Shown: piece after piece, positions 1 through 64,000 of the stretch
Position numbering within the stretch: the stretch's first letter is position 1
Layout: each line of letters begins with the position of its first letter
Origin: Nannochloropsis salina CCMP1776
Lineage: Eukaryota; Sar; Eustigmatophyceae; Eustigmatales; Monodopsidaceae
Length of the DNA stretch: 64,000 bases
Assembly (NCBI GenBank): GCA_004565275.1
Contig: SDOX01000005.1
Coordinates: 1,338,765 to 1,402,764 of the forward strand
Direction of reading: 5' to 3'
Program-made: the position numbers and the translations under genes
The notes under the pieces: model-generated
What the model was told of the DNA's origin: nothing
Database searches by the model: none
Seen by the model: only the letters and a program-made list of their open reading frames with translations

Positions 1-4
1 CGGG

Positions 5-3000
5 ATGGAGGTGACGGAAGAAGAAATGGGCGGGCACAACGAGCGAGAAAGGCAGGAGGGGCATCCCGACCCCGCCGCACCTAATCCAGAGGTGGAAGAT
101 CGGAGTGGGAGCAGCCACGAAAGCGACGGAGAGAGCAGCGGGGCAGAGGCAAGCCCATCCCAAAGCCCCCTTTTGGAGCTCGCAACGCCTGCCCCTCTGC
201 CCGAAGGCGTCTGCGAGGAATGCGAGTGCGACCCAGCCCTGTGGGTGTGCGACACCTGCGAGATGGACCTATGTACCATGTGCTTCGACGTATTGCACCG
301 GAAAGGGAAAAGAGCCCTCCATCGGAAGCGCCCCAGGGAAAGCATGGCGGTCCAGGAGACTGCCTTCAGCAACGGCGATGGCGGCGTCACCCCCCCGACC
401 CCCCACACCATCCCGCACGTCCTAACCCTGACAGAGCAAGTGAGCAGTAGCAGCACCGCCAGCTCCAACAGCAACAGCGGCGCCGGCTCGGCACCCAGCA
501 AGAAATCCAGCAACTTCCCCACCTTCAACTTCTGGTCGAGCAGCCCTTCCTCTTCCAGCTCCACCTCGCCGCCCCTCCCGGTCCACCCGTGCCAGTTGCC
601 CCCCCTCGGATCCTCCCAGTCGATGAGAGACCGCGCCAAGTCCATCCCCCTCCGCCTCTCCTTCGAACAACGCAAGACCCTGCACCTCGTCCAGGCGACC
701 TTGACCGCCTGCGACTACACGGCTCGGGTGGACCGGCATTTCAAGAGCCTCCCGCACCGGGAACAGGCCCAGTTGAAACAGATCACGGGCGTGCTCCAAG
801 CCTTGGTCTTGTCGGAGGACTACGCCAAGGGAAGGGTCTTGGTCGAGGAGCAGGACTATGAGCGCCACGCCCTCTTTTTCCAGGTGGGCTGAATCCTGGG
901 TCTAATGGTGTGGGAGGGAAATGGCGTGGGGAGTCGGAGGGACCTGGCGGCTGGCAGGGATGAGAGGGGTCGCCCCCCCCCCCTTGTAACACGCTCCCTT
1001 TCTCTTGCCCCCTGGGCTGTGGGCCTCTCTTCCCTTGTCTGACCCGCCCGACGCATCCCATCCATTATCTTTACCCCGACCCCTTCCCTTGCCCCCTCTT
1101 TCATGATCCTGGTATCCCTCTTTCTCTCCCCCTCGCAGCGATGCTTCGAAGTCCCTCTTTCATGATCCTGGTATCCCTCTTTCTCTCCCCCTCGCAGCGA
1201 TGCTTCGAAGTCGCCCGTCGGCACAAAATCATGAATCCGGAGAAAATGCGCGGGGCGTACGGGAAACTCAGCTACCTTCTCCAAGACGCCCTCTCCCCCG
1301 CCCTCCGTCGGCACCTGCACGTGCACGTGGTGGGGCGGTTGCAGACAGTCTACGCCCTCTTGGAAGAGAAGGATGGCTTGCGGTAAGTGATGACTGGGCT
1401 CTGACACCTTGTCCTTGACCTCTCTCCCCCCCCAACGTCCCGGCTTTCATGACTTTCGCGCCGCGGACAGGCTTCTGTTGTCTTGCGTCGCCCCTGATGC
1501 CCCATTTGTTCCACTTCTTCTGACACCTTCTTATCTACCTCCCTCCCTTTCTCCCTCCCCCCCCTCCAGGTTGCTCGACGACCCCCTCATTCACACGGCC
1601 ACCCAAGAGATCCTCCCCGACAAGCGAAAAAGCCGGGCACAAATCCAGCAAGAGATCAAACGCAAGGAGCGAGCGATTGAGACCTTTGTGCGTGCGTACA
1701 CGACGCCTTGCCTGGAGGCAGAGGACATTCGCCTCTGTCTCTACTCCATCTGCGACAACAACTCGTTCCTGAACTCGAATCGGCTGCCCATCGACAAAAT
1801 GATCGCCTACCTCCTCCAGTACTTCTCCTCGAGCAAGGTTGGTAGGAGGAAAAGAGGGGGAGAGATCCGTAGAGGAAGGGGAGGGGGGGCAAGGCATATG
1901 GATCGGCGGGCTCGACGTTCGCGTGGACGACCATCTGACCCGCTCATGCTTACCAGCCCCGCACCCTCCCTCCCGCCCTCCCTTCCGCCCTCCTTCTTAT
2001 ACTCCTTCCTTCCCGTTCCCCCGCCAGGTTGAACCAGGCTACTCGTTGTCTATCCTGCAGGGACAGGCAGGGGCTCGACTCACGCACTCCCACGAACGGC
2101 AGTTCAACTTCGCGTTACAGTCCCTCACGTTGTGGCGTGAGATCACGGACGACATGTTCAGGTTCTGGTGTCTGGGTAAGGAAGGCAGGAGGGAGGCAAG
2201 GAGGGAGGGAAGGAGGGAGGGAGGGAGGGAGGGAAGGGGCGTGTAAAGTGGGAGGGGTGCCTGGCGTGGTGGAGTGCTGGGTCTTCCTCCTTATTCTCAA
2301 CCTTCATAGCTCGCCTTGGGATCAAGCATAAGGTCACGTAGGCATATCCCATGCACATTTAAAATTGTGAATTCTGTGCGTGGCTGACGTCCCTCCTTTC
2401 GTGTCCACCCCAGCGGAGGAAGACTTGCTCTCCTCCCAAGGGCCTCCCTACACGCTCAGAGACACGGGACAAGGGCTCCACCGGGTCCAGCACTGCCCCC
2501 GGACCTACCACGCTATGCAGGTGCCGCTCTCTCTTTTCCTTTATCCCTCTCTCTCTCCATCCCTCCCTCCCTCCTTCCCTCCCTCCTTTCCTACCCACGC
2601 TCCCCTCCACCCAATTCATCCCTAATACCGTATCGTTTCGCCGTTTTCTATTTTCGGGGATAGGACTTGCTCCATAAGACTCAGCGCCGAGTGGGATCCT
2701 GGGTGGGCTCTAGCGTCATCCATCTGGGGGACCACAACGTGCCGAACGCCCTCATGTTCATCGACAAGTACACGCAGGTAGGAAGGGAGGGAGGGAGGGA
2801 GGGAGGGAGGAAGGGAGGAAGGGAGGAAGGGAGGGAGGAAGGAAGGGAGGGAGCGAGCAGGTGCATAAGAAGAGGAGACGTGTAAAGCAAAAAAAGCGGT
2901 GGTGGTATCTGGCCACGGCTTTTTCGGATTTCGTCCTTTTTATTCCTCTCTTCCCCTTCCTCCCTCCCTCCCTCCCTCCCTCGCTCCCTCCCCCCCTCTC

Positions 3001-3545
3001 CAGGTACCTCGGATCCTCGCCCCTATAGTCCAGTGCTTGGAACAGATCGAGGTGATCGTGGAGGAGGACGAAGGTGTCCGCAACCTGGTAAACCGGAACT
3101 ACAAGGGTTTGGCGACCTTGAAGAAGGATATTTTGTACGATTTTTTCAAGACCGCCTTCGACGGATCAGGTGGATGGAAGGGAGGGAGGGAGAGAGGGAG
3201 GAAACGACGGAGGAAGGATGTTTTGCGTCCTGTCTTAGGACGATTGGCACGGCCAAAAATCGCAAGGATGGCCCTCTACTCTCTGTCCGCTGACCTGTCC
3301 GCTGACCTGGCGGGCTCCTTCCCTCCCTCACTCCCTCACTCCCTCACTCACTCACTCACTCCCTCCCTCCTTTCCCCTCTTGTCCCACAGGAGGAGACAA
3401 TTTCTACGACGCAGGCTCCTGTATCGACGGTCGGCTGACGTCGGCCTGGAATTGGTGCTCGCAGTTGTCCTCCAAGCCCTTTTATCCGATATTTAAACTC
3501 ACGGGATTCGCGTCCTTCGACTCGGGGGTGGGGCCCGGGGGGTAA
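5..3545 (+). CDS. B-box zinc-finger + DUF2009 (UPF0652) protein, 8 exons
   Basis: Exons read as 5-883, 1198-1382, 1570-1837, 2028-2175, 2414-2520, 2664-2777, 3004-3169 and 3391-3545. They join in phase to about 673 aa and end at TAA. Near residue 70 there is a Cys pattern (CEECEC, CDTC, CTMC, then His) like a B-box zinc finger, followed by a Ser-rich low-complexity stretch. From about residue 215 the protein matches what I know of the DUF2009/UPF0652 family: KIMNPEKMRGAYGKL, YSICDNNSF, SLTLWREI, LRDTGQGL, VGSSVIHLGDHNVPNA and DAGSCIDGRLTSAWNWCSQL. The biochemical function of the family is unknown to me; a B-box suggests protein-protein contacts. The first ATG lies 4 bases from the window edge, so the true start may be upstream. 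Introns 3, 6 and 7 have purine-rich (GGGA)n near the donor and (TCCC)n near the acceptor. The family call is confident and the role is not. Confidence 0.88.
1094..1211 (+). repeat. Exact 59-bp tandem duplication across a splice acceptor
   Basis: Bases 1094-1152 and 1153-1211 are the same 59 bases. The unit holds the end of intron 1 of the DUF2009 gene (polypyrimidine tract and CAG) and the first bases of exon 2. Only the second acceptor (exon from 1198) keeps the frame and yields the conserved family sequence; use of the first (exon from 1139) reaches an in-frame TGA within ten codons because 59 is not a multiple of three. Confidence 0.95.
2778..3003 (+). repeat. Intron with GGGA run at the donor and TCCC run at the acceptor
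   Basis: Intron 6 of the DUF2009 gene. About 70 bases of GGGA/GGAA follow the GTAGG donor, and about 40 bases of TCCC precede the CAG acceptor, so the two intron ends are complementary. The donor-side run also has G-quadruplex potential. Introns 3 (1838-2027) and 7 (3170-3390) show the same arrangement. Confidence 0.85.
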
Positions 3546-3929
3546 GAAAGCGGGGGAGGCAGGGAGGGTGGGGGGGCGATAGGGGCAAGGTAATAGGTTG
3601 AGAGGCTGCGTGTCGTGCGAATGAAAAGAAATGAAGTGGCACGGAGCGTGGACGGACACGGTGCGTTTTTCTTTCGGCTTCCCGGTCCGATCCTCGCGTG
3701 GTCCCTGACAACGTGCAGCATTTGCTTCCATTTCCGGTGCCCTCACTTTCCTCGTCATTTTTAATTTATGTTCCACTTGCCTTTTCGCCCCCACCTGAGC
3801 TTCCCACGTCTGTTCTAAGCCGCAAACCACGTGCGTATCTCCTTCTCTTTTGTGTACAGCGCTTCCCGCCCTCCTTCCCTCCCGCCCTCCCTCACTCCCG
3901 CCCTCCCGCCCTCCCTCTCCCTTGTTCCC

Positions 3930-5971
3930 TCACGTCAAATCCACATCCTCCTCTCCGTGGGCCTCGGCGGCAATCATTCTCTTGGCCTTGACCAGCAGCG
4001 ACGTCTTCCACGGATCGAGCGCCGAGATGGCGTTGTACTCGGCGCAGTGGTCCGTGTAGTCGTCCGCGTTGCTCTCTTCCCAGGCCTGGACGCAGGCAGG
4101 GAAGGAGAGAGGGAGGGAGGGAGGGAGGGAGGGAGGGAGGGAAGGAGGGCATGTCAGGATGCTGCTTGCAAATTGCAGGCGTCGTTTCCATTGATCCGAT
4201 GTCGACTTGCCGCTTGCCATCGGAAGTCACAGATCGCATGCGCACGCCCTCTTCCTCCTTCGTACCCTCATCCCTATCCTCCCTCCCGCCCGCCCTCCCG
4301 CTCTCCCTCCCTCCCGCCCTACCTGCACCAGCTTTTCCACAAACTTGCACTCTCGCGCGTCCGCAAAAGTGTAGTCGGAACCCTTATACTGGTCGAGCTT
4401 CTGCTTGATAGCCACCTATACAGGCGGGGGATAACACAGAGGACGGAGGCAGGGGGGGGGGGCGAGGGAGGGAAGAAGGGCGGGAGGGAGGGCGGGAGGA
4501 AGGGCAAGGAGAGTTGGAGGAAGAAACCGAGGGAAATGAAAGGGATGAGCTAAGAAGGCGCGAAAAGGAATGGGAGAGAGCGGAATGCGGGGAAGGGAAC
4601 TTAGAGCGAATTCTAAGAACAGCCAACCGGTAAGGGCTTTGAGCGAAGTCACACTCCACTCAAACCCCTCCCCCCTCCCTCCCTCCCTCCCTCGCGCCCT
4701 CCCTCGCCCCCTGCCTTCCCTCCTACCTCGTCTCCCATGGCCATGTAGCAGAGCAAGGCATTCATAAAATGACCTTTGGCGTTGTATTGCAGCAATCTAT
4801 TTTCCCAAAGCCCCCAGCCCCATCTGCAGCCCCGTCCGGACAGCACGATACGGAAGGAGGGGGGGAGGGAGGGAGGGAGGGAGGGAGGGAGGAGGAGAGG
4901 AGCCAGAGGGATCAGCGAAACGAGGCCGCCGAGTCCATCTTGACGACCCTTCCATCATCCACGTCTCTGTCTCACTCCCTCCTTCCCTCTCCCTCCCTCC
5001 CTCCCTCCCTCCCTCCCGTGTTGCCACCTCCTCAAAGATTTTCGCGGCACGCGCAAAATTCTCCACGGACGGGTCCGCAGACCCTCGGGTGGTAGTAAGC
5101 AGGAAAGCAGTCTTTTGCAGGGCGTCATTGGCGCTGCTTTTGTTGTTCTCGCTGCTGAAATAGTCAGCGGCTTGCACATAATTCTCCACGGCTGAGATGG
5201 AGGGGAGGGAAAGGAAAGCATTTGAGGGGAAGGGGTATGGGGAGGAGGGAGGAGGAGGGGGAGGGAGGAAGGCAGGGCCATCTCGGATGAGAGCCGATCA
5301 AGAGCGTCGAGAAAGGCATTTGGCATGAACATTTCCCCTCCGTGGCCCTACAAGCCGTCCTACCCTACCTTCGTCGTAGCTCCCTTCCTTCTCGTAGATT
5401 TCGGCAATGTCCTTATGAATCCTCCCTATCTGCTTGAATTTACCCAGCTCCGTCAAAAAAGCCGCTGCCTGCCGCAACGAGCTAATTGCATCCTCTGGAT
5501 TGACGTTCTTGTAACAGTTGGCTGTGAGAGGAGGACAAATGGAAACCTCGAGCTGAGTACTAACCCCCAAATTCAACGAAAAGCTAATAATAATACGGAA
5601 TACTTCCTCTCCCCTATCTACCCTGATTTTTCCTCCATCTGACCTGCTTCCTGTGCTGCGTTAGCAGCGTCGTACGTGCTACCGAGTTTCACGTGCAATT
5701 CACTAGCTTTCGTGAACGCCCCGCCACCCTCTGCCCAGGCCTTAGCGACCTTAAAGCAGTTTCCTGCTTTCGTGTATGCCTCCGAGGCGTCTTCATATTT
5801 CTGGCTTGAGCTGAAGAGGGCAAACCGTTTGAGGGCCTGTGTGCGTGCGTCGTAAAAGGGATTAATGGTTTGGTCGGGTCTTGGAACAAGAAAGCTAGCT
5901 TTACATGCAAGGAGGGGTACCTTGTCCGCCTCCTCCATGTACGCCTTCCCCCGATCTCGCTGGCTGGCCAT
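3930..5971 (-). CDS. NAPA: Alpha-SNAP (soluble NSF attachment protein), 8 exons
   Basis: Adaptor that recruits the NSF ATPase to SNARE complexes for their disassembly in cytosolic membrane traffic. Exons on the minus strand: 5971-5921, 5836-5644, 5521-5369, 5191-5028, 4938-4922 (17 nt), 4796-4727, 4415-4323 and 4085-3930. They join in phase to about 298 aa, the normal family length. Family marks: KYEDASEAYTKAGNCFK, CYKNVNPEDAI, GKFKQIGRIHKDIAEIYE, AVENYVQAADYFSSE, LLQYNAKGHFMNALLC, ARECKFVEKL, then LDPWKTSLL and an acidic end EEDVDLT, close to the DDLT end of plant alpha-SNAPs. The start ATG gives MASQRDRGKAYMEEADK, where the family begins its first helix. The 17-nt exon is needed to keep frame and is the least certain part. 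The gene is divergent from the thiolase gene. Confidence 0.93.
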
Positions 5972-6558
5972 GACAATGTGGGCGTGGCCCTGTGTGGGTA
6001 GGTGGTGTATGTCGTGTGTGTGGTGTAAGTCGCATGGCACAGCGGCCTTTCGCTGTGAGGGGGCGTCCTGGTTCCATTTGAACAAAGCTCGAGGCGACAC
6101 AAGAAAAAGAAGGGGAGGCATCCAATGAATTCATCCCATGCGCTGAAATTCACAGCTCGGGAATAAAAAGATAGCGAACATGCTTGAAAAGGTGCGATGA
6201 ATGGCTTCCCCACCATGCCTTCAAGACACCGGGGCGTGTGTTTTGTTGTTCTTAGTTTTTAGTAGCGGGGAAACTCGCTGCTGGTGCGCTCGCAAACATC
6301 TTGAAGCCTTGCCGGCGATGGACTGCTGCATGTCAGCACATGGCCAACTAAATGGGACGCACGGGGGAATGATACGTTGTGGGCCGATCGTCGACGGAGT
6401 CTGTGGCAAGGATTCTATTGGACGCTTTCTATTCATGTTATATCCTGCCACTGTGCTTCTTCCCGTAGTCAAGCGCTTTCTTCCTTTCCTCATTGCCATA
6501 ACCCTTCACGTTCCCACTCACGATTTCTCGGTCCTCTTCTGTTCAAAGCGCTGCAGAC
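5972..6558. promoter_or_regulatory. Divergent intergenic region, alpha-SNAP (-) / thiolase (+)
   Basis: About 590 bases between two divergent start codons. It must hold both promoters and 5' UTRs. I see no recognisable TATA box, RNA gene or supported coding sequence; the short ORFs on both strands have no family resemblance. Confidence 0.5.
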
Positions 6559-7848
6559 ATGCTTCCGCATGCCGCTAGTCTTGGAGGCAAGAGTCGCATC
6601 TTTGCGTCTCGCGCCTCGGTTCGCATTTTTCATCGGCCTCTTGGAAGTGCACACAAACCGCTTGCCGACCGCGACCCTGTCATCGTTTCTTTTGCGAGAA
6701 CCCCAATCGGAAAATTCAACGGATCCTTAGCGTCCCTCTCAGCCCCTCAGCTCGGTGCCGTAGCGATCAAAGCCGCCATAGCAAGGGCAGGGATCCAGAA
6801 AAATGATGTGGAGGAGGTATTGCTTGGAAATGTGGTGAGCGCGGGTATCGGCCAAGCCCCCGCCCGTCAAGCCAGCATGGCTGCCGGCCTACCCGTCCAG
6901 ACTATCGCCACGACCGTCAACAAGGTGTGCGCCTCGGGCATGAAGGCCTTGACGCTGGGGGCGCAGAGCATTTTGTTGGGCCACGCCGACGTGCTGGTCG
7001 TGGGCGGGATGGAGAGCATGAGCAATATACCTTACTACCTGCCTAAGGCCCGGAGCGGATACCGGCTGGGTCACGGCCAGCTGGTGGATGGCGTCATTTT
7101 CGACGGTCTCTGGGACCCGTACAACAACCAGCACATGGGCATGTGTGCAGAAAAGTGCGCGACGGATTTCCACCTCTCCCGGGAGGCCCAGGACGCCTAC
7201 GCCCGGCTCAGCCACGCACGGACCAAGGCGGCGGTGGAGCAGGGCCTCTGCAAAGAGGAGATCACGCCGGTGTCCATCAAGGGGAGGAAAGGGGAGGTTG
7301 TGGTGGAGACGGACGAGCAGTACACGGGGATGGATCCGGCGAAATTGCCGACGTTGAAGCCGGCGTTTTTGAAAGGGGAAGGGACGGTAACGGCGGGTAA
7401 CGCCTCGTCCCTCAACGACGGGGCCGCTGCCTTCGTCCTCATGTCCGCGGGGCGTGCCAAGGCCATGGGACAAACCCCTCTGGCGCGAATCTTGGGCTTT
7501 GGGGACGCGGAACAGGAACCTGTCGATTTCACCACGGCCCCATCCCTGGCCGTGCCTGTCGCTTTGCAACGCGCCGGCCTCTCCCTTGCCGACGTGGACG
7601 TACACGAGATCAACGAGGCCTTTGCGGTGGTGGCGCTGGCGAACGCGAAGCTGCTGGGCATATCCGAGGACCGGTTGAATGTGAATGGGGGTGCCGTAGG
7701 ATTTGGCCACCCCATAGGGATGAGTGGGGCGAGGATCGTGGGGAGTTTGCTGACCGTTTTGAAGCAGGAAGGGAAGCGGGTTGGGTGCGCCTCTATTTGC
7801 AACGGGGGAGGGGGGGCCTCGGCAGTGGTGCTGGAACGGCTGGGATGA
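6559..7848 (+). CDS. ACAT: Acetyl-CoA C-acetyltransferase (thiolase), mitochondrial type
   Basis: A single-exon gene of 429 aa. It catalyses the reversible condensation of two acetyl-CoA to acetoacetyl-CoA, or its thiolysis in degradation. Thiolase signatures are complete: nucleophilic Cys in NKVCASGMKAL (about residue 124), GGMESMSN, the substrate loop GQLVDGVIFDGLWDPYNN, HEINEAFAVV, GGAVGFGHPIGMSGARI with the active-site His near 383, and the second Cys in CASICNGGGGAS (about 413). Before the catalytic domain there is a leader of about 35 residues rich in Arg, Ser and Ala with no acids, consistent with mitochondrial import (inference). The ATG at 6559 is the first in frame. Adjacent genes are unrelated. 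Length and motifs fit biosynthetic or mitochondrial ACAT1-like enzymes better than peroxisomal 3-ketoacyl-CoA thiolases. Confidence 0.95.
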   Translation: MLPHAASLGGKSRIFASRASVRIFHRPLGSAHKPLADRDPVIVSFARTPIGKFNGSLASLSAPQLGAVAIKAAIARAGIQKNDVEEVLLGNVVSAGIGQAPARQASMAAGLPVQTIATTVNKVCASGMKALTLGAQSILLGHADVLVVGGMESMSNIPYYLPKARSGYRLGHGQLVDGVIFDGLWDPYNNQHMGMCAEKCATDFHLSREAQDAYARLSHARTKAAVEQGLCKEEITPVSIKGRKGEVVVETDEQYTGMDPAKLPTLKPAFLKGEGTVTAGNASSLNDGAAAFVLMSAGRAKAMGQTPLARILGFGDAEQEPVDFTTAPSLAVPVALQRAGLSLADVDVHEINEAFAVVALANAKLLGISEDRLNVNGGAVGFGHPIGMSGARIVGSLLTVLKQEGKRVGCASICNGGGGASAVVLERLG

Positions 7849-8515
7849 GGAGGTTGGTTCTTTTCCTCCCTCGATCGCTTCGTCCCTTATCGCTCTCTTC
7901 CCTCCCGTCGAGAATGCGGGGGGGGAGGAAAACAGTTGGCGTTTTTCTCCTCGAAGCGTCATCTTTTTGAAGGTATTGTGGGAACTTTTTGAGGGATTGT
8001 CATTTTTAGGGCCTGAAGCAGTGTTGGAAGCAATACAGGTGTGGGGGGGTAGTCAGGGACAAGGCAGCCTCCCGAACCGGCTACGGAAAGAAAAGCAGAC
8101 AAAGAAGGAAACAAGGTGCATTCGGCGTCCCTCCCTTGACGATAGCCCGAGTGCCTGAATACTTTCATTGTCGGCACGCTGGCATGTGCTATTTTACCCT
8201 GTTCTCCCCCTGTGTAGCTCCTTGTCATCTCTCCCCGGTCGAGCCTCTATGTGGGCGGGACCTGGGGCCCTCCACCTATGACTGCAGGTGTCGCTGTGTG
8301 CTTTCGTTCCTTGCTGGATTGTGCAACGCCTTATACATATTTTTGTGTCATTTACTGCCTGCTTTACCCTTTTTGAAGGGCGGAAGAGGATTTCCTCCTC
8401 ACTTTGTAAAATACCCCTTCACTGACACGTGCCTCCCTCCTCTCCTCTTTTTCCTGCGAATGGCCAGTGGCAAACGTCCTCCTTTTCCCCTCCCCACCCA
8501 ATCGTGTCACCCGCC
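7849..8515. other. Convergent 3' region, thiolase (+) / MCM3 (-)
   Basis: About 670 bases between two stop codons facing each other. I see no conserved coding sequence or RNA gene; it should hold the two 3' UTRs and polyadenylation sites. Confidence 0.6.
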
Positions 8516-13309
<4,794 letters not shown>

Positions 13310-14210
13310 CTTGTTGCTATGACAGAGATACGCAAATATGCAGTAATTTACAAGCCACCAAGCACTTCACCCCTGGGATAGTATGATGGAGGTATAGGCA
13401 CGTCAAGGAGCGGGGGAAATAAGCGATGAGAAACGATGGCGGTCAGGTTTGCCTCCCAAAAGATTAAGAAAGGAACTCTAACACACGTGACGAATGTCAC
13501 GCCATCTGCAAGGAAGCTAAGGTCGTGGTAACACCCACAATACCCCCATCGAAAAGAAAAGCGGTCGACCACACCCAACCTCGAAACTGGTTGCTGTGTC
13601 TTGCCCAAGCGGGAAGGAAGCTGACGGAACTTAAGGTCCCGTTCCTTCCTCCCACGATCCTCGAAAACGAACCCAAAACACCGGGAAACCCAACCTCCAT
13701 GGCCCAGAAGTGCCTCTCATGGATTCTTTCCTTGCTTTCCCTGCCCTGTCGGGGGAGGGACGAATCGGCTCTACTTTTTGGGCCGTGGACATGGCCTTGG
13801 GCATGCTGAAGGCGGGGTCGGCCTTGGCGAAGAGGAAGCGACGCGCGCGCTTCGCGCCAAAAACACGCATTCCCAATGCACTCGCAATGGTGCGGGCAAA
13901 AGAGAGGAAAGCCGGGCAAGAAAGGTGTGATGGTTTGCTTGGCGTGATGAATGGGATAGCAGTAGGGTGAGAGTGTGAAATTTGGGGGTGGGTTGACATG
14001 TTGGAGACTATTTTGGTGGGATGGGATTTCCATGGCCTCCCCTGGAACGCCAAGATCGACGGTGCTGCTATCTTTCTTAAATACGCACACGCACGTCACT
14101 CTTATCCACGCCCTATCATGGTTTAAATCCATACATTCTTGCAGACGCAGTTGTAGGTGACGGGTACATCATACATATGTCGCTGGAGCTTTTTCGTCGG
14201 AGATAACACC
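13310..14210. promoter_or_regulatory. Divergent intergenic region, MCM3 (-) / N-glycanase (+)
   Basis: About 900 bases between divergent starts. Open frames exist on both strands (for example 13710-13970 plus and 13631-14053 minus), but neither resembles a known family and they overlap each other in antisense. I treat the stretch as promoters and 5' UTRs with no supported gene. Confidence 0.45.
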
Positions 14211-16316
14211 ATGCAACTGGCATGTCGAGATTTTCGACGGGGAGAGGGCGTGATACTCCCTTCTTCAGCCCATCCGCAACCCCCATGCTCCTCCACGAAA
14301 CCATGCGCCTTGCCCGCTTTGCAGAGGACACCAGTGGCCAGAATTTACAGTCCTGAATTCCTGCTCCTTGTATGCATCCTCCTCTTCGCTCCTCATCCCT
14401 CCGTTGCGACCTTTTTTGGCAGGACAAGTGCGTGTCGAAGCCCATCATCCCACCCGTCTATATGGCCCCTATGCTTTGGAGCCCCTTCCTCCTCATCGGG
14501 CTCAGGAAGTGGGCCAGCATGCGTGCGTAGCAACTCGGCCAGCGCTCGGAGATCCCCCTCCTTGTGCTCTTCGGCCTCCCCTCCCTCCTCCCCCTCCTCC
14601 CCCTCCTCGTCAGGAAGCTCCATCCCGCCGAAATCCAGGACCGCGAAGCCAACGTTCCTTTCATCCTCCTCCTCCACCTCCTCTCACCCACCTTCGTCTG
14701 CCCCACCTTCCCCCCCCCTCCCCTCGCGGCCCCGCGTGCACATAACACGGGACGACATCCTCCCTCCCAGCGCGGGTGTGGCCGCCGAAGGGGCTCAATC
14801 AGGGCAAGTGGAGGAGGAGAACGGGGAGGACGATGGGGCAGCGCCCAAACCCATCACCTGCATGTCCTTCGACGTGGAGGGTGTGGCCGCGCTTGCCTCT
14901 TTCGTGCCAGCTTCCTCTCCCTCGACCTCTTCCCCTCCTCGACCTGCCGCCGCCCCCCCCACGTCCCGCTTCCACTATTTGGGCGGCAACGCCGGTCAAT
15001 TCCTCAAATACTTGCAGCAGGAGCTAGGACAGGTGGGGGCGGAGGAAAGTCAGGTTTCACGGCGGGTGGTGATGGATTTGGAGGCGGAGAAGGAAGCTTT
15101 GGCCGCCTTGTGGCGCGAAGGGCGGCTGTTGGTGGAGGACCCCCACACCTTGGACCGGATCAACAACAAAACGTCCTTTGGGGAGCTGCTGATGACGTAC
15201 ACGCACCGGATGCAACGCGCGGACGAGGATCCGCTCACGTCTCAGGACCTGCGTGCTTTCCTCCGTGCTGAGTACGGGGAGGCGCCCACGGAGGAAGCGA
15301 CCTACACCCCCGACCGAAGGCCCGCAGAGGCCATGGCGGCGCTCAAGCGGCTTCTCGAATGGTTCAAAGAGGGGTTCCCATACTACAAATCGACGTGCCT
15401 CCACTGCGGACACGTCGGACCTTCCCATTCTCCCCAACCCCCCCTGGCATCTTCGTCCCCCACGGCGGCCGAGGCCCCCCCCCTCTCCCCATCCCAGCCC
15501 AACCACATGATCGGCGTCGTCGCCCCCTCCCCTCCCGAGCGGGCACTGAACGCCACCCTCACGGAGATCTACGTCTGCGGGGCGTGCGGGAAAATCTACC
15601 GTTTCCCCCGCTCCGTCTCCCTCCGGCACGTCCTCCAGACCCGGCGGGGCCGGTGCGGCGAATATTCCCGACTCTTTTTCAAAACCACCGAGGCGCTCGG
15701 CTACGTCTCCCGCTGGGTGGTGGACTGGGAGGATCATGTGTGGGTGGAAGTGCGGCTGCCCGACAAAGGGTGGGTGCATTTGGATCCATGCGAGGCGGCG
15801 GTGAACGAACCTTTGCTGTACCAAGGGTGGGGCAAAAAACAAACCTATATCCTGGCCTTTTCCAGGGAGGAGGTGGAGGATGTGACGCGGGAGTACACCA
15901 CGGACTGGGCTGGCGCGTTGGGGCGGCGTCTAGTGAGCGAGGAGGAGATGAGCGACCTCTTGGCGTGTGCAAATGGGGTGCTGCAGGGAGGGGGGGAGAG
16001 AGGGGAGGGAGGGAAGGAGGGAGAGGGGAGGGGAGGGGATGAAAAGCGGAATGCAGGGAAGAACGCTGGTCAGACGGAAAAACGGAGGAGAAACAGTGGC
16101 ACCAGCCCCAGTGCCGGCACCGATACGGGGGGGAAGGGCAAGGGAGGGAGGGACGGAAAGGATCCTGCGGCAGTCACGGCCCCCGTTGCGTCGAAGGCTT
16201 CGAGCACGAGCTCCCCCAAGCCAACCGCGGGCGCGGGGGCGAAAGGAACGGGCGCATCGAAGCCGATGCGGCCGCCATCCACCGCCTCTTCGGCGAGTCC
16301 GACGGAGGGAGGATGA
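14211..16316 (+). CDS. PNG1: Peptide:N-glycanase (cytosolic PNGase)
   Basis: Removes N-glycans from misfolded glycoproteins during ER-associated degradation, in the cytosol. One open frame of about 701 aa from the first ATG. The catalytic transglutaminase-like core is clear: zinc pair CLHCGH near residue 395 and CGACGK near 455, catalytic Cys in RRGRCGEYSRLF, His in WEDHVWVEV and Asp in WVHLDPCEAAVNEPLLY, followed by GWGKKQTYILAFS and EDVTREYTTDW. The N-terminal third is Ser/Pro-rich with an acidic patch and no recognisable PUB domain; the first part of the frame may be 5' UTR. The C-terminus is Lys/Gly/Thr-rich low complexity. Pieces of this gene recur at 20.0-20.8 kb and 27.57-28.09 kb, so it is a donor in the duplications that follow. 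Confidence 0.9.
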   Translation: MQLACRDFRRGEGVILPSSAHPQPPCSSTKPCALPALQRTPVARIYSPEFLLLVCILLFAPHPSVATFFGRTSACRSPSSHPSIWPLCFGAPSSSSGSGSGPACVRSNSASARRSPSLCSSASPPSSPSSPSSSGSSIPPKSRTAKPTFLSSSSSTSSHPPSSAPPSPPLPSRPRVHITRDDILPPSAGVAAEGAQSGQVEEENGEDDGAAPKPITCMSFDVEGVAALASFVPASSPSTSSPPRPAAAPPTSRFHYLGGNAGQFLKYLQQELGQVGAEESQVSRRVVMDLEAEKEALAALWREGRLLVEDPHTLDRINNKTSFGELLMTYTHRMQRADEDPLTSQDLRAFLRAEYGEAPTEEATYTPDRRPAEAMAALKRLLEWFKEGFPYYKSTCLHCGHVGPSHSPQPPLASSSPTAAEAPPLSPSQPNHMIGVVAPSPPERALNATLTEIYVCGACGKIYRFPRSVSLRHVLQTRRGRCGEYSRLFFKTTEALGYVSRWVVDWEDHVWVEVRLPDKGWVHLDPCEAAVNEPLLYQGWGKKQTYILAFSREEVEDVTREYTTDWAGALGRRLVSEEEMSDLLACANGVLQGGGERGEGGKEGEGRGGDEKRNAGKNAGQTEKRRRNSGTSPSAGTDTGGKGKGGRDGKDPAAVTAPVASKASSTSSPKPTAGAGAKGTGASKPMRPPSTASSASPTEGG

Positions 16317-17211
16317 GGGAATAGGCCCCAGGCGGGGAGTGGAGGGAGGAAGGGGTGTATAGAGGGGACCTGCGGACATGACGGCAAATAAGGCAGTGCC
16401 AGAGACATGCAGGGGGCAACGAGGTGGCAGACGCAGGTTGCCCGCGAGCACGGGAGAAGAGAGACATAAGACCACGCATCGGGGAAGACGTGCTTCCCAC
16501 CCCGTTCCTGCGTTTCGAAAGAAAGGAGGGATGGTCGGCAAATCTGGTGATTTCACTTCGGACCTAACTGTGTGTTTCGTAGGAGCGCTTCGACAGTCAC
16601 TCGCATTTAGGGGAGTGACGCGCCGACTCTAGACACAGGGTCGGTTTTAAAAATGCAGGGGACAAAGAAAATTCACATGCAAATACAAAGGGGCCGTACG
16701 TTGAAGAGGTACGTAGGGAAGGACTTCAACATGTGTTCAGGGTCATGTATAGACATTCCTATTTTCGCTCGCCATTATTCGCACAATACTCACTATCGCG
16801 TTTCGTGGACGGGCTCAGACCACCATGTGAATTCAATTCTTTGTTTTTAACTCCTTGAGCTCCTTGATAAAGCCATTCATTTGGTTGCATAGTCGTTTCG
16901 AAGCTTTCATTCAGGTCACACCCCTCTGTATAGTCCCTCATCAGTATCAGTAGCTCTTTGGTTCGAGCTTCATGATGCCACTTCCATCTGGTCTCACATT
17001 CATTCCATCATTAAACAAATTCACAACTTTTGCCGAATATTCCAATCATTTCAACCAAACTATAGGTCGCACCCTCGGTCACGTGTTTTGCATGAACAAG
17101 TACTTTGAGCATCCACCAACAATTTTCCTGCCCGCGCACATTGCGAAAAAGCAAAAGCCAAAGAACGTACCCTCCCGTACCAGCCATGGGCCAACATCCT
17201 CCCATTTGCGT
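16317..17211. other. 3' region of N-glycanase, homologous to 20.56-21.5 kb
   Basis: No supported gene. The sequence from the PNGase stop onward aligns by eye, with substitutions and indels, to the stretch after the PNGase fragment at 20.5 kb (for example the block around 16400-16600 with 20620-20830, and 16980-17200 with 21190-21490). It is the convergent spacer between PNGase and the S-family last exon, present in two diverged copies. Confidence 0.6.
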
Positions 17212-17398
17212 CTACTTGGCACTTACGACCTCGTCCTCCATCCGATCCGCCACGCTCATAGTGAGGGGCAGCTGGGTGCCGCTTGCGACGCCCCGGCCTA
17301 GGCGAATCCTCCATTTGATCTTGTAGGACTTGCCGAGGACGATACCATCCGCAGGGAGGGCCCACGTGAGCTCGTCGTCCGTCTTGACGTAGCGAAGC
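17212..17398 (-). pseudogene. S3: orphan last exon of the secreted S-protein family
   Basis: Same length (187 bases), acceptor position, phase and stop as the last exons of S1 (21509-21695) and S2 (28714-28900), but with many substitutions: LRYVKTDDELTWALP against [15 protein letters not shown], ending MEDEVVSAK. Upstream, intron-like sequence continues to about 17.68 kb and then stops at the inverted Twinkle-tail junction. No other exons of the gene remain. It is probably a relic, although the exon itself is undamaged. Confidence 0.7.
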
Positions 17399-17683
17399 CT
17401 GTGGCACAAGGCGAGAGAGGGAAAAGGAATGCATGAGAAACAGAAATGACACAAGGGAGCCGGAGAAGGCACGGGAAGAGGGGACGTTGACGATGGAGAC
17501 TGAGAATCGGCATGACAGAATAGGGCATGACAGAAGACGAAACGTCGGTTATAACGCGAAATCAAGCGACAGTGTGTGGCAAAAGGGCCTGTCGAATGCC
17601 TTCATAGCTGTAAAGAGGCATGTCGTACACGTGCCGGATTGGGATACTCACTTCTCATGACTATGGGCGATTCGTTGCGGCCG

Positions 17684-19800
17684 GTAGATCCAAAGCGACG
17701 CAGGACGTGGACAACGTGGTCATCCTCCAACGCCACCAGGGCCGTCATTACCTGGACGTGCGGAAGAATCGATACGACGGGGACCTGGGCGTGGTCCCCC
17801 TGGCCTTCCAGAAGCAGACGGGCACGTTGGTAGAGATGGAGGACAACGGGTTGGGCTTGAGTTTGGAACGGGAAACCATGTACGGCGGGGGGGGTTGGAA
17901 GCCGATGGGTAGTGGAGGGGGAGGGGATCGACCGGTGGTTCAAGAGAAAACGTCGCATTGATTGGCGTCCATGGATGGTGGGGGCGGGGGGGAGGTTGTA
18001 CGCTAGGACGGTGGAAGGAGTAAGGGGGGGGGAGGTCAAGGAAACTGAGGGGAGGGCTCACAGTAAAGGAGTGGCTGAAGCACAGAGAGGATAAAAAGCA
18101 AGATAATCGTACAGATACGGTTCCCGTCGTGGCGTATCCCCTAACTGGCCGATCTCCAGTAGCCGCCCTCTCACAGATACTTGTATATTGGGGGGAAAAC
18201 CCTTCTATGGTGAGGGGCAGCAACAGACACCATTTCACTCCATACATGCAACCTCACCCTTATTTAGCTTTTTTTTTCCTTTTTCGTAGTACAAATGTAT
18301 GCTGCACACGCTGCACACGCTGCCCTATTGCTTTTAATCGGGATAGCCAGGAGGATTATTGGGAGACCGACAGAGAGACAGGTAGATAGACAGGCACGTG
18401 CGAAAAAGAACACGCAAAAGTATAAAAAGTCGTAAAACAACTCATATGACGGAGCAAGAGTCTCTGACATGCTTGACATTAGTGCTCCATCCCAATTCTC
18501 AAACAACTGGTATTTCCTTCCGCACGATCCGTCCTCGGCAGCTTATCACCGGGCAGTAGACCGTCATCCATTCTCTCGTCGACGGCATCGGTAAATATGA
18601 CGGCCAATACTTGTTCTGAGCATGCATAATAACGTACGATTACTTTATTGCATGCTTCAAAGTCATTGATCTCCTCCATTGAGAGTCCATGTCTTGTGGA
18701 GTCCGAACGTCAGCCCGGGAAACGCTCCCGAGTTCAAAAATCAGAGCCATTCCTGGTGCGGGTGGTAATCTCCGTCTCCCCGCATTCTTTCGTAACCCAT
18801 TGAGGCTTCAGACTCAATTTTGCGATGCAAAGTTTGGTAGCAAGGTCTCCGCGTCAATTGCCGTTCTCGTAATCAAGAGGTATGCTTAACTTGTAGATTT
18901 CTTGCTCCTCTGATGCCTATGCATAAGTTAATCAAGTTTTTTAATTAGTTCCGGGCAGCGATTACCTTTTCCACCGAGAGCCGCTTCGGGTCAACAATCC
19001 GGCATTTTCCTTCTCAGTCAGTCGTTGCCCAGGGTCAGCGGGATGAATGACAATTGCCTCGTATCGTCCATTCTATGTGATAGGCATATTATGGTGTCCT
19101 TTCCTACTCTGTTGGCGACACGGGTCACCGTGACGGGTGGTAATCGCCTATGCCGGAAGCCAGCCGTTACAAGATGGCAAGCCATTTTCCTACCCAAGAC
19201 ATCCCATTACACGTACCACTCGTTTTGTAGAGCGAGAACTCGCATCCTACATTCTATTAAAAGTCATGCTGGTCTCCTATTTTTTTTCAAATGAGAACTC
19301 CTATCAAATGTTTTAATCGCTCACGACTAGATTCGATAGAAAAACGTTTCTCCCGAAAGAAAACCCTACCCTCTTTTTGACTCATGTTGGTGGTAAATGG
19401 GCCATTTCGTCCGACACCCCTTCCCAGGGAGTTCTTTAGAAAGTGTTTCCGTGATGAGAGGTATACTTTGCATCGCATTTCTGGGTCATGCTTTTTGATG
19501 GCGAGAAACATGTGGTGTCAACTACGCGGCGCGTTCCGTTTCGAACAGGAATAAGGTTAATCGACCTTGAGATCCCTCCAAGGCCTCTGCTTTTATTGAT
19601 TGATCGTTGTCAGCGGGCATATGTATATTTCATGCTTAGTCAGCCAAACTGATCTTGTCATGACAGCCTCGTTAGCCTTTCGGATTTAATTCTTTTTCCG
19701 TCAAACATAATCCCCGCAAGCTCACATTTCTAACGGAAGCCTTCCGTCCTTACCTGCTCATTTTGACAGACTTGACAGCCATCACCTTGTCTTCAAAAGA
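17684..19800. repeat. Inverted, diverged copy of the Twinkle-tail/intergenic block
   Basis: Reverse-orientation counterpart of 31.2-33.5 kb and 25.3-27.56 kb. Landmarks in order: Twinkle 3' coding end (17692-17961), the CTGTCTATCTACCTGTC-type stretch (about 18380), the 72-codon frame near 19290-19511, and the segment just upstream of the S2 start codon (19740-19806). It is the most diverged of the three copies and shorter than the others. Confidence 0.85.
17692..17961 (+). pseudogene. Inverted fragment of the Twinkle 3' coding end
   Basis: Encodes the last 90 residues of Twinkle (from KATQDVDNVVILQRH through DRPVVQEKTSH and the stop) in the plus direction. The real gene at 33.3 kb is on minus. 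Homology starts abruptly at the same codon as the fragment at 27.56 kb, where the parent GTAKATQ becomes GRSKATQ in both copies, so these two fragments share one breakpoint. Without the helicase core it cannot be functional. Confidence 0.85.
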
Positions 19801-19805
19801 TAACT

Positions 19806-20045
19806 ATGTCAAACCACTTTTCCTATAAATTTGGACAAGGTCTGGTCCTTGGCATGCTGTTCCTATTGCCAACCCATCACCGTGGCGGTGCCCCAGGTGA
19901 CCCCGACGCCGGAAGGGGAAGACGTCGTCGTTCCTATCACTGCACCGGGTACGAAGGCGACAGTGGGTGACATGTAGTGCGCCAACGTCACCAGCGCCGA
20001 CATTACGGTACGCGGGCAGCGGAAAGGAGGATTCTCGGAGGGAGG
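19806..20045 (+). pseudogene. Collapsed S-family gene: S2-type start fused to S1-type linker end
   Basis: Plus strand. Bases 19806-19885 match the first 26 codons of S2 (MSNHFSYKFGQ to PTHH). This joins directly to the end of the Pro-Thr linker and the start of the C-module ([19 protein letters not shown] type, with small indels), then to the following donor site and intron start (GTACGCGGGCAGC), and at 20046 to N-glycanase sequence. The whole N-terminal domain and most of the linker are missing. It is a recombination product, not a gene. Confidence 0.75.
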
Positions 20046-20830
20046 GATAAGGTGGAAGATGTGACGCGAAAGTACACCACGGACTGGGCTGGCGCGCTGG
20101 GACGACATCGGGTGAGCGAGGAGGACATGGGCGGTTTCTTGGCATGTGCAAACAAGGTGCTGCAGGGAGGGGGGAAGGGAGGGGAGGAAGGGAAGCAGGG
20201 AGGGAAAAGGAAGGAGATAGGAGGCGGGGGAGATGATAGAAAGCGGAATGCAGGGGAGAAAGCTGGTCAGATAAGGAAAGGGAGAAGCAGCAGCTGTACC
20301 AGTACCAGTGCCGGCACCGACACGGGTGGAAAGGGAAAGGGCGGCCGTGGGGCGGGCGGCGGGAAGGGGAAGGACTGTCAAACCCCCGCCGAGACGGGAA
20401 CGATCCGAGGGCAAGAACGGCCCCGAGTGAAGCACTCGAGTGAAGCGCGAGCTCCCCCAAGCCAGCCGCTGCCGCGGGCGCGAAAGGTATTGGCACGTCC
20501 AAGATGACACGGCAAGCCTCGACCGGTCGTTCGGCGAGTCCGACGGAGGGGGGATGAGGGAGTAGGCCCCGGGCAGGGGGTGGAGGGAAGAACAGGTGTA
20601 TAGCGGGGGACCGGGCCTATGACAATGCAAAGGGCTGTGCGAGAGATACTCAAGCGGATTGGGGTGGCAGCCAATGCCCGTCTCCAGCACGCACGAAGAA
20701 AAACAAGAGACTTGACACCAGGGAAGACTTCCTTTCCATCCCCCCCGAAGTTTGAGGGAGACGAGGGAGAGTCGGCTGCAAAATGCGGTAACTTTCCTTT
20801 GGATCCAGCTGTGTGCATTGAGGAAGCGAT
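20046..20830 (+). pseudogene. Duplicated 3' fragment of the N-glycanase gene
   Basis: Matches 15.86-16.6 kb: the EDVTREYTTDWAGALGRR region (here EDVTRKYTTDW), the Lys/Gly-rich tail, the stop context and about 270 bases of 3' flank. It lacks the catalytic core (no Cys/His/Asp triad). Diverged by substitutions and small indels, so it is older than the near-identical S1/S2 duplication next to it. Confidence 0.85.
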
Positions 20831-20887
20831 TCCCTATAACATGTAGCTGGAAGAAGTGATTTGCGGACTTTAGACGCAGGGGAGGTC

Positions 20888-22751
20888 ATAAAATCACACG
20901 AAGCTAGACAGGTACCAAAGCTTGAAGAGGCAGAGGAGACGAGGGGAAGCCTCGGAATACCTTCAGGATCATGTGTATGCGTTTCGTTTCCCACTCCCTC
21001 CTGCTCTCACAACACTCATTGTTGCCTTGCATAGAAGGGCCCAGATCACCATTTGAATTCAATTTTCTGCTTTCAGCTTGTTGATGGAGTTCATCATTCG
21101 GGTTCACAGTCGTTTCGAGGCTTCCAATCACGAGGCTTCCCATCATGAAGACCAGAGCTACGGATCCCACCCTCCGTACAAACATTTGTCAGTATGAGTG
21201 GATATCTTTGCCTCAAGCTTCACGATGACCAATTCATCAAGACGTATATTAGATTCATCACTTGCCAAACTCACATTCTTCTCAAAACGTTCAATCATAG
21301 AGACCGAAGATATGGGTCGCATCTTCCGTACAGTCCCTTAGCTGTATTAACACTTTCAACATTCAAAAAATTCAATGTTCACATCAATTTTGTTTCCCTC
21401 CCTCAGGGAAAAGGAGGAAACGTCAAACCACAACGTACCCTCCCGTACCAGCCACGGGCCCGCTTCCCTGAACTACATTATGGTTTGTGTTTGTTGCTTA
21501 TATCGCGTCTACTTGGCCGTGACGACTAAGTCCTCCATCCAGTCCGCCACACGCACAGTAAGGGGCAGCTCGGTGCCGCTGGCCACGCCCCGGCCCATGT
21601 GGATCCTCCATTTGATCTTGTAGGTCTTTCCAAAGACGATGCCTCCCACAGGAAGGGTCCACGCGAGCTCGTCGTTCGTCTTGACGTAGCGAAGCCTGGA
21701 CAGAGGGCACGAGAGCAAATGTGAGGGCACGAGAAACAGCAACGCAATGACAAGCAAACAAGAACATGCGGCAGGATGGATGCTTGAAGTTTAGACGTGG
21801 ACGAGGAAATGAGATCGACAACCCAGCGTGCCAGGGGCATGCCATGCGAACGGACAATAGAATATGACGACTCAACCATCTGATCCTGCCTGGCGCTGAG
21901 AGAGAATCAAACAAATCGCGAGACAATAACCGAGACAATACATAAAAAGACGAGGTATAATAAATAAGAGACAGATATAGGGACGGAGCGAGAAGCACGT
22001 ACTTGGGCCTCCACGTGTTGGGCCGAAGTTTGCCGCGCTGGAAGCTCAGGGCCTCGTCACCGAGTCGGGCAGGCTTGAGCACCTTTGTACTGCGACCCTG
22101 GAGAAGCCGTGTCGCGTGCCCTTGGACGTGGAGGGCGGAGGTATTCCCTCCCAGCAGGCACTGTAGGGGAACAAGTGTGGGAATGGAGCCGCGAGGTCCG
22201 GTTGTGAGGAAATCATACACAGAGCTATGAACCGTTCCTTCCTTCTCATCCCCCCCGCTCAGGTGTTCTTTCGCCCTGCGGCCTTTCTACGTCTTCCAGC
22301 CCGTCCCTTGATGTTGTTTCCACCCACCGAGACGACCACGTCCTCCACAGGCCGCTCCAAGAACAGCAGGTCCAAGAGGACGGTGAACCGGCGCCCCGGA
22401 GCCTGCACTAAGGACTTCAAGTAGGCTTGAGCCAAAAAGGTCGGCGACGTGACGGTGCCGAGGGCGAAGGGACTCAGGGAGGAGACGACGCCGCACACCA
22501 GCTGCGCGACGGGGTCCACGCTTGTGGTCACGTCCGCCCAGGCATTGTTGGTGAAATGAAAGAGACGAGGCTGCGTGCCGGCCGGGAAGGCGGAAGGGAG
22601 GTAGGACAGGCAGACCGTGATGTCTCCGCTGAAACTGGCATTGGTAGTGATGAATTTGTAGGTAGGAGGGTCACCCAGGATGAAATTGCTGGGCGGCACG
22701 AAGAGGGGGTCGGAGGGGTCGGGAATCACGTTCACCACCACCTGTGTATGA
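20888..22751. repeat. 1.86-kb near-identical duplicate (partner 28093-29956)
   Basis: Offset to the partner is a constant 7205 bases through the coding part. The two copies differ by only a handful of bases by eye over most of the length, with changes clustering near the right end (around 22630-22690). Homology ends sharply about 10 bases inside the intron that follows 22741. The block holds the last three exons and the 3' flank of S1/S2. Confidence 0.92.
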
Positions 22752-24646
22752 TCAGGAGGGAAAGCGGGTACGGCATTTGAGCATATTGGCACACGGCGGC
22801 ACCAGCGTCCTCATTCCTCCCCTCCGAGCACCCTTCTTTCAGCTGTCCGCGTACCGTAATGCCGGGGCTGGTGACGGATGCGAATTCGATGTCTCCCACT
22901 GTCATGTTCGTGCCCGGTGCAGTGATAGGAACGACGACGTCTTCCCCTTCCGGCGTCGGGGTCACCTGGGGCACCGCCGGGGTGGGCGCAGGGGTGGACG
23001 TCGAAGGAGTGGGGGAAGCAGTGGGAGATGGCGTGGGCGCCGGCGTGGGAGCGGGCGTAGGTGAAGCCGTCGGAGAGGCCGTCGGGCCTGCGGTGGGAGT
23101 CGCCGTAGGGGTCATTGTCGGAGTAGCTGTAGGCACGGCTGTTGGGGAGGGTGTCGGGCTTTCGGTGGGCGTCGGAGTGGGCGCGGCAGTAGGCGTGCCA
23201 GAGACAATGTTGATGGGCCAAAAGCCTGGTTCGCCGACCTTGGCAGGGTCGTCATCATAGGACACGATCCACGGCGAGGTGACGGCACTCCCATTCACGA
23301 GGATATCGCTGGTCGAAGGACCCCAGTAATTATCTGTGGCATTGGCACTACCGGTGCCATAGTTACGGAGTGCCCACACGTCAGTGCTGTTTTCGATCCC
23401 TAGGTTCTTAAAATTGTTGAAGTTGATGCGAATGGTAGAGGCATCGATAGGAATGCCACCAAAAAGGTCAGATATCAAAATGCCGTGAGACAAAAACTCT
23501 GACTCGGGCGTGCCATTATAGTCGAAGATGTTATTCGTGATACTGCAATTGCTTGAAGGCGGCTTGGGCTGCGAATCACCGTCGAATAAATAGAGGGCAT
23601 ATCGATAACTATCGGAAAACGTATTCCCGTTGATAATTCCATCGTACAACCACACCACACCAAGGCCAAACCGCACCTTGTCAAATATGTTGTCTGTAAC
23701 AAGAGCGTTACCTAGGACACCGTTGAATGCACGTCCGTTGTCATAAGGATCACGCCCAGGCACCGTACCGACAAAGTTGTTTCCCTGTATCGTAATCCCA
23801 ACAGGATAAGCTTCTCCGTCAGGGAAAAACGGGCCGAAACAGAAATAGTAGCTCACGATCTCGTTGTCTTTAATCATCCAGTTGTTGCCTTTTGCCAGAC
23901 TGTACAGAAAGGTCCTCGCGAACGTCTCGATATAGTTCCGCTCGAAGGTGATATAATTCGCGGTTTTATCGGGGGCACCGAACTGAACAATGCCGTTCTG
24001 ATTTGCCGTATAATCATCCGTAGACTTCAGAATGCTGTTTTTAATTGTCAAGCTAACGACATCTGCATTAGCGTCAAGCGCGCGAGATCCCATATTGGGC
24101 ACCTTATGAGGAATAGGTTGATCAGTGTGACGAGGGGAAAGATATATGATAAGGGAAAGGTGCATTATTTGACGTGTAATAATAAAATCGATACATGTCG
24201 GCATGTGTTGACATCGATGCAAGAACATACACCCACACACTCCCTCTAGCCCTTCCATCCTATAATACTCTTACGAATATTCCGTCCGCCGTGGCCCCAG
24301 TCCCTCCAGTAATGACGAATAGAACACCCCCGCTGTGCGTAAAAACGGTTTCGTTCACAGGATATGGATCCCCGAGAGCCCAATTGCGAGCTTCTCGCGT
24401 GCGAGCATCGACCCCAGCCTGGGCACCTTGGAGGATCAGCCCTTTAGTAGCCAGGTCAATAAATGCGTCACTGTAATTGCCTGCGGCGACACAGATCACC
24501 TGGCCACCAAGGGCACTGGTAACGGCTTCGGATATAGTTGCAAATTGACTTGGAACATTGATCTCACAGGATAGTGGCGCCGCCATGCTTTGCGAGCCGA
24601 GCAGTGTAAGGCCCAGGACCATGGACAGGGTAGATGGCTTGAGCAT
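21509..24646 (-). CDS. S1: secreted beta-helix protein with PT linker and bacterial-type C-module
   Basis: Exons 24646-24275, 24102-22855, 22741-22328, 22160-22003 and 21695-21509 join in phase to about 792 aa. Start [23 protein letters not shown] reads as a signal peptide. Residues about 25-420 form a right-handed parallel beta-helix of the bacterial NosD/pectate-lyase-like kind (ATISEAV opening, repeated N-N-x-F and GNxF turns, [10 protein letters not shown] near the end). Residues about 423-500 are a (PT)-rich linker with a roughly 4-residue period. After PQVTPTPEG comes a module I know from bacterial surface proteins: [36 protein letters not shown], then [27 protein letters not shown] final 150-residue tail ends MEDLVVTAK. 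No enzyme motif seen; an extracellular or cell-wall role is inference. The intron falls exactly at the module edge (GIT|VVV). Bacterial origin by transfer is likely but unproven. Confidence 0.8.
22970..23205. repeat. Pro-Thr linker coding repeat of S1
   Basis: Degenerate 12-base period encoding PTx-P type repeats ([16 protein letters not shown] style) on the minus strand. It separates the beta-helix from the C-module and is typical of O-glycosylated extended linkers in secreted proteins. Confidence 0.85.
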
Positions 24647-25284
24647 CGTTCGGAGAAGCGAGCGGAGCGTATCGCGGAGACGTGTCCTGATGTAAGCGTG
24701 TATAGCCAATGGTAAGAGAATGAGATGTAAAGGTTGTTCTTGACGTGCTTTATTTGGCCACGTGGGGCCCATGCGGTCGTATGTTTACAAACTCATCCTC
24801 AACATGGCCTTCAGCAGGATATGGGATGCGGTTTCGGATAACTCAAATAACAATCTCAAAATGACTACGAATAGGCTGTAAAGTACATTTTGATGAAGCA
24901 ATGTCAAGAAAGTGTGTACAAGCGCCTCTAGCTAACAAAATGGAACACGCAGATAAAACCTTGATAACACTGGGCCAGCGATGAGGCTCGTATACCTGTA
25001 CTTGACCTCTAATCCTAAGGGATAGCAGACAGCGATGTACTTTAGGAAGCACCTACTGAAGTAATCAGGTGAAAAAAAAAGATATTTACAAGCGAACATA
25101 CCACGCGAATCTCTCACAGAAGAAGTAATTCATCAGGTACACTCCCTGATCTCATGCCCTAGCACCGCGAAAAGGCATAGAAATATTTGTCGAATATAAC
25201 CGCCGAGAGGTCTCTTGAAGAAGTATCTACATTTTTTTGTAATGCCTTTATCGAACTGTCGCTTTAAAATCCATCTACAGGATT
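24647..25284. promoter_or_regulatory. Upstream region of S1, unique sequence
   Basis: No supported gene. This segment is not shared with the upstream region of S2, so S1 and S2 have different promoters even though what lies further upstream (25.3-27.5 and 31.26-33.5 kb) is duplicated. Confidence 0.5.
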
Positions 25285-27562
25285 AGTCAGCTCTTACTAA
25301 CTAAGGACGGAAGGGTTCCGTTAGAAATCTGAGCTTGCGGGGATTATGCTTGACGGGAAAAGAATTAAATCCGAAAGGCTAACGAGGCTGTCATGACAAG
25401 ATCAGCATGGCTGACTAAGCATGAAATATACATATGCCCGCTGACAACGATCAATCAATAAAAGCAGAGGCCTTGGAGGGATCTCAAGGTCGATTAACCT
25501 TGTTCCTGTTCGAAACGGAACGCGCCGCGTAGTTGACACCACATGTTTCTCGCCATCAAGAAGCACGACCCAAAAATGCGATGCAAATTATACCTCTCAT
25601 CACGGAAACACTTTCTAAAGAACTCCCTGGGAAGGGGTGTCGGACGAAATGGCCCATTTACCACCATGAGTCAAAAAGAGAGTAGCTTTATCTTTCGGGA
25701 GAAACGTTTTTCTACGCTGTGCTCCGTCTACAAACTCACCCTAGCAGAGTGTTTTTAGCGTCAACATTCGTCCACTCGTTGTCTATGCGTACATGTCCAC
25801 ACGCATATGCATATGTGTATTGTCATGCTCATACGTGAGACGAATGGCATAATGTGCATGTCTTGTCCACTAAACGGTTCTCGGTGGCGGCGAATCTACC
25901 GTGTCGGAGGGAATGGGCGATTACTACCCGTCACGGTCACCAGTGTCGACAATAAAGTAAAAGAGGACACCTAACATCGGCTCTATTGCATGAAATGGAC
26001 ACGGAAAGGCAATTGTCGATCGTCCCGATAATCCCGGCCATTTTTTTGCATGACAAGTAGTACGTGTCATGGGATGCCTTGGGTGGACTGAGGAGGGAAT
26101 AGATTCATCTTGAAACCGCTATCACAAAGATTGGGCGATTCCTACCGTCACGGTGATCCTGGAATCGATATGGAAAGGCATTTATCGACCGTCTCGGTGA
26201 CCCCGGGCAAGGACGGACTGAGAAACGAAATGTCGGATTGTTGAGCGAAGTCGGCTATCTTAGGGTAAGGCGAGAGCTACCCGGGAATAGTTAAAATACT
26301 TGATTACCTCATGTATAAGACAGTTACTCATGTATAGGACGGAAAAATCTGAGGTCTCTACGCATTGAGCATGCCTCATGATTTAAAAGGACGGCAATCG
26401 ACACAGAGAACTTGTTTACAAAATGTGCATCGCAAAATTTACTCGCAGATCTCAAGAGAATTCAAAACACGGCGGGAGAAGGATGTTACCACCCTCATGA
26501 GGGATGGCTCTGACTTTCCACACGGGAGCGTTTACCGGCCTGACGTTTGCGCATCTCGTGACATGGATCCTAAACGTTGGAGATGAATGACTTTGAAGCC
26601 CGCAATACATGCACTCATCGAATATTATGCATATTTGGAATGGATATTGGACGATTATCGGTGCCGACGACGGGAGACCGGATGACGGGCTGGTGCTCGA
26701 TGATAAATTTCCGAGGACAAATTCTGCAGAAGGAAAACCAATCGATTGAGAGAAGAATGTAATGGGATGAAGCACAATTGTCAAGCACATCAGAGCCCGT
26801 TGTTCCTTGACATGAGCGATATAATAATTTTAGTGATGATATTCGCACGCACCTGTCTATCTACCTGTCTGTCTGTCGGTCTCTTCATATTCCTCCTGAA
26901 CCTCCCGGTGAAAAGCTACAAGGCATGGTGTGCGGCATACATTTGAAAAATAGATATATGGAAACAGACAGCTACATGAGGGTAAGGTTGCATGTATGGA
27001 GTGAAATGGTGTCTGTCTTTCCCCCCCCCACTATTCTTCATAAAAGGGGTTTCCCCCCCAATATACAAGTATCTGTGTGAGGGCGGCTACTGGAGATCGG
27101 CCAGTCAGGGGATACGCCACGACGGGGACCGTATCTGTACGATTATCTTGCTTTTTATCCTCTCTGTGCTTCAGCCACTCCTTTACTGTGAGCCCTCCCC
27201 TCAGTTTCCTTGACCTCCCCCCCCCTTACTCCTTCCACCGTCCTAGCGTACAACCTCCCCCCCCCGCCCCCCACCATCCGTGGACGCCAATCAATGCGAC
27301 ATTCTCTCTCGAACCACCGGTCGATCCCCGCCCCCTCCACTACCCATCGGCTTCCAAACCCCCACGCCGTACATGCTCTCCCGCTCCAAACTCAAGCCCA
27401 ACCCGTTGTCCTCCACCTCCACCAACGTGCCCGTCTGCGTCTGGAAGGCCAGGGGGACCACGCCCAGGTCCCCGTCGTACCGGTACTTCCGCACGTCCAG
27501 ATAATGACGGCCCTGGTGGCGTTGGAGGATGACCACGTTGTCCGCGTCCTGCGTCGCTTTGG
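25285..27562. repeat. Duplicate block B: intergenic sequence plus Twinkle tail (partner 31255-33530)
   Basis: Same orientation and order as 31.26-33.53 kb, with scattered substitutions and short indels; the opening bases (TAAGGACGGAAGGGTTCCG) match at 25299 and 31262. It holds a 72-codon open frame (25543-25758), degenerate GTCACGGT-containing motifs near 25930 and 26140, a CTGTCTATCTACCTGTCTGT stretch near 26860 and, at its right end, the Twinkle tail. Confidence 0.9.
27291..27562 (-). pseudogene. Duplicated fragment of the Twinkle 3' coding end
   Basis: Minus strand, like the parent. Encodes KATQDADNVVILQRH through DRPVVRERMSH and the stop. Homology to Twinkle ends at about 27562 in the same place as in the inverted fragment at 17.69 kb; beyond it lies N-glycanase sequence in the opposite sense. 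An open frame reads through the junction, but it has no helicase core. Confidence 0.85.
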
Positions 27563-27567
27563 ATCTA

Positions 27568-28092
27568 CCGGTCAGCTCCTCTCCCCCACCTTCGCCTGCC
27601 CCGCCTTCTCCCCCCATCCCTAAGCGGCCCCGCGTGCACATAACACGGGACGACATCCTCTCTTTCAGCGCAGGCACGGCCGAAGTCGGGTCTCAAACGG
27701 GGCATGTGGAGGAGGAGAGTGGAGACGACGACGACGAGGCAGCGCCCAAACCCATCACCTGCATGTCCTTCGACGTGGAGATCAATGACTTTCAAGCATG
27801 CAATAAAGTAATCGTCCGTTATTATGCATGCTCAGAACAGGTATTGGCCGTCACATTTACCGATGCCGCCGACGAGAGAATGAATGACGGTCTACTGCCC
27901 GGTGATAAGCTGCCGAGGACGGATCGTACTGACGGAGGAAGCGACCTACGCCCCGGACCGGACACCCACAGAGGCCATGGCGGCACTCAAGCGGCTTCTC
28001 GAATGGTTCAAAGAGGGGTTCCTATACTACAAATCGACGTGCCTCCACTGCGGACACATCCGACCTTCCCATTCTTCCCTCCCCGCCCAGGC
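27568..28092 (+). pseudogene. Mosaic N-glycanase fragment with a foreign 146-bp insert
   Basis: Three pieces in order: PNGase-like 27568-27780 (parent about 14.67-14.88 kb, with RPRVHITRDDIL and PKPITCMSFDVE), then 27781-27926 from the intergenic block (best match the reverse of about 18.53-18.68 kb), then PNGase-like 27931-28090 (parent about 15.29-15.45 kb, ending near the CLHCGH zinc pair). It directly abuts the near-identical S2 block at 28093. A chimeric open frame spans it by chance; the last piece is out of the PNGase frame. Confidence 0.82.
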
Positions 28093-29956
28093 ATAAAATC
28101 ACACGAAGCTAGACAGGTACCAAAGCTTGAAGAGGCAGAGGAGACGAGGGGAAGCCTCGGAATACCTTCAGGATCATGTGTATGCGTTTCGTTTCCCACT
28201 CCCTCCTGCTCTCACAACACTCATTGTTGCCTTGCATAGAAGGGCCCAGATCACCATTTGAATTCAATTTTTTGCTTTCAGCTTGTTGATGGAGTTCATC
28301 ATTCGGGTTCACAGTCGTTTCGAGGCTTCCAATCACGAGGCTTCCCATCATGAAGACCAGAGCTACGGATCCCACCCTCCGTACAAACATTTGTCAGTAT
28401 GAGTGGATATCTTTGCCTCAAGCTTCACGATGACCAATTCATCAAGACGTATATTAGATTCATCACTTGCCAAACTCACATTCTTCTCAAAACGTTCAAT
28501 CATAGAGACCGAAGATATGGGTCGCATCTTCCGTACAGTCCCTTAGCTGTATTAACACTTTCAACATTCAAAAAATTCAATGTTCACATCAATTTTGTTT
28601 CCCTCCCTCAGGGAAAAGGAGGAAACGTCAAACCACAACGTACCCTCCCGTACCAGCCACGGGCCCGCTTCCCTGAACTACATTATGGTTTGTGTTTGTT
28701 GCTTATATCGCGTCTACTTGGCCGTGACGACTAAGTCCTCCATCCAGTCCGCCACACGCACAGTAAGGGGCAGCTCGGTGCCGCTGGCCACGCCCCGGCC
28801 CATGTGGATCCTCCATTTGATCTTGTAGGTCTTTCCAAAGACGATGCCTCCCACAGGAAGGGTCCACGCGAGCTCGTCGTTCGTCTTGACGTAGCGAAGC
28901 CTGGACAGAGGGCACGAGAGCAAATGTGAGGGCACGAGAAACAGCAACGCAATGACAAGCAAACAAGAACATGCGGCAGGATGGATGCTTGAAGTTTAGA
29001 CGTGGACGAGGAAATGAGATCGACAACCCAGCGTGCCAGGGGCATGCCATGCGAACGGACAATAGAATATGACGACTCAACCATCTGATCCTGCCTGGCG
29101 CTGAGAGAGAATCAAACAAATCGCGAGAAAATAACCGAGACGATACATAAAAAGACGAGGTATAATAAATAAGAGACAGATATAGGGACGGAGCGAGAAG
29201 CACGTACTTGGGCCTCCACGTGTTGGGCCGAAGTTTGCCGCGCTGGAAGCTCAGGGCCTCGTCACCGAGTCGGGCAGGCTTGAGCACCTTTGTACTGCGA
29301 CCCTGGAGAAGCCGTGTCGCGTGCCCTTGGACGTGGAGGGCGGAGGTATTCCCTCCCAGCAGGCACTGTAGGGGAACAAGTGTGGGAATGGAGCCGCGAG
29401 GTCCGGTTGTGAGGAAATCATACACAGAGCTATGAACCGTTCCTTCCTTCTCATCCCCCCCGCTCAGGTGTTCTTTCGCCCTGCGGCCTTTCTACGTCTT
29501 CCAGCCCGTCCCTTGATGTTGTTTCCACCCACCGAGACGACCACGTCCTCCACAGGCCGCTCCAAGAACAGCAGGTCCAAGAGGACGGTGAACCGGCGCC
29601 CCGGAGCCTGCACTAAGGACTTCAAGTAGGCTTGAGCCAAAAAGGTCGGCGACGTGACGGTGCCGAGGGCGAAGGGACTCAGGGAGGAGACGACGCCGCA
29701 CACCAGCTGCGCGACGGGGTCCACGCTTGTGGTCACGTCCGCCCAGGCATTGTTGGTGAAATGAAAGAGACGAGGCTGCGTGCCGGCCGGGAAGGCGGAA
29801 GGGAGGTAGGACAGGCAGACCGTGATGTCTCCGCTGAAGCTGGCATTGGTGATGATGGACTTGTAGGTAGGGGGGTTGCCCAGGATGAAATTGCTGGGCG
29901 GCACGAAGAGGGGGTCGGAGGGGTCGGGAATCACGTTCACCACCACCTGTGTATCA
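28093..29956. repeat. 1.86-kb near-identical duplicate (partner 20888-22751)
   Basis: Right-hand copy of the block carrying the last three exons and 3' flank of the S genes. The left edge lies exactly at the end of the PNGase mosaic; the right edge is just inside the intron after S2 exon 1. Confidence 0.92.
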
Positions 29957-31210
29957 TCCAAGAGAGACAAACGAAAAAAGAAACATTAGCTTACCCCCCT
30001 GCAAGATCCACGCACGCACCGCATTTTCAATGGCACGGTCTGCAGAGAGATTCCGCTTCCCACGCCCGCGTACCGTGATCCCGGGGGCCGTGACGTTGGC
30101 GAACTCGATGCCGCCAGAGGTGGTGTTGGTGGCCGGGTCCAGGATAGGAACGGCGACATCTTGGCCTTCGGGCGTGGGCGTCACCTGAGGTACGGCGGGG
30201 GTGGGCGCAGGGGTGAAGGATGAGGGAGTCGGAGAGGCGGTGGGAGCCGCGGTAGGGATGGCGGTCGGAGAGGCGGTAGGAGCCGCGGTGGGGATGGCTG
30301 TCGGGCTCGCGGTGGGAGCTGCTGTAGGGATGGCTGTCGGGGTCGCTGTGGGGGTCGGCGTTGGGACCGGTGTGGGAGTTGCGGTAGGTGCTGGAGTGGG
30401 AGGGATCGTGGTCGAGACCTCGACGGAATGAAAGTAGAAACCAGCACCTTGGGTGTCAGGCGCGTTGTCCCCACTGGCCCGAACGAGCAAGGCGTTGACG
30501 GCTTGCAATATAGAATCGTTAGGGTTATCAATAAAATAACCCTCCCAGCTCAGGCCTGTGTGGATAAGGGTGTCGTTGAGGAAAACGTTCACCACGTCAT
30601 TGTCGGGACCCTCCATGAACTGAATCGTCGTTTCCACGGTGTGCAGGTCTGTGTAGGAAAGACCGGTGGCAATCTTGGTGAAATTGAATCCCGGAAATTC
30701 GGTGGAATTTAATCCCGAAAAATAATCATAGAATCCCAGATCGATCCCGCTCCCGCTGTCTTCAAGGCCCACCCAACTCATGCGATTGCCGACACCTTTG
30801 GCAGAGGCAGACAAAGACAGAACTAGGCCGGGTTGAGGGGCGCCGGTGGCGGAGCCGAACACCACGCGCGAGTAGAAGGTCGACGCAGTGGCGTTGGCAC
30901 TGTTAGGGCCATCGAGACTGCTCCCAGGCTCGCCTGCTACTTTCGCAGTGATCGGGGAATAGGGCTGGTTGCCAAAACCACCGCTAGTTATTGCGTTTGA
31001 CATCTGCCAGACGCGTGTTCCTGCGGCATCGAGGGTGATGGCCTGATCAAACAGGTCGTCTGCGGTCCAGCCGAATTGATTGTTGATAGTTCCGTTTTGA
31101 AAACCCTCGAAAGAGGCCGCTGTTGCCATATTTCGGTGGTGGGTTGGCAATAGGAACAGCATGCCAAGGACCAGACCTTGTCCAAATTTATAGGAAAAGT
31201 GGTTTGACAT
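28714..31210 (-). CDS. S2: secreted jelly-roll-like protein with PT linker and bacterial-type C-module
   Basis: Exons 31210-30074, 29946-29533, 29365-29208 and 28900-28714 join in phase to about 631 aa. The leader has a hydrophobic core, GLVLGMLFLLP, and reads as a signal peptide. Residues about 33-262 form a domain unlike S1: FEGFQNGTINNQFGW, VWQMSNAITSG, FYSRVVFGSATGAPQPG, MSWVGLEDSGSG and FLNDTLIHTGLSWE. This pattern recalls bacterial secreted, lectin/jelly-roll-like proteins; the recognition is by eye. A PT linker (about 265-345) includes a 12-residue repeat. From PQVTPTPEG onward the C-module and tail are those of S1, diverged before the intron and near-identical after it. The 5' flank differs from that of S1. 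No catalytic motif seen; an extracellular or cell-surface role is inferred. Confidence 0.8.
30227..30345. repeat. 36-bp coding minisatellite in the S2 linker
   Basis: Three consecutive near-identical 36-base units encode PTASPTAIPTAA repeats on the minus strand. This order is tighter than that of the S1 linker, so the repeat expanded separately in S2. Confidence 0.85.
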
Positions 31211-33256
31211 AGTTATCTTTTGAAGACAAGGTGATAGCTGTCAAGTCTGTCAAAATGAGCAGGTAAGGACGGAAGGGTTCCGTTAGAAATCTGAGCTTGC
31301 GGGGATTATGCTTGACGGGAAAAGGATGAATTCCGAAAGGCTAACGAGGCTGTCATGACAAGATCAGCATGGCTGACTAAGCATGAAATATACATATGCC
31401 CGCTGACAGCGATCAATCAATAAAAGCAGAGGCCTTGGAGGGATCTCAAGGTCGATTAACCTTGTTCCTGTTCGAAACGGAATGCGCCGCGTAGTTGACA
31501 CCACATGTTTCTCGCCATCAAAAAGCACGACCCAAAAATGCGATGCAAATTTTACCTCTCATCACGGAAACACTTTCTAAAGAACTCCCTGGGAAGGGGT
31601 GTCGGACGAAATGGCCCATTTACCACCAACATGAGTCAAAAAGAGGGTAGCTTTATCTTTCGGGAGAAACGTTTTTCTACTCTGTGCTCCGTCCACAAAC
31701 TCACCCTAGCAGAGTGTTTTTAGCGTCAACATTCGTCCACTCGTTGTCTATGCGTACGCGTCCACATGCATATGCATATGTGTATTGTCATGCTCATATG
31801 TGAGACGAATGGCATAATGTGCATGTCTTGTCCACTAAACGGTTCTCGGTGGCGGCGAGACTACCGTTTCGGAGGGAATGGGCGATTACTACCCGTCACG
31901 GTCACCAGTGTCGACAATAAAGTAAAAGAGGACACCTAACATCGGCTCTATTGCATGAAATGAACACGGAATGGCAATTGTCGATCGTCCCGATAACCCC
32001 GGCCAATACTTTGTATGACGAGTGGTACGTGTCATGGGATTCCTTGGGTGGACTGAGGAGGGAATAGATTCATCTTGAAACCGCTATCACAAAGATTGGG
32101 CGATTCCTACCGTCACGGTGATCCTGGAATCGATATGGAAAGCCATTTATCGACCGTCTCGGTGACCCCGGGCAAGGACGGACTGAGAAATGAAATGTCG
32201 GATTGTTGAGCGAAGTCGGCTATCTTAGGGTAAGGCGAGAGCTACCCAGAATTAGTTAGAATACTTGATTACCTCATGTATAAGACAGTTACTCATGTAT
32301 AGGACAGAGAAATCTGAGGCCTCTACGCATTGAGCATGCCTCATGGTTTTAAAGGACGGCAATTGACACAGAGAACTTGTTTACAAAACGTGCATCGCAA
32401 AATTTACTCGCAGATCTCAAGAGAATTCAAAACACGGCGGGAGAAGGATATTACCACCCTCATCAGGGATGGATCTGACTTTCCACGTGGGAGCGTTTAC
32501 CGGCCTGACATTTGCGCGTCTCGTGACATGGATCCTAAACGTTGGAGATGAATGACTTTGAAGCCCGCAATACATGCACTCATCGAATATTATGCATATT
32601 TGGAATGAATATTGGATGTCACGATTACCGGTGCCGACGACGGGAGACCGGATGACGGGCTGGTGATCGGTGATAAATTTCCGAGGACAAATTCTGCAGA
32701 AGGAAAACCAATCGATTGAGAGAAGAATGTAATGGGATGAAGCACAAATGTCAAGCACATCAGAGCCCGTTGTTCCTTGACATGAGCGATATAATAATTT
32801 TTGTTGTTACATTTGCACGTACCTGTCTATCTACCTGTCTGTCTGTCGGTCCCTTCATACTCCTCCTGAAGCTCCCGGTGAAAAGCTACAAGGCATGGTG
32901 TGCGGCATACATTAGAAAAATAGATATATGGGAACAGACAGCTACATGAGGGTAAGGTTGTATGTATGGAGTGAAATGGTGTCTGTCTTTCCCCCCCACT
33001 ATTCTTCATAAAAGGGGTTTTCCCCCATTATACAAGTATCTGTGGTAGAGCCGCCACTGGAGATCGGCCAGTCAGGGGATACACCACGACGGGAACCGTA
33101 TCTGTACGATTATCTTGCTTTTTATCCTCTCTGTGACTCTGCCACTCCTTTACTGTGAGCCCTCCCCTCAGTTTCCTTGACCTTCCTCCTCCTTACTCCA
33201 TCCACCGTCCTAGCGTACAACCTCCCCCCCCGCCCCCCACCATCCATGGACGCCAA
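31211..33256. repeat. Duplicate block A: parental intergenic sequence between S2 and Twinkle
   Basis: Left to right: S2 upstream region (31211-31260), then the block shared with 25.3-27.2 kb and, inverted, 17.96-19.8 kb. It has a 72-codon frame at 31505-31723 also open in block B, GTCACGGT-type motifs, and poly-C stretches just downstream of the Twinkle stop. I see no supported gene in it. Confidence 0.75.
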
Positions 33257-35977
33257 TTAATGCGACGTTCTCTCTCGAACCACCGGTCGATCCCCTCCCC
33301 CTCCACTACCCATCGGCTTCCAAACCCCCACGCCGTACATGGTTTCCCGTTCCAAACTCAAGCCCAACCCGTTGTCCTCCACCTCCACCAACGTGCCCGT
33401 CTGCTTCTGGAAGGCCAGGGGGACCACGCCCAGGTCCCCGTCGTATCGATTCTTCCGCACGTCCAGATAATGACGGCCCTGGTGGCGTTGGAGGATGACC
33501 ACGTTGTCCGCGTCCTGCGTCGCCTTGGCCGTGCCCGAGAAGGAGGAAATTCCGAGACGGAACTGATCGCTCTCCTTGCGGGGGTGCACCACCAATATCA
33601 CGTGAATGTTCTTCTCCGTGGCAAAGCGTCGAAATTTCTCCACCGCCACGTCCATCTGATAAAACCGGTCAAAGCCCCCTTTTCCCCCCCCCATTCCCCC
33701 TTCCCGGCTCCCCATGGCCATCATGAACTGGAGGTTGTCCAGCACCACCAACTCCGTATCATGCACATAGGCACAGTACTCCATCGCATCCACCACCTCC
33801 TCCACGTTCGAGCTGCCATGAAACCGCATGAACATAAGCGGGAGCTGCCCAAACCGGTCGGCCACAGCGTCCAAGCTTTTCAAATCCCCCATGGGCAACG
33901 GGGCGGCGTGGTATTGCCGCATCATCTTCTCAATCAACTTGACGTTTTGCACCTCAAACGACCCCCACAGCGTGTTCATGCCCCCCCGGGCCAGGTCCAG
34001 GGAAAGCTGCGAGAGGAAGGTGGTTTTCCCCGCGCCCGTGGGGCCTGTCAAGACCGTCATTTCCCCCTTCCGAAAGCCTTTGAGCAGCGCCATCAGGCCC
34101 GGGAAAGACTTGGCCGAGACGCCTTCGTGCTTGTCCCGGTTCCGCAGCTCATCAAACACCAAGGGGCGAAGGTCGGAGAAACGGATGACACGCGTGTCGG
34201 GGAGCCGTTGCGCATTTTGAATCATCCGTTCCAAATTCAAATTTCGAAGCAGGGCATCGTTGGCGTCCTTGGGGGGGTCGAGGTCCTCCGGGAACGCTCG
34301 GACGATAAAGGTGCGGCGGGCCCCCAATTTATTCGCGAACTTTTCCGCGCCTTCAATGCCCGGCGTGTCGTTGTCCATCCACAACAAAATTCGCTCGAAA
34401 CGCTCGAGCAATGGGAGGACTTCAACCGGTAACGATCGACAGCCGTTGGGAAGAGAAACGGCCGCCCGGCCCGTGGCCTGGTACACCGCCATAGCGTCGA
34501 ACTCCCCTTCGGTGAGAATGATCTCCTTGGCGTCCGCGCCCACCGTATGGAGACCAAAGAGGCCCCATCCCGCGGAGGGGGAGGGGTACAGCCGCTGCCA
34601 CGCCTTCTGCTTCATGGCCCGGACCTTGCAGCGCCGAGGTACCCAGGTCGGGGCGGAGGACGGGGCGGAGGTCGGGAGGGAGGGCGTGCCGGGGGGGAGT
34701 TTGCCGGGCAAGGGAACCATCCAGGGGAAGACCACGCACTCTGTGGGCTCGAAGACGTTTTGGTCGTTCATAAAGGAGAACGTACCGCACCCCACCCCGT
34801 ACTTCCTTAGGACGGTGGGGGTCAGGCCGCGTTGTCCCGGCGCTTTTCCGGTGAGCCAGTCCCGGACGTGCCGGTGGGACGGGTCGTCCATCAAGGCGTA
34901 CTGGTACTCGCGGAGGCGTTGGCCCAGCTCGGAAGGGGACATGCGGGACGGGGAGGGAGGGGCGGAGGGAGGGGCGGGACTCGAACCGGGAGCTGGACGT
35001 CTTGCCACGCTTGTCGAGGTCACCCGGCTATCCAGAGCCTCGCCTTGACGGTCCCCTCCCTGTGCCCCTCTCGTCTGCCCATACGCCCTCCCTCCCTCCA
35101 TCCCTCCCTCCATCCCTCCCTCGAGGCCTCCACTACCGAGTGGCTCCGGGTAGCCTCCCCAAGTCGCCTCTGCCCCCACCCCGTCCCGCGAGCTCAACGG
35201 ATTTAAGCACCCCGCTCCGCTCCCGGAAAGGCCCCTCTTGAAATCAAACCAGCTGCCTTTGGCGCCGCACCGGTGACAGAACCAGGCTGCTCCGTCCTTG
35301 GACACGTAGAGTTTCCACAGGTTGTCCGCTTGATCCCTGGTGGGACGGTGGCAGAACGGGCACTCTTTCAGGATGAAGTGGGAGGCTGTCTCACGGAAGG
35401 TCAAGTCTTTCCGGTGCAAGAATTCGATCACGTCCCCCGCTTCGATCCGGTAGTATTTCGAGACAAAGGTCGTTCCGCCGGGAGGGGAGGAGGAGGGAAG
35501 GGGGGAGGACGGGAAGGAGGGCGGGTAGGAGATGGTGGGAGGGAGGTAACTAGCGCTTGAGGATTTGTGCCGACGTTGTCTTGGCAGCTGCAATGAAAAT
35601 GAGCACCAGGGCGAAGAGTGGGTGGCTTGTCGGGGAAGGGAGGAGACCCAGGAGGAGGAAGGAGCGGAGGGGGTGGAGGGGAAGGTTAAACATGGTGGGA
35701 AAACGCGGACGGCCCGACTTGCTGCCCGTGGTGGCTGCTGTGAATGCTTTAAGTGCCTGGTTCCGTATGGTTGTCTTACTCTGTCGTCCACTCGAAGCGA
35801 CTGCTGCTGCTCCTGAGTGCTATTTCGTGTAAAACAGGCCGTCGAACACCTCGCTGAGACCTCTGCACCTAGCGGCTTACTCTTTGCATCCTGTCCATGG
35901 TGCCGACCCCACACCTGCCCAAGCTTCCTGACATAGCCCGCGTCTTGGTGTTTCACACTGGCGGTCAGGCGCAGCAT
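33257..35977 (-). CDS. TWNK: Twinkle-type primase-helicase (organellar DNA replication)
   Basis: Hexameric DnaB/T7 gp4-like helicase for mitochondrial and, in plants and algae, often plastid DNA; plant-type forms also prime. Up to about 906 aa from ATG 35977. In order: T7-primase-like zinc part with CPFC and WFCHRCG (about residues 204-240), TOPRIM domain with LTEGEFDAMAVYQ and LLWMDNDTPG (485-540), then RecA-like helicase with Walker A TGPTGAGKTTFLSQ (about 645), LWGSFEVQN, Walker B LVVLDNLQFMMAMG (about 743), VVHPRKE and NVVILQRHQGR...RKNRYDGDLG near the end. Keeping both the zinc part and TOPRIM predicts primase plus helicase activity, unlike animal Twinkle. The N-terminal 170 residues are low-complexity and of uncertain coding status; an alternative start in another frame at about 35696 opens with a hydrophobic leader. 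Its tail is copied at 27.3 and 17.7 kb. Confidence 0.92.
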   Translation of the reverse strand: MLRLTASVKHQDAGYVRKLGQVWGRHHGQDAKSKPLGAEVSARCSTACFTRNSTQEQQQSLRVDDRVRQPYGTRHLKHSQQPPRAASRAVRVFPPCLTFPSTPSAPSSSWVSSLPRQATHSSPWCSFSLQLPRQRRHKSSSASYLPPTISYPPSFPSSPLPSSSPPGGTTFVSKYYRIEAGDVIEFLHRKDLTFRETASHFILKECPFCHRPTRDQADNLWKLYVSKDGAAWFCHRCGAKGSWFDFKRGLSGSGAGCLNPLSSRDGVGAEATWGGYPEPLGSGGLEGGMEGGMEGGRAYGQTRGAQGGDRQGEALDSRVTSTSVARRPAPGSSPAPPSAPPSPSRMSPSELGQRLREYQYALMDDPSHRHVRDWLTGKAPGQRGLTPTVLRKYGVGCGTFSFMNDQNVFEPTECVVFPWMVPLPGKLPPGTPSLPTSAPSSAPTWVPRRCKVRAMKQKAWQRLYPSPSAGWGLFGLHTVGADAKEIILTEGEFDAMAVYQATGRAAVSLPNGCRSLPVEVLPLLERFERILLWMDNDTPGIEGAEKFANKLGARRTFIVRAFPEDLDPPKDANDALLRNLNLERMIQNAQRLPDTRVIRFSDLRPLVFDELRNRDKHEGVSAKSFPGLMALLKGFRKGEMTVLTGPTGAGKTTFLSQLSLDLARGGMNTLWGSFEVQNVKLIEKMMRQYHAAPLPMGDLKSLDAVADRFGQLPLMFMRFHGSSNVEEVVDAMEYCAYVHDTELVVLDNLQFMMAMGSREGGMGGGKGGFDRFYQMDVAVEKFRRFATEKNIHVILVVHPRKESDQFRLGISSFSGTAKATQDADNVVILQRHQGRHYLDVRKNRYDGDLGVVPLAFQKQTGTLVEVEDNGLGLSLERETMYGVGVWKPMGSGGGGDRPVVRERTSH

Positions 35978-36675
35978 GGCTTTGCCCCTTTTCAATGCTC
36001 CCGATTTGCAACCAGTGGTGTCCGTAGCCCTGTCGCGGGCGAAGCGCTTTCTACACCTGATACCAGGGCCAAGGGCGGTCAACACCGCCTTTCACCTGTG
36101 ATTAATTAAACATGTGCGTAACTTTAAGAAGTATTTTCCATGTACGTGACGGCAGAGGCAACATAAAGGCCGTGGCGGCATCGACATATCGGTCGATGTG
36201 CCTTGGGGAGGCGGTCGACGAAAAGGCGATGGGTATCAATGTAGAACGCCCGTCCCCCCAAAGTCTGAATTCGTGTCCAGCCTAGAGGGATGCAATGTCA
36301 GAGAGAGGGGTTCGCCATACATGTGGCCATGTTGTGCAATCTTCTCCGTGCCAGGGGCCTGGACTGAGACGTCGTGGGCTTTATTTCTTTACCTCCTCAA
36401 CGAAAGAGGTGGCTCTCTTTCCGACTCGGATGGATACTACATCGAAAAATGCGTCCTCACGCACACAGTGCGTACACATGTGCAACATTTCATCCGTAGA
36501 AGGATCATAGAGGACGTGATGACTCCTAATCGTGCCTTAGTATTGGTCTTTGGTGGGCAGATAGGGTTGTAGCAAGGACCACTTTTCGGAGGGGGGGGGG
36601 CTGCGACACGGTAGCCTGTTCACAGTGTCATGATATATCATTCCTGATTATGCCACAGGCGTAGGAACATCGTCC
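35978..36675. promoter_or_regulatory. Divergent region, Twinkle (-) / coiled-coil gene (+)
   Basis: About 700 bases between divergent starts, or about 980 if Twinkle starts at 35696. Short open frames on the plus strand have no resemblance to known proteins. No RNA gene seen. Confidence 0.45.
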
Positions 36676-38565
36676 ATGGCCACCCATCGGCAGGACTTTC
36701 CCCACCTTGTTATCAACAGAGACTCACCGGCACACGCGCGAAACCTTGTGGAAAAGAGCCGGGGCCTAGAAGGTAATACGGAGGAAGCGACCACGACGGA
36801 CGCAGAGCCGTCCCCGGCGGGGCAATTTGTGTCTTTGCAGCAGGAGAATATGCACCTGCGTGAGCAAGTCCAAGCCTTGAACGAGGAAGTGGCGGTGTTG
36901 AAGGGAAAACTTGGTGGGCGGCAGAACGGGCATGGAGGCGTTGCCGAGTCGCAGGGGAAAGAAGCCGAACGCGCCTTATTGGTAGCCCATCCACCCACTT
37001 CCCAAGTCGTGGCACTGGAAGCACAGCTACAAGCATCGCAGTCGGAGAAGAAATATTTCCAGGCTTTGATCGAGGAGAAACAGGGCGTCATTGCTCGGTT
37101 GCAAAAACGCGTGGAAGAGCAAGACAAGACCCCCCATGCCTCGGCGGGGCTCGTGTCTCGGATGGGCCCATGGCCCGGCCGCTTCGACGATGTTGGAGAG
37201 GGGAGAGGCGCCAGAGAGGAGAGGCTTGCATCCGGCCGCTTTGACGATGTTGGAGAGGGGAGTGGCGCCAGAGAGGAGAGGCTTGCAAGGGCAGCCACCG
37301 AGGCTGTGGCGGAAGTAAGTCAAGGTGCCCACGGGAAGGGCGGGAAAGTGGGCGGGAGGAGGAGTGTGGAAGCCCCTCATGTCGCAGGGAGGAATGCGGG
37401 TACCCGCGAGCAAGTTGAGCCTGTTGATGCCAGGACCTTCGTGTCCCGAGCCGAGTCCATGACCTGCCCGCCCTTGTCCATCGTGGGCGTCGGCCGAGAA
37501 GGAGTAACGGGAGGAGGGACCGACCCAGGGCGGGGGGGAGGGCGGGAGGAAGGAAGGGGGGAAGGAGGCAGGGCACACGAGCTCTTGTCGTTGGAGGGAA
37601 GGGACATTCTGACCGACGAATTATACGAGGAGATGCAACGGCATAAATACAACCATCCCCGCCTCATAATCCGCGCCTGTTTGGACTGCCTCGTTCCGTT
37701 GTTCAAGGTGCCTTCAACCGCGGGTGCCTTGGCGGATTTTCGCGCCTTTTTTGAAGGGCAAAGGTCGATCCACACCCGGGCAGAGGAAGTGTTGGGAAAC
37801 CTGCGGAAGGGTGAGGGGATGAGTGCGCCGGAGCTGGACTGCCTGCAACGGGTTTTTGAAGTGGTGGTGCCACCGGCTGCCCGGGAACCAAGGGAGGAAG
37901 AGGTGACGAGGTTGGAAGGAGAGGGGCGGAGGGACGAGGAGTTTCGGAGGGGCGGGAGTGCCCAAGCTGGGGTGCGGCGTCGGCGGAAGGATTTCATGCG
38001 GGAACTGGTGACGGCCATGAACGCCTTCCACGGGATTAAAAACAAAAAACCCGACCTGGCGTACATGTGCGCCCGGGCAGGGGTGGAAGCGCGGGGCTTG
38101 GACACAGTGGAAGCCTTGCAAAGCGGATTGAAGGACCACGTCGCCCTCCAACAGGCATTCGTTCAGATTTGTGCGGCCATGCCTCCGGGACAGCTGTCGT
38201 GCAACCGTCGGTACGTGGCCCGAAAATTGTTCGAGTTTTGCGGGTTGGATGCGAGTGTCTTGGTGGCGAAGAAAGGTTTGCAAGGGCGGAAGCCCCCGAG
38301 CCGGAAGGGAATGCGGAGTGGAGAAGGAGGAGGAGGAAGGAAGAGGAAGGTAGAGGCAGTGGAGGAATTGGTGCGTGTGGACCGGCCACGACGGCAGCGC
38401 AAACGGCGGCGATGGTGGGGAGAGGAGGAGGAGGAGGAAGGGGAGGAGGAGGAGGAGGAGGAGGGACGGAAGGAGGGCGAAGGGGGAGAGGAGGGGGAGG
38501 GAGGGAGGGAGGGAGGACGAGGACGAGGAGGAGAGCCTGCGAATTTCGACGGCGAGCGAGGATGA
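36676..38565 (+). CDS. Coiled-coil protein with conserved central domain and acidic tail, unknown
   Basis: About 629 aa, not recognised. Residues about 50-155 form two heptad-rich coiled-coil stretches (QQENMHLREQVQALNEEVAVLKGKL-like pattern). Residues about 305-420 (ILTDELYEEMQRHKYNHP, LIIRACLDCLVPLF, then LDCLQRVFEVVVPP) and 430-540 (RKDFMRELVTAMNAFHGIKNKKPDLAYMCARAG, ending NRRYVARKLFEFCGLDAS) look like folded helical regions. The C-terminus is basic (KRKVE, RRQRKRRRWW), then poly-Glu, suggesting a nuclear protein. A 57-base tandem duplication adds 19 residues near 170. After 38565 the purine-rich sequence stays open in a second frame encoding SLRISTASEDEMEEEEEDEE to about 38881, so a frame change in the low-complexity tract or an unseen intron may extend the protein. 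Confidence 0.6.
   Translation: MATHRQDFPHLVINRDSPAHARNLVEKSRGLEGNTEEATTTDAEPSPAGQFVSLQQENMHLREQVQALNEEVAVLKGKLGGRQNGHGGVAESQGKEAERALLVAHPPTSQVVALEAQLQASQSEKKYFQALIEEKQGVIARLQKRVEEQDKTPHASAGLVSRMGPWPGRFDDVGEGRGAREERLASGRFDDVGEGSGAREERLARAATEAVAEVSQGAHGKGGKVGGRRSVEAPHVAGRNAGTREQVEPVDARTFVSRAESMTCPPLSIVGVGREGVTGGGTDPGRGGGREEGRGEGGRAHELLSLEGRDILTDELYEEMQRHKYNHPRLIIRACLDCLVPLFKVPSTAGALADFRAFFEGQRSIHTRAEEVLGNLRKGEGMSAPELDCLQRVFEVVVPPAAREPREEEVTRLEGEGRRDEEFRRGGSAQAGVRRRRKDFMRELVTAMNAFHGIKNKKPDLAYMCARAGVEARGLDTVEALQSGLKDHVALQQAFVQICAAMPPGQLSCNRRYVARKLFEFCGLDASVLVAKKGLQGRKPPSRKGMRSGEGGGGRKRKVEAVEELVRVDRPRRQRKRRRWWGEEEEEEGEEEEEEEGRKEGEGGEEGEGGREGGRGRGGEPANFDGERG
37177..37290 (+). repeat. 57-bp in-frame tandem duplication
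   Basis: Two adjacent 57-base units (37177-37233 and 37234-37290), almost identical, encode GRFDDVGEGRGAREERLAS and GRFDDVGEGSGAREERLAR in the coiled-coil gene. Confidence 0.93.
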
Positions 38566-39863
38566 GATGGAGGAGGAAGAGGAGGACGAGGAGATGACGG
38601 TGGCGGAGGAGGTGGGGGAGGAGATTCGGGAGGAGGAGGAGGAGAATAAGGAGGAGGAGGAGGACGAGGAGGAGGGAGGGCCAATGCGAGAAAGGGAGGA
38701 GGGAAGGGAGCCAAGCCGGGTGAAGGACGCCGGAGGTGAGGGAGGAGGGGTCATGGCCGGGAGGGAAGGAGGGAAGAGAGAGGAGAGAGAAAACGTGGTG
38801 GGAGAAACGGAGAAAGTGGAACCCAAAAAAGACGGGAAAGCCCCTGAGGACGAGGGGGGGAAGGGGTGGCGCACGTCGTGAAGGAGGAGATACTGAGGCG
38901 GGCGGAGGAGGTCAAGTCGTCGGCGGAGAATCGATGGCCACATGGGCCGGTGATGGGGCCGGAAGGCCTGCGCGCGTCCGTGGTTGTCGGTGGAGAAGGC
39001 GCGAAGTCGTTGGAGGGAGGAACCCTAGGGCCGAGGGGGCTGCCTGGAAGGGAGGAGACAGAAGCACGGCCGGCGGCCATGACAAATGGAGCGGGGGAGG
39101 GAGGGGGAGGGGGAGGGCTCCGAAGGCAAATATTGTAGCGGGGCGAATGATGATTAAGGTGAAGGGAGAAGGATTTCGGAGGGAAGTCAGATGGGAAGCA
39201 GGGAGGGAGGGAGGGAGGAAGGGAGGAAGGAAGGGAGGGACAGGGGGGCTGAGAACTCCCGAGGAATCGAGGAGGGGGAGGGAGGGCAGGGAGTAGGTGA
39301 TGGTGCTGGAGGTGGTTGCTGGTGAGCGAGATCGGGGAGGAGGCTCGGAGATATCCGGAAAATGCCGAGGCTAGCTCTGCGCCTCATTGCGAGGGCGCGG
39401 GTTGGCAAGGGGGGGCAGGGGGCGGCATGTTTGATAGGAGGAATGGCAGGAGAGGTGCAGGGATGAAGTGGTGCTGGGGGGAAATTACTTGGCGGGAACG
39501 TGTTTCATAAGGCGAAGGAGGAAGGAAGGGAAGAGGTAATTTTTGACAGGGAAAAGAGGGGTACGCTGGCTGTAACACTTCCTGTGCGGCGTGCGGCCCC
39601 GCTTCCTCTTTGGACAAAGCGAGAGCCCGCAACGTAGCTTTTTGTATTTGATTTCTTGATCTAACATGTGCTTCGCCTTAATCCACGAACGAAAAAAATG
39701 CCGCGCTCCCGCATTCGTGGGAGGCAACACCGAAACCCCCCGCAAATGCCCAGAGGCGGGGCCGACCCGGTGCTTCCCTGCGACAAGGCGGGCTTGGGAC
39801 GGGAGGGGCGCCTGCCGGCTACGTGTCAACCTCCTTTTTCTTTTCAATGCTATGTGTCCACAC
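38566..39863. other. Purine-rich 3' region between convergent genes
   Basis: Holds the possible continuation of the upstream acidic protein (to about 38881) and GGGA/GGAA runs (for example 39200-39240). From about 39300 to 39860 I see no supported gene; this is probably 3' UTR of the minus-strand gene ending at 39864. Confidence 0.4.
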
Positions 39864-40601
39864 TTACCGACTATCCGACTCGGATTCTTTCCCAGAGGGT
39901 GTCTTTGCCCCTCCCGGACGACCTATTCCCTCCTCCTTCCCTCTGGCCTCCTCGTCCTTGTAGCCCCACCGTCGTGCCTCTTCTTTCAGCCAGGCCACCC
40001 GCATTTCTTTTATTCGGACTTCACGCCTTAGTCCCTTTGTGTTTCGACGGTATGGAACGTAATTTTTGACCCATGCCGCGCGAGATGCGAGTCCTTCGTG
40101 TACTTCACGCATGAGCGCAAGGTACGATTGGTAGGCTTTCTGGACCTCTTCCTCTTCGAATTCCTCGGGGTTACTCAGCTGTCGAAGCGTCTGGGATGCG
40201 ATGCCGACGGCTTCCAAGAGGCGCTGTGAGACGGAGGAAAGGGGAAATTGCGTTGGTGTATGGAGGATGGACAAAGAAACAAGTCCTGTGGATATGTGTT
40301 CCTACATAATTACTATGCGCTGTACGACCTCCGATTGCCTTGCTTGCATTCTTACATCTTGTAGCTTGTCCAGGTTCTCCAGCTCCTGTGCTTGTTGGAA
40401 CGCGGAGTTCTTGGCTGCATCATGCAAGTCGTTTGTGCTCTTTGCCAGTCCGGGACTGCCGCGAGGCAATGCTGTGTTGCCGGTATCCATCCTGGCCTCC
40501 CCTTCTGTTGGTTCGACATCCACATTCATCCCCCAAATATCATGCGCGGGGTCATTCGGCGTGCTCAAACCTGTCTTTGTTCCACATTGCAATAAACGCA
40601 T
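39864..40601 (-). CDS. Small helical protein, possibly Mediator subunit 11-like
   Basis: Two exons, 40601-40314 and 40223-39864, join in phase to about 215 aa. The second exon reads RLLEAVGIASQTLRQLSNPEEF, then AYQSYLALMREVHEGLASRAAWVKNYVPYRRNT and a basic, then acidic end. The helix pattern, a short LE-x-x-IxxAxxxLxxLS helix followed by a helix with a L..v...L...i.yv.pyRR ending, resembles plant MED11 (pre-initiation Mediator head), but similarity is weak by eye and MED30 or an unrelated helical protein would also fit. The first exon contains ELENLDKLQDVRMQARQSEVVQR, a likely helix. The start is uncertain: the frame stays open upstream to an ATG at 40829. Head-to-head with the transporter gene at 40942, with a short shared promoter. 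Confidence 0.5.
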
Positions 40602-40941
40602 GTGAGTAAGAGGTATTCCTTTAACCTCCTGACCCCATCTCGAAGGCCCCCCTTGGTCCAAATGGCGTTGGGAGCCATAGTGGTGGCAAGCCCTGGCGTC
40701 GCTCGCTGGAATGCAAACGAAGTACAAAAATCTGGTCTGGTTGTGTGGTGAAAGGTACAAGGAAGACATCTTATCCGAGACTCTACGCGTCTGAGGAAGT
40801 AACATTTTATCCACAGACCCCGTCGCCAATGCCGACGACAGCTACTAGTGTAGCGACTTGTCCATGAGGCAATATTGTTGTCTTTGACCACTATTCCCAC
40901 ACATGAAAACGTCACTCAACACACTATAGGGCCCATGCTTC

Positions 40942-42501
40942 ATGTACAGCGAGGAGATTGAAGAGGGCGTCCGGCGTTCCGTCTGTCGTGCAAGACCAGC
41001 CTCGTATCCTCGCCCGGCACGGGGCGTGCGGCTCATCACTGTCATCGCATGCATCTCTTTCTTTTCCTTGGGGGGCTTGGTCGGAGTGACGGGACCCGCC
41101 ATTCCAAGCCTCACCGTCCACTTGGGGTGCCGCGACGAAACTCAACTTGGTAGCGCCTTCACATGTCGCGGAGCCGGCTATTTGACGGGGGCCGTGCTGG
41201 CGTCGGTGCTCGACACCCGATGTTCGAAGGGGAAGCACCTGGTGGTGGTGATGGGAAGCCTCTTGGCAGGCTTGGCGACCTTGGGGATCGTCTGGACGCA
41301 CGTTTTTTCGGGGTTTCTGGTCCTGATGGTGTTGCAAGGTTTGGGTCTGGGGTGTGTGGATACGGCCGCAAATGCGGTGGTGCTCGAGCTGTGGGGGGGC
41401 AGCCCGCACGTGGAACCGCTCATGCAAGCTATGCACGCCTGCTTTGGGATCGGTGCGGTGGCTTCTCCTGCCGCCGTGGGTGCCTTGGGTTACGTGCTGG
41501 CCTTCCGACTCTGCGCAATTATCGCGCTCCTCCCTCTCTTCCTATGGGCCGGCGGCCTGATGATGGTGGGGACGGGAAGGACAGGCGACGGCGAAGTTTT
41601 GTGGGGGGAAGGAACCCTCCCGCTATTGAGGGATGGAGCCCACCATAGCGAGGAGGGAAGGGAGGAGGAGTCGCGGAGCTCTAGGAAGGAGAGGGAGACC
41701 CTCCCCAGGCCGTTCCGCGACAGGGAGGCAGGTCTCGGGAGACCCACATCTGTCCCCGGCGCGGCCCTCGCACATGCCCAAGCGGCCTCCCCCAAGCCCT
41801 CCATTGCCCCGCCGGCGTCCTTCCCCCTTGCCTCCTTGCCCAAGAGTCTCCAGGCGGGCGTGTCGTTCTTTCTGCTCATCTACGTCGGCATTGAAGTTGG
41901 GTACGGGGGCTGGATCGCCACCGTCCTCCTCCGCCAGGGGCTCACTCAGTCTTTGCGTGTCGCTTCCTACTCTGTCTCCATGTTTTGGGGCGCCATCACC
42001 CTCGGTCGCCTCCTTGCCATTCCTCTGGCCACCTGCCTCCCTCCTGTCCCGTCCCTCCTCCTCCAGCTCGGCCTCAGCACCCTGGGAGCCATCTGTCTCC
42101 TCACCTTCGCCTTCCAAACCTTGTGGACCGCCGCCGGGGCCAGCGTGGTATTCGGTTTGGGTCTCTCCTCCATTTTCCCCACCATGATGCTCCTCCCAGA
42201 AGCCCTAGGGTACCAGGTGACCATGTGGAGCACCAGCACCTTCCTGGTCGGGGCCTGCCTGGGGGAGGGAATCATCCCCATGGGTATAGGCTGGTTGATG
42301 GGGTCAAAAGGCTTTGGGACTGGGAGTTTTGCCTGGGCCATGGCGGCGGCTTGTCTGGCCTTGTGGGTTTTGGCCGGATGCTTCTTCTCGAGGTGGCGCG
42401 TACGTGCTTGGACGGGGTGCCCTCCTGGCAGAGGGGGGGGGGAAGGGGGGGAACAGGCGCGGATCGGGGAGGATGCAGAGACAGTGCCGGGCCCTGCTTA
42501 G
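40942..42501 (+). CDS. MFS transporter of the MFSD4 / NaGLT1 sugar type
   Basis: Single exon, 519 aa, about 12 hydrophobic segments in two sixes separated by a hydrophilic loop (about residues 220-300) rich in Ser, Arg and Pro. The first half matches the MFSD4/Na-dependent glucose transporter 1 pattern: FFSLGGLVGVTGPAIPSL, an R-G-x-GYLTGAV segment after TM2, GLGLGCVDTAANAVVLELWG in TM4 and MQAMHACFGIGAVASP in TM5. The second half has VGIEVGYGGWIATVLLRQG (TM7) and LGLSSIFPTMMLLPEA (TM10). Substrate is not determined by sequence; family members move hexoses, so sugar transport is inference. The acidic/arginine N-terminus (about 30 residues) has no obvious targeting peptide. Confidence 0.85.
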   Translation: MYSEEIEEGVRRSVCRARPASYPRPARGVRLITVIACISFFSLGGLVGVTGPAIPSLTVHLGCRDETQLGSAFTCRGAGYLTGAVLASVLDTRCSKGKHLVVVMGSLLAGLATLGIVWTHVFSGFLVLMVLQGLGLGCVDTAANAVVLELWGGSPHVEPLMQAMHACFGIGAVASPAAVGALGYVLAFRLCAIIALLPLFLWAGGLMMVGTGRTGDGEVLWGEGTLPLLRDGAHHSEEGREEESRSSRKERETLPRPFRDREAGLGRPTSVPGAALAHAQAASPKPSIAPPASFPLASLPKSLQAGVSFFLLIYVGIEVGYGGWIATVLLRQGLTQSLRVASYSVSMFWGAITLGRLLAIPLATCLPPVPSLLLQLGLSTLGAICLLTFAFQTLWTAAGASVVFGLGLSSIFPTMMLLPEALGYQVTMWSTSTFLVGACLGEGIIPMGIGWLMGSKGFGTGSFAWAMAAACLALWVLAGCFFSRWRVRAWTGCPPGRGGGEGGEQARIGEDAETVPGPA

Positions 42502-43404
42502 GTTTTGGAGCTTGAGTTGCAGTGAGAGATGGCGTGCTGGGCTTGAATTCTGCGCGATGATCAATTTACAAGCAGGAGGCTAGGGGAAGGCCCCCGCGAA
42601 TATACCTGTTCCATTCGGAAACCACTCATGACCACCCGTGCTCTCCGGAAAATTGAATGTATGTTACAAAATCATTGGTAAGGAAGAATGCGAGAGGGAC
42701 TTGATTGTTTGTATCCCAGCGGTTTGTAATTTTGGCGCGAAAAAGCCCCGGTGAAGCGCATTTGAGTAATGAGAGAAGTTTGCAATTTGCGAACGTACCA
42801 AAGTACGTATAAGACACACCGCGAGGATGCGAGGCAGGATCGACCGGGAACCTGGTGGCTGCGATGTAGTGCGCGGGAGGGGTATTTCCCCTCCCGCGCA
42901 CCATTTGTGGACCGAAATCAGCGAGCAAATCGACCTCCCCCTGCCTGCCCCTGACCCTGGCCCGGGCTTTTGGGAAAATAAAGAAGAGAAATAAGTCATG
43001 CGGAGGAAATCTTTCTTGTGTCTGAGATTCGAATTTTTGTTCGGGATGCACTACGTTATCAGTTTTCGACATGTCGAGGGCGCAATTCTATATTCTACAC
43101 TTATTTGACTAACTCCTTTTGCCTTTGTGTCAGTGTGCCAGTGTTTTCTTGCTCTCTGTGCAACTTGTTATCTACCATACCATGATCTCTTTACGGAATA
43201 AAAATGATTTGGAAAGATAGCTTGTGAAAGAGGGCGAAAGAAAGGCCGTACGACCTGCCAATGCAACAGGTGTCATGGTCATATTCCTGATTTAAGTGGA
43301 CACAACAGTCACGCCGTTTCCCTCCAGTATGCCGCCGTTGGTTCTAATTTTTTCTACCTGTTCCAACACAAATTGTCTAGGCCGTCACTCAGGAGCGTGG
43401 CAGC
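42502..43404. other. Intergenic region, no gene seen
   Basis: About 900 bases of lower GC between two plus-strand genes. The frames on either strand are short and unrecognised. It must contain the 3' UTR of the transporter and the promoter of the next gene. Confidence 0.5.
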
Positions 43405-44492
43405 ATGCGTGACGATACACTCCTTGCGGAAGACATGCAAGAGCAAATTCGGGCCATGCAGGAGGTCGTGCGCAAGGTATTGTCCTGCTCTTCGGAAACT
43501 TCCCTTTCCCTGGACCACTCTCAACCCCTCTTTTGTTCCTGTCTCTGCACCCGGATGTCTGCGCGTGACTCCCTGCCTTTCAACAGCTGGAATTTGAGAT
43601 ACAAGAAACCATGGAAGACTTGGAATTTCAGACGGCAGCAGCGGAGGCGCGGCGCTTGCGGGCCGACCAGGCCGTCGCCACGTTGCACAAAGACCAGAAA
43701 CAAATGGTCTCGGCGGGGAAAAAACACGCGGCGTTGATCGTGAAGTGGTGGCTGTGGGGGCTGCTGCTCGGGTGGCTGCTCGCCATCATTGTCTCCGCCC
43801 TCGTCTCTCCTGTCTTGGCCTTCATGGTGGTGATCCCCATCCTTGCCATCTTCCTGACCGTGGGCTACGCATCCTCCAGCGTGGAGATGAAGGTAGGGAG
43901 GGAGACAGGGAGGGAAGGTGGAGGACGTCCCTGTGCAAAACGGGACGCTTGGTGGGTGCCGAGCCAAAGGCTCGGGGGGTTGGTTGAACCCTCTCTAGAC
44001 AATCCCACACCCAATCTTAATCCTTTTCCCTCCACGACCGTGCTTCTTTTGCCCCTGGCTATGACCCGCTTGTTGTCGACCTTTATGTGGCTGGGATCCT
44101 TCCCTACTCTCCCTGCCCGCCCAGCGGCGTTTCTGACCCTGCATGCCCCCTCTTGTCCCCCTCTAACCTCCCCTGGATCTGCTTTCGTCTCCTGCGTGTA
44201 GGTTGACATTGCCAACGTCAAGAAGGAAGCGCGGCGACGGGGCCGCTCCGACCCGCAGGCCCCGGAGGTGGAGACGGAGGAATTCATCGAGACCATCCTG
44301 GACGGGGCAGGGCATGCCTCTCGTCGCAACGGGGGGGGTCCACACACCCGGAAAGGCAGCATGGGAGTGCAGGGTTTAGGAGGAAGGGGGGGAGGGACGG
44401 CAGGAAAGGGGGGAATTGTAACGTCAAGCGTCGCGGCGATCGGTGGGGCCGTCGGGTGGTTGTTTGGGTACGGTGGGAAGAAAAGAGAGTAG
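43405..44492 (+). CDS. Two-TM coiled-coil membrane protein, unknown, 3 exons
   Basis: Exons 43405-43476, 43587-43892 and 44202-44492 join in phase to about 222 aa. The N-terminal 90 residues are charged heptads (MRDDTLLAEDMQEQIRAMQEVV and so on), then a hydrophobic hairpin WWLWGLLLGWLLAIIVSALV and LAFMVVIPILAIFLTVGYA (about residues 78-118), then VDIANVKKEARRRGR and a Gly-rich tail with another weak hydrophobic stretch near the end. There is no signal peptide. The layout (cytosolic coiled coil plus short TM hairpin) suits an ER- or organelle-shaping or tethering protein, but I recognise no family. All three exons close with GT/AG and in phase. Confidence 0.65.
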
Positions 44493-46031
44493 ACGAGAAC
44501 GTCGAGAGCCGCGCGCGTCATCGCGCAAGGCGGGTTGGTCCATGAGGATGGTCCGACGGGAGCACGAATCTTAAGGTATCTGCAAGCTCAGATCAGCTCC
44601 TTCAGATCCTAGTTTCTTTGGACGCCAGGAAGTCTTTGGCCTCAATGGATCCACTAAGCGGCTTCGACCGGCCGTGGCGCCTCCTGTCGACCCGGCCCTC
44701 GACAAGATGGGAAGGAATCTCCCAATATTCGGAGCGCACACTGAACCTCAGAATATTCGGGCCCAATGCAACACATGCCATGGTCTCGACCGTCAAGGGC
44801 CCATTTTTTGTATAAGGTGGGAACCCATTGGATGCGGGCGTCGCGGGGATCCCTGACGAGGAGCGGCACGTCTGCCTTGCCTTCACCTTTAGGGGTGGCC
44901 TCCACATCCATCACATGCGCCAAGGGAGGGGAAATTGCCACAACGACAGGACGGTTGCTGCGGGGGTGGCCTGCCTATCGCATTCCCTTTCTCCCGTACT
45001 ACCTGCACGCACATTGGTGGGAGAATGGAAAGGGCTACGGAGGAATTGCTCCCGTGCTTCTATTGTTTCGCGCCAGGGATGGAGATGGCAAAGGCCCGTG
45101 GGCCTTTCCATCTTCCGGGTATCTTTCAGAAGGGCCCGGGGGCAGAGCCCTTCTCTCGCCACCGGTTCCCGCCCGCCCGGTGGTGATGTCAAGAAGACGA
45201 GGCTTATCCGCAACATGGGGCTCCTGTTGGCTGCGCAGAAGGGGGGGGGATGGCGCGACGCAGGCAGGGAGCATTGAGGGTTGCGCTGGGCGAGGGGAAG
45301 GGGAGGAAGAGAGGGAAGGCGAGAAAAAAAGACGGGGATAAGGAGAGGGTGGGAAGTAGGAGGAGAGATGAAGATTTTTATCTGGTTGGGTTGGATGGGG
45401 ACGGAGGGGACCGATGGACGTACGGGGCAGGTATCGGTGTGGAGAGGGGGGGATGAAAGGACTGGGGGGAGGCGTCGGGAAGATAGGGAAGGCACGGGCG
45501 CCGGGGGAGAAGGGGGGTGAATAGGACGGGGTGGCATGTGCTGTAGGACGGCACGATGTCAGGGGAGGTATCTCTGTGCGTATCGAGGCTCTGGACGTAA
45601 GCAGGGAAGGAAAATTCAGGAGGAACTAGGGTGCATCCCGGGAAGGAAATGGAGGCGTCTGACGCGGAGAGAGAGAACAAGTTGTGCGTAGACTGATGCT
45701 TGTTCGACCCTGAATCCCTTGCTTGGCACGGGCGGTCAGCGGTGTATAACCGGGTATCTGAATGCCGCATTTGGATCAGGCCTATGCCAGGCTCGCTGAA
45801 AGGCGAAGAAGGAAATTGTCCGTCATTCGTCATCCCCATTCCAGCATCAGAAGACGCGTCTCTGTGCCAAGAGTGTTCACGTTGCGTTTTTCGTCCTGGA
45901 CCCCACTCATTTTAGCCCTCCCGCCCTCCCTTTCTCTCTCCCAAACACCCCCCCACCTACCCAGACAAAGGCATTTGGTGGTCTTCAACTTTGAGGCTTG
46001 ACGATAGCCCCAGCCGCCGTGGTTGCAGAGG
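44493..46031. other. Unassigned 1.5-kb stretch
   Basis: Open frames on the minus strand (44602-44907, 44654-44941, 44911-45537) and the plus strand (44766-45341) overlap each other. The minus-strand segment around 44800-44940 (DVEATPKGEGKADVPLLV, DARIQWVPTLYKK) looks mildly protein-like, but I could not build a spliced gene or recognise a family. Confidence 0.3.
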
Positions 46032-46885
46032 ATGCAGGGATGCGGTCCGCACGCCTCAGGGGGAGGGGATATAGGGTCGACGGAGGAAAGAAAGGGGCAG
46101 AAGCGGGCGCGGGCGGGTCGAGAGGAGGGAAAGGAGGAGGAAGAGGAAGACACAGTGGGGGAGGAAGAGGAGGAGGAGGACTTGTACGCCTTTCTAGAGG
46201 CGGAAGAAACGGATTCTCCACCTTCCCTCCTGCCCACCTCGTCTCCCCTCCCCCTCCCTCTTCATCAACCTCGCCCTGCCTCCGCACCTGCCGCCCCTCC
46301 CATCCCTCACCTTTCCCGCCGGGGTCCCGACAAGTCGTTGAACTTCCTCTTTCAGGCCTTGGTCGGGCGCAAGGTCCTGGTGGAGCTCAAAACGGATGCC
46401 GGTGCCCGCGGGGTCCTGGAAGAGGGTGGGGGAGGGGGCGAGGGAGGGAGAATGGGAGGGGGAAGCAGTGGATAGCATGTGGTCGCCTTGGTACGCGCAC
46501 CGCCCCTTCTTTTCACTTCGCATTCATCCTTTCCCCCTCCCTCGTTCTTTTTCTTCCTCCTTCCCTCCCTTCCCCAGCCGACGACAACATGAACCTCACC
46601 TTAACCGAGGCCGAGCACATCTCTCCCACCGGCGCCGCGACCCCGCACCTCCTTCCCTTCCTCTACCTCCCCGGCAGCTGCATCCGCTACGTCCATCTTT
46701 CCTCCCGCCTAGACCTAGACAAGCTGGTGGAGCGACATGCAGTCACCTTAAGTATCCAAGCGAAACGGTTCCAACGTGCGAGGCTACGACCCGCCCCCTC
46801 AGGACGACAGCCCCCGGGGGCCAGTACCACTATCCAAGTCCATTTGCCCTTACCCGCAGCGGAAGCAACCCGGCCGGAATTTTGA
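46032..46885 (+). CDS. Lsm2-like Sm-fold protein with long acidic N-terminal extension
   Basis: Exons 46032-46425 and 46578-46885 join in phase to about 233 aa. The Sm fold is split by the intron: Sm1 half LNFLFQALVGRKVLVELKTDAGARGVLEE, then ADDNMNLTLTEAEHI, and Sm2 half FLYLPGSCIRYVHLSSRLDLDKL. This follows Lsm2 (SFFKSLVGKxVxVELKND, QYLNIKLT, IRGSVVRYVxLP). Lsm2 belongs to the Lsm1-7 (mRNA decay) and Lsm2-8 (U6 snRNA) rings. Family members are near 95 aa; here about 110 residues rich in Glu, then Pro/Ser, precede the fold, and a basic 40-residue tail follows. The extension may be real or may be partly 5' UTR read as frame; the exon 1 start is uncertain. Confidence 0.68.
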
Positions 46886-47250
46886 ATCGACGGTTATATT
46901 TTGAATTTAAATCGCGGCCAAACGACGGGGTAGGCATGTATGTCTGTGTGCAAAGCAAGAAAAATGAAAAGGCTACTTCCGGATCGAATCCAACGGCCCC
47001 GAGCACGCAATGGCTGCCTCTCTTTAACTCGAGTCGCCCTTGTGCACTCAGAGGACACCTTTGGGTGGCCGACGACGCGTAATTTTTTGCCTTGTGATGC
47101 GACGCGTACTTTTATCGACTTGCGTTCGATCAGTTCACACGGAGGTGTCCCTTCTCCGACAACCCTCCTCCCTCCCTCACCCCTGTTGCACCTTTTCCCT
47201 TCCCCCCACTTTAAGCCTTGAGAGCCATCTTCCCGGTATGAACCCAACAC
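46886..47250. other. Convergent 3' region, Lsm-like (+) / SET gene (-)
   Basis: About 365 bases between facing stop codons with no supported coding sequence. Confidence 0.55.
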
Positions 47251-49350
47251 CTACGAGACAGCCTTTCCTCCCGCCCGCCCTCCCTCCCGTCCTCCTTTCA
47301 TCTCCCCCTCCAATCCCTCCATCTCCTTCAAAAATACCTCCGCCGTCGCCCGCAATGCCAGCAGCTCCCCATGCCACAAGGTCTGCAACAAACCAAGTCG
47401 ACGAAGTGTGAGCTTCACCCTCCCTCCCTCCCTCCCTCCCTCCCTCTCTCCCTTCCTCCCTTCCTCCTTCAATCGGTGACGGACCCGTTCCCAGCGGTCT
47501 TCCACGTTTTGCAACCCCTCACGGATGACTTGCAACGCTTCAACAGCCGCCTTGACCTCCGTCGATGGGGACAAAGGAGAGGCGAGACGGTTCCAGACTT
47601 GCTTTTCATCCAAGGAGGAGGAAGAGGAACCCGGGGGGGGGGGGGATTTAAAAAACCGTTAATGTCCTCTTCTCCCATATGTTTGAGAACGGAGGTAGCG
47701 TCGCAGCCGGTCCATCCCCCCCCCTCCACCTTCCATCCCTCCCTCCCCCCCTTCCTCCCCGCCCTCCAGACGGACTACTGCAACCATCTTCTCTGACCCC
47801 AGCCTTCTCGTCAGCAAGGTACGCGTCGATATCTCCACCCGTTGTCCCTCAGCCTTGAGTCCCATCGAATTCAATACGTCGAGTTTCCGCCCGAGGACAT
47901 CCCGTGCTCTTCGTTCCTCCCTTGTCATCTCCTCCTTCGCCGCCTCCGGCATCTCGGGGGAACTTCGGCGTTTTTCGCTTTTGTGGTTGCCTTCGTTGGT
48001 GCAGCCTCCACCCCCCAGGCTTAGAACAAGGAGGGCCGTGCCCTGAGCTGGCACTGGCCCAGGTATGTCGCCTTCACGAGACTCGCGGGAGGCTAGGGGG
48101 GAAGAAGGGGGGGAGGAACGGGCGGAGGGAGGGAGGGAGAGCGTGTCCAAGAACCCAAAGGAGTAGAACTTGGTCGCGGAAGACAAGGGCCCGTAGGATG
48201 AGAGAAAAGGCGCCCCTACCTCTGGATAGTCGCGGTCCGCCACCAGCTGCACTTCCTCCCGTGCCGTAAAGACCCCATCCCCTGGCTGGACGGCATAATG
48301 TATGGCGTCATCGTGGTTGGCCATGTCGAGCAAGGGGAGGAGTTGGAGCACGGGGTCGCCGAAAAAGTCAGAGCGTCCGGCCGCCTCGGTACTTCTGCTC
48401 GGCCGGCTTTCCAAGACGTAGGGACGAGACATGGCGATGGCCCGAGCCCAGGACCAATTTTCCCAGGTCAAGCAGGAAAGGAGGGTAGGGGAGGTGGAAA
48501 GGGTGCGGTTGGCGAGGACGGCTTTTCGAAGACTTTCCAGCTCGCCTCGCATCTCTTCACGCAGGGCCACAATGTCGTCGTAGAGGGGGCTAGGTGCCAA
48601 GAGAGCGAGTAATGAGTCGTGCGAATCTTCAGGTCCACTTGAATCTTCCTCTCCCTCATTCTCTCCCCCTCCCTCCCTCCCGTCCTCCTCCCACAAGAAA
48701 GGAAGATCCATCTGGTTCCGGGAAGGAAGTACACGCACGTAAGGCAACCAGCCAGAGTTGTCCAGTGGAAGGGTAGAAAAAGAAGAAGATGAGGTTGCGT
48801 GGGAGAAGAGGAGTGGTTGAAAAGAGGAGCCAGCACCCGCCTGACTGACTTCATGGAGGAGGCGCAAGGCCAAGCGGCTCATATCGTCCAGGGCCGCGTC
48901 GCCGGCCAGGTCGCGCAACGCAGGAGAGGGCAATTCCGACGTCAGGACGATAGACGGAGGGATTGCCAGCAGAATCTGATCCTTTTCAATGGGGCGGGTC
49001 GTAAAGAGCTCCAGGTCGGCATTTCCCGGAGAATTTTCCTCGTCGTGGGCCAACCGGCGCAGCCCTAAAGAGGAGGCACTTAAGTCAATGCCTCCCTTCA
49101 CATTTAACCAGTGTCGAAAGGCGTCAAGTGCCGCGTCATCGCGAGAAAGTTGGAAGGATGCGGGGGCCGATGGCGTGGCAGATGCAGAGAGGGATCGAGG
49201 AAGAAGGGAGGGATGACGAGGACGAGCATGGTGGCATGTCGCGAGTTTTGGGTAATTCGAAAGGGCCCATGCGACGAGAGCATGGCTCGTGGGAACAATT
49301 ATGATACAGAGCAGAAAGAGGAAGTCCCATTGCCCAGCCCAAGTTCGCAT
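47251..49350 (-). CDS. SET-domain protein-lysine methyltransferase, Rubisco LSMT/SETD3 group
   Basis: The leader MRTWAGQWDFLFLLCIIIVPTSHALVAWAL followed by an Arg/Ser/Pro stretch reads as signal peptide plus transit peptide, as used for plastids with four membranes. SET features in order: FRHWLNVKGGIDLS, the SET-N part (LELFTTRPIEKDQILLAIPPS), SWARAIAMSRPYVL, LLPLLDMANHDDAIHYAV (catalytic NH-x-x-D type site) and FLSSYGPLSSATKFYSFGFLD, then a Rubisco-LSMT-like helical C-domain. Plants use such enzymes on the Rubisco large subunit and aldolase; the substrate here is inference. The main frame stops at 47659, while the C-domain helices continue in another frame (DEKQVWNRLASPLSP from about 47613 to the stop at 47251). 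The change of frame lies at a 9-C run near 47715 and a 13-G run at 47633-47645 (plus strand), so homopolymer miscounting or an unseen intron is likely. Confidence 0.82.
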
Positions 49351-49982
49351 TCAGGCGTCCAAGGTCGTAGTATGTGCTGTGAAAGCAGTGAGCGCTTTGC
49401 CGATTTGTCACTTTTCTTTTCCAGAGCAGCTTGCTTGCCCTTCCCCTGTTTGACAAAATCACAGATCAGCTCGTGCAGACACTCGACAGTCAATGGCATA
49501 ATATAAGCATATTAAATCATAAATGACATGAAACATGGGCATACAGAGCCTCATTGACTTTCCTCTAGCTCTCTGCTTGTCTTGGCGAGCTCTGGCGACA
49601 CCACGGGCCCAGAATTATACTAATGCCCGTGTCACTTTCCATTGAGACAACCTTTTTTGATCATTGTCTGATTCCACACACGGTAGGCATGCACGATCGG
49701 CCGTTGCTGTTATACGCACCATCTCGAGCTCTCTTTGTCGTCCTGACAGGATCTTTGCTGTACCAAGCCCTTGGCGCCGCCGTCTTACTTACGAGGACAT
49801 ATCCCTTTGGCGTCAAATATTACGATTCAAGACCATCACACGGTCGATCAAGCTTCGTCAAGCCACCCATGTTATCGTCGCTCCGTCCATTGCTGCACAG
49901 TGGTACGTTCTTTGATGACCCTGCATGTGAGACGACAGGCATGGGGAGGTTAATCCGGTAGGTCATATATTTTCTGATTTTG
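49351..49982. promoter_or_regulatory. Divergent region, SET gene (-) / glyoxalase II (+)
   Basis: About 630 bases. A 112-codon frame on plus (49623-49961) resembles nothing known. No RNA gene seen; both promoters should lie here. Confidence 0.45.
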
Positions 49983-51486
49983 ATGCAACCACTCCACTTT
50001 CTCGCAGGACAAATTTTGTCCGGCTCTATTCAGCGTAGTCCATTGCGCTCGTTAAAACGCTCTCCCTTTCACCGGCCCGGCTTGACCGGCCTGATAGTGA
50101 CAGGCATGGGGACGCTCGCGGCAGCCGGAACCTCCTCCCCCCCGGCCTCTTCATGCTCCACCACTCCCGCCCTGCCCCCTTGCGCCCGCGTCATCCCCGT
50201 TCCTATTCTCAGCGACAATTTTGCTTACTTGGTTGTGGACCCTCAAACCGGAAAAGCCGCGTGTGTCGATCCTGCCGAGCCAGCGAAGGTCCTGGCGGCT
50301 GCCCAACGCGAAGGCATTAAGCTGTCCACCCTCCTGTGCACGCACAAACACTGGGACCACGCAGGCGGCAACGAAGAAATGGTGCGCATGCTGCCCGGTT
50401 TGGAGGTGGTGACGACCAAATTTGAGGACATTCCTGCCGCCACCATCCGCTTGGGCGACGACGATGTCTACACGCTTGGATCCCTGAGTGTGCGTGCTAT
50501 CTACACACCCTGCCACACCAAAGGCCACGTGCTGTTTCTTGTGACGCCACAGGACGAGGCAGATAGTCCTGGGACGAGCCCGACGGCCCCTGTCCTTTTC
50601 TCGGGCGACACATTGTTCGTGGGAGGCTGCGGCCGGTTTTTCGAAGGCGACGGCGCGCAGATGGTGGAGGCGCTTATGGGCCGCGTTGCCAGCCTCTCCC
50701 CCGAGACCCTGGTCTATTGCGGGTACGTCTTGCTAACACGGTGTTTGGAGGAGGAACAGGGGAGGTTGTGGACCCGAGACGGGGGTGTATTCGTTGGCTT
50801 GAGATAAGTGAGATGCCAGTAGGTGGGTGGTGCGGCCCTCTCTTAGCACACGAAACGACCGGATCGTCCCGGACGCGTGGTGGAGAGCAGAGGCAGAGGA
50901 GAAGAAAGGGTGGCGGAGGGTGGAAAGGGGCTCATACCGAGTGAGAGAGCCGAGTGAGAGAGAGAAGCCGTCGTGGGCGCCTTGGATTGATCTGTGGGAC
51001 TGGATGGGGGTGGGATGTGCATGGGTGGGGGGCGACGAAAGAGCGACCTTGGCAACGTTCAGCTTTCTCCCGTCGCATTACGTCTCACCCTTTCCTTGGG
51101 CCGCAAAGGATGAGGGACTTGGCCTCCCTCCCTCCCTCCCGCCCTCCCTCCCGCCCTTCCCCCCGGCCCCTGTACTCCAACACCCCCGATATTTCCCCCT
51201 CCCTCACAGGCACGAATATACCCAATCCAACCTGGCCTTTGCCTTGTCGGTGGAGCCTGAAAATGCCGCCCTTCGTGCCAAAATCGCTGTTACCACGGCT
51301 GCCCTGCACTCAGGACAGCCGACCGTCCCCTCTACGGTAGGGAGCGAGCTGGAGATTAACCCCTTCATGCGTGTGGGGGAGGCCGCGGTGATAAAGGCCG
51401 CGAGGGAGAAAGGGGGGGCGGCGGGGGAGGATCCAGTCAGTGTGATGACGGCATTGCGGGAAATGAAGAATAATTTCAAAGGTTGA
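49983..51486 (+). CDS. HAGH: Glyoxalase II (hydroxyacylglutathione hydrolase), 2 exons
   Basis: Hydrolyses S-lactoylglutathione to lactate and glutathione, the second step of methylglyoxal detoxification. Exons 49983-50722 and 51210-51486 join in phase (codon GG|G of YCGHEY) to about 338 aa. Metallo-beta-lactamase fold motifs: metal site THKHWDHAGGN (about residues 119-129), TPCHTKGHVLF, FSGDTLFVGGCGRFFEG and, across the intron, LVYCG|HEYTQSNLAFA. The C-domain ends KNNFKG and includes NPFMR, which contacts glutathione in this family. The N-terminal 70 residues are Ser/Arg/Pro-rich, suggesting mitochondrial or plastid import; a second Met at about residue 41 could give a cytosolic form. The ATG at 49983 is the first in frame. 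Confidence 0.93.
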
Positions 51487-52055
51487 TGGGGGGGGACGGG
51501 AGGGCGGGCGGGAGGGAGGGCGGGAGGGAGGGCGGGTGAAGGAAAAGCTCGTCGGGACGTGTGAGTAGTGTTTGTGATGTCGGAAATGTCGAGTGGAAAA
51601 TAAGACAAAAAGGAAAGAAATGGAGCAGTGCTATGAGCCAAGGTTTGACGTTTACAAGTCCTAGAAGGCGGAAACTGTGTTGTCTTCTGCGTCTCCCAAC
51701 ACTCCCATATATCCTATCCTAAATACAACGCGTGTTATTTCCCTCCCTCCTCGGATTGAGGCGGAGACTTCGTTTTTTAAACATTTGAAATATTGCGTAC
51801 ATGTCAAGCGGAAAAGGCCGTGGTGTCACAAGTCGTGGGGTCGCCTGCAGGTAGGCGTGCCTGACAGTCCAGCCGACAATTCCTATGTGTCGACCACCTC
51901 TCCCCTGGTTCCATGCCTCCCCTTCTTTCTGGGTCTTCCTCGCTCTTCTGTACACGAAGTGTGCACAAACAGCCTGTCCATGTTCTGACGTCTGTCCTTC
52001 TCTGCACTATTCCCCTTTTGCCCTCCCTCCCTTCCTTCCTTCCTCCGTCCCTTTT
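51487..52055. other. Convergent 3' region, glyoxalase II (+) / kinase (-)
   Basis: About 570 bases with GGGA/GGGC runs close to the glyoxalase stop (51490-51535). Overlapping short frames on both strands are unsupported. Confidence 0.5.
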
Positions 52056-54930
52056 TCAGGGCCCTAGAGCCCGCAGCAGAGACAGCACCGCATGTAAGCT
52101 CCTGAGTGAATCGTAGTGACCGACCATGGACAGCCATTCCTCACTCCCCCCTTCCCTCCCCTCTTTCTCTTCAAAATCCGCCTTGTCTTTGTTGTACCGC
52201 AGCACCTGCGTCGCCCCCTCCATTTTGTTCTCCAGATCCTCGCCCGTGAACCGCTCTCTGTACGCAGTGGTCAGGTACTGCCCCAGGGCCCAGCACGCCT
52301 GGCATACGTCCGGGTAGGAATCGAGGGATGTCAAGGCACGCAGGCGTGATTCGAGCTCCAGGTCACAGGCGAGGAGAGAGGAGGGCGGGAGGGAGGACGG
52401 GGGGGAAGAGGAAAAGGAGATGGAGCTGGCGATGGACGTGGGTACATCTCCGGTCGTAGGGGAGGAAAGGGGGAAGGAAGGCGGGGAGGTGGAGGGACGG
52501 GAGGCAGTGGCAGCGGCGGCTGCCGCATGCAGGACCCGGACATAGCGCCCGTACTCCTCCTCGTCCAAGCGGGCGCTCATCATGCCCCTGAACTTCTCCT
52601 TGAAGACGCGGAGAGAGTCCATCAACACGCCCATCGAGTCCTTCTCCCAAGTGTACAGCACGACGCATTCCAAGCGCGAGCTGGGGATGGCTTGGGCCAA
52701 AAATTGCGCGAAACCCACCGACTCTTGAATGATCGCTTGTCGCACCAGGCCGGGCGAGGCGAAACCACCCACAGTCTGACCTCTTCCACACCCAATCATG
52801 GGCAAGTACAACGCCGTGCCTGCTTGGGCAGCCAGCACGGGGGCCAGCCGGCGGAGTTCCTGGTAGATGCTCCAGATCGATTCCCGGGTCAACCCCATCC
52901 TCCCCCCTTCCATCCCGACCATCGCCACCCACAGGTCCCGCATGTACTCAAACGGCTGGCCCGACCGTCGCACCAAACGTTGGAGACGGCAGGCCTTCTT
53001 CCCCAGCCATGTGGCCCCTTCCTCCTTCCCGCCCTCCGCCTCTACCTCCATCCTCATGCTTGCCCTCTCCCCTTCCTCCCCTTCCACCCTCATCACTTGC
53101 CCCAGCTCCGTGGTCGACCCGGCCCGTTCCCGCATCAATATGGCGCCTAAGGTGGAAACCTCGCTTTTCTTGACCCGCAGCATCCCTTCCTTCCGCCCAC
53201 ACACTATCACGGTGGCCCGACCATCGTCGATCTCCGCCAAGTCCATGTAGGCTGTGTACAGGGGCAACGGTGGGGGTTCCTGAGCCAGGATGGAGCGGGA
53301 AAGGGAACGGGTGGTGGGGAGGGCGGGAAGCCGGCGGGGGGGGTTGGGGGGAGGAAGGAGGAGGGGAGGGCGGAGGACAAGCTTGCTCCCCTTCCACTTC
53401 CATGGCATCGCCCCCCCCCCGGCCCCCCGACCGTCGGCTTTCCTTCCCCGACGCGCGTGTTTTGCCTTGCCCCCGCCGGATCGAAAGCAGCATCACACGG
53501 GCCGCTTTCTCCGATTCGTCCACCAAGTCTCCCAGCAGGGTATCCCCGTCTCGACGCACGGGGGCCAAGAAAGGATGCGCGAGGATGTGAAACGCGTGGG
53601 GTCGTCGGTAAGGATCTCCATGTAGCATCGCCTGAACCAGGCTCCGCAACCCATCCACTTCCGGGATTGTGCCTTTTCCTTCCGCGTCGTCCCTAAGCAC
53701 GGCGGGTTCACCCAAGGCCGTCTGGGGGAAACGCCCGCCCGTCAAGAGGACATGGAGGACCACGCCCAGACTGAATATGTCGGCTTGCACCCCGAATCGA
53801 GAATCGGACTCGACCTCAGGAGCCATGTAGCGACAGGTGCCCGCGGCAGCAAAGCGGGGTGTGTGCTCCGTCTCCGGATCAGGAAGGGGGGGGGGAGAGC
53901 CAGGGAGGCGAGGAGGGGAAGGAGAGGGGGAGGGAGGGCAGGGCAACGTCCCTCCAAGCAGCATGGCGAGGCCGAAGTCCGCGAGTTTGATGGAGAGCCG
54001 ATCACTCTCTGGGTCTCGGGCGATGGACGATTTGTCCTGGCTGTCAAGGCGGAGAAGGATGTTGTCGAGCCTGGGAGAGGGAAAGAAAGGGAGAAAGGAA
54101 AGGGAAGGTAAAGGACAAGTGTGGGCCACGCGGAGATGGTATGGTCAGGGCAACTTGCCAGCTCTTTTGTCCATGGGAAGGTACATCTCTAGTCTTGCCC
54201 CACGCCCCGAAGCCCCCCTCGGTGGCTTCCCCTCGCGGCCTGTGACTTACTTGATGTCCAAGTGCACGATCAGCTTGTGGTGGAGGTAGTCAAGGGCCAG
54301 CGTCACCGCGTACAAAATCTCCCGCACCGTTTCCACGTCCATCGCCGCCTTGGGCAGGTTTGAGCCTTCCCCTTCCCCCTCGTCCCACCCCTCCCTGCCT
54401 TTCTTGGCTTTGTGCAACCGACGTTGCTCCTTCTCTTGTTGTTGTAGCAAAGCCTTGTCAAACCATGGGAGGTTCCCCTTTCCCATACACCTGCCCTCTT
54501 GTTTGTCATTCCCACTGATACAAGCTGTGCTCCTCTTTTCTTGGTTCTCCCCCACGCTCGTCTTCCCCCTCTTGCCCGCCAGCCGCTGACGCGCCTGCAA
54601 AAAGGATTGCAGGTTCATGTCCATGCAATCCACGACAATTTTGGTGGTACGGACCCGTGGGTTCTCGTAACGTGCCTCATCCACCAGCCCACAAATGTGT
54701 GGGTGGCGCACCGCCGCCAATATGCGCCATTCCCGCGAGGTCAAGCTGCCAAATTCTTTCACTGCCACGCGCTCCTCTGGGGCCTCGCGACGACGGTATT
54801 CGTAGACGCCGGCCTGGCCCCCGTCTCCAATGGCCCGGACAAACTGGTACTTTGATTCGAATGCGGCTCTGTCTGCGACCACACCGTCCCCATGCGGATG
54901 CCGCTGGGTCATGCCGGCGTTCTGCTCCAT
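52056..54930 (-). CDS. Protein kinase with HLD catalytic loop and C-terminal macro-like domain
   Basis: Exons 54930-54251, 54070-53398 and 53279-52056 join in phase to about 858 aa. Kinase: Gly loop IGDGGQAGVYEY, VAVKEF (ATP Lys), catalytic loop IVHLDIK|LDNILL with Leu where most kinases have Arg (as in Wee1-like kinases), ADFGLAML, CRYMAPEVE and the lobe-C pattern DIFSLGVVLHVLLTGGRFP. The kinase runs to about residue 420. The second intron (53397-53280, donor GTGGAA, acceptor CTCAG) is my proposal; it resolves an otherwise out-of-frame C-terminus. The C-terminal 400 residues include GTALYLPMIGCGRGQTVGGF and IIQESVGFAQFLAQAIP, reminiscent of a macro (ADP-ribose) domain; this is a weak match by eye. 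Insertions in the kinase are Pro/Ser-rich. Substrates are unknown. Confidence 0.72.
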
Positions 54931-56163
54931 ATACGGCTCGGAGCAACGCTGTCGTTTATCTTTTAACCCTCTCGATGTCTTTATTCCGTAAGAGTAGGAG
55001 TTTCTCGACTCGTCTCGGATAGCGATCCACACTTCTTGCAGTTCAGTCTTTAATCTCACAGAAAATAAAGAGACCCGGGCTGGTTGATAATATTCGGTCT
55101 TCCCTTACTTTGTCGCACAGCATGGCTGTGCCGCCGCCTCGAAGGGCTTTACGCCGAGCCTGTTGAGTTGTGTTCGAAATGATGAGCATGTCTTTGGATA
55201 AGCAAATAAATGTAACTCGTGAGTCATAGAATGTTCCAGCCTGAGTCTGTCTATCCTTTTCCGCTTTTGTGGGTGTTGCAGCAGCTGCTGTTTCTTCTCC
55301 CCCCTCCCCCTTCTTGTTGGAGATTACATACTCCAGTCGCACCGAGCATATCATGACGAAAAGCCTGCGAACATTATAAAAAATATCCAAGCGTACATTC
55401 ACACTTGCCCATAGGCGAGACTGTAGTATACGCCTCTTTGTGGACCTGCAGCTCCGTTTCTCCTTCCTCGCTTCCTCTTAGTAAGACTACCCGATTGCCT
55501 GTTGTTGAGGGCCACGTACTCCATAGAGATTGCAGACATTCCATTCCCGTAGCTGCCCTAGCTCCAGGGTAATAATCAGAAAAAACATACCATGGGAAAA
55601 GAATTTCCTCCTGCCACCCATCTCATTTTTTTCCACCAGGGCAGACTTGACACGTGCAAGTCCCTCTAGGAGGAACAATGCTCCACATGTCGCCGTTTCG
55701 GAGACCTTGAAGAGCTTCTTCTTTTCCTTCCTTTCCCCCCGATACACCCTTTCCACCCGTTTTTCATGGTAATGATACGCGTGCAATGTTGCTCTGAGTG
55801 TTTTTTGGGAGTTTTGTCACTTTTATTCACTCCGCGCCCGCGTTGCGCGGTGTAGTATCTTTGGGCCGTCGCAATTTCATTTATACATTTACAAGGCTTT
55901 TTGTTACGTTATTTTTCTCATTGTGGCATTTCACAATGACAATGCCTGTGTCGTTGCGGGATGTGTGGTCTTCTCCATTTATGACTCGCTCTTCATTTAT
56001 TGGCTGGGAGCATGAGGAATTCAGAATCGCATCGGTTGTCAGTAACAACATATCATGACTAGAGTCGTAAAACCACAAACAAGCAATAATCTAATCAAAC
56101 ATCGAAGACAACAGGGGAAAACTTACATTCATACTTTAAAAAAACTCGCAGTTTCTGTGAATA
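54931..56163. other. Low-GC stretch with weak minus-strand frames
   Basis: A minus-strand frame at 55402-55043 (LEYVISNKKGEGG, DSRVTFICLSKDMLIISN) could be the last exon of an unrecognised gene whose earlier exon may lie at about 55525-55410, but I could not close a model. Nothing else is supported. Confidence 0.3.
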
Positions 56164-56607
56164 AATGGATTGAACCATATAGCTCATGTGATACTACACG
56201 GAAGTAAGTAGACTTGGGCAGAGGCACTTGAGATGATTTTCAGCGTATCAAGACACGAGTCCTTCCTCTGGGCCGCGTGCTACATGGGCTTGCCGGCCGC
56301 AAACGGCTTCCAATGTCATGAAGAAGCGCATGCTTACCGACTACGAGATACCCTCTTACTGGCCCTAGCTGTACGACTCGATCCTTCATTGAAGACACGC
56401 AAAGAGCCAGGACGACGGGCAGCAGAGAAAAGGCTGCTGGATTAGGGATTGGCGAGCTAGCGTTTCTGATGAAGTGAGCAAAAGAAAACATGTTGCCTTG
56501 GCCTGCTGCTTGATTGCAGGTCTGAGTTGTAGAGCAGAGAGAGGGCAAAAGAAAAAACAGTATAGAACGAGGTTCCCCTATTACGTTAGCTACGATTACT
56601 TTGCTGC
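56164..56607. repeat. Dispersed repeat, copy 1 (partner 59111-59602)
   Basis: About 440 bases beginning TGGATTGAACCATATAGCTC and sharing long blocks with copy 2, including GAGTCCTTCCTCTGGGCCGC and the stretch around 56300-56450. The copies differ by substitutions and by insertions in copy 2. No terminal inverted repeat, poly-A tail or reverse transcriptase was seen, so the class is undetermined (perhaps a SINE-like or fossil non-autonomous element). Confidence 0.85.
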
Positions 56608-57096
56608 TAAATGCCTTATTCCTAAGAGACAAACGATCGTCCCAGGCACGACATGGTGTCTATATCTGTGGATGCAGGCCAAAAATACCTTACCAGATAC
56701 GACAAACTCACCCATCGAACAACATTCACAAGACACACACAATGCGGCCATAGCCCGCTGATACCCTCTACTCTTGGAAGACCGACGGCACTCCCAGACA
56801 CGACACGAAGCGATTATCCATGAATGCCGATGAGAGATAGGTCCTGTCTTCATGCTAGATACCACAAACATTACTCATCCAACAATCACTACATATGCTT
56901 TACCGTCCAAGACACACACAATGCGGGCACATCTACCCTTCCGATATGCACGTGATGACTTCGAGAGCGAACACGTCTCCAGAGAGAGCAGCACACCCCG
57001 CGCGGCACCACGCTATGACAATCGTACTTTTGACACCCATTTACGTGAAAGAATAGTGATAGTAGCCCAATGTGAGAGGATACACATGTCCAGAGC

Positions 57097-58108
57097 TTAC
57101 TTGCTGTAGAACGGGTTCCATCCCTTCTTGAAGTACTGCACGGTGTACTGCGTGTACGCCGTCTCCAAGGCAGCCTCCGGCGCGTCACCTAGTCCCTCAA
57201 CGGAAGAGGAGAGGAGGATAGGTTTGTTGCTGCGGAGATTGCCCATGCTGGTCTCCACATAGTCCTCGACAGTTTCGACAGAGGAGCGGATAGAGACTCC
57301 CGACATTCCCGTGTTCTCTCCCCATTTGGTTTTCGGGGCCGTAAAAACCGCCGTCCACCTACAGTAGCAGACGGTCGTCAAGTAAACGAGAACTTCTTCT
57401 TGGATGCGACGGTGCGCCTGCTTTTTCTCTTGTGGGACCTCCAATTCTCGCAGACGACGAAGGGGGCCATCCAGTAAGGTCTCAATAATTTCAGTGGCAT
57501 TGACATCCCTGTGAGCGAGAGACCCGTGATCAAGATGCATGAGTACGACCTTCCTTGTCTTTTAGGATCGAGGGTGCTTTTGCCCGGGGAAGCTTTTCTC
57601 AGCTGTACTCACGTTTCAACGGGAGAGCACGAGCCTACAAGAGTGCCCATTGAGGTGCTGTTAAAGTCTCCAGCTGCAGCATTGGCACAGGGCACAATGT
57701 TGGAAGAAAATCCGAACGTGCTGCTCATCTACGTGGGGTTCAGCACGCAAGCAGGGTGTGGAGAAATAGGGCGACGAAATCACTTTCTATCACGACAGCT
57801 ACATTTATATGTCCAGACTACACAGCACTTACGAGGTTTGCAAAGACACCCAAGTTGTAGATGTCCAAGTCGGGGACTTTGGAATAGGGAATGAAAAAAT
57901 AGGGGAGTGCGAAGGTCTCGTTGCCCAAGCCTTCAAAGACGTCGCTGGACGGCCAGAAGGACAAGGAATCCAAGAAAGGTCGAGCACAAAAATTGAAATT
58001 GTTGACCCTGCGGGCAGTGGTGCTGGTGCGGCCGCTTAAGGCTGAGGCAGGTTCAGTCATGAATAGGCTCGCCGCAAAAAGTATCATCACACGCGAGGAG
58101 AACATCAT
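57097..58108 (-). CDS. Unknown protein with signal/plastid leader, 3 exons
   Basis: Exons 58108-57833, 57728-57613 and 57508-57097 join in phase to about 267 aa. The start MMFSSRVMILFAASLFMTEPASALSGRTS is a clear signal peptide followed by an ASAL-S/T/R-rich stretch like the bipartite leaders of heterokont plastid proteins (their usual motif is ASAF). The mature part has an aromatic-rich stretch (LDSLSFWPSSDVFEG, FALPYFFIPYSKVPDLDIYNLG), a small Cys/Ser-rich exon (SSNIVPCANAAAGDF) and a helical C-domain (ATEIIETLLDGPLRRLRELEVP, VLVYLTTVCYCRW, ending YFKKGWNPFYSK). I do not recognise the family. Plastid thylakoid or secretory-pathway location is inference. Confidence 0.62.
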
Positions 58109-59110
58109 TGCGACCAGGTGAGGCGGAGTGTCTGAAAGCTACAAGAGTGCATGGTATGGAGAAAGAACAGAAATATCTTAAGCATACGATCGGGTCACCT
58201 GCCACATGTCAGAGCTTTCGAGTCCAGGTGAACGGGCCTACAGCATTTGACAAATGACAGCTTTTGTGGTGCTTCACTCTTGCCCCATGGAGAAATGGAG
58301 GGAGCGCTGCGAATACTTCACACATTGATGAAATGATCGAATACAGCAAGTGCTTGGGTAAGGCAGCCCATTCCGACTACAGCTCCCAAAATTACACCGT
58401 TGATCGCTTTCGAGGACAGAACGGCAAACCAGCTCGTAGTCTTTCCTCCTTGCGACCACGACCACACAAGTACATGATCTCGTCGACGTCTGATACAAAT
58501 ACGATTTCAAATGCAAGTGCAATACTCTTATGGACTCCCACAAGAAGCACAAACAAATCAACTCCAGAATACAACCATAATGTTTTTCTCTCATTCCAGC
58601 CGTTGAAATGTAAAAGAAATCAGTTTCTTTTTTTGAAATAAAAAACCAAAAAAATCAACTCCGAAGCTTCAACCCCTTTCTCGGACTTTGAATTTGACGC
58701 CCAACACTCATATCTCGGCCAGCTATGTGCAACATCCTTGTACGTATGATATTAAAGTGTCGATCAAAAAGTGGACATGATCGGTGGACAAAGTCCTCAG
58801 GTCAATGATTCATCTGTTTGTTCCGACCAAGGATCCGGCACCCTGGGTCTTGTTCGTCAGACGTAGGCTTCGTCAGACGTTGCCTGCTTTTCGCTGCCGT
58901 TCGAGGGTCGAGTCCCGCCCGGGGGCTTAAGATGTCTGGGTGAGCAGCGCTGACAGGATAGCGTATGCAACTCTGACGGCAATACAAGACATTGGCCGCC
59001 AGAGTTCTCGATCGCCTGCCGACACGAGCCGAGTTTGAGGAAATTCCGATGAAGTCCTATCTTCGTGACTTCCCGACACTGATACGGAGAAGCATCCCCC
59101 GTTCAGTGGG
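58109..59110. other. AT-richer intergenic stretch
   Basis: About 1 kb with no supported gene. A frame at 58264-58641 (plus) has no protein-like conservation that I can see. A stretch ending GTCGAGTCCCGCCCG near 58920 looks superficially like a tRNA T-arm but has no cloverleaf. Confidence 0.4.
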
Positions 59111-59602
59111 AAGATGGATTGAACCATATAGCTCATGTGATACTACACGGAAGTAAGTAGACTTGGGCAGAGGTACTTGAGATGATTTTCAGCGCATCAA
59201 GACACGAGTCCTTCCTCTGGGCCGCGTGCTACATGGGCTTGCCGGCCGCAAACGGCTTCCAATGCCATGAAGAAGCGCATGCTTACCGACGGCGAGACAC
59301 CCTCGAGACGCGGTTACTGGCCCTAGCTGTACGACTCGATCCTTCGTAGAAGACACACGCACACAAAGAACCAAGACGACCTGCCTGTTGCGCTCACCTG
59401 GGTCCCACCCAGGAGACGCTGAAGTCAGCAGAGAAGAGGCTGCTGGATTAGGGATAGACAAGCCAACACTAAGGTGATGTGAGCCCAGAAAATAGTCTTG
59501 GCCTGATACTCGATTTTACGTGAGACTTGTAAAATTAGAAAAGGAAAAGAAAGTGAAGTACAGAATAAGGTTTTCCCGTTACGTGAGGTACTATTACTTT
59601 GC
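59111..59602. repeat. Dispersed repeat, copy 2 (partner 56164-56607)
   Basis: Direct-orientation second copy, about 490 bases, with extra short insertions (near 59305, 59350 and 59385-59430) relative to copy 1. It starts at the same TGGATTGAACC and ends near a shared CTATTACTTTGC / GATTACTTTGC. Confidence 0.85.
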
Positions 59603-59975
59603 GATATACAACTCAGATGCTTGTTACTTTACATATGAAAATACTTTTTCTTTTCAAGCCATTTAATACACAGACATGCTTCATAAGGCGCGATTTACAG
59701 AGGAAGTATATGACAGGCCAAAATTTAAAAGACTGATCCAGAAGAAAACGTACAACTGCTATCGAGGATGGCCTTATATTTTGCTCTGTAGCAGCTCCCA
59801 TCGAAACTGCGTGAAAGGAGTTCACATACGTGCCCACGCGGAAGGTAAATGAGAAAACGAACCACGTCGAGGAAGTTCAAGGTAATGACGCCATCTCCTT
59901 TGGATTTACACACGCCCAGACTGGCGAGATCGCACCGCCCAACATGCCAGAAGTTTCCGATTCCTTCGCGGAATA

Positions 59976-60221
59976 ATGCCAATGTCTCTCCCCTTCCAAC
60001 TTCTTTCTCAGGCACACGCCTCACCTCCAACTTCCGACATGCTCACATCGGGTCATTCAACCATCTTGCTTGTCGACCCGCGTCTCTTCCTCGGCCCAGG
60101 CGTGAACGGCCGCGCTGAAGCCTCGGCTATTCTCGGCTTTCTCAATGCTCTGCTTGCTGCCATGTCCATCGTTATCGCTCTTGCTGCACGGCGGTTCTCG
60201 AGCTATGCCGGCAAAGGATGA
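59976..60221 (+). CDS. Possible small single-TM protein
   Basis: An 81-codon frame ending AILGFLNALLAAMSIVIALAARRFSSYAGKG, i.e. one hydrophobic helix and a short basic tail. A start at 60039 (MLTSGHSTILLVD) would give a 61-residue form. Third-position GC is high compared with the flanks, which hints at coding. Not recognised; a last exon of a spliced gene is also possible, and a weak minus-strand frame overlaps its 5' side. Confidence 0.3.
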   Translation: MPMSLPFQLLSQAHASPPTSDMLTSGHSTILLVDPRLFLGPGVNGRAEASAILGFLNALLAAMSIVIALAARRFSSYAGKG

Positions 60222-60512
60222 CAGCTGTCGAACACAGGCTTGGATCGTGCCTGGTTGAGGAAATAATTGTAGGAATGTAAACGTTTGCATCCAACCGACG
60301 GACCAAGAGATGGGGGCGAGAGAATTCGAGGAGAGCACAGGAAGGGACGAAAGAGGACCGAAGGGGCAGGGGGGAAGGAAAAGGGACGACCCTATCCGAG
60401 GCAAGCTCCTCAACACACGGCAAGCGCACGTTCAGAAGCTGCGAGCACGGAGGGTGCCTTGGCTCTGGTGAGTTCGCTGGCCTCTCGGGTAAGGATGCAT
60501 GTTCCTCGTGTC

Positions 60513-61668
60513 CTAGTGCCGCTGCAAGAGCTCCTCCTCCTCCTCCAGCGTTTCCCCTACCTCGTCCTTCCTCCCTCTTCCCGCGGGTTCCTCCTCCCCA
60601 ATTACAAGGGACGGGCTTGACAATGCTCCCTCCCACGCTGCCTCCCGCCTCTTTACCCGCACGTCATCCGCCTGACCGTCTGCGTCGCCCCCCTTATCTT
60701 CCTTCACCGCGTCCTCCTTCCTGTCTGCCACCCGTCGGTTCGCCCGTTCCAATGTCCAATTTTCCAAGGCGTACGCGGGCCGGTATCCCCCCTCCACTCT
60801 GCGTAACGCCGGATTGCGGACGGTGGTCCGCGTGTCCCCCAAGGAGGTGTACCCCTCGTCGTACAACCGGCAGTACGGGAGGGAAAATCGACGTAAAAAG
60901 TCCCAGATCTGCCCGTAATCCCACGTGAGAAGGGGGTTGACTCGGAGAAAAACGGGCCAACCGGGTGATGAAGGTTCCAGGTGCTCGCTTTCCACTATCG
61001 AGCGGTCGAGCATTAAGGGGAAAAGGAAAGAGGGGAGGGATGAAGGAAATGAGGGAGGAAGGGAGGGACCGAGATAGGAAGGATATGAAGGAGAGGTCAG
61101 CGACACCAGTGCCATGCGTCCTTCATGAAGAGGAAAGTAGTACATGCCATCCGTCCGCATATTGTCACCCCCTCCCTTCTTCTTCCCTCCCTCCCTTCCT
61201 CCCTCCCTCCCTCTTCCACGCACACGAGTGGGGATCACCGCGCCGGACGCCCAGGAAGACGGCTTTCAATCCTTTTTTCTCCACCAGGTCCCGCATCCCG
61301 TCCTTGAAAGAGGTCCCCGCGGGGTAGGTCGTGTACGTGACATGATGATCTTCGGATATTTTGGCCATGAACGAGATCACTTCTGGAAAATCCCCGTGTT
61401 CGGGCGAGAAATATAGGACTTTTAGTCGCCCGCCAGCCTCTCCCTCTGCAACGCCTCGCAACCGTAGCGCAAGTTGCACCAAATAAAGAACCACGCAGGC
61501 ATCTTTTCCTCCGTTGAACGTCAGCGCCAGCATTTCGAGGGGGAAAAGAGTTAGGACCGTACAGATCAAGTCAAGCGCACGCTGAATCTGCCCTCGCAAA
61601 GCCTCGTTGTGAGGGTTGGCAGCTGAGCCCTCCAACGGTTGGGAGACGAAGGCCTGGAGCGAATCCAT
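60513..61668 (-). CDS. FAD1: FAD synthase (FMN adenylyltransferase, PAPS-reductase fold), 2 exons
   Basis: Transfers AMP from ATP to FMN to give FAD. Exons 61668-61224 and 60994-60513 join in phase to about 308 aa, matching the PAPS-reductase-type domain of yeast Fad1 and human FLAD1. Motifs: PP-loop-like [45 protein letters not shown] (split by the intron just after), then [55 protein letters not shown] and YRPAYALEN. There is no molybdopterin-binding domain, so it is the fungal-type short form. A 90-residue acidic/basic C-tail ends [10 protein letters not shown]. The ATG gives [16 protein letters not shown]; an upstream leader exon cannot be excluded. Confidence 0.9.
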
Positions 61669-62782
61669 ATAGTATGCAGAGGTCTCTTTATATTTCTCTG
61701 GATCTTTTGAATTATATGTAAAAAGACCAATCTGATGTGTATTATGGGCACACTAGAATGGAGGGAGCGGGTCCTTCTCCACGTACTCACTTGGGATTGA
61801 TGCAGTAATGGCAGCAAACCTGAAGAACGAAAAAGAAACAAACATCAGCATGACTTGCTTCCGAACAGCCAGTCACGAGTACCACACTGACACGTATCTG
61901 GCAGATTCTTCCATGCGTGTTCCACCAGCCCTGCTCCTTCTTTCACCTTTGTGGGCGTGCCAGCTGGAAACGGAACATTTGTATTATAAGGAGCGATCTC
62001 GTTGCTTGCCAGCGAGGCCCCCGTTAAGCGACATGTCCAACCCCTTTCCTGTTTAAAATTCATCAAAACGGCATCCATGTCATGATCCCGTGCCTGTACA
62101 TTCAAAATACATGTGCAGCACGAGGGCATTGCATCTTGTTTTTCAAAAATTGCACAATGCCCCGGGCGACCTTGAGTTGTGTCTTAATGTTCCCAAACCT
62201 CGCGTCCGGCTGGTGAGACAATCGGACGCGAAAACACCCACATGGTGACATTTCCAAAATTATCCCGGTTTTATCCCGGTGCGCATCAATTTTTTTTTAG
62301 TTATCTTCGTGCGTATGATATTTGCAAGTACGGGAGTCGGCACGAGGTAATGGATTTCAGGAAGCACACAAGAAAGAACTCGAACGATCGTATTCTTTGG
62401 GGGGGGAGGTGGTCGAGACCTGTAGAAGAAATGTGCAGCCATCTCCACGAACCTCTTTGTCTCCCTTTCAATCGTAACCTTGTAGCCTTCGTTGTCGGAC
62501 AGCTTTTCTCACAGGCTGCAGGGGGCAGTGGCGCATTTCTTCAATTGCTGTGTCCCAATTTGGCCTCACAGCGCGCTTTCGCCGCCCTCTCTGAACCCCT
62601 GGGCCCATAGAAAGTTTGCGTCTAATCAAATAATAAAACCCAGCACACAACCAGGCACTTAAAAGTCTTGTCTTCGAATCGCAAAGCGACACTCGTGCTA
62701 CTTTTCTGCTGCCAGACGAATTTCGAATCGCATACTTGTTCGAGTGCAGCGCCTTCTCACTTTGAAGCCTGTAGCATCTTCA
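61669..62782. promoter_or_regulatory. Divergent region, FAD synthase (-) / sulfotransferase (+)
   Basis: About 1.1 kb. A minus-strand frame at 62129-61845 (DHDMDAVLMNFKQERGW, ASNEIAPYNTNVPFPAGT) reads somewhat like protein and could be an exon of a small gene with a following Cys-rich piece near 61835-61795 (VCCHYCINPK), but the model does not close. Otherwise nothing is seen. Confidence 0.35.
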
Positions 62783-64000
62783 ATGACATCCAACATTCCA
62801 AGAACTTTTCCATGCTTTAGACGGGCATTGACCATCATGACCGCGCTCGCCGTGGGATTTGGCGTCCTCTTTACAAACATGTATGCCCCCAGAAATGCTG
62901 CCACCACGGAAATGTCTGCCCGGGGTTTGCATTCGCAGACCGCCAAGACTCGACTGAGGATCGGCGACGTGACCGCATTAGCTAAAGCCCCCTTTGCTCA
63001 CTGGGCCAAGGCGGACGCAAGCGGTGCGTCAAGGACGTCCATGGACACTCAAGATATCACCAGAAAGCGCAAGAATGAGGAAGTGGAAAAAATGGAGGCG
63101 AAAGAACCTTTGGTGGGAGGCAGCCTGTGGCGTGCTTTGGAAGCAGAGTTACGGGAGCGCCCTGATTTCGAAGCTTTGACATCCACCAAATCCGTGCGCC
63201 CTTTTCGAACACAGGCCAAAATGGCACAGACACAGGCTTGTTTCCGGGCGCGCAAGGGCACCGCTTTCTTGTTGCACATGCGAAAAGCAGGTGGAACGAC
63301 CTTACGGAATTATCTGAGTGCCTTGGTGAAGAATGCCCGCGAACAACTGGTTTACGTGGCCGAAGGGCGGACTTTCAATGTGTCCTGCTTCCATGACCAG
63401 GGTGAGATGATGATTTTGACCTCCCTGCGACAGCCTCTGGCGCGGATCTTGTCCTCCTACTGGTACGAAGGTCGGTACGATTATAAACCTGCCCCTTTGG
63501 TGCCCGGCACGGACCCCGCCTTGGCTGCCGCGATCTACGACGAGACCAAGGCGAAGGCCGCCGTGCCCCTTTCCTTCCAAGACTGGGTTCGGTACGTCCG
63601 GCAGATGGATTACGTCCGCTGGACCCGGGCCAGTGCGCGGGGAGTCTGGTACTCGGTGGACAATTACTACGTGCAAACGTTGACAAACCGATACCGACAT
63701 AACACCTACGCAGAGGTGGGAAAGCACGACTACGAGCTGGCCCGACGCATCCTCGCGAGTTTTGACGTGGTGATGATCACGGAATGGATGGGGTGGGCGA
63801 ACCAGACGGCTTACGTGCAAGAGAGCTTGGGGGAAAAGGGGAAGGATCCTAGCAGGGGGATGAACCAGAGGAACAAGCTGATCCGCGTGCGTGACGACAC
63901 GGAAATCGACCGGGAGATGTTTGCGTCGGTCTGGCGGGCCAATACGTGGGACTTACTCCTGTATGAATTTGCGAAAAATCTGGTGACGGAACGTTTGGCG
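62783..64000 (+). CDS. Type II membrane sulfotransferase, 3' end outside window
   Basis: Open from the ATG at 62783 to the window end (406 codons, no intron seen). Layout of a Golgi carbohydrate sulfotransferase: short cytosolic part with basic residues, one TM helix (ALTIMTALAVGFGVLFTNMY, residues about 15-35), a stem of about 130 residues, then a PAPS-dependent catalytic domain. The 5'-phosphosulfate loop is GTAFLLHMRKAGGTTLRNYL (about residue 165) and the 3'-phosphate site LTSLRQPLARILSSYWYE (about 215), followed by SVDNYYVQTLTNRY, seen in fungal/algal and 2-O-sulfotransferase-like enzymes. The acceptor sugar is not determinable; a role in sulfated cell-wall or glycoprotein glycans is inference. 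Confidence 0.82.
   Translation, partial: MTSNIPRTFPCFRRALTIMTALAVGFGVLFTNMYAPRNAATTEMSARGLHSQTAKTRLRIGDVTALAKAPFAHWAKADASGASRTSMDTQDITRKRKNEEVEKMEAKEPLVGGSLWRALEAELRERPDFEALTSTKSVRPFRTQAKMAQTQACFRARKGTAFLLHMRKAGGTTLRNYLSALVKNAREQLVYVAEGRTFNVSCFHDQGEMMILTSLRQPLARILSSYWYEGRYDYKPAPLVPGTDPALAAAIYDETKAKAAVPLSFQDWVRYVRQMDYVRWTRASARGVWYSVDNYYVQTLTNRYRHNTYAEVGKHDYELARRILASFDVVMITEWMGWANQTAYVQESLGEKGKDPSRGMNQRNKLIRVRDDTEIDREMFASVWRANTWDLLLYEFAKNLVTERLA

Follow-up and report, generated by a model that had tools for sequence, protein, structure and literature searches.

Putatively secreted modular proteins of Nannochloropsis salina with bacterial-type domains and a candidate head exchange at a conserved intron

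How could two neighboring genes of an alga come to encode proteins that begin with different domains of an extracellular type and continue into the same C-terminal module of a bacterial type? This question is raised by the genes S1 and S2, which are found in a 64,000-nucleotide stretch of Nannochloropsis salina CCMP1776 DNA (contig SDOX01000005.1, positions 1,338,765 to 1,402,764; referred to here as the window, and numbered from its first base). The original prediction for this region described a set of chimeric secreted proteins that may have arisen by bacterial transfer and subsequent domain exchange within the locus. The answer that we favor, and consider fairly probable, is that S1 and S2 belong to a secreted modular algal family consisting largely of bacterial-type extracellular domains, in which an S2-type unit was duplicated and a head cassette was exchanged with an edge in the module intron.

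Gene models and the shared C-terminal module

Both genes are located on the minus strand. S1 (24646-21509) is predicted to contain five exons (24646-24275, 24102-22855, 22741-22328, 22160-22003, and 21695-21509) encoding 792 aa, and S2 (31210-28714) four exons (31210-30074, 29946-29533, 29365-29208, and 28900-28714) encoding 631 aa. The predicted models are in frame, with GT donors, AG acceptors and a single terminal stop each. Neither model can be built without introns, and LHC sequences at 27 places mark the genome as photosynthetic, which agrees with its earlier description as that of an intron-bearing alga.

The S1 head (23203..24646, its end approximate, interrupted by the intron 24274-24103) consists of a signal-peptide-like start and a right-handed beta-helix, the latter matched by the Pfam model Beta_helix (36.5 bits; cut-off 25.9). 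It is followed by a Pro/Thr linker (22963..23203, approximate limits) and the C-module (22457..22963, outer limits approximate), whose exon A part ends at 22855 and whose exon B part begins at 22741, with a phase-0 intron (22854-22742) between them. In S2, a signal-peptide-like start and a domain of about 240 aa form the head (30411..31210, end approximate), followed by a Pro/Thr linker (30183..30411, approximate limits) and the C-module (29662..30183, outer limits approximate), in which exon A ends at 30074, the phase-0 intron occupies 30073-29947 and exon B begins at 29946. The signal peptides and linkers of both proteins were assigned by eye from the sequence.

The motifs FILG[DN]PPTY, ITVCLSY, VTTSVD, and SLSPFAL were found in both proteins, as expected from the claim of a shared module. 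This module is not a chance resemblance because the two genes are 99.3% identical over 1871 bp, their exon B has a dN/dS ratio of about 0.2, the module is present at 10 places in the 26.5-Mb genome, and it has bacterial homologs. These places comprise nine genes, and the module-bearing family is thus larger than was first described. The phase-0 intron was present at one site of the module in all nine copies measured, the tenth place being outside this measurement.

The two heads show no similarity to each other: a search with either of them failed to retrieve the other. A genome search yielded no second copy of the S1 head, and an S2-type head paralog with 76% identity was identified on contig C56. 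The jelly-roll fold that had been proposed for the S2 head found no support: its single-sequence model (mean pLDDT 31.5) was unusable and the hints from sequence were weak, consisting of a Glyco_hydro_32C match in one of nine aligned members (E 0.011) and a neurexin match in the PDB (E 0.67) that was outranked by the unrelated taxadiene synthase (E 0.025). The PDB held nothing credible for this head by sequence, and a single-sequence scan against Pfam returned nothing with an E-value of 1 or below. For S2-type heads in general no credible Pfam model was found, and the only NCBIfam matches were at the sorting-signal end, in two bacterial proteins.

Two remnants are also present in the window. 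One of them, S3 (19806..20010, plus strand), is made up of the first 30 S2-type residues (19806-19895) and, in another frame and overlapping them, a match to exon A (19879-20010) with a stop; it is without head and linker (contig positions 1358570-1358659 and 1358643-1358774). The other (17209..17400, minus strand; contig 1355973-1356164) is a copy of the last tail exon with 72% protein identity to the S2 tail. Since the C56 paralog and the S3 remnant both carry S2-type head sequence, in S3 these first residues, this kind of head is more likely than the beta-helix to be the older of the two here.

Bacterial relatives of the three domains

Judged by sequence similarity, the S1 helix, the S2 head and the C-module each have bacterial relatives. 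The C-module, which had been called bacterial in type, was detected at eight bacterial loci of seven named kinds, with identity of up to 46–48% over the full module and an E-value of 9e-28 for query residues 1-125 against the locus L041. A lack of bacterial relatives, set beforehand as the contrary outcome, was looked for and did not occur. The S2 head shows 47–52% identity to its bacterial relatives (L095) and the S1 helix 35% over query residues 8-364. Among genomes drawn from three phyla, 20 of 396, 27 of 396, and 25 of 382 matched at least one domain of the query. Relatives were absent from a first bacterial scan with nine algal rows (A1; 28 stretches) and from viral contig scans (46, 27, and 23 stretches). 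By tblastn, no plasmid matched the module, a consensus-like module, the S2 head or the S1 head, and no phage matched the module. The C-module gave no credible match in Pfam or NCBIfam, where only chance-level names were returned, or by sequence in the PDB.

In a midpoint-rooted tree, the nine algal module rows were monophyletic (100/100) with respect to 42 bacterial rows, among which their position was weakly supported, and the algal stem branch was long (0.77 changes per column). In the corresponding tree for the S2-type head, also midpoint-rooted, the two algal heads grouped with L095 (92/89), which comes from the phylum of a Phycisphaerales MAG, apart from the other eight bacterial rows. 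As an alternative to direct bacterial transfer, the domains may have arrived through another eukaryote or have an old eukaryotic presence. For N. oceanica IMET1, 99 transfer candidates are reported (PMC3886936). Among the literature matches listed, the titles and abstract openings contained no description of this protein family.

Duplicated flanks and a proposed origin of the S1 head

S1 and S2 are embedded in duplicated sequence. The 3′ block of S1 (20883..22753, minus strand) pairs with S2 positions 28089-29958 in the near-identity noted above, and its edge on the gene side falls within the final bases of the module intron. An upstream block (25302..27562, minus strand) is 95.4% identical to 31264-33528 upstream of S2 and includes the 3′ fragment of a primase-helicase-like gene (named by eye). 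Between both blocks lies an S1-specific cassette (22754..25301, minus strand) comprising the helix head, linker and exon A, whose counterpart in S2 is 29959-31263; the linker and exon A stretch of the two is 73.7% identical and the heads are without similarity. When mapped by alignment, the difference between S1 and S2 thus ends abruptly at the module intron. For S1 versus S2, dS drops from 0.93 in exon A to 0.074 in exon B (dN 0.0146), and this drop, together with the low dN/dS of exon B (about 0.21 also for S2 versus C56), indicates an age step at the intron and constraint upon exon B. Many distant pairs in these comparisons were saturated. By the same sequence measure, some close pairs show no sign of constraint upon exon A, the dN/dS values being about 1 or above (dN/dS 0.132/0.090 for S2-C87, 0.132/0.129 for C56-C87, and 0.051/0.039 for C46-C49), which counts against the explanation that we favor.

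According to this explanation, an ancestor of the alga is likely to have acquired the domains from bacteria, and an S2-type unit was later, in all likelihood, duplicated beside the primase-helicase-like gene. In one of the two copies, the head cassette would then probably have been replaced by that of a diverged beta-helix-head paralog, or the flanks would have been converted onto that paralog. One edge of the exchange likely fell within the module intron, and because of this the reading frame would have been kept. The more specific claim that domains were exchanged within the locus is unsupported, because the genome yields no second copy of the S1 head and a donor was not seen.

The same observations can be read differently. 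S1 and S2 could be two old, separate paralogs in which no head has moved and gene conversion later homogenized the 3′ halves and the upstream flanks. The unequal identities of the downstream and upstream flanks are what patchy conversion would give, and exon A of S1 diverged long ago (dS 0.73 to C56, besides its distance from S2). However, conversion would have to act on either side of the head, across some 4 kb in total, and leave the middle untouched, and the fragment of the neighboring gene in the duplicated flank fits with copying of a whole S2-type unit; we therefore regard this account as rather unlikely. Less probable still is that S1 is a pseudogene, or that unrelated pieces were wrongly joined in the assembly. 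The locus is repeat-rich and the broken S3 copy adjoins it, but the 792-aa frame is intact across five exons, the head is conserved with bacterial proteins and exon B has the low dN/dS noted above, all of which makes this reading scarcely credible. As regards the earlier history, the module and heads could be old stramenopile domains inherited vertically, with the bacterial copies being distant cousins or reverse transfers. The length of the algal stem would accord with this, and the comparisons covered bacterial sequences with a midpoint root. Nevertheless, the presence of the module in bacteria of several phyla, and the branching of the algal S2-type heads with L095, at the identity given above, render vertical descent improbable.

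Predicted fold, genomic setting and comparison with known systems

The model of the C-module (pLDDT 92) bears a weak likeness to the ZU5 and GAIN folds. When the model of the bacterial L041 module was compared with the PDB by Foldseek, ranks 1–6 were all ZU5, GAIN, or NLRP1 chains (ankyrin ZU5, BAI3 GAIN, BAI2 GAIN, and NLRP1 at the top) with probabilities of 0.90–1.00, but their E-values were weak (0.014–0.14; TMq 0.40–0.56) and none reached 0.001. In a library of viral structures, an uncharacterized phage protein was matched (E 1.7e-4, TMq 0.51), with an E-value better than that of any PDB match. In a profile scan of 22 module members, neither a ZU5 nor a GPS model reached an E-value of 1; the 13 families returned were at chance level (best DUF4397, E 0.01), among them GPR128 GAIN subdomain A in a single member (E 0.097), and a profile search of the PDB returned nothing relevant. 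The module ends in C-G-x-V-x-S-[LF]-S-P-F-A, which we take to be reminiscent of the GPS motif, and in the model the last strand begins two residues past the Ser. These features and the identity of the top matches would suit a self-cleaving domain of the GAIN or ZU5-FIIND type, whose cleavage would free the head or uncover a tethered piece. GPS self-cleavage needs a His before the Leu/Phe-Ser/Thr. This position is Ser in all nine algal rows; of the 45 rows in the whole set that could be read, 42 have Ser, one has His (L061) and two have another residue (6 of 51 were unread). Because Ser stands where His is needed, and given the weak fold match, self-cleavage is very unlikely, and the module, plausibly an all-beta domain whose predicted fold is weakly ZU5/GAIN-like, probably lacks this activity.

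A third head (head III) was found at 48 places on 38 contigs; 10 of these fall in the initial 10 kb of a contig, each of them directed outward, and the tails read include collagen, phospholipase and beta-propeller sequences. A relation of the S2 tail to head III, suggested by eye, was dropped because BLASTP gave none. Module loci occur on eight contigs, of which C1, C46, C49, C31, and C87 have TTAGGG arrays about 3.6–8.2 kb from exon B, C56 and C90 loci are near contig ends without such arrays, and that on C70 is internal. Based upon these observations we tentatively suggest that this free-living photosynthetic alga could maintain a set of secreted proteins at its chromosome ends. A few common elements (head III, the C-module, and Pro/Thr linkers) would be combined in them with a wide range of parts of bacterial type (beta-helix, PEP-CTERM-protein domain, SBBP propeller, collagen-like, and phospholipase), and heads would be exchanged by recombination inside the conserved phase-0 intron, diversifying the surface presented to viruses, bacteria or grazers. 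For S1 and S2 we infer a surface function. The proteins could plausibly be located in the wall or medium, with heads that bind glycans or other cells, a linker that spans the wall, and the all-beta module as a rigid connector to the C-terminal tail.

If these proposals are correct, bacterial extracellular domains entered an alga and came to serve as exchangeable building blocks with the conserved intron as the joint, so that exon shuffling following a horizontal transfer could be observed directly. They would also indicate a surface repertoire linked to telomeres in a phototroph that is not a parasite. Attention is also drawn to the C-module and the S2-type head as bacterial domains for which no credible Pfam or NCBIfam model was found (in NCBIfam, the matches of the head proteins were at the sorting-signal end only).

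Of the known systems, the closest are the bacterial module proteins themselves, an unnamed family with members in Terriglobia (L041), Actinobacteria (L042), and Phycisphaerales (L043) MAGs, which resemble the algal proteins over the full module. L042 further resembles S1 in that a beta-helix (Beta_helix, E 3.3e-51) is joined to the module, in two copies, within one frame. Unlike the algal genes, the bacterial ones are uninterrupted frames, often long (4277 aa within the locus for L042), and in the frames scanned the module has NHL, HYR, Ig-like, and PKD neighbors in place of the Pro/Thr linker and algal tail. The S2 head is shared (37–52% identity) with PEP-CTERM (exosortase) exported proteins, namely L096, whose C-terminal signal scored 27.7 bits against a cut-off of 16, and L095, which was below its cut-offs; both of these strong matches are short frames with signal-like starts, as judged by eye. 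In contrast to them, S1 and S2 end in ...EDLVVTAK, with no PEP-CTERM signal by inspection, and have the linker, module and tail instead. The ZU5/GAIN/FIIND domains of animals may share the fold class predicted for the C-module, and likewise have a Ser just before the last strand, but there is no sequence match and the algal copies have no His. Lastly, subtelomeric surface-protein families of yeasts and protists, such as the FLO/EPA adhesins, combine a shared module with changing partners and low-complexity linkers, as does the algal set, and the outward-pointing head III copies at contig starts are a further likeness. A subtelomeric family is also described for Candida albicans (PMC9713401). 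S1 and S2 differ from such families in lying about 200 kb inside their contig rather than at a chromosome end, in showing no anchor, in having no known expression switching, and in being built from parts of bacterial type.

Two intact gene models with different heads before one module

Intact models were obtained for both S1 and S2, and the coordinates of the original prediction, like its observation of a common module behind different heads, were borne out by them. S1 (exons 24646-24275, 24102-22855, 22741-22328, 22160-22003 and 21695-21509, minus strand) encodes 792 aa and S2 (exons 31210-30074, 29946-29533, 29365-29208 and 28900-28714, minus strand) encodes 631 aa; in each the reading frame is kept, with GT donors, AG acceptors and a single stop. 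The signal-peptide-like starts and Pro/Thr linkers were assigned by eye. The S1 head matched Pfam Beta_helix with 36.5 bits (cut-off 25.9), and no Pfam family was found at E 1 or better for the S2 head, the module or the tail.

The two units share a downstream block (20883-22753 in S1 and 28089-29958 in S2; 1871 bp, 99.3%) and an upstream block (25302-27562 and 31264-33528; 2269 columns, 95.4%), and the region between these is alignable only across the linker and exon A, the module part preceding its intron (73.7%). The difference ends on its 3' side within the final bases of the module intron and on its 5' side abruptly; across this intron the S1-S2 dS falls from 0.93 in exon A to 0.074 in exon B. 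An exchange is the best reading of this head difference. Because the module gene on contig C56 and the broken third copy S3 also carry an S2-type head, this head is likelier to be the older one at the locus, and the S1 head, linker and exon A are either an intruding cassette or else lie between flanks that were converted. The dN/dS ratio of exon B is about 0.2 in both S1-S2 and S2-C56; between S2 and C56, dN is 0 and dS 0.147 in exon A, and the ratio is about 0.44 in the heads. The exon A ratios of about 1 or more in S2-C87, C56-C87 and C46-C49 count against a uniform picture, and many distant pairs in this set are saturated.

The upstream blocks hold 3' fragments of a gene that was read by eye as a primase-helicase. 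A long frame at 33257-36091 (minus strand) looks by eye like a Twinkle-type primase-helicase, and partial copies of it lie near 17681-18250 (inverted) and 27290-27690; its 3' fragments were duplicated along with the S1 unit, with an inverted copy near S3. The window also contains a direct repeat of about 240 bp (56165-56398 and 59114-59356, 93% identical).

Module genes and the third head type in the algal genome

The assembly (26.5 Mb, 103 contigs; the window is C70:1338765-1402764) is that of a photosynthetic eukaryote, with the light-harvesting family PF00504 matched at 27 places, versus none in 14 control genomes, and with TTAGGG arrays at contig ends. Among nine contig ends read, six carry such arrays (right ends of C1, C46 and C49; left ends of C31, C87 and C70); C56 and C90 have none at the right end, and C70 has only three units there. 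S1 and S2 lie about 200 kb inside C70.

A module search of this genome gave 21 rows, consisting of 10 exon B and 11 exon A places. The former belong to nine genes (S1 and S2 on C70, C56, two modules in tandem on C87, C90, C46, C49, C1 and C31), and the eleventh exon A place is the S3 remnant within the window. The module intron is of phase 0, at an identical residue, GT-AG and 113-162 nt long in all nine copies measured, a count that leaves out the first C87 module. Besides S2 itself, the C56 gene has the S2 head (76%) and S3 a 30-residue piece of it; the search for the S1 head found no second copy, and one further Beta_helix match is on C42. The C90 gene runs on into PLA2_B (E 2.4e-24) and the C1 gene into a collagen-like tail (E 1.4e-74). 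The head of the C87 gene is of another type, weakly suggestive of PAN (E 0.062, below the cut-off); a second copy of this head (C16:14984-16102, minus strand, 84% identity) is on a contig lacking a module match. The collagen-like frames of C1 and C31 are open through to a common C-terminus, CEVRASRSILR, and those of C46 (L032) and C49 (L033) shift partway, by repeat slippage, as pseudogenes or through assembly errors. Near the chromosome end and next to the C49 copy, L033 1-2677 holds frames read by eye as a copia-like retrotransposon polyprotein.

The C46, C49, C1, C31 and C90 genes share a third head type (head III), which accounted for 48 of 58 rows of its genome search, on 38 contigs (81 candidates seen, 57 scored); internal stops interrupt four of these places, and two places on C69 are perhaps one gene. 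Examples are C57:2326-3210, C17:3360-4247, C26:2548-3393, C70:2991-3851 and C87:4552-5394, and the head had no Pfam match in the copies scanned. Ten of the 48 places are no more than 10 kb from a contig start (C17, C23, C26, C31, C37, C41, C57, C70, C87 and C96), all on the minus strand and hence facing outward, versus about 1.9 expected (Poisson 2.6e-5, a guide only, as copies are not independent). A further four, all on the plus strand, have a known right end no more than 10 kb away (C1, C46, C49 and one of the two C90 places). Contrary cases are C48:13548, beyond 10 kb and on the plus strand, and places such as C78:891813 and C48:624952, which are far from the left end, the end to which their distance was measured. 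The tails differ among the copies read: SBBP propeller repeats are found in that of C87:4552 (E 1.2e-18) and a PT repeat in that of C70:2991, a copy about 3 kb from a telomere array. Short 'STD.G.SW' units in broken frames were also seen by eye in the latter. Head III is possibly a large chromosome-end family of predicted secreted proteins.

Bacterial relatives of the three domains

The module, the S2 head and the S1 helix all have bacterial kin. The second scan of bacterial genome contigs, in which row 1 was the real S2 module and the steering rows were synthetic, gave eight bacterial module relatives among 23 stretches, from Terriglobia (47%, E 9e-28), Actinobacteria, Phycisphaerales, Yanofskybacteria, Thermoanaerobaculia, two Chloroflexi and a Geobacteraceae MAG; a repeat search matched the module anew in all eight genomes. 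With S2 head plus module as query, matches were found in 20 of 396 genomes from the phylum of G001 and 27 of 396 from that of G002 (starting genomes counted); including the S1 head in the query gave 25 of 382 for the phylum of G003, many through short weak helix matches. Over the three draws the S2 head had nine strong matches, the best being L095 (52% over query 399-640, E 1.2e-51; 47% by BLAST), followed by L096 and L076 (40%) and the remainder (34-38%). The best match of the S1 helix was 35% over 8-364 (E 1.2e-18), others being weaker, in very long frames. No bacterial place with both S2 head and module was found among the matches scored (per genome at most five candidates in the G001 and G002 draws and two in the G003 draw), where one may have been missed; G113 has both, on separate contigs. 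The Actinobacteria locus L042 combines Beta_helix (E 3.3e-51) with two modules, and the S2-head proteins L076, L058 and L060 extend into a stretch resembling a beta-helix by eye. The PEP-CTERM signal at the end of L096 is over the cut-off, and L095 scores below it.

The module tree drew on 43 stretches read from fetched loci of the second scan and the G001 and G002 draws, leaving out matches without fetched loci and those of the G003-phylum draw; its rows were the 42 stretches above 85 aa and nine algal ones. The algal rows formed one side of a branch (100/100), within which C90 grouped with the four chromosome-end copies (100/100) and C56 with C87 (98/97). Their placement among the bacteria was weakly supported, the root being the midpoint. 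In the S2-head tree (11 rows) the two algal heads branched together (99/99) and were joined to L095 (92/89). Transfer of the domains is the best reading of these results. No description of the S1/S2 family was found in the open-access literature searched, which is not proof of its absence from print.

Comparison of the module with ZU5 and GAIN domains

The fold was modelled for the Terriglobia module (L041) with 10 further rows, including exon B of S1 and S2. The model (mean pLDDT 92.4, pTM 0.84) has eleven strands. Its Foldseek matches in the PDB, none at E 0.001 or better, were to ankyrin ZU5 (E 0.014, prob 1.00), BAI3 GAIN (0.017, 0.99), BAI2 GAIN and NLRP1. Profile searches gave no credible ZU5, GAIN or GPS relation, and the module is not assigned to the ZU5/GAIN family. 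The function of the S1/S2 family is something that we infer, and on the predicted fold the module may function as a ZU5/GAIN-like connector. The end of the module resembles a GPS motif; at its His place Ser is found in 42 of the 45 rows read (six of 51 were left unread), including all nine algal ones, and His in one. This is L061, which alone among these bacterial and algal rows ends in HFSPFA. With a His at the position expected for a self-cleaving ZU5/GAIN domain, the L061 module is a candidate for self-cleavage.
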